Shown: positions 1-38,661 of the stretch, piece by piece
Position numbering within the stretch: the first letter of the stretch is position 1
Layout of the letters: each line of letters begins with the position of its first letter
From: a virus
Virus record (IMG/VR): IMGVR_UViG_3300042453_004439
Span: 1 to 38,661 of that record
Reading direction: 5' to 3' (one strand)
DNA length: 38,661 nucleotides
Program-made: the position numbers and the translations under genes
Notes under the pieces: model-generated
Databases searched by the model: none
Seen by the model: the letters and a program-made list of their open reading frames with translations, nothing else
Told to the model about the DNA's origin: nothing

Positions 1-760
1 CACTTGTTCCAGACGAACCACTTGTTCCTGAAGAACCCGGTGTTCCGGGTGAACCTGCTGAACCATTACCTCCAGAAGTTCCAGATGAACCGTTAGAACC
101 GTTTGTTCCTGAAGAGCCACTTGTTCCAGACGAACCACTAGTTCCAGACGAACCACTTGTTCCAGACGAACCACTTGTTCCTGAAGAACCCGGTGTTCCG
201 GGTGAACCTGCTGAACCATTACCTCCAGAAGTTCCAGATGAACCGTTAGAACCGTTTGTTCCTGAAGAGCCACTTGTTCCTGAAGAGCCGCTTGTTCCAG
301 ATGAACCGTTTATTCCTGAAGATCCACTAGTTCCAGAAGAACCGCTTGTTCCCGATGAACCTCCAGAACCATTTGTTCCACTAGTTCCAGATGAACCACT
401 AGTTCCAGAAGATCCACTTGTTCCTGAAGAACCACTAGTTCCAGAAGATCCACTTGTTCCTGAAGATCCACTTGTTCCTGAAGAACCTCCAGAACCATTC
501 GTCCCACTTATTCCTGAAGATCCACTAGTTCCAGATGAACCATTTCTGCCAGAAGATCCACTTGTACCAGAAGAACCACTTATCCCTGAAGAACCACTTG
601 TTCCAGATGAACCGTTTGCACCCGGTGATCCTGCTGAACCGTTAACGCCTGATGTTCCAGAAGAGCCGTTTGATCCAGTTGTCCCAGAAGATCCGCTAGT
701 TCCAGAAGAACCATTGCTTGATCCAGAAGAACCGCTTGTTCCACTACTTGTTTGACCACC
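1..760 (-). repeat. Collagen-like Gly-X-Y coding repeat with a 153-bp direct repeat
   Basis: Every third codon is Gly over about 250 codons of the minus-strand fibre gene; X and Y are mostly Ser, Thr and Asn, with a few Pro and Ala. Within this, bases 1-127 recur identically at 154-280, a period of 153 bp or 51 residues (17 triplets). Further degenerate 9- and 18-bp periodicity runs to about 760. Low-complexity minus-strand ORFs read in other frames here are shadows. Such repeats can change length by recombination and are prone to misassembly. Confidence 0.9.
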
Positions 761-3007
761 ATTATTAGAAGTTATTTCAAATCCTCTATATATTATAAAA
801 TTAGCTTCAGTAGGTGAAAGAGCAAACAGTACAGGTTTTGTTACTTGTCCTACAAATGTAGGCTCTATATCTGTATACGCACCTGAAGTATAAGGCGAAA
901 GAAAATAAACATCACCCTCATTCAAAGAGCTTAAACCTGTTACTCTGCCATTATAAACTAAATCAAAATCATTACCATTTATATTTTGAACGATACCAAC
1001 TACTTCGGATGTAGCTACTGAATCTGCCTTTGCTTCAAACCATCCTGTAACATCATTAAAACCTAATAAATCTCCAGTTGTAAAAGTATGACCAGTTTGA
1101 GTAAACGTTCTAATTAATCTTTCTGCGTCTTGTGCAAATTCACTTGAAGCGCCAGATTGCAATTTTAAAACATTATTTTCTAATACTAAATACTGTGTAG
1201 CTCCTGAAGTTAAATTAGGTAATTGATTAAATACTAACTGATTGCTACCACTATATCTTATTGTACCTGTAGTTATTGTGTCTTTATCATTAAATACAGC
1301 TAAATAACCACTAGTTCCTAATCCGTCGATTACAAATTTACCTCTTGTTACGCCTGTGACAACATTGGTTATTTGCCCTGACGTAAATCTTAAAACATCA
1401 GAAAAATCAGAAAAACTACCATCTTGATAAGAAGCTCGAACTTTGACTTCATAATTTTTATTTGGCTTTATAGGAAATTTAATTTTTGGTTCAAATTCAG
1501 ATAAAATGAAATCAGCATTTCCTGTTATCCTTTTCGCAAATAATATACCAGTTTCATAATTGTTAATCAATGGTCCGCTACCAGCAGAACCTGCCGATCC
1601 TGCGGACCCTGCATTTGCTCCTGTATATCTAGCTCCAGTATATGTTCCAGTATAAACCGACCCTGTAAAAAGTCCACCCGTAGGTAAAAAGATAAAATTA
1701 TTTTGCCCAGTATCGTATGTTGAAACGAAATACAATTCAGATGAATTTATAAAACCAGACGGAATTCTTACCTCAGTAATATATTTTAAATCCGTAGTTG
1801 AATTATAAATACCTAACGGCAATGAATTATAATTATCTATAAATAATGTATGATCAACCCATTGTATCCCCGAAGTGCTGTATTTCTTAAAAATTGGATC
1901 TGAACCAGAATAATATGATGAACCAGTTGCATTCTTTATTATTCCACTTCCAGTACCATAAAAAATTTGTTTTATTGATTGAACTTGAGGATTATTTGAA
2001 GTATATACATAATTGGCATTATCAACTCCGTCCTCATAAACATAGGTTTCAAAAGATAAAGCATTATCTGTTTTTATGGCGTTCCATTTTACAATAGCCT
2101 GTGTATCTAAATTTTTGTCGTATTCATTCTGAGAACAAGAAACATAACCAGTAACATTTGATATTTTTAAAGGTACTAGTGATGTATCATAATATGAGGT
2201 TTTTATACCAGAACTTAAAAACCAAGATCCAGTACTAAAATAATCTCTAGGTACAAAAACAAAATTAGTTGGCAATACTATTTCTAAATTCTCATCAACA
2301 AAAGACGGTGCATCTAACAGCAAATTTTGTATATATCTATCATTTTCATAATCAAAAGATGTTTTATAATATCCACTGACAAGATCAAAAAAACCTGCAG
2401 TATTAGGTATTATATTTTTATTGTATACGGAATATACATCAACAGATTTCAGATAACCAAAATTATTAACCAAAGGAGCAATATTTATAGGATTAGTATT
2501 TCTTATTTGCAAACCTGTAATTTCAACTTTTGGATAATTTAAAAGAAAGTGATAAACATCTTGATTACCAGCGCGATCATATGTTTTAAAATCAAGAAAA
2601 ACCTCTCTAACCTGATTTAAATTTAAAGCCCCTGTTATATTTTGCAAATAAGAAGCTAAAATGCTAGAATCAATTGTAAAATCCGTCTGCTTAGAACCTA
2701 AAAAATAAGAACCGAGAAAAGATCTATTTTTAGAATATACATCAACATTTAAACCAGAAAACGTTTCCGCTAATATAGTCGCATTTGCTAAAACTTTATC
2801 ATCTTCTGGATTTTTTATCGATAAAGCAACATCAAAAGATGATTGATTTATTGTACCAGAAACTAATTTAGCAGATGGAGAAAGACCAAAAAGTGTTGGA
2901 TTTATAGTATAATCCAAACTAGAAAAAGCGTTTAGATTAGGAACTTGTAAGTTTAAAACCTCATAAATTCCATAGCTATTCGTATTTGATCCTGTAATTA
3001 TAGGCAT
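1..3007 (-). CDS. Collagen-like tail fibre protein (3'-truncated by window)
   Basis: The frame is open from an ATG at 3005-3007 to the left edge, giving at least 1002 residues without a stop; the C-terminus lies outside. It follows the J homologue directly, the usual place for side fibres or tip extensions. The N-terminal two-thirds is beta-rich with fibronectin-III-like stretches, for example near residues 260-330 and 505-560. Residues about 610-745 resemble a knob domain common in phage fibres just before collagen repeats. From about residue 748 the chain is pure Gly-X-Y, mainly GSSGTS, and should form a trimeric rod. The start lies inside the motif GTGTAATTTATAAATATG, whose TAA is the stop of the upstream J gene. 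Role inferred: trimeric fibre for host contact. The lack of stops was checked by hand-translating several stretches, not every codon. Confidence 0.85.
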   Translation of the reverse strand, partial: MPIITGSNTNSYGIYEVLNLQVPNLNAFSSLDYTINPTLFGLSPSAKLVSGTINQSSFDVALSIKNPEDDKVLANATILAETFSGLNVDVYSKNRSFLGSYFLGSKQTDFTIDSSILASYLQNITGALNLNQVREVFLDFKTYDRAGNQDVYHFLLNYPKVEITGLQIRNTNPINIAPLVNNFGYLKSVDVYSVYNKNIIPNTAGFFDLVSGYYKTSFDYENDRYIQNLLLDAPSFVDENLEIVLPTNFVFVPRDYFSTGSWFLSSGIKTSYYDTSLVPLKISNVTGYVSCSQNEYDKNLDTQAIVKWNAIKTDNALSFETYVYEDGVDNANYVYTSNNPQVQSIKQIFYGTGSGIIKNATGSSYYSGSDPIFKKYSTSGIQWVDHTLFIDNYNSLPLGIYNSTTDLKYITEVRIPSGFINSSELYFVSTYDTGQNNFIFLPTGGLFTGSVYTGTYTGARYTGANAGSAGSAGSAGSGPLINNYETGILFAKRITGNADFILSEFEPKIKFPIKPNKNYEVKVRASYQDGSFSDFSDVLRFTSGQITNVVTGVTRGKFVIDGLGTSGYLAVFNDKDTITTGTIRYSGSNQLVFNQLPNLTSGATQYLVLENNVLKLQSGASSEFAQDAERLIRTFTQTGHTFTTGDLLGFNDVTGWFEAKADSVATSEVVGIVQNINGNDFDLVYNGRVTGLSSLNEGDVYFLSPYTSGAYTDIEPTFVGQVTKPVLFALSPTEANFIIYRGFEITSNNGGQTSSGTSGSSGSSNGSSGTSGSSGTTGSNGSSGTSGVNGSAGSPGANGSSGTSGSSGISGSSGTSGSSGRNGSSGTSGSSGISGTNGSGGSSGTSGSSGTSGSSGTSGSSGTSGSSGTSGSSGTSGTNGSGGSSGTSGSSGTSGSSGINGSSGTSGSSGTSGSSGTNGSNGSSGTSGGNGSAGSPGTPGSSGTSGSSGTSGSSGTSGSSGTSGSSGTNGSNGSSGTSGGNGSAGSPGTPGSSGTSGSSGTS

Positions 3008-3022
3008 ATTTATAAATTACAC
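3008..3022 (-). promoter_or_regulatory. Start-proximal motif GTGTAATTTATAAAT before the left fibre gene
   Basis: It abuts the fibre ATG and contains the J stop codon (GTG TAA encodes the last Val and stop of J). TATAAATA at 3007-3014 is an exact T4-late-like core that again reaches the A of the start codon. Confidence 0.5.
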
Positions 3023-6000
3023 GTCAATTATTTTATTATTTTTATCAAATAAATAAAGTTTTACTTCAGCACTTGCATAAAAAGACACTGATGAATTTCC
3101 ATATTTACCTAAAAAAACTGATTTATTGGCTACAGATGAGCTTTTGACATAAAATTTTATATTTTGATTTCTTAATCCAATCTTAAAAAGTATGCCACCA
3201 CCATCGTTTAATGTTGTTAAAATATTTTTATAATAAGAATCAGACGTGCTTCTGATAGATATTTGGTTAAAAAGATTAATACAATCTAAATTTAAAACTG
3301 AATAATCTTTAGATAATTGAGATGACTTTATCAAAGATGTTCTTGGCTCATTGAAATAGAAATCAATATTTAGACCGCTTAACTGGTTTAAAGAATAGTT
3401 AGAGGTTGAATAAAAGTTTATACCATCGATTTTTATTTCGGACAATATATCTGATATCGCATAAGATATAGAATTATCTGAAAAATTTACTGCGCTTTGA
3501 AAAGAGTTTTTTGTCAGAGCTTCGTACTTTTCTTGTTCATATCGAATACAAAAAATCTGATATTCGTTATTATCGATTTCAGAAATAGTTACTATTTTAT
3601 ATAAATTGCTTACCTGATTACTATCATTATCTTCTATAACGAATGGAGTTGTTCTTAAAATAGAATTAAAAAAACTATAGTTATAAGAAGAATCAAAATA
3701 TATTCTATTTGTATTATTTTCTATTCTAGCTATTTTTAATTCAATGACATTATTAATATTTAAAGAATCTAAATCAGAATCACTAACGCTTTCTAGATTA
3801 TTGAGATCAGCAATAGATTTGGTTTTTTTATCATATATGAATTTAATTTTTTGCCCGGTTAAATTTAAATTCAATTGACGATCTATAGTTATAAATTTGT
3901 TATCATAATCAACATCAACAACTCTTCCTTGTAAAATATTATTATTTTTATACTGATCCTCAATTTGAATTACATCGCTAGGCCTTAGAGAAATACCCTG
4001 CAAATCTGTAGAAAACGTTACAGTTTGATTTTCAAATCTATTTGTAAGCAATAACCATTGACCAATTCTTCTTGCTTGATCTTTAGAAGTGATTCCGAAA
4101 CCTAAAATTTCTTTAATAATTATACCATAATTTTTAATTAAATCATAGTCTTCAACTATTTCTACCTGCTCAGTAAAATTTTCATACCTATCTTTATACA
4201 AAACTTTTGCAACAGTATGATTGCCATCTAATGAAGCGGAAGAATATGAAAAAGCTCCATTTTTTATATTTGAATTATTGAATATATAAGATACTGGCTT
4301 CGCAACATCTATCGTTGAAGTCACAACGTTATTTTTATAATAAGTAATTCCTCTAAAAATTGACGCTAAATCGTTTAATATTTTTAAAGCTTCTGTATCA
4401 TTATCTATTACAACATTACAAGAAAATCTATTCTCAAATGGATCTCTATAACCAAAAACTCTAGGCATACATTTTCCTCTTAACAAAATTGGATTTTCAT
4501 CAGATTTATCATAATAATAATCATCTGAGAATATTTGAGTTTCTATATACGAAGTATAATTCGAAACAGAATTAGACATACACTCCAAAACAAAAGACTT
4601 AGCACCAGCTTGAGTGTTTTTTAATCCTTCATTAATTCTATCTTTTAAAGATTTTTTTGTATCGACTGTCGGTATATATTGATCACAAAACAATTGCATT
4701 AAATTCGTATTATCATTCTCAAAAAATTTTCTAACTCCAAAATCGTTTATCAATTTAATTTTGAAATTTCCAACATCCTCTTCAATTGACCAAATTAATT
4801 TTTTATGAGCATTTTCAAATTTTTCTGCATCATTTTCTAAATCATATAAATAAATTACAGAATTTTGATAACCACCATTTGAATAAGCAAACTGTTTATT
4901 TAAATCAAAAATTGGAGGATATTGACTCTTGAAGGATTCAATAGTTCTATCTCCTTTAGGCACATAAATTATATTTTTATTTTGAGTATCAATATAAAAA
5001 GTATCAGGATCGTATTTACTTGGTGTCGCAATTTTAATTAACTCATCGCAATACTTTCCTATTTTGTATAAATCCCATTTATTCAAATCTCTTTCTAATA
5101 TTAGACCATTTCCAACACCATATCTAGAATTAGTACAAATATCATAAAAAATCCAAGCCGGATTATCAGTCCATCTAAGAAAACTTTCAAATTTACCATT
5201 CCAATTGCCAGAATATTCTCTTATTTCTGGATCATAATTATTTGGAACTTTTATTTTTAGAAGTTTTAAATCAAATGTTCTTTCAGGATCTTCATTAAAA
5301 TGTCTAGAACTAACCGCTGATTTTACAAGCGCTGTAAAAGGATAAGAAAAATTTCCTTTATCTTTAATTCTTTCTACAATAGCTGATACGCTAAAATCTT
5401 TGAAAGTTGTTCCATTAGTTGGAGAAATCTTAGAAGACAAACAATATACTTTTATATAATAATTATTATAAACAACTGAATTCATTCGTAAAGCGATAGG
5501 AACATCAACTGTAAAACCTGATTTAGATATCCCTATCATCTTAACTAAAACAAAATAACGAAAAGCAGAATTATCTTGACTAAATTCAATTGCAATAATG
5601 CCAGAAGTAGAAATTGTATTTCCGCTATTGTCTGTTTGAAAAAGCTGATTAGCTCTTAACTGAATTGAAATTTGATCAGCATATTTATTAACTATTTTAT
5701 GATTAAATTCTTGACAATTTCTTTTTGCCTCGTCCAACGTTTGAGCTAAATTTGAACCAATAAAAACACCGTTTATATTATAACTTGAATTACTTCTTAT
5801 CCATCCTTTCAAAGGATTATCAATAATACTATCAGAATCATCAAAAAATTCATTCTTATCAGACTGGAAAAAAGCAAAAATACCAGCTCCAGCTAAATTA
5901 AACGCATTATCAAATATATTTGATTCGTTCAAATATAGTTTTTGATTATATTTATGAACTGTTGAAGCATATTGATTTTTATAATCATTAAATTCACCGC

Positions 6001-6289
6001 CATATGAAATATTAAATCCAGCAGTAACGAAATTTAATTTATTTAATTTAGAATCAATAAGTGGTACATTATTATAATAAACCCCTTTTCCTAAAATTAG
6101 ACTATCAACTTGAGTATTTGTTTCATCTGTAATAAATTTTAATAATTCGCCATCTCTATCAACTAAACCTTCAATCGGACCTTCACAGATCAAATCCGCA
6201 CAACTCAATCGCTCATCAGATTCTAACGCTTTACCCGCATTATTAATAAAAGTCTGATCTGTATTTAAAATATATGCTATTTGAGACAT
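3017..6289 (-). CDS. J: Tail tip host-specificity protein, lambda gpJ homologue
   Basis: This 1090-residue protein matches the lambda J layout. The N-terminus has the DLICEGPIEGLVD signature near residue 32. Mid-protein blocks include WTDNPAWIFYDICTNSRYG near 375-395, the conserved ALKILNDLASIFRGITYY block near 640, and the ITSKDQARRIGQWLLLTNR / RPSDVIQIED block near 735-785. J proteins form the trimeric hub and central tip that contacts the receptor. The last 250 residues are divergent, as expected for the receptor-facing part, and the protein is slightly shorter than lambda J (1132). The gene is 5 bp downstream of the I homologue and 9 bp upstream of the collagen-like fibre gene. The start ATG at 6287-6289 has no Shine-Dalgarno sequence. 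Identification is by remembered motifs; the order I-J supports it. Confidence 0.94.
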   Translation of the reverse strand: MSQIAYILNTDQTFINNAGKALESDERLSCADLICEGPIEGLVDRDGELLKFITDETNTQVDSLILGKGVYYNNVPLIDSKLNKLNFVTAGFNISYGGEFNDYKNQYASTVHKYNQKLYLNESNIFDNAFNLAGAGIFAFFQSDKNEFFDDSDSIIDNPLKGWIRSNSSYNINGVFIGSNLAQTLDEAKRNCQEFNHKIVNKYADQISIQLRANQLFQTDNSGNTISTSGIIAIEFSQDNSAFRYFVLVKMIGISKSGFTVDVPIALRMNSVVYNNYYIKVYCLSSKISPTNGTTFKDFSVSAIVERIKDKGNFSYPFTALVKSAVSSRHFNEDPERTFDLKLLKIKVPNNYDPEIREYSGNWNGKFESFLRWTDNPAWIFYDICTNSRYGVGNGLILERDLNKWDLYKIGKYCDELIKIATPSKYDPDTFYIDTQNKNIIYVPKGDRTIESFKSQYPPIFDLNKQFAYSNGGYQNSVIYLYDLENDAEKFENAHKKLIWSIEEDVGNFKIKLINDFGVRKFFENDNTNLMQLFCDQYIPTVDTKKSLKDRINEGLKNTQAGAKSFVLECMSNSVSNYTSYIETQIFSDDYYYDKSDENPILLRGKCMPRVFGYRDPFENRFSCNVVIDNDTEALKILNDLASIFRGITYYKNNVVTSTIDVAKPVSYIFNNSNIKNGAFSYSSASLDGNHTVAKVLYKDRYENFTEQVEIVEDYDLIKNYGIIIKEILGFGITSKDQARRIGQWLLLTNRFENQTVTFSTDLQGISLRPSDVIQIEDQYKNNNILQGRVVDVDYDNKFITIDRQLNLNLTGQKIKFIYDKKTKSIADLNNLESVSDSDLDSLNINNVIELKIARIENNTNRIYFDSSYNYSFFNSILRTTPFVIEDNDSNQVSNLYKIVTISEIDNNEYQIFCIRYEQEKYEALTKNSFQSAVNFSDNSISYAISDILSEIKIDGINFYSTSNYSLNQLSGLNIDFYFNEPRTSLIKSSQLSKDYSVLNLDCINLFNQISIRSTSDSYYKNILTTLNDGGGILFKIGLRNQNIKFYVKSSSVANKSVFLGKYGNSSVSFYASAEVKLYLFDKNNKIIDV

Positions 6290-6294
6290 TTGAA

Positions 6295-6819
6295 TTATAA
6301 CGTTAATGAACCATAAGCATTTTCAAAATTATTCTTATTTGGATCTACAGAAGTTATTATTATATCATTCGATATAACAGCACTACCCAACCTCATTCTT
6401 CCATAACCGATGGGAATAGGAATATTTCTATTTAACACATTTCTTACTCCACCTAAAATTGTTGAATTAGTTTTTACATCTTTAGGAGCTTTAGGGCTTA
6501 ATAAAACAGCCAGCACAATAGATAAAACAATTAATATAACACCGACAAGAATAAACCATCCTCCTTGAACAACAGGAACTATTTCAACTTTACTATCTGA
6601 TTTTAAAATTTTACTTTTTATTAAATGAGCTGGCATAATTTTTCCGTCAATATAAACTATAAAATGAGTAAAAAATTTATTAAAATCATTAAAATATTTA
6701 TTTACTTGATAGCAATTTGCCTCAACAGCCTCAAAAACCTCCATAATAGACTCTACTTCTAGTTCCCAAAACTTTCCTAGTTTTTTTCCTAAAATTCCAT
6801 GTAATGTTACATTAATCAT
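6295..6819 (-). CDS. I: Tail assembly protein, lambda gpI homologue
   Basis: The protein is 174 residues from the ATG at 6817-6819. I prefer this start because family members begin close to the LHGILGKKLGKFW motif; an upstream ATG at 6844-6846 would add nine hydrophobic residues and a longer overlap. The region after the motif has the small ubiquitin-like fold typical of gpI. A strong hydrophobic segment follows at about residues 88-107, then a conserved NIPIPIGYGRMRLGS stretch near 132-146, also typical of the family. gpI acts in tail-tip assembly and is probably not a major virion component. It overlaps the upstream JAMM gene by 8 bp and is followed 5 bp later by J, so translational coupling is likely. 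Confidence 0.87.
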   Translation of the reverse strand: MINVTLHGILGKKLGKFWELEVESIMEVFEAVEANCYQVNKYFNDFNKFFTHFIVYIDGKIMPAHLIKSKILKSDSKVEIVPVVQGGWFILVGVILIVLSIVLAVLLSPKAPKDVKTNSTILGGVRNVLNRNIPIPIGYGRMRLGSAVISNDIIITSVDPNKNNFENAYGSLTL

Positions 6820-7153
6820 AATAACTATAATAAAACTTATCATCATTTACACTATATAACAACATTGTCAGTGCAAAATATTTTTGATTTTCTAAATCCC
6901 ATTCGCTAAAACCTTTTGTTTTACAATGACTAGGATGGCTATGAAATAATATAGATTCTTCATTATCAATATATTCTCTTGGCGATATTAAAAAAAAGTT
7001 AGCTGGATCTGGATGTAAATTTTTAGATTCAATAAACCAAGAAAAGGTATTATTTTTTCTCTTAATAAACCCACATATTTCTTTATCTGATTCAATACAT
7101 TTTTTCTTTAGAAATTGCAAAAGATCAGCTTCCACCTGGTAATTTGTAATCAT
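6812..7153 (-). CDS. K: JAMM-family tail assembly protease, gpK-like N-terminal half only
   Basis: This 113-residue protein carries the complete zinc-peptidase JAMM signature: Glu25 in EICGFI, HSHP at 71-74, and Ser83 with Asp86 (S-x-x-D). In lambda, gpK pairs a JAMM domain with a C-terminal NlpC/P60 domain. Here the protein ends right after the JAMM fold, so the NlpC/P60 part is missing or encoded elsewhere. The gene lies between L and I, as in lambda. It overlaps the end of L by 29 bp and the start of I by 8 bp. Inferred role: processing or assembly of the tail tip. All metal-binding residues are present, so it is probably active. Confidence 0.86.
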   Translation of the reverse strand: MITNYQVEADLLQFLKKKCIESDKEICGFIKRKNNTFSWFIESKNLHPDPANFFLISPREYIDNEESILFHSHPSHCKTKGFSEWDLENQKYFALTMLLYSVNDDKFYYSYYD

Positions 7154-9074
7154 AGCCTACTGTACCCGGAAATCCACCAAACGGAATATTTACACTCGGA
7201 TCATTAAATCTTATTAAACACCCATTTAAATTTCTCGAACATTTATCTTCTTTCCAAACATCTGTATAATTTAATGGATGTTGATTTAAAGAGCCATTAG
7301 GATCAACACATACGAAAAATCTAGAAGGAAATTCATTATTTTGCAGTACTGATTTTTCATTAAAATCATAATCAATATTTGCATCGATTTTGACAAAATC
7401 ACCCTGCTTATAATTATAATTAGGGTTATATCCAGATTTATATTCCATACTTAAAAGATTATAAGATTCATAATTCGTATAACTTTCTGCTTCTTGACTT
7501 GTATCTTTTAAAAATATTTTATTATTCTCATCTGCAACAGGAACTCCTAAATTACCATCAGAACTTGAAAAATAAGAAGAGCTAAATTTATTTTCTATTC
7601 TTCTTATTTGCTTTGGAATCATTATATTGTATTTTGCCGACAAATAACTATTTACTTTGGCTATGCTTTGTTCATCTAAAACCTTATTGTATACTATTAT
7701 TTCATAAATTATAATTTCACTTGCTCCAGCTGAATTTATATTTAAAACTAAATTACCAGGTCCGCCTCCTGTGTATGCAAAAGTTTTAGCTATTATATTA
7801 CCATTTTTCATCCAAATTGTAGGTAATGAAGTGGATGTTGAACATGTTAAAGTATATATTCTTGGAACATTTAAATGTTGATGCGCATCAGCATTATTAC
7901 CAAACATTAGAAAATTATTTATCAAACAAACGTCTTGTCTTTTTTCACTAGCGCCTGAATTTCTTACCTCCCAACCTATCCAAGCATTAGTTACATCTGA
8001 AGTTAAACCTCTTCTAGTTACACCTCCCTGACCCCAACCAAAAAATCCACCTTCTGTACCTTTTCTATATAATAAATTTGTCATTTCAGCAACATAAAAT
8101 ATAGTGGCTTCTGATGAAGAAAAGTTTTCATTAATTTTCAGTTTATCGAATATATTAGTGCTTAGATTATGAGAAAAATATACACCCGATTGATTATTCA
8201 TTCTGCCAGCATTAGAATAATAATTTTCTTGATTAGCTGTGCCAATAATTTTTTTAGGAGATGTTGATAAAAAATCAGGCTGAACAACTGCTGGAGACGA
8301 AGAAGTTCCTTCATTTGTCCAAGCAGTAACCCTTTGGAATTTTAAAAACTCTTCGGGACCCGGACCCAAACGTTTCATAGTGATATCCCCTGAAGTTTGT
8401 ATTCCTTCTGGGCGTAGCCAAACTCTTAAATAACTGGTTAAATTATTATTTGGATCTTCTTCGTTTATTTGTTGTAAATTTAAATAATCAGTTTTATTAC
8501 TTTGTACAATCGGTCCTTTATATCCATTAATTTTTCCATAATTACAGCCACAACCTCTATACTGCCATGAACAAAAATCATTATATACTTTTCTTGCTGG
8601 AATTGTAATATTTTCAATATCTAAAATATTAGCAAGCGTGAATTCAACTTTTTCTTTAGATTCGTAATTTTTTTTATTTATTACAAAAGTGTCTGAAGCT
8701 ATATATGAAGTAAAAGAACTTTGACCCAAAGGATTTTTATTTTCACCACCAAAATTAATAGCATCCAAATCTCTCGCTAATATTTTCTTTCTAAAAAATC
8801 TTTTACCCAACAAATCATTTCTATCTTTTATAAAATTAGTTATAAAATTATTTATATTTGCAATAGTTAGAGTGGGTCTATTCTGTTGCGATTGAGAAGT
8901 GTATTCTAAATTAGATATTTCTGAAGGAATATATATATAAGAATAACCTTGAAAAACTATATCTTTGTTGAAATTTTTCGAGCCATGAAACCTAAAATAT
9001 CCTTCGTAATCATTAATTTTTATTTCAAATAGATCGAGAACTTCAGAATTTTTTAATAAAAATAAATCAGACAT
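7125..9074 (-). CDS. L: Minor tail protein L homologue with inserted ConA-like lectin domain
   Basis: The protein has 649 residues, against 232 in lambda gpL. Residues 1-200 match the gpL N-terminal part, ending in CSWQYRGCGC with Cys168, Cys175 and Cys177. The C-terminus has the family hallmark DKCSRNLNGCLIRF with Cys612 and Cys619, followed by IPFGGFPG. In lambda the corresponding four cysteines bind an iron-sulphur cluster. Between the two cysteine groups sits a stretch of roughly 275 residues (about 208-484) that reads as a ConA-like/LamG jelly roll, ending in a IIIYEIIVYNKVLDEQSI strand typical of that fold. The L part should sit between tube end and J hub; the lectin part probably projects outward. 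The gene starts 1 bp after the upstream stop and overlaps the JAMM gene. Confidence 0.9.
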   Translation of the reverse strand: MSDLFLLKNSEVLDLFEIKINDYEGYFRFHGSKNFNKDIVFQGYSYIYIPSEISNLEYTSQSQQNRPTLTIANINNFITNFIKDRNDLLGKRFFRKKILARDLDAINFGGENKNPLGQSSFTSYIASDTFVINKKNYESKEKVEFTLANILDIENITIPARKVYNDFCSWQYRGCGCNYGKINGYKGPIVQSNKTDYLNLQQINEEDPNNNLTSYLRVWLRPEGIQTSGDITMKRLGPGPEEFLKFQRVTAWTNEGTSSSPAVVQPDFLSTSPKKIIGTANQENYYSNAGRMNNQSGVYFSHNLSTNIFDKLKINENFSSSEATIFYVAEMTNLLYRKGTEGGFFGWGQGGVTRRGLTSDVTNAWIGWEVRNSGASEKRQDVCLINNFLMFGNNADAHQHLNVPRIYTLTCSTSTSLPTIWMKNGNIIAKTFAYTGGGPGNLVLNINSAGASEIIIYEIIVYNKVLDEQSIAKVNSYLSAKYNIMIPKQIRRIENKFSSSYFSSSDGNLGVPVADENNKIFLKDTSQEAESYTNYESYNLLSMEYKSGYNPNYNYKQGDFVKIDANIDYDFNEKSVLQNNEFPSRFFVCVDPNGSLNQHPLNYTDVWKEDKCSRNLNGCLIRFNDPSVNIPFGGFPGTVGYDYKLPGGS

Positions 9075-9075
9075 A

Positions 9076-10518
9076 TTATACAGTTTTCGATGATAAAAAT
9101 AAATTCAAAAAAGGATGAGAGAATTTAACTGGGAACGCCAAACTCTTAGATGAATCTGCAATCTGCAAATCAGATGTGCTTTTTATTAATAAATTTTTAT
9201 ATTTAGAAACTAAACTAGTTACAGTATTTCTAGATTGAATTTCCATTTCATTTTTATTATAAGTAGAAGCATATAAATAATCAAATAAAAATAACTTATT
9301 ATTAGGATTAGTTATCCCAGATAAAGTTTTATTAGAAAGACTTATAATATAATTTTTCAATGTAGAACTGTCTAATGTTTTATCAACTACAAGATATGAG
9401 CTAGAAGTAAGAATTCCATTTACGTATGTTTCAAAAAACGCTTGATTTGAATTTACGTTTAAATATGTTTGAGACATATAACATCTCATTTCTACAAAAA
9501 ACAAACAAAAGTTTTTATAATTTACAGTTGATCCGCCTTGAGTTATCTGAAAATCTACTGGAGCGGTTGGATTATTTAAATCTGTTGGCAAATTATAACC
9601 ATTAAAAGGAAATAAATCATATAAATTTAATTGTGCGGTAACTGGTTGATTTCTAGCAGAACCAACAGTCTGTGAAAAAGTTTGATCAGGATTAATACTT
9701 ATAATGTTAATTTTATTTCCAGCTCTGTCAAGATAAGTACTTGCAGGTAAAGAACTTATAAATTGTGACGAATTAAGCGTTCCCCCTGTAAATATAGCTT
9801 TTACAATATCCTGTTGACTAGTTGCACCATCTTGAGAAACCGTTTTTTTAAACGAATTAAAATTAAAAATATCATTACCAGCATTAGTGCTATCTGCCGC
9901 AATAAATTTGTGTATACTTGAAGTTTTAGTTAAATTTGCAAAATCTTGATACATAGAACCCGAAGTATTTGTATTTGCAATAGCAAAAACTAAAACAGCA
10001 TAACTAGGTGAAAAAGATGGAGTTAATAAGAAAGTTGAATTAGTTATACTTGTATTATAAGCAAGTTCATAAAAATATTTTCCATAAGCATATGCTGGCG
10101 TTAAACATCCTGCTGGACCAACAAGATTAGCATTACCCGCTTTTATAGATGGGTCACATTGCCACGTATTAGTAGCAGTGCTTCCTGAATTTAAAGAATC
10201 TGTCGAAAATTTAAATTTTAAATTTAAATTATTATATGAAAAATTTTTAAAATTAAAATATATATTAGGTAAATTATTGCTTGCAGAAACACCACCCGCT
10301 TGACCAGCATCGCCCTGAGATTGGCCATTTGTATTGCCTGAACCCTGACTATCACCACTAGAAGGAGTGGTTGTAGTTGTAGGAGTTACAGCGCCTGATT
10401 GACCAGATCTAGGAGGCCCGAAACCTGAAACAGGAGCGGTAGGAACCGGATTACCACTTACCACAACAACAGCTACTGGCCGTGCTGGATTTCTTCCTTG
10501 ATACATTGCTAATCCCAT
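9076..10518 (-). CDS. Tail tip region protein of unknown function
   Basis: I do not recognise the 480-residue product. Residues about 25-85 are low complexity, rich in Pro, Gly, Thr, Ser and Gln, and look like a flexible linker. The rest is Ser/Thr/Asn-rich, predicted mostly beta, with no transmembrane segment or catalytic motif that I can see. It lies between the glycine-rich adhesin-like gene and L, 1 bp before L, so it is most likely a virion protein at the tail tip or a side fibre. The ATG at 10516-10518 is used; an in-frame Met at residue 5 is possible. A role in adhesion is inference from context and composition only. Confidence 0.7.
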   Translation of the reverse strand: MGLAMYQGRNPARPVAVVVVSGNPVPTAPVSGFGPPRSGQSGAVTPTTTTTPSSGDSQGSGNTNGQSQGDAGQAGGVSASNNLPNIYFNFKNFSYNNLNLKFKFSTDSLNSGSTATNTWQCDPSIKAGNANLVGPAGCLTPAYAYGKYFYELAYNTSITNSTFLLTPSFSPSYAVLVFAIANTNTSGSMYQDFANLTKTSSIHKFIAADSTNAGNDIFNFNSFKKTVSQDGATSQQDIVKAIFTGGTLNSSQFISSLPASTYLDRAGNKINIISINPDQTFSQTVGSARNQPVTAQLNLYDLFPFNGYNLPTDLNNPTAPVDFQITQGGSTVNYKNFCLFFVEMRCYMSQTYLNVNSNQAFFETYVNGILTSSSYLVVDKTLDSSTLKNYIISLSNKTLSGITNPNNKLFLFDYLYASTYNKNEMEIQSRNTVTSLVSKYKNLLIKSTSDLQIADSSKSLAFPVKFSHPFLNLFLSSKTV

Positions 10519-10523
10519 AATAA

Positions 10524-11951
10524 TTAAGGTATAAATTGTCTTAAATCAAAACCATCAAAAGATTCAATTTCAGCGCCATCTATTTTTAATTGATTTGTGT
10601 CAGTTGTAGTTGTATCTGTTACAACCCAACCTTGACCTCCTCCGGGTCCTCCATAAAATAAACTATTTAAATCTTTATACATCCTGAACTCAATTGGCTT
10701 TGAATCATAAACATATGCATCAAAATTAATACATGGACCTCCGTTTTTAGCATTAACAAAAGTTCCATTTGTTTGCCATTTAACGCCTTCACCACCTCTT
10801 CCTAAAACTGCAATATTATTAAATTCTAATTCAATAGTAAAAATGTTATTTGTATTAACAGAATATCTAAAATCATCTGAATTAGGAACTACAAAATTCA
10901 TTCCACCGCTATTTACAGTAGTTGCTATATATTTTGCTAAAGAACTAGAAGAAGAATTAAACTTAATATTAACTCCTGAATAAAATCTAAAATCAGACGA
11001 ATTATTATTATTTTGTTTTATAAAATCATAAATATTAAAGTTTTCTTCATAATCGTCTGTTTTACTTAAATATAATATGGAAGCATCAGATTTGAGATTG
11101 GCTCCAGGAGCTTCAAACAAACCTAAAATACCTGTAGGAGTTAAAATTGGATTATTATACGAATAACCTGTAGGATAAGAATAAGGACCCGGCTCATCAT
11201 CAAAATTAAATCCTCGAATTCTAGCATAATAATCTTGACCAACAGATAAATTAATTAATTTTGCAGAAAAAGTTTTATTGATAAAGCCATCATAATCACC
11301 GAATCTTGGTTTATCTGAGTCATTTCCTAAAACAATATCTCCAGTATATGAATAAATAATAGAAGCAAAGCCTGTATCAGTAGATAAATCAATGACGAAT
11401 CTTTTTACATAATTTGTTGGAGATAAAGTGTTCCAAAAAAATTCTATCTGATAAGATGTAGCTTCAGAATAACTTTTAACAGCATAAAATTTACCCATTC
11501 TTGACGGCGATGGATTATCATAAACTCTTTGACCACTAATATCTATTAAAATTGGATCATCTGTGTCACCAGCGCTAGAGACAGTATTTATTGTAAGCCT
11601 AGCCACTTCATAGCCTGTTGATTCATTGCCAGCTGTAAATTCACTAAAAGGTCTATGCAAAACATAGAATATACCAGAACTACTTGGATCAACGGTTAAT
11701 GATAATGTAGAATCATTAATATTGTTAGATAAAATATCTTCAGCAATAAATATTGTATTTGTATTAGCTCCGTTTTTAATATCGCTTGAAGGAACAATAG
11801 TTGTATCGCCATTTTTATATAACGCTGTATCTCCAATAACAGCATTATACGTAACAGTAAAATTTCCAGAATTAGTAAGAACCAAACCTGTATATCCGCC
11901 TAAACCAGTAGGCGTTTGATCCAATATTTTTCCTGTATAATAAACATTCAT
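10524..11951 (-). CDS. Putative tail-tip adhesin with fibronectin-like and glycine-rich domains
   Basis: The chosen start is the ATG at 11949-11951, which overlaps the upstream stop as ATGA and gives 475 residues; a TTG at 11960 is less likely. The middle part (about 140-270) resembles fibronectin-III-type beta domains. Near the C-terminus are GRGGEG, then KNGGPCINFDAY, then LFYGGPGGGQGW. This order resembles the glycine-rich receptor-binding tips seen at the end of many J-like proteins and T-even gp38 adhesins, where short Gly runs form a polyglycine-II sandwich. Here the Gly runs are shorter than usual. The role as receptor-binding protein is inferred from motif spacing and position between the M and L homologues. 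Confidence 0.65.
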   Translation of the reverse strand: MNVYYTGKILDQTPTGLGGYTGLVLTNSGNFTVTYNAVIGDTALYKNGDTTIVPSSDIKNGANTNTIFIAEDILSNNINDSTLSLTVDPSSSGIFYVLHRPFSEFTAGNESTGYEVARLTINTVSSAGDTDDPILIDISGQRVYDNPSPSRMGKFYAVKSYSEATSYQIEFFWNTLSPTNYVKRFVIDLSTDTGFASIIYSYTGDIVLGNDSDKPRFGDYDGFINKTFSAKLINLSVGQDYYARIRGFNFDDEPGPYSYPTGYSYNNPILTPTGILGLFEAPGANLKSDASILYLSKTDDYEENFNIYDFIKQNNNNSSDFRFYSGVNIKFNSSSSSLAKYIATTVNSGGMNFVVPNSDDFRYSVNTNNIFTIELEFNNIAVLGRGGEGVKWQTNGTFVNAKNGGPCINFDAYVYDSKPIEFRMYKDLNSLFYGGPGGGQGWVVTDTTTTDTNQLKIDGAEIESFDGFDLRQFIP

Positions 11952-13816
11952 GACGACCAAGAAATAATTGTATTAAAGACGCTAATTGCTCCAACTGGCG
12001 ATTTAACTTCGATTAATTTTATATTAATGTCATTATTGTCATAAAAATTATAAGTATGACTCCATTCAGGACAATAAACATTTATAGTTTTATTATAAGG
12101 TTGCGGTAAATTATATTCAAATATTTTAAAACCAGCTTTTTCATCTAAAAATTTTAATAAAGCTCTAGCCTCTTTGTTCGATCTTTTATTAAAAACAACA
12201 TTAAACTGCATCAAATTATAGTTAATACCATCTTTTTCATATTCAATAGTTGAATTTTTTTGATCATTAACAACTAATCTAATCTCAGAATCAATACCAT
12301 AATCTATATCACCTTTAAAATAGAAATCTTTAGTGAACAATGAATCTGCTCCAGTAGGACTATTATTTGGTCCTATAATTAATGGACCGGTTATACCGCT
12401 TGATCCTTGATTATAACCGCTTCCAGTATAATAATAATATCCTCTTAAATTAAAAGAATCAGAACCATAATAAAATACATCATTATAATTTATATCATAA
12501 ACAGTGCTATTATAAGTTTTGATAAAAACTTCATCTAATTGCACCAACATGCCTTTGTAATCCAAAGAGCTATCATACAATGATTCAGCATTTATTTTTA
12601 TATTGTTTATATTATTATATGGTGTTGTATGACTTATTGTTTTAAAATATAGTTCAGCATTATTTTTATAAGGATTAAATAAATCTATATTAACTCCTTT
12701 AAAACCCTCATATAAACTTTTATTTTGCGCTTCTGGAGTATTCTCAAAATACGTTATTAAACATTTAGCCTGAGTATCAGTCAAACCGTCAAAATTTAAT
12801 TGAAATGTGGTTTGTAATGTATTTACATTTTTAGCAACATTACTTCTATAACCATCACCCATTTCAAGCGTTGACAAATTTGAAGAGAAATTGACACTTG
12901 AACCATAAGATAATTTAAATAATTCATCTATGTCTTGAGTCCAATAAAGCCTACCAGAAAATGTCATTGGAGAATATTGTTCTCCAGCTGGAACATTATT
13001 TTTAGCAAAGTACAAACGAGTATTATCAAAATATTTTTCATATAAATACTTTTCATAATAATCAATTTGTGTTTCTGATAAAACTCCAGTAAAATGTATT
13101 AGTTCATAATATTTCACCCCGTTAGTTTGAGGATTATCCCCTATTATTAACACTCCGCTTTTCCAATTGGAATGAAAAGAACTATAAGTTCCGATTTCAT
13201 AACCGTTTTGCCTGACTTTTATTGAATTTGAATTACTGTCCTGTACAATTGTGAAAATATTCTTTGTATCGTATAAAGGGCCAACCGCATTATACTGTTG
13301 ACTATCAAGAAGTATTTTTGCTGCACCTGAATTACTAACACCGCTAACTATAAATTTACCTGAGCTTTCTCCATAACTAGAACAAAATTGAAATATCTTT
13401 CTAGAATCAGTCGGTAGTCTTATTTCTGAAACATCAACTAAAGTAATAAATGTTCTTGAGTTAGAAGCAAATCCAGAACCGCTCAAAAATTGATCGCCAT
13501 AAATATTTAAATAATATTCATTAAAATCTACAAAAGGTTTGGTGTTTTCATCATCGCTGATTTGGATTAAATTTCCACTACCACTTACTGAATTCAGCCA
13601 TCCTGTTACATTAAATCTAGAATCAGTAACAAAACTATTTAAAAAATCATTATTAAACCATGTTGTCAACCCAGTGTTTCCAAAACCCGTATACGCAGGA
13701 TAAACAGATATTCCTGTTACAAGTTGATAATCAATAATATCATATTTAGAATATGATTGTGTGCCATCATACTCATAAATATTTTTTATATTTAGCCCTG
13801 ATAATATTGCGCTCAT
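11948..13816 (-). CDS. M: M-type minor tail protein: lectin domain plus duplicated gpM-like domain
   Basis: The protein has 622 residues; lambda gpM has 109. Residues about 45-263 read as a ConA-like/LamG domain. Residues about 300-415 resemble gpM, with MGDGYRSNV at 319-327 matching the family FGDGY motif, then a helix and strand pair. Residues about 500-605 look like a second gpM-like copy, with AGFKIFEYNLP at 561-571 and CPEWSHTYNF at 582-591 matching the family FRW...C.GW region. gpM lies where the tube meets the tip complex. The gene overlaps the upstream tube-like gene by 1 bp (TAATG) and the downstream gene by 4 bp. Assignment rests on motif order and on position between tape measure and L. 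Confidence 0.72.
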   Translation of the reverse strand: MSAILSGLNIKNIYEYDGTQSYSKYDIIDYQLVTGISVYPAYTGFGNTGLTTWFNNDFLNSFVTDSRFNVTGWLNSVSGSGNLIQISDDENTKPFVDFNEYYLNIYGDQFLSGSGFASNSRTFITLVDVSEIRLPTDSRKIFQFCSSYGESSGKFIVSGVSNSGAAKILLDSQQYNAVGPLYDTKNIFTIVQDSNSNSIKVRQNGYEIGTYSSFHSNWKSGVLIIGDNPQTNGVKYYELIHFTGVLSETQIDYYEKYLYEKYFDNTRLYFAKNNVPAGEQYSPMTFSGRLYWTQDIDELFKLSYGSSVNFSSNLSTLEMGDGYRSNVAKNVNTLQTTFQLNFDGLTDTQAKCLITYFENTPEAQNKSLYEGFKGVNIDLFNPYKNNAELYFKTISHTTPYNNINNIKINAESLYDSSLDYKGMLVQLDEVFIKTYNSTVYDINYNDVFYYGSDSFNLRGYYYYTGSGYNQGSSGITGPLIIGPNNSPTGADSLFTKDFYFKGDIDYGIDSEIRLVVNDQKNSTIEYEKDGINYNLMQFNVVFNKRSNKEARALLKFLDEKAGFKIFEYNLPQPYNKTINVYCPEWSHTYNFYDNNDINIKLIEVKSPVGAISVFNTIISWSS

Positions 13817-14610
13817 TATATTAAAGTCTTCTTCTCAACGACTACTTGATCTATTTTAGCAGAAGCCAAAAGATATTGACCTTCTGAAACTTGATAATTC
13901 TGACTATTTAATACACCACTAACAGCGAAAGTATTTAATGTTGTTCCGTATAAATCTTTTAAGACTACATCGCACACAGCATTTTTGCCTGTTATGGTCA
14001 ATAAATTACCCAATTCATTAGAAGAAAGCTCGCAAGATACATTTTTATTTAATTTAGCAACTCTAAAAGGAATCTTATCTTCTACATTAAAGAAAGCAGG
14101 TCTTTCACAAGATGCGCTATAAGAAAACTGAACTATATTATCAATACCTTCTAAATCTTTTTTATTTACATATGATTTATAACCATTGGCAAAATAATCT
14201 GGAATAGGAATATTTGCTTTTTGATCATCCGTATTTTCATCGAAACTCTGTACAGATACATTTCCATACCAATCAAAATCTGTAGAGATAGCTATAGGCT
14301 GAAACGGTTCAACTGAAAAGTTAATAGATTTTGGATATAAACCAGTAATCAATACATTTGCGAATCTAGCAGTTATTGCAGATTCAGATGTTCCTGTTAT
14401 ATTTAAGTAAGATGGAAACGATCCTGTCAGATAAAAATTGACACTTAAACTTCCAACAACAGCGCCTTCTGGTGCATAATTTAATAATGTTCCATCATTT
14501 AATATTACCGCAGAAGTCGAAGCTTGAGCAGACAAAGAAATCTCTGAAGCGTAATATCTTTCATTTTCTATTGTAAAAGATATATTTCTGTAATTTAAAA
14601 ATTTAGCCAT
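13816..14610 (-). CDS. Tail tube-like protein (minor tube paralogue)
   Basis: This 264-residue beta-rich protein shows a two-half pattern like the major tail tube protein at 29922-31175. The C-terminal part shares a spaced pattern with that protein and with the 301-residue protein at 16356-17261: a Pro-[IV]-x-V entry, a stretch with LSSNELGNLL, a [VI]xLKD strand and an [FV]xVSG strand. Low sequence identity is typical of tube folds. Its place in the tail-tip operon suggests a distal tube or tube-initiation ring rather than the bulk tube. It starts 1 bp after the upstream stop (TAATATG) and overlaps the M-like gene by 1 bp. Function is inferred. Confidence 0.62.
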   Translation of the reverse strand: MAKFLNYRNISFTIENERYYASEISLSAQASTSAVILNDGTLLNYAPEGAVVGSLSVNFYLTGSFPSYLNITGTSESAITARFANVLITGLYPKSINFSVEPFQPIAISTDFDWYGNVSVQSFDENTDDQKANIPIPDYFANGYKSYVNKKDLEGIDNIVQFSYSASCERPAFFNVEDKIPFRVAKLNKNVSCELSSNELGNLLTITGKNAVCDVVLKDLYGTTLNTFAVSGVLNSQNYQVSEGQYLLASAKIDQVVVEKKTLI

Positions 14611-14611
14611 A

Positions 14612-16351
14612 TTAAACTACAGTATATGATATAGTAGATACAACAGTAAAATCTACATCAAATGTTTTAGTTCCATCTTGTTCTGCAATTCTAAATTGAA
14701 GCAATCGCCCTGATTGAAAAGCCGTAGAACCGTTAAATTGATTTTTTGATATTGTTTTTAATTGATTTGGAGATATGGACCCCAAACCAACATATCCAAT
14801 AATACCGCTAGCTGGGAAAGACGATGGATTACTTGGAGGACTAACTGAAAATCCAGAAACAAATCCATTTGGAATAGAAGCGCCATAAGTTGGAGCTATA
14901 CTAACAATTTCAAATCTAGGACTATTAGTTAAATTCGCACAATCTGTATCTGATGTTAAAATTTGAATCTTCTCTATAGAACCATTAAAAGAAGTGATTC
15001 CAAAAGGAGCGTGATTATCATTATGACCGCTTGGATTTGTATTAGAATCTGGAGTAAATGGATTAAAATATATACAGTTACCAGTCACCCTTGTTTCATA
15101 AACTTGAACAAATTTACCATGAGTATAATCAGAATTGGTGGTCAAACTACCCTTAATATCTAAATCTCCATCTCTATTAAGTGAAGCTTTAACTGCCGAA
15201 GTACTTGTACTTCCATCTATTAAAAATGCAAACGCATCACTATATGGAGACACATTATATAAACCGACCGACCATTTTTTACTCGGCGAACTAACACTGC
15301 CACTTGCAAATGTATATAAAGATGAAGTTGCCGCTGGACCAGAACTTGCAGTATTTACTTGTAATATTTCACATTTAGCGTTCGATTCCGCTTCAAAAGT
15401 TGCTAGTATTTCATCGCTTGATTTGACGTGAAGTTTTGCGTTTGGAGAAGTTGTTCCTAAACCTAAATATCTATTTGAGCAATTATATATTAAATTCAAT
15501 GCACTATTTCCTGCATTTCCTCCAATCGATAAATTATTATTAACTAAATTGAAGTATGCGCTTCTTGCAGTATTTGTAAATAATAAACTTGATGTTGCAC
15601 TTAAAGTATTATTGAATCTTGTAAAAACACCTGATCCGTAAACATCAAGAGCATAAGCTGGTGAAGTCGTATTAATTCCTACATAAGAATTTGTTCCATT
15701 TTCAACATATAAAACATTATCCCCTAAAACAACGTCATCATCATTAGATCTATTTATATATAAAATGTCTCCAGCAACAGTTGATTTCATCTCACAAACA
15801 CCTGGATCAAACATAATACCAGAAGTTCCGCTTTGAAATTTTACACTACCATCTTTAACAAAAAATTTATCTGTTAAGGCAGATGTACCATCAAAAATAC
15901 CAAAATTTCCATTTGTATCAATATTAACAATATCTGTAAAAGTACTACCATCAGTTGAAGCTTGTATATAAAAATCAGTATCACTTGCTTTTTTTGTATT
16001 TCTCCATGTAACAGCGCTATCTTTCAAAGAGAATGAAGCTTGTCTTCCAGCAGATCTCGAAGCTAATCGAACTTCAGCAAGACTTGCAGAACCTATATCT
16101 CCAATATCTAAAGCAACTTGAGGATTTGTATTATCAATACCTACGTATCCATTAGAACCAACCGTTATACCGCTAGGCACAGTACTACCAACTATACTAA
16201 TAGAAGATGAACTTGGCGCAGTCAAACCAGTAAAAGATTTTTGCAATTCACCTAGTGTTATTTGTTGAGTTGCTGATACCGTTGAAGTTGCAAATACATG
16301 GCTTTGAGTAATCGTGCTTGCTGTTATTACTGGTAAATCTGTAAATTTCAT
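14612..16351 (-). CDS. Beta-repeat tail fibre-like protein
   Basis: The product has 579 residues. It has several copies of the fibre repeat G-x-[VL]-G-[IL]-[DGN]-x-T-[NST]-P followed by a strand LD[VI]; examples are GYVGIDNTNPQVALDI (68-83), a SYVGINTTSPAYALDV copy and a RYLGLGTTSPNAKLHV copy. The same repeat is found in the large fibre at the right edge. Such repeats build trimeric beta-helical shafts. No Peptidase_S74 chaperone is visible at the C-terminus. It is unusual that a fibre-like gene sits between two tube-like genes in the tube/tip operon. It may form a collar or decoration at the distal tail. Start ATG 16349-16351 is 4 bp after the upstream stop. Confidence 0.78.
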   Translation of the reverse strand: MKFTDLPVITASTITQSHVFATSTVSATQQITLGELQKSFTGLTAPSSSSISIVGSTVPSGITVGSNGYVGIDNTNPQVALDIGDIGSASLAEVRLASRSAGRQASFSLKDSAVTWRNTKKASDTDFYIQASTDGSTFTDIVNIDTNGNFGIFDGTSALTDKFFVKDGSVKFQSGTSGIMFDPGVCEMKSTVAGDILYINRSNDDDVVLGDNVLYVENGTNSYVGINTTSPAYALDVYGSGVFTRFNNTLSATSSLLFTNTARSAYFNLVNNNLSIGGNAGNSALNLIYNCSNRYLGLGTTSPNAKLHVKSSDEILATFEAESNAKCEILQVNTASSGPAATSSLYTFASGSVSSPSKKWSVGLYNVSPYSDAFAFLIDGSTSTSAVKASLNRDGDLDIKGSLTTNSDYTHGKFVQVYETRVTGNCIYFNPFTPDSNTNPSGHNDNHAPFGITSFNGSIEKIQILTSDTDCANLTNSPRFEIVSIAPTYGASIPNGFVSGFSVSPPSNPSSFPASGIIGYVGLGSISPNQLKTISKNQFNGSTAFQSGRLLQFRIAEQDGTKTFDVDFTVVSTISYTVV

Positions 16352-16355
16352 TAAA

Positions 16356-17261
16356 TTAGTTTAAATAAGTTTTATATGATAATTTTACACCTAATAAATC
16401 ATCAGCAGATGAATTTACTTGCTCCGATACTATTTTAGCTCCAGAACCGCTGAAGTTAAAAATCTCTGTTGTTTCTTGACTTTTAGTAAAAGCAAATAAA
16501 ACAATATCATCCCAAGTGGTTAATTCGTCACCATCAGCAGTTGTTAAAGGTTCGTCTTTCAAAATTGTGCCACTGACACTAATTATAAAAGTTGCGTCGC
16601 CATTTGCTGTTAGATCATCAAATACTTTTTTTGTTTCGTAATTATCGATATCAAGGCTAAAAGAACTAACAACTTCTATTGGAAAAACATTTTGTACTTC
16701 AATTGGTATTTCTGCATTTCCACTTGACAAACCATAAATTGGTAATTTAGGACAATTAAAATCAATATTAAAATCTTTTACTCTATTTGTAGTTGAATTA
16801 CGACAAGTTACCGAAATATGTTTAACTTGAGGAACGAATACGCCACCAGCAATTCCACTTCCTGTTGGATTTGAAACTGGCCCAATATTGCCATATACAT
16901 TAAAACTTGTAGAAATTTGCGGCACTTCACCAACGGCACAACTAATCCCAAAAGAGTTTAAATAAGCATCAGCAAAAGAAAAATATTTATTTTTATAATA
17001 AAGACCGCCGCTTATGCTTTTTGCAATATAATTATTACCATCTCCAGTTAAGGAAAACGCTGGATCATTATTTATTAAATATCTGTCAATAGATAAACTT
17101 GCTGTAGGTACTGACGCAATTATTTGTTTTGTGTATCCTTTACCAATTACATTTATTGGTTTATAATCAATAGAATAAGAACCATCAACAGATGTAATAC
17201 CTGAAAGCGCAACACCATTTAAATAAAATGTATTCTCATAATTGGTTATAGCATTTTTCAT
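16356..17261 (-). CDS. Tail tube-like protein (minor tube paralogue)
   Basis: This 301-residue, mainly beta protein begins with a pattern seen in phage tube proteins: a short N-terminal strand, then SVDGSYSIDYKPINVIGKGY, where an iG follows a PI turn. The C-terminal half (about 140-301) shows an FPIEVVSSFSLDI block and a KKVFDDLTANGDATFIISVSG block that line up with DVPINVDVTINAIV and KNIFDNLCSADKRNMQILLKD in the 417-residue tube protein on the other strand. It lies immediately after the tape measure gene, where lambda-like phages encode tube-tip adaptors. Likely a tube-fold ring near the tip. Sequence similarity was judged by eye, and a structure prediction would settle it. Confidence 0.62.
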   Translation of the reverse strand: MKNAITNYENTFYLNGVALSGITSVDGSYSIDYKPINVIGKGYTKQIIASVPTASLSIDRYLINNDPAFSLTGDGNNYIAKSISGGLYYKNKYFSFADAYLNSFGISCAVGEVPQISTSFNVYGNIGPVSNPTGSGIAGGVFVPQVKHISVTCRNSTTNRVKDFNIDFNCPKLPIYGLSSGNAEIPIEVQNVFPIEVVSSFSLDIDNYETKKVFDDLTANGDATFIISVSGTILKDEPLTTADGDELTTWDDIVLFAFTKSQETTEIFNFSGSGAKIVSEQVNSSADDLLGVKLSYKTYLN

Positions 17262-17267
17262 TTATTA

Positions 17268-20200
17268 TTATACATAAGATTGTTTATTAAATCCACCATA
17301 TCTATTTGCTTTTTGTATTTGATTATCAGCAACTTTTGCGATATTACGGGCTAAATTTTGACTGAATATCATTTCATTCGAATCGTAATTATTTCCAGAT
17401 TGACCTAATACAAACTGGCCAGATTTATTATAACTACCAACATTAGCGACAATATTAATATTGCTGTTATTTGTATTGTTAGTATTATTTGTGGTGCTAT
17501 TGCTGCCGCCACCTTGTATCCTAGAGCTATTTGCAGAAATATATTTATTATTTGCGGCATTTGATATAGCATTCATTCCGCCAGACATATATCTAGGAAC
17601 ATTATCGGAAATACGAGATCCATATGGAATAAAACCACCAGATTGATAACGACCAATGCCTAAATTCGATACTAATCCACCAGTTTGCCCAAATGTTTTC
17701 AGAGATTGTGGCTTACCAGACATCGTATTCTTTCCTGCAACTGGACTTTTTCCTCCGCCTCCCGCACTTCCTAAACTACTTAAACCCTGAGCCAATGCTA
17801 TTGATCCTACTGCCCCAACAACACTGCTTATTAATTGAGCGCGTTTTTGCTTTGCTTGAAACTCTTTATTAACTCTTTCTTTTTCTGTTTCAATTGATTT
17901 TTGACGCATGTTTTTAAAGAAAGGATCATTTTCAAAAGCATACGCACTATAATCATCTAAACTTACAGGTCTAGTGTCCATACCGCTACCAATTAAATTA
18001 CCTGAATAATTTAATTCATCTTCTATTAAAGATTGTTGAGCGGCAAAACCAAAACCACCACCACTTTGAAAACGAGGTGCCACGCCATAATTTAAACCAT
18101 CTAAATTATTCACTCCAATTGCTGCGACCGCTTCTCTATTTAATACATATTCTCCATCTTCTAATAAGGCTAAATTTCTGTCTCCAGTTCTGTTGCCGGG
18201 TATATATGTACCATTTTCAGCACGAATAATACCGCCTCTTTGTTTACCAACGATTCCTCCGTTTTGAAATAAACCGCTACCAATAGAACCAATAGCTCTA
18301 TACATAGCTGCTCTCATAACTTCTTGCATCAACATTTGACCAAAATTAATCACCATATCTTGCAATGCATCGCCAATAGATTTTGTTCCTTTTGCGACTT
18401 CCATTAAAGCATTTGTCATACCATCTGCAAAAGCAGAAGGCGCTCTTTCTGCTAAATCCAATATAATTTGATCTGATTGTTTAGCCATATTACCAAAACC
18501 CTTTTCAAGTCTACCCATTATTGTTGTGTTTAATCTTTCGTTTTCTTGTTTAATTCTAATATCTTCATCTACAGTTTGTCTTTGTATGCCTAATATTTTT
18601 TCTCTTGTTTCGTATTGTTTTTTCAATAATTCAACTTGGGATTCTAATACTGGATTTCCTTTTGCTAATTCAGAAAGTTGAGTGAAATCAAGTACTGGTG
18701 CATTTGCACCTAATGCGCCAGCAGAACCAAGACTTGATTGATTTTTTTGAGCGGCTAAGTAAGCTTGATATTTTCTAGCAGTACCTAATCCAAATCTACT
18801 ATCAATATTTTCAGGATTTGCATTATATGCATATGCTTCTTGAATTTTATTTATTTCAGATTGACCACCTAAATCTTCAGCTAATCTATCAGTTATCCAC
18901 TGATTCATCACTTGAGTTAATTTTTCTAATGCATTTGTATTTTGAATTTCAGCAGCAAGTTGCAATTGAGCTTGAGCCATTTCTGTGGCTAAATTTTGAT
19001 CTTCCATTCTTCTTTGTTCCTCAAGAACTTTATTTTCTATACCTATTCTTCTTTCCAAACTTTCCCTAACACCCATTCCATATTCTTGGCGAGGATCTTC
19101 TAATCCTCTTCTTAAAGCAGCAATATATGATTCAGAATTAGCTTTTGCAATGTCGATGGCGAAACCTAAATTTTTAGCAGTAATTTCTGCTTCTTTTATT
19201 CTAGTAAAATTTTCTTTTTGAATTCTATTACTCTCAACTGAATATTGTAATTCGGCTGCAATTTTTAATCTATTTAAATCTTGTTTTATTTGTAATTCTT
19301 TTTCTGCGTTTTGTTGTTCTAATTCTAAAGAAGTTTTATTTCTTTCTCTTTCAGCAATTGCTCTTGCTATGTCATCTTTTGCAAATTGATTTTTAGCAAA
19401 TTCACTTGCTTTTAATGCATTATTTAAAGCATCTAATATAAGTGTAAATTCATTAACAATTTTTTGTCTTTCTTCTTCAGGAGCCATAGCAACTTTAGCT
19501 TCCATAGCAGCTTTAGTTGCATTTCTAAATCCTTCCACGTCTTGTGATTTTGTTAAATCTAAAGTGGCTGGTAAACCTAATGTATTAGATTTTATTAAAT
19601 CATTAAATTGTTTTGTTCTTTCTGATTGAATTTCTTTCGCTACGTTTCCAACGTTTATTTCATTATATTTTCCGCTTTGAAGTTGATTCAATACTTTATC
19701 TCTAAAAAATTGAGCATTTTCTTGAGAAGTTAACATTGAATCTTTAAATACTTTTGTTAACTCTTCAGCATTTCTTTGTAAGAATTTAGATTTTTCTTTA
19801 TCTTGTTGAATTTGAAATGCAGCATAATCATCATTTAATTTAACTAAAGAATCTTCAGCTTTTGTTTTAGCAGCGATGTTTGCGTATTCAAATTTTTTAA
19901 TTTCTGGCAAATTACTCATCATGTAAGATGATATTTGATCATTTAAAGATGACGTAAAATCAGAAATTATAGATTGTATTCTTTGACTGCTTGATTTTTT
20001 CTCAAATTCTATAGCAGTAACAAATGCAGCTTGCTCAAGAGAGTCTTGAATTTTTTGAAAAATTGAAGCGACGCTTTCTGTAGCTTTATTTCTGTAGTTT
20101 TGAATATATTTAGATAAATCTAATACATCTGCATTTTTTTCGATTTCAAAAGCTAAATTTTCAAGTTTTGATGGATCTAAACTTAATTTATATAAATTAG

Positions 20201-23200
20201 CAACCGCATTTTTAAAAATAGAATCATATTCTGTAGTATTTTCAGGAGTTATGTTTTGACTATTTAATAGATCTTTTACTGTATTTTCTATAATTTTTAT
20301 CGAAGCTCCCGGAATTGTTCTTTGAATATCTGCTGCTTGCATCAATCCGCTCGCCAATGATTTTCTTTGTTCTTGATTTAAAGAAACCGCATATCCCGCA
20401 GCTATATCTTTAGCAGATCCTTTTCCAATTAAAGCTTTTTCAAAAGCTGCTTTTTTAGTAGTTTGATTTGTATAATCTTGCAATTGCTTAGTCATAATTT
20501 GCAAATCACCACCAGCTTTTAAAAATTCTTCTTGCAATTTTGTATCTTTTATTTGTAAAAAGTTTTCACTTAATTTTTTAGTAGCATTTTCGATTTCTGT
20601 AGAAGAAGCTCCTCTTGCAATCATATCTGTCAAATTCTTTTGAGCATCAATATATGAAGTAGCAGACTGAATATTTTCTTGAGCTTTTTGAGTTTGTTTT
20701 TCATTTAATTGCATCAACTCATCTGCTGACAATGTGGCAGCACTTAATGAACTATTAAATGCGACTAAACCACCAACAACAGCGCCAACAGCTCCACCTA
20801 ATCCCGGAAATATTAAATTACCAATTGATGCTCCTGTGCTAATAGATGTTAAACCAGTACTCAAAAACGATTTACCCATTCTTTCAGTTACGCTTAAATC
20901 TGTTCTTTCTTTGTTTCCATATAACCCTTGTTCAAATTGAGCAGCGATCAATGGTACAGCAAACATTGCTGTATTTGTAAATTTATCGAGTCTTTCTTTT
21001 GAAGGTAGACTTTGAACCATCTTCTGATAAAAAGATTTGACAGAATTACTGAAGCCTCCAGAAGAAGCAGTAACCATGCTATTTGTTTTCGCAAAAACAG
21101 ATTGTATATTATTTTTTAATGCTTTATAACCATTCTCAATTGGATCAAGTAAATAATATGCTGGATACGCTTGAATACTTAAAAATGTATTTCTAATATC
21201 ATTTAAAGCTTTAGTGGCTAAAGCATTTATTTCAGCTTGTAGTCTAGCTGGATCAAAACCACTTTGTGTAGCAGATGGTTGAGGTTGATTTCTTGCTCTT
21301 TGCCTTTGTTGCCTTCTCATACCAGCAAAATTAGGTACAAATCCTTTGTTCATCAAACCAGCATCTTTTTGATTCTTTATAGAATCTGATAATGCGTTAT
21401 TCAATCCACCATGATCAGAAATAGCTGCTGCAAAATTAGGCTGAGAACTGTTACGTATGAATGGAAAAGGTCCGCTTTGTGTATCTAATATAGCTTTATT
21501 ACCGCTCATATTAGACTCAAGATTCATTACTCTATTTACATAATCAGCAGCAAAATTAGGCATAAAACCTGAAGAAAATTTACTCAAATTATCTAATCTT
21601 TTAGATAATATTTTTCTATATTTTCCACCATGTTTTTGAATAATATTCTTATTAGCAAGTAAATCTTTAATTTGACTTCTTATTTCTGAATCGGATAGAT
21701 CTCCAAATACTGTACCAGCAAGACGTTCAGGATCTCTTAAAGTATCTACTTCTCCAACTTCAGTTCCAAATTTATCTCCTTTCAATCCGCCTTGCGCTCT
21801 ATAAGCTAAAGCGCCACCTGAATCTATTTGATATGGAACACCAAATTTATCTACAACAACATTATCAAAATCTAAACCCAAAGCATCCCAGTCACCTAAT
21901 AAAGAAATAGCCGCAAATCTTTCTTTTAGTTGGTCTTTAGTAGATTCATTTAAAGATGAATTTAAATGCTTACCTTCAATATATTCAGTTAATTGAAAAA
22001 CTTTATTTTTATCTTTTATCAATCTAGAATCAGGAACTTTGATTCCAAAAGCAGAATATAATTTATTTGCTCTTGCTTCATTGATAATATGTCCTGAAGA
22101 AGCTCCAAATTTTTGAACTAATAATTGTTTTGAGATTGTATCTCTAACTAAGGTAGCTCCTGTTGAACCTCCTAAATCTTTAACATATTCTAAATCTGAA
22201 CTTTTTATTCCTTTTCTTATAGCAAAATTAGGAATAAATCCACTATTAAAATAAGCGACTTCATCTTCTTTTGCATATTCATTTGATGAACGATCTTTGC
22301 TTAATATGTTATTTATATCAAATCCAATACCTTTACCACCTTGCAACTCTGATAATTTAAGCAGCGTTTCTTTAACTTTTTGTTCTCCATATTTTTTTGT
22401 TAACTCTTCGTAAGAGGTTTTGTTTAATATACGAGAAATTTTAAAATATTTTTCTCCAATCATTTTTGTTTTGACGCTAGCTGGATGCTCAATAACGCCA
22501 GAAAAACCTTCAGCTACATTATATTTTCTACTTGTTGAAATTAATGGAGATTGATCAACAAATGATTCTTGATGTTGATGCAAAAGCTCTTGTAAACGAT
22601 TAGATAAAAATGTTTGAATAAATTTAGGTGCATCTATTTTTTTCTGTTGAAAAACAAGATTATTTATTTCTTTTTCAGGAATAAATTTTGAAAAATATTT
22701 TTGTTTTAATTTTTCCCATCTTTCATCAATATCATGAACTCCTCTAATTAATGTTGCGCGAGCACCAAGTGGTAAATTTTTGACATAATTTTCATAAATT
22801 TCATTATATTTTTTTCTATCCATTCTTGTTTGCGTGTCTCTTAATTTGAATCCAACGCTCAATGATTCTCTGCTAGTTTGACTGGCATTAGCAAGATTCA
22901 TTCTTATCATATCTCTCAATAAATTTTTATCAAGAGAAGCGAAATTAGGTATGAAACCGTCACTTGCTTGTATAATTTGTTCTGTTCCTCTTTTGACTTC
23001 TTTGTCAGCATTATAGAATAAATATTCCGGTCTACCTCCAATACTGCGTACAATATTATCTATATTTTCTAAAGGCTTTTCACTATGCCACATTTCAATT
23101 AATTCGTTTTTAGCTTGTGTAAATTTTGTTCTTAATGTAGCATCAGGAGTAGTGTCACCAGACTTCATTTCAATAACAGGACCAGTCAAATTATCTTCTA

Positions 23201-26123
23201 ATGCATCAATTCTGGTATTACCTGGAGCCCCATGAAATCTTTTACCACCTTTTTCATAATTTGAAGCAAAAACAATATTATTTGTGGCAAACATTTGTTT
23301 TGCTTTTTCAAGCGCCAAACGTTCGAAATTTTTTGCGAATGGATTTGTTTGCGAAGTTGTTGTACTACTAGGTAATGTACCTATACCAGCAATACCTATT
23401 CTTTTAAATCCTGAACTCAATACTCTTTGTAGTACTCCTTCTTTTCTTTTTTCAATAGCATCAACTGATTTTACATAACCTGCATCATAAGCTTGCTTTA
23501 AAGTAAAAGGCGCATCTGCCTCATTTAATTCTCCTCTTTCAATTTTTCCAACAACAGAACCAACTCTTGCATTCCTTAATTTTCTATATTTTCCAAAACC
23601 TTGATAATAGTCACTAGGCAATTCTGCTGTTGCAAAATTTGGAATATAACCAGAAGACAAATATTTTCTTCTTGAACCGCTATATGTTAACTTTGCAAAA
23701 AAATCTTTATCAGGAATTATAGATTCTCCAATAGTTGACTCTTTAAATAATCTTTCTTTATCTTTAAAAATATCTATAAATTTTCTTTGTTTTTCATATT
23801 GTTCAGCTTTAGGATGAAAATATTCTCTATTACCATTTGAAAGCTGTATAAATTTTGACCAAATACCTATCGAATTATTTTTAGCGTTTTCTGTTAATTG
23901 TATTAAATTTGGATCCCTAGTATATCGAAAATCTGGAACACCCAAACCATTACTAACTAAAACTGAGGCCACATTAGTATCATCAAAGATAGATCTAAAA
24001 TAAGCGCTTTTACCTTTTGCAATAATATTTCTATTTAATCTATCAACGCCTTGATCTCCTTGATAATAACTTTTTAATATATCAGTCGATTCTTTATAAT
24101 ATTTTTGATTATTTTCAGGAGCATCGACTTTTGCTAAACGAAAATCGATTGTTTTAGGATCTATAGGCAAACCTTCTATAGTATCGCCATCTTTAACACT
24201 TGTTATTTGCGCAACAATTTTTTCTGCAAAATTAGGAATAAATCCAATATTCATATATGGATCAATACCTGTTCTACTTATTGAGTTACGCCTATGACTT
24301 CTTCCAGCTTGAGAATTAGCGGGTGGATTTATGAATGGTTGAGCAAAACCGGGCATATATTTGACCTGTTCAGCAGTATTCATTACTCCACCAACAGGAG
24401 ATTGAACAACCCTGCCCGGCATATAACCACCAGCAATTGCGCCGATAGTTTCTTGAAGTTTTGCTTCTTTAGGAATATATCCGCCGCTTCTTGTAACTCT
24501 TAAACCTCCTGAACCTTTAACAGTTACTCCTTGTGCAGATAATGCTGGAGCCAAAGCAGCAACTAATGCTTGTTGTCTTTGATATTCTGCTGTTTGTTGT
24601 CTTGCTAGTTGTAATAATAACTGCGCTTGAGCAGTTTGATTACCCATTTGACCAGCTAAGGCTTGGGCAACTGGTCCTTGTTGCTGCATAATTTGCAAAA
24701 TAGCTTGTTCAATATTTTTTCTGTTTTGTGTTTCTGTTGTTATACCAACAATCTGAGGCAATGCTTGAGAAAGATATGTAAAAGAATTTTGTATTAACTT
24801 AAACAATACGAAAAATGCACCAATTGCTCCGGGACCAGCTAATACATTTCGAATACCTTTTAATAAACCATTTGCAAAAGTAGAACCTACGCCTTCACCT
24901 TCAAGAATCTCATTTAAATTCTCAAATAATGATTTAAATGATTCTGCCGTATATTTAGCTAAAGGTTCAAATGTTACTTTACCAACATTATTGGCGAACT
25001 GTTGAGCAACTGTGCTAGTTTGGCTTAATAAAGCATCTAATGTTTGATTTAATTTAGCGGCAGCAATTTGAGCTTCGTTTGTCGCCATTGCGCCTTTTTG
25101 CAAAGCTCCAGCATAAGCTCCTTGTTTATTGTTTAAATCTCCAATAATTGCTTTTAATATGTTTACTTGATAAACACCTGCAACTTGTTCAGATAATTGC
25201 GCTCTTTGTGAATCAGCTAAATTATTGTAAGCGCCTGCAAAATTTTGTAATATTTGTACAGCGGGTAAAATATTACCTTGAATATCGCGAACTCCGATAT
25301 TAAAAGCTTCTAACTGATCAAGCGTTTCAGTACGTTGTAATCTTGTAAAAATTGTTTTTAATGCGTTACCGATAACAGCACCACCACGCGCAGTTTTTTC
25401 CTGCGCCGCTGTAACAAGCGCGTTTAATTGATCGATATTAACACCAGCTTCTTGAGCTGCTAGACCTGTTCTAGAAAGAGCTTCAGCTAAATCACCAGCA
25501 CTAACCGCATAACTTTGTTCGACAGCAACTAATTTATTTAAAACTTGTGTTGTTGTAATTCCTGTAGCTTGGAAACCATTTACTGTAGCCGTTAATGCTT
25601 CGATAGCATTATTTACATTCATACCTGCCAATCTGGCAAGAGTCATTGCGTCTGCTGTTCTTTGTAATACTTCTTCAGCTTTAACACCTTGACGTGAAAA
25701 TTCTAGAGCAGCTTTAGATGCATCACCAAAAGAACTAGCTGTTTGTTTGCTAACATTAAACAAATCTGTGCTAAATTTTTGTAATTCTTTAGTAGTTAAT
25801 CCGAAAACGCGATTAATATCAGCTAAATTCTTTTCTACTTCAATAGTGACTTCAGCTATACTTCTGAAACTACGTAAAACACCACCTAATACAGCAGTTG
25901 ACGCACCGAACGCGATAACACGCGCATTAGAAGCAGCCAATGCAGCCTCGAAATCCTTAACATCACCTGTAATTCGACCAAGAGGTTGAGAAAAAGCTCT
26001 TGCATTTACTTGTAAATTAATTGGATTTTGATTCGCAAATCGTTGATTGTAAGCTTGTACACCGGCTTGGATTGATTGAACTAAGGCGGCTTGATTTGCT
26101 GCTACATTGATTTGGACTGCCAT
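17268..26123 (-). CDS. Giant tape measure protein carrying an enzyme cassette
   Basis: 2951 residues. Residues about 85-335 match the TP901-type tape measure domain. Residues 420-460 and 1757-1790 are hydrophobic or Gly-rich membrane-active candidates. Residues about 1800-2600 are largely helical and coiled coil. The C-terminus has the usual GGIVG, GTYIPG (2638-2643) and DGEYVLNREAV motifs. The protein sets tail length and is ejected ahead of the DNA during infection. Unusually, residues 627-1600 hold four enzyme-like domains (nuclease, nuclease, ADP-ribosyltransferase, kinase-like) separated by GF[IVM]PNFA peptides at 627, 825, 1056, 1295, 1519 and 1594, with a bare PNFA at 1562. Two chaperone-like genes lie upstream and the tube-like gene 6 bp downstream. 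The ATG at 26121-26123 is preceded by GTGTAAATAATAAAT. The reading frame is unbroken. Confidence 0.95.
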   Translation of the reverse strand: MAVQINVAANQAALVQSIQAGVQAYNQRFANQNPINLQVNARAFSQPLGRITGDVKDFEAALAASNARVIAFGASTAVLGGVLRSFRSIAEVTIEVEKNLADINRVFGLTTKELQKFSTDLFNVSKQTASSFGDASKAALEFSRQGVKAEEVLQRTADAMTLARLAGMNVNNAIEALTATVNGFQATGITTTQVLNKLVAVEQSYAVSAGDLAEALSRTGLAAQEAGVNIDQLNALVTAAQEKTARGGAVIGNALKTIFTRLQRTETLDQLEAFNIGVRDIQGNILPAVQILQNFAGAYNNLADSQRAQLSEQVAGVYQVNILKAIIGDLNNKQGAYAGALQKGAMATNEAQIAAAKLNQTLDALLSQTSTVAQQFANNVGKVTFEPLAKYTAESFKSLFENLNEILEGEGVGSTFANGLLKGIRNVLAGPGAIGAFFVLFKLIQNSFTYLSQALPQIVGITTETQNRKNIEQAILQIMQQQGPVAQALAGQMGNQTAQAQLLLQLARQQTAEYQRQQALVAALAPALSAQGVTVKGSGGLRVTRSGGYIPKEAKLQETIGAIAGGYMPGRVVQSPVGGVMNTAEQVKYMPGFAQPFINPPANSQAGRSHRRNSISRTGIDPYMNIGFIPNFAEKIVAQITSVKDGDTIEGLPIDPKTIDFRLAKVDAPENNQKYYKESTDILKSYYQGDQGVDRLNRNIIAKGKSAYFRSIFDDTNVASVLVSNGLGVPDFRYTRDPNLIQLTENAKNNSIGIWSKFIQLSNGNREYFHPKAEQYEKQRKFIDIFKDKERLFKESTIGESIIPDKDFFAKLTYSGSRRKYLSSGYIPNFATAELPSDYYQGFGKYRKLRNARVGSVVGKIERGELNEADAPFTLKQAYDAGYVKSVDAIEKRKEGVLQRVLSSGFKRIGIAGIGTLPSSTTTSQTNPFAKNFERLALEKAKQMFATNNIVFASNYEKGGKRFHGAPGNTRIDALEDNLTGPVIEMKSGDTTPDATLRTKFTQAKNELIEMWHSEKPLENIDNIVRSIGGRPEYLFYNADKEVKRGTEQIIQASDGFIPNFASLDKNLLRDMIRMNLANASQTSRESLSVGFKLRDTQTRMDRKKYNEIYENYVKNLPLGARATLIRGVHDIDERWEKLKQKYFSKFIPEKEINNLVFQQKKIDAPKFIQTFLSNRLQELLHQHQESFVDQSPLISTSRKYNVAEGFSGVIEHPASVKTKMIGEKYFKISRILNKTSYEELTKKYGEQKVKETLLKLSELQGGKGIGFDINNILSKDRSSNEYAKEDEVAYFNSGFIPNFAIRKGIKSSDLEYVKDLGGSTGATLVRDTISKQLLVQKFGASSGHIINEARANKLYSAFGIKVPDSRLIKDKNKVFQLTEYIEGKHLNSSLNESTKDQLKERFAAISLLGDWDALGLDFDNVVVDKFGVPYQIDSGGALAYRAQGGLKGDKFGTEVGEVDTLRDPERLAGTVFGDLSDSEIRSQIKDLLANKNIIQKHGGKYRKILSKRLDNLSKFSSGFMPNFAADYVNRVMNLESNMSGNKAILDTQSGPFPFIRNSSQPNFAAAISDHGGLNNALSDSIKNQKDAGLMNKGFVPNFAGMRRQQRQRARNQPQPSATQSGFDPARLQAEINALATKALNDIRNTFLSIQAYPAYYLLDPIENGYKALKNNIQSVFAKTNSMVTASSGGFSNSVKSFYQKMVQSLPSKERLDKFTNTAMFAVPLIAAQFEQGLYGNKERTDLSVTERMGKSFLSTGLTSISTGASIGNLIFPGLGGAVGAVVGGLVAFNSSLSAATLSADELMQLNEKQTQKAQENIQSATSYIDAQKNLTDMIARGASSTEIENATKKLSENFLQIKDTKLQEEFLKAGGDLQIMTKQLQDYTNQTTKKAAFEKALIGKGSAKDIAAGYAVSLNQEQRKSLASGLMQAADIQRTIPGASIKIIENTVKDLLNSQNITPENTTEYDSIFKNAVANLYKLSLDPSKLENLAFEIEKNADVLDLSKYIQNYRNKATESVASIFQKIQDSLEQAAFVTAIEFEKKSSSQRIQSIISDFTSSLNDQISSYMMSNLPEIKKFEYANIAAKTKAEDSLVKLNDDYAAFQIQQDKEKSKFLQRNAEELTKVFKDSMLTSQENAQFFRDKVLNQLQSGKYNEINVGNVAKEIQSERTKQFNDLIKSNTLGLPATLDLTKSQDVEGFRNATKAAMEAKVAMAPEEERQKIVNEFTLILDALNNALKASEFAKNQFAKDDIARAIAERERNKTSLELEQQNAEKELQIKQDLNRLKIAAELQYSVESNRIQKENFTRIKEAEITAKNLGFAIDIAKANSESYIAALRRGLEDPRQEYGMGVRESLERRIGIENKVLEEQRRMEDQNLATEMAQAQLQLAAEIQNTNALEKLTQVMNQWITDRLAEDLGGQSEINKIQEAYAYNANPENIDSRFGLGTARKYQAYLAAQKNQSSLGSAGALGANAPVLDFTQLSELAKGNPVLESQVELLKKQYETREKILGIQRQTVDEDIRIKQENERLNTTIMGRLEKGFGNMAKQSDQIILDLAERAPSAFADGMTNALMEVAKGTKSIGDALQDMVINFGQMLMQEVMRAAMYRAIGSIGSGLFQNGGIVGKQRGGIIRAENGTYIPGNRTGDRNLALLEDGEYVLNREAVAAIGVNNLDGLNYGVAPRFQSGGGFGFAAQQSLIEDELNYSGNLIGSGMDTRPVSLDDYSAYAFENDPFFKNMRQKSIETEKERVNKEFQAKQKRAQLISSVVGAVGSIALAQGLSSLGSAGGGGKSPVAGKNTMSGKPQSLKTFGQTGGLVSNLGIGRYQSGGFIPYGSRISDNVPRYMSGGMNAISNAANNKYISANSSRIQGGGSNSTTNNTNNTNNSNINIVANVGSYNKSGQFVLGQSGNNYDSNEMIFSQNLARNIAKVADNQIQKANRYGGFNKQSYV
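21570..22220 (-). other. Kinase-fold domain (HipA/PI3K-like) inside the tape measure protein
   Basis: Residues 1302-1518. A Gly-rich loop LGGSTGA (1317-1323) precedes LLVQKF with Lys1338, then NEARANKLY with Glu1349 and a hinge-like LTEYIEG (1378-1384). The candidate catalytic loop is GDWDALGLDFDNVVV with Asp1413 and Asn1421. A metal-binding QIDSGGAL follows, with Asp1434. This is the order of a protein-kinase-like fold, closest in style to HipA or PI3/4-kinase-like families. The substrate could be protein or lipid; I cannot tell. Confidence 0.6.
22242..22937 (-). other. ADP-ribosyltransferase-like domain inside the tape measure protein
   Basis: Residues 1063-1294. The R-S-E pattern of arginine-type ADP-ribosyltransferases is present in order: ATLIRGV with Arg1127, then PLISTSRKYNVAEGF with the S-T-S at 1196-1198 and a downstream Ala/Phe, and KEDEVAYF with Glu1286 and Glu1288 (E-x-E). 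T4 packages and injects comparable enzymes (Alt) that modify host RNA polymerase, so delivery with the tape measure would make sense. Target and activity are inferred. Confidence 0.7.
22959..23630 (-). other. PD-(D/E)XK nuclease-like domain inside the tape measure protein
   Basis: Residues 832-1055. The core lies at about 930-1010: a helix with Glu934/Glu939, then TRIDAL with Asp973, a strand PVIEMKSG with Glu985 and Lys987 (E-x-K), and a following helix with Gln1003. This order fits the restriction-endonuclease-like fold. About 100 residues precede the core and have no recognised fold. It is flanked by GYIPNFA (825-831) and GFIPNFA (1056-1062). Assignment is by motif only; HHpred or a structure model would confirm it. 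Confidence 0.65.
23652..24224 (-). other. Staphylococcal-nuclease-like domain inside the tape measure protein
   Basis: Residues 634-824 of the tape measure protein. The domain opens with VKDGDTIEG (Asp645, Asp647, Thr648), followed by FRLAKVDAPE with Arg662, Asp667 and Glu670, and a later Arg698 in DRLNRNIIA. These correspond to Asp21, Arg35, Asp40, Glu43 and Arg87 of staphylococcal nuclease, so the calcium-binding and catalytic set looks complete. The closing LVSNGLG segment is also typical. It is bounded by GFIPNFA at 627-633 and GYIPNFA at 825-831. A DNA- or RNA-cutting activity is likely; its target is unknown. Confidence 0.85.
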
Positions 26124-26138
26124 ATTTATTATTTACAC
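26124..26138 (-). promoter_or_regulatory. Start-proximal motif GTGTAAATAATAAAT before tape measure gene
   Basis: Second copy of the shared motif, directly abutting the tape measure ATG and lying wholly in the 26-bp non-coding gap after the chaperone-like gene. It differs from the consensus by one inserted base. Confidence 0.5.
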
Positions 26139-26149
26139 AATAAAATTCA

Positions 26150-27148
26150 TCAATTTCCAAATATTTTAAGCATGTCATCCATCGAAAGACTACCACCTTT
26201 CTTTTTTGCTTCATCTGCTAATGATAAAGTCTTTTGTCCGGGTTTGGTAATATTAAGATATTCTAGATCCTCTTTCGTAGCTCCGACAATAGATTCAGCT
26301 CTATTTTCAGCGTTTCCATTTTTATCTCTTAGTTTCTTAACATTTTCATTTGCATTTATATAATCCATTATTTTATCAGGATCAGAACGAATTTCTGGCG
26401 GCATATTTTCATTCTGCTGAAATATATTTCTAAAAAATCTAGCATAAATAAGCAATTTTAATTGATTATATGTTAAATCACAAACAGGCTTATTAAAAAA
26501 CTCAATAGGATTTTCACAAAATGGCATATACAAATTAAAAAAATCTTGCAAAATAATTTTTTGTATACTGTTATCGTTTATTTCTTTATAAACTTCATTA
26601 TATTGTTTAATTATTGCAAATAAGCTTTCGGCATCAATATCATCATATTCTTCTTTCTCATATACTAAATACTTTAATTCTCTATCTTTATACAAACATT
26701 TAATAATATAATAATCATTAACTTTATCTTCAGCATAAGATTCTGCTGTTCTATTGAATAAAGATGCGCGAGTATTTTTTAAATCGTTTAATATATTAGA
26801 ATTATCTTCAATTTCTTTGTTAAGTCTTTCTATTTCTGATTTAAGATAAGTATTTTTCTTTTGTTTAAGAAAGTTTTCAATCATTTGTTCATATTGCAAT
26901 ATTTTATTTTCTTGATTTTGAGTCCATTGTTTTTCTTCGATTAATTGCTTGAGAACTTCTTTATGTGAAGGTACGCCTTTTGATTTAGCTTCTGCTAAAT
27001 ATTCATTATAAATAAGTTCAATACCAACTTGATCATCAAAAGACAAATGTTTGAGATAAAAAAAATTCTCTAAGATTTTAACCTCAGAGAATCCGTTTTT
27101 AATATCTCTAAATATTTTTTTGTAGTTATTCTGTTGGAATTTTTCCAT
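26150..27148 (-). CDS. Tail assembly chaperone-like protein, second of pair (GT/T position)
   Basis: I use the ATG at 27146-27148, giving 332 residues; a GTG at 27157 would add three. The protein is helical, Lys/Glu/Asn-rich, with a probable coiled coil at about 75-130, and has no recognised motif. It lies directly upstream of the tape measure gene and overlaps the preceding gene by 23 bp, the place where siphophages encode the two tail assembly chaperones (lambda G and T). Its frame is +1 relative to the upstream gene. It could be made by its own start or by frameshifting in the overlap. Role inferred: it coats the tape measure protein before tube polymerisation. Confidence 0.65.
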   Translation of the reverse strand: MEKFQQNNYKKIFRDIKNGFSEVKILENFFYLKHLSFDDQVGIELIYNEYLAEAKSKGVPSHKEVLKQLIEEKQWTQNQENKILQYEQMIENFLKQKKNTYLKSEIERLNKEIEDNSNILNDLKNTRASLFNRTAESYAEDKVNDYYIIKCLYKDRELKYLVYEKEEYDDIDAESLFAIIKQYNEVYKEINDNSIQKIILQDFFNLYMPFCENPIEFFNKPVCDLTYNQLKLLIYARFFRNIFQQNENMPPEIRSDPDKIMDYINANENVKKLRDKNGNAENRAESIVGATKEDLEYLNITKPGQKTLSLADEAKKKGGSLSMDDMLKIFGN

Positions 27149-27905
27149 CGATTTCACCGATTATTCTATCAAACTCTTCTTTATCAACATTGCTTGTGAA
27201 AAACCAATAACTAATAATACTCGCTAGCTTACTATAACACTTTGCATAAATTTCATTTTCATTTTCTTCGTATTCATGCATTGAACCTTCCTTAGCTTCA
27301 AAAGACTTACCAGCAAATAATGGTTCGAATTCTGCATTCTTCTTTGATGTGTCCTTGAAAAATGAAAGATTTAAAACATACCAAAGAATTGCGCGATTCT
27401 GAGCTTTAATATCAGCAGTATGATTGAACAAAGTAATATAACTAGTTTCTTTTTCAATCAAAGTCTTACGCTTTTGAAGAATTTGAGATGTAATATCTTC
27501 AATCTTCTTCTTTTCATCTTCATCTCTTTCTGATTCCGGCTTCAAATTAAGAATAGTAAGTTTTGCTTGTAATTCGCGTATTTCATCAGCCGAATTAATC
27601 ATAATCTTAGCATCAGCTTCGCTAATTAAACCTCCGGTATCATTGTACTTATTCAATAACATTGCTTTAGTCAAAATACCATTGCGAATGCATTTACTCA
27701 TTTCAATACTGAATTCCATATCAGCTTCTTGAATTTGTTTGCGAGATGGTTGATTGATAAGAATTTCGACAGGTACTTCTTTCTTTGTTTTTTCCTTATA
27801 AGTTCTTGTTACTGATTCGCCCTGCTCATTTGTTGTCGTTTCGGACTTCTCTTCTTCGATTTCAGCGATTTTATTGATAGTAAACTGATATAAAACTTTG
27901 GCCAT
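27126..27905 (-). CDS. Tail assembly chaperone-like protein, first of pair (G position)
   Basis: A 259-residue, highly charged, mainly helical protein with a short beta N-terminus and Lys/Glu-rich coiled stretches near 100-150. I recognise no motif. It is the first gene of the leftward tail operon, and the overlapping gene and tape measure follow it, so by synteny it corresponds to lambda gpG. It is longer than gpG (140). The ATG at 27903-27905 is 56 bp from the divergent plus-strand operon. No Shine-Dalgarno sequence is visible. Confidence 0.65.
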   Translation of the reverse strand: MAKVLYQFTINKIAEIEEEKSETTTNEQGESVTRTYKEKTKKEVPVEILINQPSRKQIQEADMEFSIEMSKCIRNGILTKAMLLNKYNDTGGLISEADAKIMINSADEIRELQAKLTILNLKPESERDEDEKKKIEDITSQILQKRKTLIEKETSYITLFNHTADIKAQNRAILWYVLNLSFFKDTSKKNAEFEPLFAGKSFEAKEGSMHEYEENENEIYAKCYSKLASIISYWFFTSNVDKEEFDRIIGEIDGKIPTE

Positions 27906-27908
27906 AGT

Positions 27909-27944
27909 TTAAATTATAATAATATATATTCTATAGTTTTTCAA
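27909..27944 (-). promoter_or_regulatory. Candidate sigma-70-like promoter for the leftward tail operon
   Basis: On the minus strand TTGAAA (27939-27944) is followed after 17 bp by TATTAT (27916-27921), in the 56-bp gap between divergent genes. The predicted transcript would start only about 4-5 bases before the ATG, giving an almost leaderless message. The gap is very A/T-rich, so chance matches are easy. Confidence 0.25.
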
Positions 27945-27946
27945 CC

Positions 27947-27961
27947 AGTGTAATTATAAAT
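27947..27961 (+). promoter_or_regulatory. Start-proximal motif AGTGTAATTATAAAT
   Basis: This sits immediately before the ATG of the first plus-strand gene and is the best match to the consensus shared by six genes. The bases TATAAATA (27955-27962) equal the T4 late promoter core, but they run into the start codon, so they cannot serve as an ordinary promoter for this gene. Confidence 0.55.
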
Positions 27962-28417
27962 ATGGCAACAAGTTTATTAACAGCGGCTGAAAAATCAGCA
28001 TTAAACGCCGTTATTGCAGATGTTCATGAAACATTTGCTCGCGATATAGTTGTATATAAAGACGCTTCAAAAGTTGTTATTATTACAGATCCAAATTTCA
28101 ATCCACTTTATAATACAGCTGGTCAAACTACTTCTGTTATAAATACACCAGTTTATAGAACATTTAAAGCAAGAATTTTATACGAAGATGATTTCAAAAA
28201 ACAATATTGGAGCGAAGGTCAATTAAACACACAAATCAAACTTGAAGCGGTTGTTGGTTCTGTAAGATTAAAAATTACTGCTGAAGATTATGAGTACATA
28301 AAAGACGCTAGAAGAGTTGATTTAGACGGTAAACGATTTGTATTGAATTCATCTTTCAGAGGTCACGGCTTATTTGATAGCCAATATTATACATTATATT
28401 TGAAACCTGATCCATGA
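27962..28417 (+). CDS. Putative neck / head-closure protein
   Basis: This 151-residue product opens the plus-strand operon. A short N-terminal helix (about 1-30) is followed by a beta-rich body, with a FKARILYEDDF strand near 70 and a VRLKITAEDY strand near 100. This is the size and shape of head-closure or stopper proteins (gp16/gpFII type). The order small beta protein, roughly 200-residue protein, then tail tube two genes later matches the usual connector-to-tube order in siphophages. No family is recognised with certainty. The next gene starts 1 bp after its stop. Confidence 0.5.
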   Translation: MATSLLTAAEKSALNAVIADVHETFARDIVVYKDASKVVIITDPNFNPLYNTAGQTTSVINTPVYRTFKARILYEDDFKKQYWSEGQLNTQIKLEAVVGSVRLKITAEDYEYIKDARRVDLDGKRFVLNSSFRGHGLFDSQYYTLYLKPDP

Positions 28418-28418
28418 T

Positions 28419-29006
28419 ATGGATAGAGACTTATTAAAAGCATTAGATCAATTGCATGATGATCCAACTTATATAAAATTTGAAGATAAATTAATAAATG
28501 ATAAGTTTAATGAAATCAAAAGTGAGATCATTGCTGAATTTAATAATCATCCTATAACAAAAGAAATTGAAGGTGGCATTGATGCGCCAAATTATTCTGG
28601 CACATTAAATGGAATTACTAATTTATATTCTTTCATTGGTTTTAATTCAGGAGATGATCCAATAGCACCAATAAGAATGATATTAAATAAATCTAATTTC
28701 AGAATAATAAGACAAAAAAAAGGTAGCGTGTCAACTGTTGTATTTGAAATACCAACAGCTTCACAAATATTTGCTGAAACACCTATGCCTTGGGCTGTTG
28801 GTAGAAGCTGGGCAAAAGGTATTGAAACAGGAATTTCTGGACTCGGTTATTATTTGAAAAAATCAAGAAACAGTCGATCAGGACTTGGCGTTCAATCACA
28901 AACTCAAATAAGACAAGGTGTAGTATTTAGAAATACAAAATACATTTCTGATCTAATAAATAGATATAATGTAAAAATTAAGAATTTAGAAAAATTAGTT
29001 ATATGA
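28419..29006 (+). CDS. Putative tail completion / neck protein
   Basis: 195 residues. An N-terminal helical part (1-45) leads to HPITKEIEGG, then a GTLNGITNLYSFIGF segment and a PIAPIRMILN stretch, and a C-terminal helical region with VGRSWAKGIETGISGLGYYL. The pattern resembles neck or tail-completion proteins (HK97 gp10 type), which join tail to head. Position after the head-closure candidate and before the tube supports this. It overlaps the next gene by 4 bp (ATGA). Assignment is by synteny more than sequence. Confidence 0.5.
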   Translation: MDRDLLKALDQLHDDPTYIKFEDKLINDKFNEIKSEIIAEFNNHPITKEIEGGIDAPNYSGTLNGITNLYSFIGFNSGDDPIAPIRMILNKSNFRIIRQKKGSVSTVVFEIPTASQIFAETPMPWAVGRSWAKGIETGISGLGYYLKKSRNSRSGLGVQSQTQIRQGVVFRNTKYISDLINRYNVKIKNLEKLVI

Positions 29007-29863
29007 AACCAGTATTCTCACATGATGTACTAAATAGTTTCTTTTTGTGGTTCGATAATTTTGCAATGAAAAAAGGAGATGCTTATGTAACTTACACAAC
29101 AAAATTATATCCAATGACTGATGACAGAGTTGGTGGAGGTAGAGTTATATATTCATCTCCATATAAACAATGGGTATATGATAAAAGTATTACAGGCGCA
29201 ACTATACCATCTGGTTTTACCATAAATGGTTCTTTTGTACCAACAGGAACCAGCGGCATGGCAATTGATTTCGATAACGGTAGAATATTATTTAATAGTG
29301 GCGTTTCTAGTAATTTAAACATAACAGGTACTTATACTGTTAAAGAATTTAATAGTTATGTAACTGATCAACCTGAAGATAATTTAATTATTGAAGGCAA
29401 ATTCGAATTGAATAGTAGATTTACTGTTACTGAAACAGGCATTGCCCCTTATAACCCTGTCACACCAGCAATATTCGCTTCAATTGAAAATACTCATAAT
29501 ACGCCTTTTGCATTTGGCGGCGAAGATGAAACGAATTGTAATGTTAAATTAGTCGCTTTCTGTGAAAATTTATATCAGTTAGATGGTTTATTAAGCGTGT
29601 TTTCTGATTCATTTAATGAGTGTTTTAGTTTAATACCAATGACTAAACATCCGTTAGGTGAGTTTGGCGCAATTAAAACTGGATTATATCCAACTGGATA
29701 TGATTACAATTCTACAAGCACAGCTTACAATTCAAATCGATTATTTATTTATCACGTCGAAACTTCAAAGATTCGCGATAGCGTTTTAAAAGAATTAAAT
29801 CCAACAATACATATCGGTTTCTTAGATTTCGATATAAAAGCTTATCGTTATCCAAGATTATAA
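29003..29863 (+). CDS. Virion protein upstream of tail tube, possible tail terminator
   Basis: The 286-residue product is mainly beta and I do not recognise it. A C-terminal segment IHIGFLDFDIKAYRYP and a mid part ESIENTHNTPFAFGG-like block are its clearest blocks, and neither belongs to a family I can name. It begins in the ATGA overlap with the previous gene and lies one gene before the tail tube, where siphophages often encode the tail terminator. It is, however, about twice the usual terminator length. Role: probably neck or tail terminator, uncertain. Confidence 0.45.
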   Translation: MKPVFSHDVLNSFFLWFDNFAMKKGDAYVTYTTKLYPMTDDRVGGGRVIYSSPYKQWVYDKSITGATIPSGFTINGSFVPTGTSGMAIDFDNGRILFNSGVSSNLNITGTYTVKEFNSYVTDQPEDNLIIEGKFELNSRFTVTETGIAPYNPVTPAIFASIENTHNTPFAFGGEDETNCNVKLVAFCENLYQLDGLLSVFSDSFNECFSLIPMTKHPLGEFGAIKTGLYPTGYDYNSTSTAYNSNRLFIYHVETSKIRDSVLKELNPTIHIGFLDFDIKAYRYPRL

Positions 29864-29921
29864 TTTCACATTATTATTTATCTACTGTAAAAAAGATTAA
29901 CATTTTAACAAATAAAACTAT
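29864..29921 (+). other. Intergenic leader of the tail tube gene
   Basis: 58 bp between the preceding stop and the tube ATG, almost all A/T. No Shine-Dalgarno sequence, no shared GTGTAA motif and no clear hairpin. A separate promoter for the highly expressed tube gene could lie here, but I see no convincing boxes. Confidence 0.4.
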
Positions 29922-31175
29922 ATGGCAAGAAATCGTGTAATATATCAAAGTCAAGCTTTATTTATCGCTCCAACTTCTACTGGAGCACAAGTAGCAAAAG
30001 TTGGTGGCACAGTTGGTGCTTATGGACCAGAAACTGGACCAGCACTTTTAGCTGGTACTGGTTTACTTAAGAAATTAGATCGCGTACAGAGCTGTAATTT
30101 CAATTTTACTATTAATCGTCAAGATATCAATGAATTTGGCAAGCTAGCTCGTTTAGATTCTATTGTTATGGAATCTCCAACAGTTGGTTTAGATTTCAGC
30201 TACTATGTTACTGATGGTTTAAATGAAAGACTACTTGGTTTTAATATTACAGGTGGTATTAATGATACTTCTACAGTATTAAATGCTCAATCTGTTTCAG
30301 GATTATTAGCTGATCTTGAAGGTAATAATTATTATATTCTCACTGTACAAGAAGGTGAAGATGTTGTAGGAACCGCCTCCTCAACACCACCTGCTAACAC
30401 AAACACCGTTGTTGGTATCGGTAACGGTTTTATCAGCGAGTACTCTTTCGAGGCTGCTGTTGGCGCAATTCCAACAGCTTCAGTCACTGTAGAAGGTTTT
30501 AATATTAAAGCTGATGCAGGCGTTGGTAATTCCGCTGGAGCTATTACTGGAACATCACCAGCAATTGACATTACCGCTTCTCCTGCTACAAAATTAACAA
30601 GTTTTGCAACTGCTTATGGTTTATCAGGCGCATTTACAACTGGTTCTTCACAAGTTACAGCATTACGCCCTGGCGATATTGTATTATCACTACCCTCTGT
30701 AAGCGATGGCTTATCAGACATTAATGGTGACGGTTCAGCACACATTCAGTCATTCTCATTCACATTACCACTCAGCAGAACAGTTCTACAAAGACTTGGT
30801 AATACATTCGGTTTCGCAAGAGTCGTCGATGTTCCAATAAATGTTGATGTTACCATCAATGCAATCGTTTCAGAATTAAGCAGCAAAAACATATTTGATA
30901 ATCTTTGTTCTGCTGACAAGCGCAATATGCAAATCCTACTTAAAGATTGCAACAACAATAATAAATTATTCTTCGGTATTTCTGGCGCTATATTCCAATC
31001 TGAAACCTATTCTCAGAACTTAGGAGATAATCAAACTGTTGATTTAACTTATACAGTTCAAATCGGTGGCGCAAACGATATCGAAAATGGTATCTTTATG
31101 TCAGGTTCATTTACAGCAGACTCAATTGTAAATAACTTCTTCAAGCTTGGAACTGCCAAAACTGGCATCATCTAA
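29922..31175 (+). CDS. Major tail tube protein
   Basis: This 417-residue, beta-rich protein has two similar halves. The N-terminal half has VQSCNFNFTINRQDINEFGKLARLD, the typical strand, then a Asn-x-x-[IV]-N-E-FG loop, of tube subunits. The C-terminal half has SFSFTLPLSR and DVPINVDVTINAIV. It polymerises into hexameric (or, for two-domain forms, trimeric pseudo-hexameric) rings around the tape measure protein. It is the last plus-strand gene, followed 17 bp later by a strong terminator, as expected for a highly expressed structural gene. Two shorter tube-like paralogues sit on the other strand. The tube is encoded on the strand opposite to the tape measure, which is unusual. Confidence 0.8.
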   Translation: MARNRVIYQSQALFIAPTSTGAQVAKVGGTVGAYGPETGPALLAGTGLLKKLDRVQSCNFNFTINRQDINEFGKLARLDSIVMESPTVGLDFSYYVTDGLNERLLGFNITGGINDTSTVLNAQSVSGLLADLEGNNYYILTVQEGEDVVGTASSTPPANTNTVVGIGNGFISEYSFEAAVGAIPTASVTVEGFNIKADAGVGNSAGAITGTSPAIDITASPATKLTSFATAYGLSGAFTTGSSQVTALRPGDIVLSLPSVSDGLSDINGDGSAHIQSFSFTLPLSRTVLQRLGNTFGFARVVDVPINVDVTINAIVSELSSKNIFDNLCSADKRNMQILLKDCNNNNKLFFGISGAIFQSETYSQNLGDNQTVDLTYTVQIGGANDIENGIFMSGSFTADSIVNNFFKLGTAKTGII

Positions 31176-31192
31176 ATAATATAAAACAAAGA

Positions 31193-31222
31193 AACCCCAG
31201 TCGAAAGACTGGGGTTTTTTAT
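31193..31222. terminator. Bidirectional rho-independent terminator
   Basis: Stem AACCCCAGTC / GACTGGGGTT with a GAAA tetraloop (31203-31206), followed by a T-run on the plus strand. The A-rich stretch before it gives a U-rich tail on the minus strand. It lies between convergent genes ending at 31175 (plus) and 31242 (minus), so it can serve both operons. Confidence 0.93.
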
Positions 31223-31241
31223 TATCTATATTTAATTTATT

Positions 31242-31757
31242 TTACAAATAATTTCCATATCCATAAGGATAATAGAAATAACCAGAACCTGTATACAATG
31301 GTGAACCATCTTCACCAGCAACTTGAAGCGGTGCGGCTTGATAAATTGTATATGAAGTAATTAGTTTATCCAATTCTTGCATAGCATCATTAGCTAATGT
31401 ACGATAAGTTTTAGCTAATTCATTTTTATTTGTTCTAGTAATAGCTGTATCGCCTTCGCGCAAAGAGATAAAATCAACAGCTGAATCAACACCACGTAAC
31501 ACTTGGCGTGTTTTTTTGGTATAAAACTCATACAAATACATTTGCTTGTATATTGCGCGTTCCTCTTGTCTAAAAGCTCCAGATGGCATAAAATTGCCAT
31601 TCTCCACTTCAAAAGAACTATATATACGATTATTTAATTGACCAACATTATTGGCTAACCAGCCACTAATAAAATAAAATTGCGCATAACCGCTATCATA
31701 TTCAAATTCATTAGCAAAAATTTCATCAGCCAAATCATGTACACTATATGTTACCAT
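31242..31757 (-). CDS. Unrecognised helical virion protein, possible head-tail connector
   Basis: The 171-residue product is mostly helical: a start VHDLADEIFANEF, a helix pair with EERAIYKQMYLYEFY at about 65-80, then REGDTAITRTNKNELAKTYR near 100-120, and a Tyr/Gly-rich tail. The size and helical layout recall gp6-type head-tail connectors, but it lies at the end of a fibre block, so this is uncertain. It is last in its operon, before the terminator. The ATG at 31755-31757 is preceded by the shared motif. Confidence 0.5.
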   Translation of the reverse strand: MVTYSVHDLADEIFANEFEYDSGYAQFYFISGWLANNVGQLNNRIYSSFEVENGNFMPSGAFRQEERAIYKQMYLYEFYTKKTRQVLRGVDSAVDFISLREGDTAITRTNKNELAKTYRTLANDAMQELDKLITSYTIYQAAPLQVAGEDGSPLYTGSGYFYYPYGYGNYL

Positions 31758-31771
31758 ACATATAATTACAC
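31758..31771 (-). promoter_or_regulatory. Start-proximal motif GTGTAATTATATGT
   Basis: Copy of the shared motif abutting the ATG of the gene at 31242-31757, in a 17-bp intergenic gap. GTGTAATTATA matches the consensus; the last bases diverge. Confidence 0.45.
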
Positions 31772-31774
31772 TTA

Positions 31775-32320
31775 TTAGATATAAACAGAACCAGATGTGT
31801 ACAAATATCCATTTCCGGTAATAGTAAACTCGTTATTGGAAACAACCACTGAATAAACTCCCGTTTGTGATTCTACAGCATTAGAAACAGTATAAGTATC
31901 AGATGTCGCGCCGACTATTTCTGTTCCATTTATATTCCATTGATAAGAACAAGATCCGGTTGGATACGACTCAACAGCGCAACTAAACACATAATCGGCA
32001 ACACCGGTATAAATATTAAATTGAGGAGACTGAGTAAATTTTAAATAATGTCTCCAATCTAAACCAACTTTGCGCAATATAACATCTGAAAGATATTTAT
32101 AATCTTCTTCATCTGTTTGATCGCATGGCCAATTTTGCCAATCGTCACCGTCAATACGTACATATTGACCATCAAACGGTAAACCATTTGGATTAATCAT
32201 TTCAACCCACAAGCAAGGCCCACGGAGTGGACCCATAAAATCAAAATTACTTAATACTGCTTTTAAACTTGCAACATTTTTCTCAGATGTTGGCTGAGTT
32301 TCTATATAAACTGTTTCCAT
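31775..32320 (-). CDS. Ig-like domain virion protein
   Basis: This is a 181-residue protein. Residues about 1-95 are an unrecognised N-terminal part, rich in Trp, Asp and Pro. Residues about 97-162 form an Ig-like domain with Cys114, Cys124, YQWNINGTEI and SDTYTVSNA...TGVYSVVVSN, typical of the Ig_3 family found on many phage surface proteins. Such domains bind weakly to carbohydrates and are thought to help adhesion or decoration. It follows the lectin-type genes with a 41-bp gap and carries the shared start motif. Confidence 0.72.
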   Translation of the reverse strand: METVYIETQPTSEKNVASLKAVLSNFDFMGPLRGPCLWVEMINPNGLPFDGQYVRIDGDDWQNWPCDQTDEEDYKYLSDVILRKVGLDWRHYLKFTQSPQFNIYTGVADYVFSCAVESYPTGSCSYQWNINGTEIVGATSDTYTVSNAVESQTGVYSVVVSNNEFTITGNGYLYTSGSVYI

Positions 32321-32335
32321 AATTATTAATTACAC
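32321..32335 (-). promoter_or_regulatory. Start-proximal motif GTGTAATTAATAATT
   Basis: Copy of the shared motif abutting the ATG of the Ig-domain gene, within a 41-bp gap after the preceding lectin-type gene. Confidence 0.45.
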
Positions 32336-32361
32336 TATGTAAAATAAGATAGAAGTAAATA

Positions 32362-33123
32362 TTAAAGACCAAATCTAGCGCGGTTTGCATTAAAATTTTG
32401 TCTTATTTCTGCAACTGATAAAACTCTACTATAAAATTTAAAAATAGCAAACGCTACTTTTACATTACTTAATGCATTGGTTACGGCTCCAGCAGAATGC
32501 ATAGCTAAAGTAATATTATTATTTCCACTAAAAGGACTTCTTGACCAACTAAGAAAAGCTTTCAAATCTCCATTCAAATAGTATCTTTGACCAAGAGCCC
32601 CTCCACTAACATCAACTGTAAAAACAACTTGATAATATTGATTAGTATTAAGAAAAGTAGCTGAAGATTCAGAACAATAAGTGCCTGTCCAACCATAAAG
32701 CGATAGGTAACCAGCTGCGTTTTGATTTACTATATTAAAATAAGTGGTGTCATTATCTGTTCCTTGAGTACTGGTACTATCTGATCCAGTTCCAGCATCA
32801 TTAGCCACACTTACGAATCTACCATTAAAATTCGTTCCAAATGTTCCTGTATAACTTCTCATCCATATTTCAATAGAAATAGGGCCTTGCAAAAGAGTAT
32901 TAATATTACTACTTCTTCTTCTTGCGTAATCATTAACTCCGTCAAATTGTAATTCGCCACCAAAGTTATTAGCAAAAGTTGGACTATTATATAAAGTATA
33001 ATGTTCATTTCTACCACTCAAATCGTGCCAGATAGTCGCACCAGATCCGGCGTAACTTTTTTTATCAGCAACATCTAGATGAGTAATTAATCCATTTGTT
33101 ATTATTTTAGGTCCGTATTGCAT
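32362..33123 (-). CDS. ConA-like/LamG lectin-type virion protein (paralogue 1)
   Basis: 253 residues making up a single ConA-like jelly roll. It opens with GPKIITNGLITHLDVADKKSY, followed by WHDLSGRN and FDGVNDY, and closes with FKFYSRVLSVAEIRQNFNANRARFGL. The first and last segments nearly match those of the next two genes, so the three are tandem duplicates. Phage LamG proteins of this kind are fibre or decoration subunits likely to bind glycans. It starts 6 bp after the upstream stop. Confidence 0.86.
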   Translation of the reverse strand: MQYGPKIITNGLITHLDVADKKSYAGSGATIWHDLSGRNEHYTLYNSPTFANNFGGELQFDGVNDYARRRSSNINTLLQGPISIEIWMRSYTGTFGTNFNGRFVSVANDAGTGSDSTSTQGTDNDTTYFNIVNQNAAGYLSLYGWTGTYCSESSATFLNTNQYYQVVFTVDVSGGALGQRYYLNGDLKAFLSWSRSPFSGNNNITLAMHSAGAVTNALSNVKVAFAIFKFYSRVLSVAEIRQNFNANRARFGL

Positions 33124-33129
33124 AAAAAA

Positions 33130-33885
33130 TTAAATACCGAAACGTCCACGTTGAGCGTTGAAATTTTGTGTTACTTGTGATTGAGTAAAACCAATATTAT
33201 ATAATTTAACATTATAAAAGTCTATATTACTGGGCCAAGAATAATCATTATTCGATGGTACTCGCGTCGTTTTAGCGCAACCTGCAATCAAATCATTATA
33301 ACCATAATTTGTTGGAGCGGTAATATTTGAAGAAGTAATTAAAGCGCCATTTATGTAAATATACATAGTGTTACTTATTCTTACGGCATTAATTACTATA
33401 TTTTTACTTACATATGAAGTAATATTGGTAACTAAAGCAACCTCACCTGTTGTACCATTCCAAATTACATATAATAAATTAGTATTATCTAACATTAAAC
33501 CACTATGAAAACCGGGCCAAATAAGTATTCCAGTTCTTATTTCTGTGGTATACGCGGCGTTTAAATCAATGCCTCTTGTCAATGAATTAATTTTACAAGC
33601 CACTTCTATAGTATGATTATTATACAATAAATTTCTTATTGTAGTATTATTGTTGTTACAGAAAGCGTGATTCTGAGTTGTAGCTATAAAAGATGTTTTT
33701 ATAGCATTATTACTAAATGTTGGAATTGCGCCGCCTGCGCCAGCAAAACCTAAAGTAAAATTTGCTCTATTACCACTTAAATCTCGCCACGCAGTTCCAG
33801 ATCCTGAATAACTTGTTCTATCCGCAGCATCAATGCATAATACTAAGCCATTCGTAATAATTTTTGGACCGTTATTTCCTGCCAT
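33130..33885 (-). CDS. ConA-like/LamG lectin-type virion protein (paralogue 2)
   Basis: 251 residues from the ATG at 33883-33885. I chose this over the non-ATG start at 33924 because its product begins MAGNNGPKIITNG in line with the paralogues, and the shared GTGTAA motif abuts it. The LamG signature is clear: LVLCIDAADRTSYSGSG, WRDLSGN, and an ending NFNAQRGRFGI identical to that of paralogue 3. There are several Cys residues but no obvious pairs. Expected role as for paralogue 1. Confidence 0.86.
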   Translation of the reverse strand: MAGNNGPKIITNGLVLCIDAADRTSYSGSGTAWRDLSGNRANFTLGFAGAGGAIPTFSNNAIKTSFIATTQNHAFCNNNNTTIRNLLYNNHTIEVACKINSLTRGIDLNAAYTTEIRTGILIWPGFHSGLMLDNTNLLYVIWNGTTGEVALVTNITSYVSKNIVINAVRISNTMYIYINGALITSSNITAPTNYGYNDLIAGCAKTTRVPSNNDYSWPSNIDFYNVKLYNIGFTQSQVTQNFNAQRGRFGI

Positions 33886-33905
33886 AAATATATAAAATAT
33901 TACAC
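33886..33905 (-). promoter_or_regulatory. Start-proximal motif with longer spacer
   Basis: GTGTAATATTTTATATATTT abuts the ATG at 33883-33885. The spacer is 5 bp longer than in the other copies. It overlaps the preceding TAG stop by one base. Its position supports the ATG at 33885 over an upstream non-ATG start. Confidence 0.4.
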
Positions 33906-34642
33906 TATATACCAAAACGCCCACGTTGAGCGTTAAAATTATTTAATACCTCTAAATCCGATAATTGCCTGTTATAAACTAAAACACTTGCTATTCTTCC
34001 ATTGTAATAATCAGTATTACTTCTAACGCCAACTCTTAAATTCAAAGTTGTATAAGTAATAGTAGCAGGACTTACATCTCCTCTAACGTCATAAGAACCA
34101 AGCGCTCCATTGCGATAAAATTTCATATTGGTTGCTGAATTATTTAAATTAGTAAAAACAATATTCATCCATTGATTCTTTACTAATGCATTCGCTAATC
34201 CTTGAATGCCTTTAAATTTATTTGTATCTTCAAAATTGTAATAATCAAAGAAAAAAGCGTTTGTTCTACTTGCTCCATTATCTAATCCAATATAATAACC
34301 ACTACCATAATTATCTGCCGCATAAGCTAATAAATAATCAACAGCAGCGCCACCTGCACCAGTCCAATAAGTCCAAAAAGAAATAGAAAAAGGATCTGTA
34401 TTAGCAAATCGAAAACGAGTGTTATTACTTATCGTTGCAAAATCATTTACTTTATCAAAAACTATACTTCCGCCATTTAAAGAATTAAAACTCGGGCTAC
34501 CGCTGACGCTAGAATCGGCTAAATTGCCACTTAAATCATTCCAAGCAGTTGCGCCACTTCCAGAATAACTTTTTTTATCCGCAGCATCTAAACATAAAAT
34601 CAATCCATCTCTTACTATTTTTGGTCCTCTTTGTGTTGCCAT
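33905..34642 (-). CDS. ConA-like/LamG lectin-type virion protein (paralogue 3)
   Basis: 245 residues. It begins MATQRGPKIVRDGLILCLDAAD, then has KKSYSGSGATAWNDLSGN, and ends with VLVYNRQLSDLEVLNNFNAQRGRFGI. It is the copy closest to the family consensus. The upstream gene ends 3 bp before its ATG. The shared ends and variable middles of the three copies suggest duplication followed by divergence of the ligand-binding face. Confidence 0.86.
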   Translation of the reverse strand: MATQRGPKIVRDGLILCLDAADKKSYSGSGATAWNDLSGNLADSSVSGSPSFNSLNGGSIVFDKVNDFATISNNTRFRFANTDPFSISFWTYWTGAGGAAVDYLLAYAADNYGSGYYIGLDNGASRTNAFFFDYYNFEDTNKFKGIQGLANALVKNQWMNIVFTNLNNSATNMKFYRNGALGSYDVRGDVSPATITYTTLNLRVGVRSNTDYYNGRIASVLVYNRQLSDLEVLNNFNAQRGRFGI

Positions 34643-34645
34643 ATA

Positions 34646-35071
34646 TTAAATAGTAGCAGAAAATATCGCGGCTTCTTTAAAAACATCGTCCATTTGTTCT
34701 GATGTTAATATATTTTCTTGAATAATCAAAAAAGTTAACGTGTCAGTTCTTTGAAGGAAATTTCCATATTCCCATTGAGTAGAAATTATTGTTTGATCTG
34801 GTTGCGGCAAATTATCAATTAAATTTTGAACATCATCAAATTTATTAATTAATTTTAGTTGTACTCTAAAAGCCCAAAAAGCTATTTGTTGAGGAACAGG
34901 AATTATGATCGGCGCAACAACCCACTGACAATTTTCCCAAGTGCAAGTTTCTGTATTTGGATCGTATTGTGGTTGTGGGGTTTCGATCCAACCTTTTCTT
35001 AATAAAGTTTCAATAGCATTTTGATCTGTTTCTGCTCTTAATTGACATTCGAGTGTTAAAAAAGTTGTCAT
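34646..35071 (-). CDS. Small unknown protein of the fibre block
   Basis: 141 residues, with no family I can name. Visible features are GWIETPQPQYDPNTETC, a CTWENCQWVV segment, a QIAFWAFRVQLKLINKF helix and a WEYGNFLQRTDTL segment. A protein of this kind (roughly 100-150 residues, with a WAFR helix and a W-x-Y-G-N motif) is common among phage fibre genes and could be a fibre assembly factor. It lies between two lectin-type genes with gaps of 3 and 5 bp. Confidence 0.65.
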   Translation of the reverse strand: MTTFLTLECQLRAETDQNAIETLLRKGWIETPQPQYDPNTETCTWENCQWVVAPIIIPVPQQIAFWAFRVQLKLINKFDDVQNLIDNLPQPDQTIISTQWEYGNFLQRTDTLTFLIIQENILTSEQMDDVFKEAAIFSATI

Positions 35072-35076
35072 AAATA

Positions 35077-35790
35077 TTATCTATTAGTATTATTTTGCGT
35101 ATCTTTAATTTTAAAAGTAAAAAACGAAGCAATCTCAAATCTTCTTCTTAATGACTTACTAATAAGACTATTGAATAATAAAAATTGCATCAAATCACTT
35201 GTATCATAATCACAACAACCATTTCTCCCACCAAGACTTATTAATGTAGTAGTTGTGCTTAGTGCTACACCTGTACTGGAAGCAAAATCTCCTCTATAAA
35301 AAAATAGTTGAGTACCGTTGTATCCTAAACTTTGAACATATGGTGTATTAACAGAAATTGTTGCTGGATAATAGTTTAAAGATGGAGGTCTTACATTTGT
35401 TCCCACTAAATTCGTAGTAGTATGAGCAAATGAAAAATTAACAGCGTTAAAACTACCATCACTAGTAGACACTAAATGTTTATCAGCATTAATCGTTCTT
35501 GGAACTTCAGTTCCAATCCAGACATATCGAGAAGGATTTTCAGAAGTTAGCCAAGAAACACTTAAATAATCATTGACACCATCAAAGCTTACGGCTGGCT
35601 GTCCTCCTTGTATATTAGTTTTATAAGTAGGAGCAGCTGCGCCAGTAAAATTTCTAGTTCGTGTACTTAAATCGACCCATGAAGTGACTGAACCATTATT
35701 GGCAACTCCCTTTATTGATCTAGCGTCTAAAACAATAATAGCACCTGCGCTTTTAGCAGAAAAAACTATATGTCTATTTCTTCTATGCAT
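35077..35790 (-). CDS. Divergent ConA-like/LamG lectin-type protein
   Basis: 237 residues. The N-terminus IIVLDARSIKGVANNGSVTSWVDLS and the FDGVNDYLS block identify a LamG-type fold, but it lacks the GPKIITNG start and RGRFG end of the three tandem paralogues. It has a C-terminal helical tail (FEIASFFTFKI). It begins 1 bp after the stop of the large fibre gene, so it may be a fibre-tip or accessory lectin for that fibre. ATG at 35788-35790. Confidence 0.78.
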   Translation of the reverse strand: MHRRNRHIVFSAKSAGAIIVLDARSIKGVANNGSVTSWVDLSTRTRNFTGAAAPTYKTNIQGGQPAVSFDGVNDYLSVSWLTSENPSRYVWIGTEVPRTINADKHLVSTSDGSFNAVNFSFAHTTTNLVGTNVRPPSLNYYPATISVNTPYVQSLGYNGTQLFFYRGDFASSTGVALSTTTTLISLGGRNGCCDYDTSDLMQFLLFNSLISKSLRRRFEIASFFTFKIKDTQNNTNR

Positions 35791-35791
35791 G

Positions 35792-38661
35792 TTAGTTAAA
35801 TGTTATTTGTGCGCCTATTAATTGTGCATCAACTGCCAAAGTATCAGCAACGTCTGTTGCATCTCTAAATACTTCGAAATTAGTTATATTGTTTGGGGCG
35901 TTTGTTCCGGTAATTGTAATCGCGCTAGTAGCAGGTGAAATATGCATATATGCACCGCTTAACACAGTATCTGTCGCTTCGCCTGATGGACTAAATGCTA
36001 AATCAAGAGCAGTATTATCTGGATAACTTCTAGCTCTTAAACCCCATACAACAGAACCAGTATTATTACCTGTGACAGTCCAATAAAATCTGCTAGTAAT
36101 TGTACCTGAAGTCCAATTATTTGGCATTACTCTAAAAAATTGAGCAAACTCTTGTGTTGCGGCATCAAATTCTAATACGTCGTAATTAATATTATTTGTT
36201 CCTGTTTGTAATGAGTTGACACCCGCGCCGCCTGTTGAACGCGGTATCATTTCACCAGCACCAACAAAAATATTAGTAGATCCAGCTCCACCAACTTTTG
36301 TGCAAATTTCTCCGCTTGTCCCAACTACCAAAGAAGTATAACTTGTTGTATTTGTTGTGAGACCAGTTAATCGAACAGTGCCTGTTACATCTAATTTATA
36401 ATTAACAGTAGATGGACTTGTATAACCAATTCCAATTTTATTTCCAGTAATTATAAAATCACCACTAGCATATTGACCCATTGTTACTGTTGAATCAGCA
36501 AAAGCTTCAAACACAGGTAAACCTGCAATTGTATTTATAGACATTAATGATGAACTCAAATCATCGCTTACAGCAAATAATTCACCGCCTGTGCCATGCA
36601 CCTCAAATGGGTCAGTTGCGCCTGTAAAATTAATACCAAATTTACCACTTAGGTAACCAGTACCATTTGCATCATATGTAAAATTAGTTTCTGCGACCAA
36701 AGTTGTACCAGCTGCACCGTCTCTAGTAACAACACCATTATTTGGACCACTTAATGTAACACTGCTACCACCACCAGAAGGCGCAGCACCGCTTGTTAAA
36801 TCACCATTTGAATTTATATATACAACATTAGCGCCTGTTCCAGATGGCAATGTAGCAAATCTAACCGCACCAGTTGTATGTAATGTTGCTGCCGGATTGC
36901 TTGTTCCTATACCAACATTACCATCAGACTTTATAAGCATCAACTCTGTGCCAGAACCAAAATCTCCTCTTTGGAAATGAAACGCAGAAGTTGCATTGAA
37001 TATATTATTAAAATAAGTATCACCAACACTTGAATCGTACGTTACTCTAAAACCTTCGCCTGTTGAATTGTTACTATCCGTTAATAAGATTGCCGCATCA
37101 TTAGAAGAATTAGTATTATCTACTCTTAATAATGTTGTTGATGCTGAACTTTGTAAATGTAAAATACCAGATGGACTTGTTGTTCCTATGCCTACATTAC
37201 CACCACTAGCAATATAAAGCGCCGTACTACTATTATTAATAAAAGATGTTGTATTAGATGCAAATAAAATAGAATTATCATTACCATTTACTGTAGATGC
37301 ATATCTATCCGATATTACTCGACTACTAACAGAAACTTCACCTATTACAGTTAAAGTATTACTAGGAGTTGTTGTACCTATACCTACACTACCATTATTT
37401 AATATAGTTAACTTAGCATCTGTTGATGCTACAAAACTTGTGCCATCAGATCTTGTACCTAAATAAATATTTGGAGAAGTTGTAGAATTAACACCAATAA
37501 CTAAACTATTTGCACTATCTAAAGTTAATGTAGCAGTAGTAATGCCACCATCTTGTGACATATCTATACCAGCAATATCTGTTTCCGTAACGTTATCAGT
37601 GTCAGCTGTAATTTTTAATTTTGCTGTACCTGCGGATGAAAGATGCAGTAATTCTGTTGGACTTGTTGTACCGATACCTAAATTTCCATTATTATTTAAA
37701 CGCATCACTTCACTAAGCGTAGCGGAAGATCCGATAGAAACAGTTTGTGTAGCGCCGATATACCAACGATGAGTTGGCCCATCTTGAATATATGCAGATC
37801 TAGCAACATTTATGCTTGTAGAACTTAAAAATGCAGCACTTGATGCCAAAGAAGGTGTAACAGCATATCCTAAAAATGCACCGCCGCTGCTATATTCACT
37901 TCCTAATACAGTCAGATTTCCATCAGTATAATAACCAGCAATTATTGTACTTCCTAAAATAGAAGTATTAGTGCCCGCAGTAATTGAACCGCTTCTAACA
38001 TCCAATTTAGTTAATGGACTTGTTGTGCCGATACCTACATTGCCTCCATTTATAATTCGCATTGCTTCAGAGGCAATTCCTGCTCCAAATGCCAATCCAT
38101 AACTTCCACCATTAGGATTAAACTCAATATAAGCTTGATCAGTAACATCAGTTGTTTTTTGAATTTTTGTACTTGCTGTTGTCCAATCAGAACCAGCTGA
38201 AAAACGTTTTTCTATTATTCTCAAATAAGATGCATTACTATTACTGCTTTGAAAATTAGCTAATGTTAATGTTGAATTTAATGTTGTTGATAAAGAACCT
38301 CCATTTATATTTAAAATACAGTCAGGACTACTTGTTCCTACACCAACACTACCATTTACATACAATACAGATCCATTAAAAGTCAAATTGCTTTCTACAG
38401 TAGCATTTGGCGCAGATCCATTTAATGTAATTACGCCATTATCTGTTGTTCCGCTTAAAGTCAATGTTCCGCTTGTCCCAGATGAACCAGAAGATCCAGA
38501 TGTACCGCTTGATCCAGAACTTCCACTGGTTCCTGATGAACCAGAAGATCCAGATGTACCGCTTGATCCAGAACTTCCACTGGTTCCTGATGAACCAGAA
38601 GATCCAGATGTACCGCTTGATCCAGAACTTCCACTGGTTCCTGATGAACCAGAAGATCCAG
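35792..38661 (-). CDS. Large tail fibre, collagen-like and beta-repeat (5'-truncated by window)
   Basis: Open to the right edge; at least 955 residues are in view. An internal Met at 38464 is not the true start, because the Gly-X-Y frame continues upstream. The first about 65 visible residues are collagen-like. The rest has about eight units of the fibre repeat G-x-[VL]-G-[IV]-G-T-[ST]-[PN], each followed by a strand, between about 36400 and 38360. The C-terminal 150 residues form a separate beta domain, with no Peptidase_S74 chaperone. Inferred role: a long trimeric fibre whose tip binds the host. The product of the next gene, a LamG protein, may attach to it. Confidence 0.88.
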   Translation of the reverse strand, partial: GSSGSSGTSGSSGSSGTSGSSGSSGTSGSSGSSGTSGSSGSSGTSGSSGSSGTSGSSGSSGTSGTLTLSGTTDNGVITLNGSAPNATVESNLTFNGSVLYVNGSVGVGTSSPDCILNINGGSLSTTLNSTLTLANFQSSNSNASYLRIIEKRFSAGSDWTTASTKIQKTTDVTDQAYIEFNPNGGSYGLAFGAGIASEAMRIINGGNVGIGTTSPLTKLDVRSGSITAGTNTSILGSTIIAGYYTDGNLTVLGSEYSSGGAFLGYAVTPSLASSAAFLSSTSINVARSAYIQDGPTHRWYIGATQTVSIGSSATLSEVMRLNNNGNLGIGTTSPTELLHLSSAGTAKLKITADTDNVTETDIAGIDMSQDGGITTATLTLDSANSLVIGVNSTTSPNIYLGTRSDGTSFVASTDAKLTILNNGSVGIGTTTPSNTLTVIGEVSVSSRVISDRYASTVNGNDNSILFASNTTSFINNSSTALYIASGGNVGIGTTSPSGILHLQSSASTTLLRVDNTNSSNDAAILLTDSNNSTGEGFRVTYDSSVGDTYFNNIFNATSAFHFQRGDFGSGTELMLIKSDGNVGIGTSNPAATLHTTGAVRFATLPSGTGANVVYINSNGDLTSGAAPSGGGSSVTLSGPNNGVVTRDGAAGTTLVAETNFTYDANGTGYLSGKFGINFTGATDPFEVHGTGGELFAVSDDLSSSLMSINTIAGLPVFEAFADSTVTMGQYASGDFIITGNKIGIGYTSPSTVNYKLDVTGTVRLTGLTTNTTSYTSLVVGTSGEICTKVGGAGSTNIFVGAGEMIPRSTGGAGVNSLQTGTNNINYDVLEFDAATQEFAQFFRVMPNNWTSGTITSRFYWTVTGNNTGSVVWGLRARSYPDNTALDLAFSPSGEATDTVLSGAYMHISPATSAITITGTNAPNNITNFEVFRDATDVADTLAVDAQLIGAQITFN
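38481..38661 (-). repeat. Perfect 54-bp tandem repeat coding collagen-like triplets
   Basis: About 3.4 identical copies with a period of exactly 54 bp, starting at 38481, 38535, 38589 and 38643, and continuing beyond the edge. Each encodes six Gly-X-Y triplets (18 residues). Perfect identity over all copies suggests recent expansion or ongoing homogenisation; it also makes the true copy number uncertain in an assembly. Confidence 0.95.

What the first reader, a model, noticed from the sequence alone, without database searches (positions are those of the whole stretch)
21324..24245. Four enzyme-like domains built into the tape measure protein
Residues 627-1600 of the 2951-residue tape measure hold SNase-, PD-(D/E)XK-, ADP-ribosyltransferase- and kinase-like domains in a row, with key residues largely intact. 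Seen directly: the motifs and an unbroken frame. Known: tape measure proteins are ejected before the DNA, and phages such as T4 inject ADP-ribosyltransferases; multi-domain polyvalent proteins are known in phages and conjugative elements. Inferred: the phage delivers a pre-made set of host-takeover or anti-defence enzymes as part of its ruler. This would be a distinct delivery route in which cargo genes are fused in frame with the ruler.
Basis: partly seen in the sequence, partly recalled or inferred. Interest (0 to 1): 0.92.

Follow-up and report, generated by a model that had tools for sequence, protein, structure and literature searches.

The report
Swappable enzyme slots in phage ruler
The protein that sets tail length in this uncultured virus of bacteria carries a row of interchangeable enzyme-like parts, each fenced off by the same seven-residue motif, and over a hundred related viruses carry different parts in the same place, which suggests that the ruler doubles as a carrier of proteins into the infected cell.

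Summary
Confirmed, and larger than reported. The 2951-aa tape measure protein (TMP, window 17268-26123, minus strand) has an uninterrupted insert at residues 627-1600. It holds an SNase (Pfam, above cutoff), a PD-(D/E)XK-like domain (motif), an R-S-E ADP-ribosyltransferase-like domain (motif) and a protein-kinase-fold domain (AlphaFold pLDDT 96; Foldseek: 690 PDB matches at E<=0.001, the 50 listed all kinases). All expected catalytic residues are present. That motif marks a TMP family in which 72 of 80 homologues, sampled without using the motif, carry 2-8 copies. Between motifs sit >70 kinds of module (GNAT, HIGH-nucleotidyltransferase, GHKL ATPase, many PD-(D/E)XK-like, most unannotated). 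Near-identical backbones (97-98%) carry different modules, and DNA identity breaks at the motif. Modules contain 2 Cys in 66,052 residues against 7.5 per 1000 in neighbouring proteins, matching the Cys-free ruler, so they probably share its passage through the tail. Best reading: a motif-partitioned cargo bay whose enzymes are ejected with the TMP and act on the host. Delivery, catalysis and the motif's role are inferred, not shown. Related ideas are known (polyvalent proteins, TMP-like CIS effectors); this chassis and motif were not found in the literature searched.

The parts
17268..26123 (-). tape measure protein, 2951 aa, 0 cysteines
   Evidence: PhageMin_Tail 6.7e-27; PHROG tape measure 5.6e-46
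24744..26123 (-). TMP residues 1-460, conserved N-terminal TMP domain; 97-98% identical in close relatives that carry other modules
24246..24743 (-). TMP residues 461-626, constant pre-cassette spacer (glycine-rich, degenerate GGYIP / GGYMP copies)
24225..24245 (-). boundary motif 1 GFIPNFA (627-633)
23652..24224 (-). module 1 (634-824): SNase; D645, D647, R662, D667, E670, R710
23631..23651 (-). boundary motif 2 GYIPNFA (825-831)
22959..23630 (-). module 2 (832-1055): PD-(D/E)XK-like; E934, D973, E985-x-K987
22938..22958 (-). boundary motif 3 GFIPNFA (1056-1062)
22242..22937 (-). module 3 (1063-1294): R-S-E ADP-ribosyltransferase-like; R1127, STS1196-1198, E1286-x-E1288
22221..22241 (-). boundary motif 4 GFIPNFA (1295-1301)
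21570..22220 (-). module 4 (1302-1518): protein-kinase-fold domain; K1338, E1349, D1413, D1420-N1421, D1434
21549..21569 (-). boundary motif 5 GFMPNFA (1519-1525)
21345..21548 (-). constant post-cassette spacer (1526-1593), with a variant SSQPNFA
21324..21344 (-). boundary motif 6 GFVPNFA (1594-1600)
17268..21323 (-). ruler and C-terminal region (1601-2951); hydrophobic segments at 1770-1790 and 2764-2784

Best explanation
The insert is a cargo bay built into the tape measure protein. Constant spacers flank a variable number of slots, each slot is one globular module, and every slot is closed by a GF[IV]PNFA motif. The TMP is made as one chain with the modules in it, is packed in the tail without cysteines so that the modules can stay unfolded and cannot form disulfides, and is ejected ahead of the DNA. 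The modules then refold at or across the inner membrane and act as a few copies of pre-made enzymes on host or competing nucleic acids (SNase, PD-(D/E)XK) and host proteins (ADP-ribosyltransferase, kinase). The motif most likely acts at protein level as a unit boundary (hinge, anchor to the tail lumen or a chaperone, or cleavage site) and serves as the seam at which phages swap modules. Shown: domains, motif, swapping at the motif, shared Cys exclusion. Inferred: presence in the virion, ejection with the TMP, refolding, catalysis, the motif's molecular role.
For: Domains. Motif: 376 copies in 205k residues of TMPs (selected for the motif) against 3 in 702k residues of other ORFs, all 3 in another TMP, L136; 72 of 80 homologues chosen by the N-terminal domain alone have >=2 copies. 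Swapping: backbones 97-98% identical with modules absent or 34-87% identical; DNA identity flips at the motif, e.g. motif 3 left 0.88 / right 0.35, motif 5 left 0.33 / right 0.90; of 128 TMP pairs with N-termini >=90% identical and different cassettes only 10 have fully matching module sets. The kinase module also sits between motifs in L136, whose N-terminus is 38% identical while the module is 47%. Cys: 2 in 66,052 module residues (271 modules) against 7.47 per 1000 in neighbours, although Trp and His are near normal (ratios 0.66, 0.68). No hydrophobic segment inside any of 99 cassettes. Modules evolve fast but with dN/dS 0.3-0.7 (core 0.03). Kinase homologues lie in proteins beside portal and MuF genes or annotated particle-associated. 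TMPs contact the cytoplasmic side of the inner membrane during injection in lambda (PMC13190303); phage cargo passes tails partly unfolded (PMC10172136).
Against: No virion, no assay and no cultured member: nothing like the pre-cassette region is found among 50,697 phage records. Cys exclusion shows a shared constraint with the ruler, not delivery to the cytoplasm; ordinary cultured TMPs are Cys-free too. Most modules have no Pfam or PHROG match, so 'enzyme' is supported for few. Nucleases sent in with the phage's own DNA need a specificity or timing that is not explained. There is no metallopeptidase motif in the window's TMP to cut modules free.
Confidence: 0.62

Rival explanations
1. The modules are structural or filler domains of enzyme ancestry. 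They lengthen, plug or stiffen the TMP, and catalysis plays no part.
For: Total TMP length correlates with cassette length over 22 complete TMPs (r 0.85); most modules have no recognisable enzyme family; at least one homologue has no motif at all (L283).
Against: Catalytic residues are kept across divergent homologues; unrelated enzyme folds recur; close relatives with the same backbone carry cassettes of about 700 to 970 aa, which fits a ruler poorly; dN/dS is below 1.
Confidence: 0.13
2. The modules act in the producing cell or during assembly (for example against competing phages or mobile elements) and are not delivered.
For: TMP is made late in infection (established knowledge); nucleases could attack rival genomes there. 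Not excluded by any result here.
Against: Fusion to a virion protein made in few copies would be an odd route, and Cys exclusion in cassettes matches the tail-resident ruler rather than neighbouring proteins.
Confidence: 0.1
3. The modules act in the envelope or periplasm during DNA passage and do not reach the cytoplasm.
For: SNase-type enzymes are often extracytoplasmic (established knowledge); Cys exclusion suits an oxidising compartment.
Against: Kinase, ADP-ribosyltransferase, GNAT and GHKL ATPase modules need ATP, NAD or acetyl-CoA, which are cytoplasmic.
Confidence: 0.1
4. GF[IV]PNFA is only a DNA recombination seam, a short microhomology by which phages swap gene fragments; it has no role as a peptide.
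For: Identity flips exactly at the motif; motif codons are slightly more alike within a TMP than codon usage predicts (0.62 against 0.57).
Against: The peptide is kept with varied codons in TMPs 35-45% identical and is nearly absent from other ORFs.
Confidence: 0.04
5. Assembly chimera.
For: Single metagenome contig.
Against: Same layout in one unbroken ORF in contigs from many metagenomes and MAGs.
Confidence: 0.01

Closest known systems
Polyvalent proteins of phages and conjugative elements (Iyer et al. 2017, PMC5512222)
   Same: Several unrelated enzyme domains (ART, kinase, GNAT, nucleases) in one chain predicted to enter the host with the DNA; the kinase module is homologous to domains in phage proteins of this type.
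   Different: Those phage examples are predicted to be packaged in the capsid and often carry metallopeptidases. Here the chassis is the tail ruler, slots are bounded by one repeated motif, and the window's TMP has no HExxH. The paper does not mention tape measure proteins.
Sle1/Tme TMP-related effectors of contractile injection systems (PMC13277306)
   Same: TMP-like chain used as a reconfigurable effector platform.
   Different: Bacterial contractile nanomachines with one C-terminal functional domain; here it is the genuine ruler of a lambda-type phage tail with up to seven internal slots.
TMPs with peptidoglycan-related domains (e.g. Bacillus phage Staley TMP, annotated with a lysin domain)
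   Same: Non-ruler domain inside a TMP.
   Different: Those act on or bind the wall; these modules are cytoplasm-type enzymes, several in a row and interchangeable.
Phage-injected effectors such as T4 Alt, and crassvirus cargo proteins (PMC10172136)
   Same: Pre-made proteins ejected through the tail.
   Different: Separate proteins from the capsid or tail store, not fused to the ruler.

Membership tests
Tape measure protein (PhageMin_Tail) | conserved N-terminal TMP domain in a lambda-type tail gene cluster | tested here: met
   (6.7e-27); J, I, K (JAB) and L homologues downstream
Tape measure protein (PhageMin_Tail) | length sets tail length | not testable with these tools
   needs electron microscopy
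SNase (PF00565) | profile above curated cutoff | tested here: met
   29.1 bits against 21
SNase (PF00565) | D-x-D, R, D..E and R active site | tested here: met
PD-(D/E)XK nuclease | E (helix), D, E-x-K signature | tested here: met
   invariant in 6 sequences
PD-(D/E)XK nuclease | alpha-beta-beta-alpha fold | tested here: inconclusive
   model pLDDT 43, though element order agrees
R-S-E ADP-ribosyltransferase | R, S-T-S, E-x-E in order | tested here: met
R-S-E ADP-ribosyltransferase | ART fold or profile match | tested here: inconclusive
   no profile match; poor model
Protein-kinase-like fold | fold | tested here: met
   pLDDT 96; kinases in all 50 listed PDB matches
Protein-kinase-like fold | ATP-site K and E, catalytic D..N, metal-binding D | tested here: met
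Polyvalent proteins | unrelated enzyme domains in one chain | tested here: met
Polyvalent proteins | injected with the DNA | not testable with these tools
   needs virion proteomics
Polyvalent proteins | metallopeptidase for release of domains (common, not universal) | tested here: not met
   no HExxH in the window's TMP; present in 5 other TMPs
Sle1/Tme CIS effectors | contractile injection system context with C-terminal functional domain | tested here: not met
   lambda-type siphovirus tail genes and an internal cassette

The most novel reading that the evidence does not exclude
A widespread, uncultured siphovirus family uses its tape measure protein as a programmable injection vehicle: a seven-residue peptide defines plug-in slots, cysteine-free enzyme modules are swapped at these seams between phages, and each infection delivers a different pre-made enzyme set to the host ahead of gene expression.
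Probability: 0.5. Interest if true: 0.95.

Novelty: new variant of a known kind. Interest (0 to 1): 0.87.

Why it matters
Tape measure proteins are treated as rulers and DNA channels. Here, in at least a hundred viral contigs, the ruler carries a variable set of enzyme-like modules behind a universal boundary peptide. If the modules are delivered, they are a large reservoir of unknown early phage effectors and a natural, motif-defined way of adding protein cargo to a phage tail. It also gives clear cases of recent module exchange in tape measure proteins, which a large survey could not confirm (PMC10684548). The cysteine-free signature offers a simple test for finding other virion-ejected proteins.

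Tried and rejected
Assembly chimera: rejected. Single-sequence scans of the viral collection for modules 3 and 4 found nothing; an alignment-based scan found hundreds of kinase relatives and, for the ART-like module, only L004 again. AlphaFold on modules 2+3 failed (pLDDT 43, six sequences), so no fold search was run on it. Profile searches of PDB with modules 2/3 gave nothing useful. The first all-against-all hhalign run timed out; the partial set was used and links many PD-(D/E)XK-like clusters. PADLOC gave only weak matches, none interpreted. Host: N-terminal homologues fall in MAG bins of Flavobacteriales (5 of 9), Halobacteriovorax, Neomarinimicrobiota, Verrucomicrobiales and Proteobacteria; binning of phage contigs is unreliable, so no host is claimed. 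Literature searches for the motif, for cysteine-free TMPs and for TMPs in the polyvalent-protein paper found no earlier description; the library is partial.

Full report
WHAT IS THERE. The ORF at window 17268-26123 (minus) encodes a 2951-aa tape measure protein (TMP): PhageMin_Tail E 6.7e-27, PHROG tape measure families down to 5.6e-46, beside lambda-type J, I, K/JAB and L homologues. Residues 627-1600 (window 21324-24245) are in frame without a stop.

THE FOUR MODULES. Module 1 is an SNase above the Pfam cutoff, matched to thermonucleases in PDB, with the active-site set invariant in eight module homologues. Module 4 has the protein-kinase fold: AlphaFold pLDDT 96 on 54 sequences, 690 PDB matches at E<=0.001 with kinases in all 50 listed rows, and all catalytic positions kept. 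Module 2 carries an invariant E...RxD...ExK signature but its model failed. Module 3 carries R...STS...ExE; that pattern matches 9 places in 1.3 million residues and none in shuffled sequence, and the other eight are typical ART C-termini. Modules 2 and 3 are therefore motif-level assignments. In phage DSL-LC01 an ART-like stretch directly precedes the homologous kinase domain, the same order as modules 3-4 (the ART-like reading of that stretch is by eye).

A FAMILY, NOT A CURIOSITY. To avoid selecting on the motif, 80 homologues were then drawn with the N-terminal domain alone: 72 have at least two motifs, 76 at least one, up to eight. The motif is essentially confined to these TMPs: 3 occurrences in 702k residues of other ORFs, all in L136, which is itself a TMP. 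Seven TMPs of cultured phages lack it, and the pre-cassette region has no match in 50,697 phage records.

MODULES ARE SWAPPED AT THE MOTIF. Window, L002, L003, L004 and L005 have N-terminal domains 97-98% identical, yet carry SNase/PDDEXK/ART/kinase, SNase/PDDEXK/X/Y, SNase/PDDEXK/X, PDDEXK-like/PDDEXK/ART and SNase/PDDEXK/X respectively. DNA identity changes at the motif: at motif 3 against L002 it is 0.88 on the left and 0.35 on the right; at motif 5 it is 0.33 on the left and 0.90 on the right. Among 128 TMP pairs with N-termini at least 90% identical and non-identical cassettes, 10 have a full match of modules, 94 share some and 24 share none (one of the ten counts as full only because neither cassette holds a module of 100 aa or more). 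In 18 module pairs the module is more alike than the backbone by at least 10 points. L136, with a backbone 38% identical, has a kinase module 47% identical between two motifs. Modules evolve fast under constraint (dN/dS 0.3-0.7, core 0.03).

REPERTOIRE. 192 modules of at least 100 aa fall into 73 sequence clusters. Supported types are SNase, GNAT, HIGH-type nucleotidyltransferase, P-loop and GHKL ATPase (the last two below Pfam's own cutoffs). A PD-(D/E)XK-like pattern occurs in 19 of 73 cluster representatives against 1.2 expected, and profile comparison links many of these clusters. HAD-like, HExxH and further ART- and kinase-like modules are suggested by motifs only. Most modules have no family match.

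CYSTEINE EXCLUSION. The window's TMP has no cysteine. Across 271 modules (66,052 residues) there are two, 0.03 per 1000; neighbouring proteins have 7.47 per 1000; the TMP core has 0.10. Trp and His, rare in the core, are near normal in the modules. So the modules are globular in composition but share the ruler's cysteine-free rule. Ordinary TMPs are also Cys-free. The simplest reading is that the modules travel with the ruler in the tail and through an oxidising envelope. No hydrophobic segment lies inside any of 99 cassettes, so they look like soluble cargo rather than membrane parts.

MECHANISM. In siphophages the C-terminus of the TMP sits at the tail tip and the protein is ejected and forms a channel (PMC11445458). 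In lambda it contacts an inner-membrane nuclease whose TMP-binding domain is cytoplasmic (PMC13190303). Crassvirus cargo passes the tail partly unfolded (PMC10172136). If this TMP has the same orientation, the cassette lies toward the head end and would leave after the tip and the hydrophobic segments, next to the DNA. A few TMP copies per tail (three in JBD30, PMC11445458) would deliver a few copies of each enzyme, enough for catalysis. All of this paragraph is inference for this phage. The motif's codons vary while the peptide is kept, which argues for a protein-level role in addition to being the exchange seam.

AGAINST KNOWN SYSTEMS. It works like a polyvalent protein (PMC5512222) with a different chassis, and recalls TMP-related CIS effectors (PMC13277306), but neither has motif-bounded internal slots in a working phage ruler. 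A survey of phage protein mosaicism could not confirm recent exchange in TMPs (PMC10684548); the pairs above do so.

LIMITS. Everything is from metagenomic sequence; host, virion content and activity are unknown. Two of four domain assignments lack fold-level proof. The motif-selected and homology-selected samples overlap, and counts are over contigs, not independent events.

Noticed in passing
L308:5014-6006 and L310:4988-5995: A tyrosine or site-specific recombinase gene lies directly upstream of the TMP gene in Lactococcus phage 949 and Bacillus phage vB_BcoS-136; possible TMP diversification there.
   Followed up: no
L052:4886-6145: A TMP module combining a P-loop with a HIGH-type nucleotidyltransferase (Pfam 3.4e-8), possibly linked to NAD or nucleotide chemistry.
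   Followed up: partly
L028:4352-6748: A 799-aa module with a GHKL ATPase-like domain and an HExxH motif; a kinase-like link is weak.
   Followed up: partly
window 32362-35790: Several neighbouring paralogous tail-region proteins sharing an N-terminal 'GPKI..NGL....DAADK.SYSGSG..W.DLSG' pattern.
   Followed up: no
window 2-3007: Minus-strand ORF running off the left end with long GSSGTSG collagen-like repeats; probably a tail fibre.
   Followed up: no
window 26150-27905: Two overlapping ORFs just upstream of the TMP, placed like tail assembly chaperones, without any PHROG match.
   Followed up: no
window 23652-24224: The SNase module matches phrog_8809 (profile length 2317, unknown function) at its positions 1097-1237, E 5.4e-10; that family may be another large carrier protein.
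   Followed up: no
L130:1-4890: Yersinia phage fHe-Yen8-01 protein with the homologous kinase domain is annotated as ADP-ribosyltransferase toxin and 'phage particle associated protein'.
   Followed up: partly
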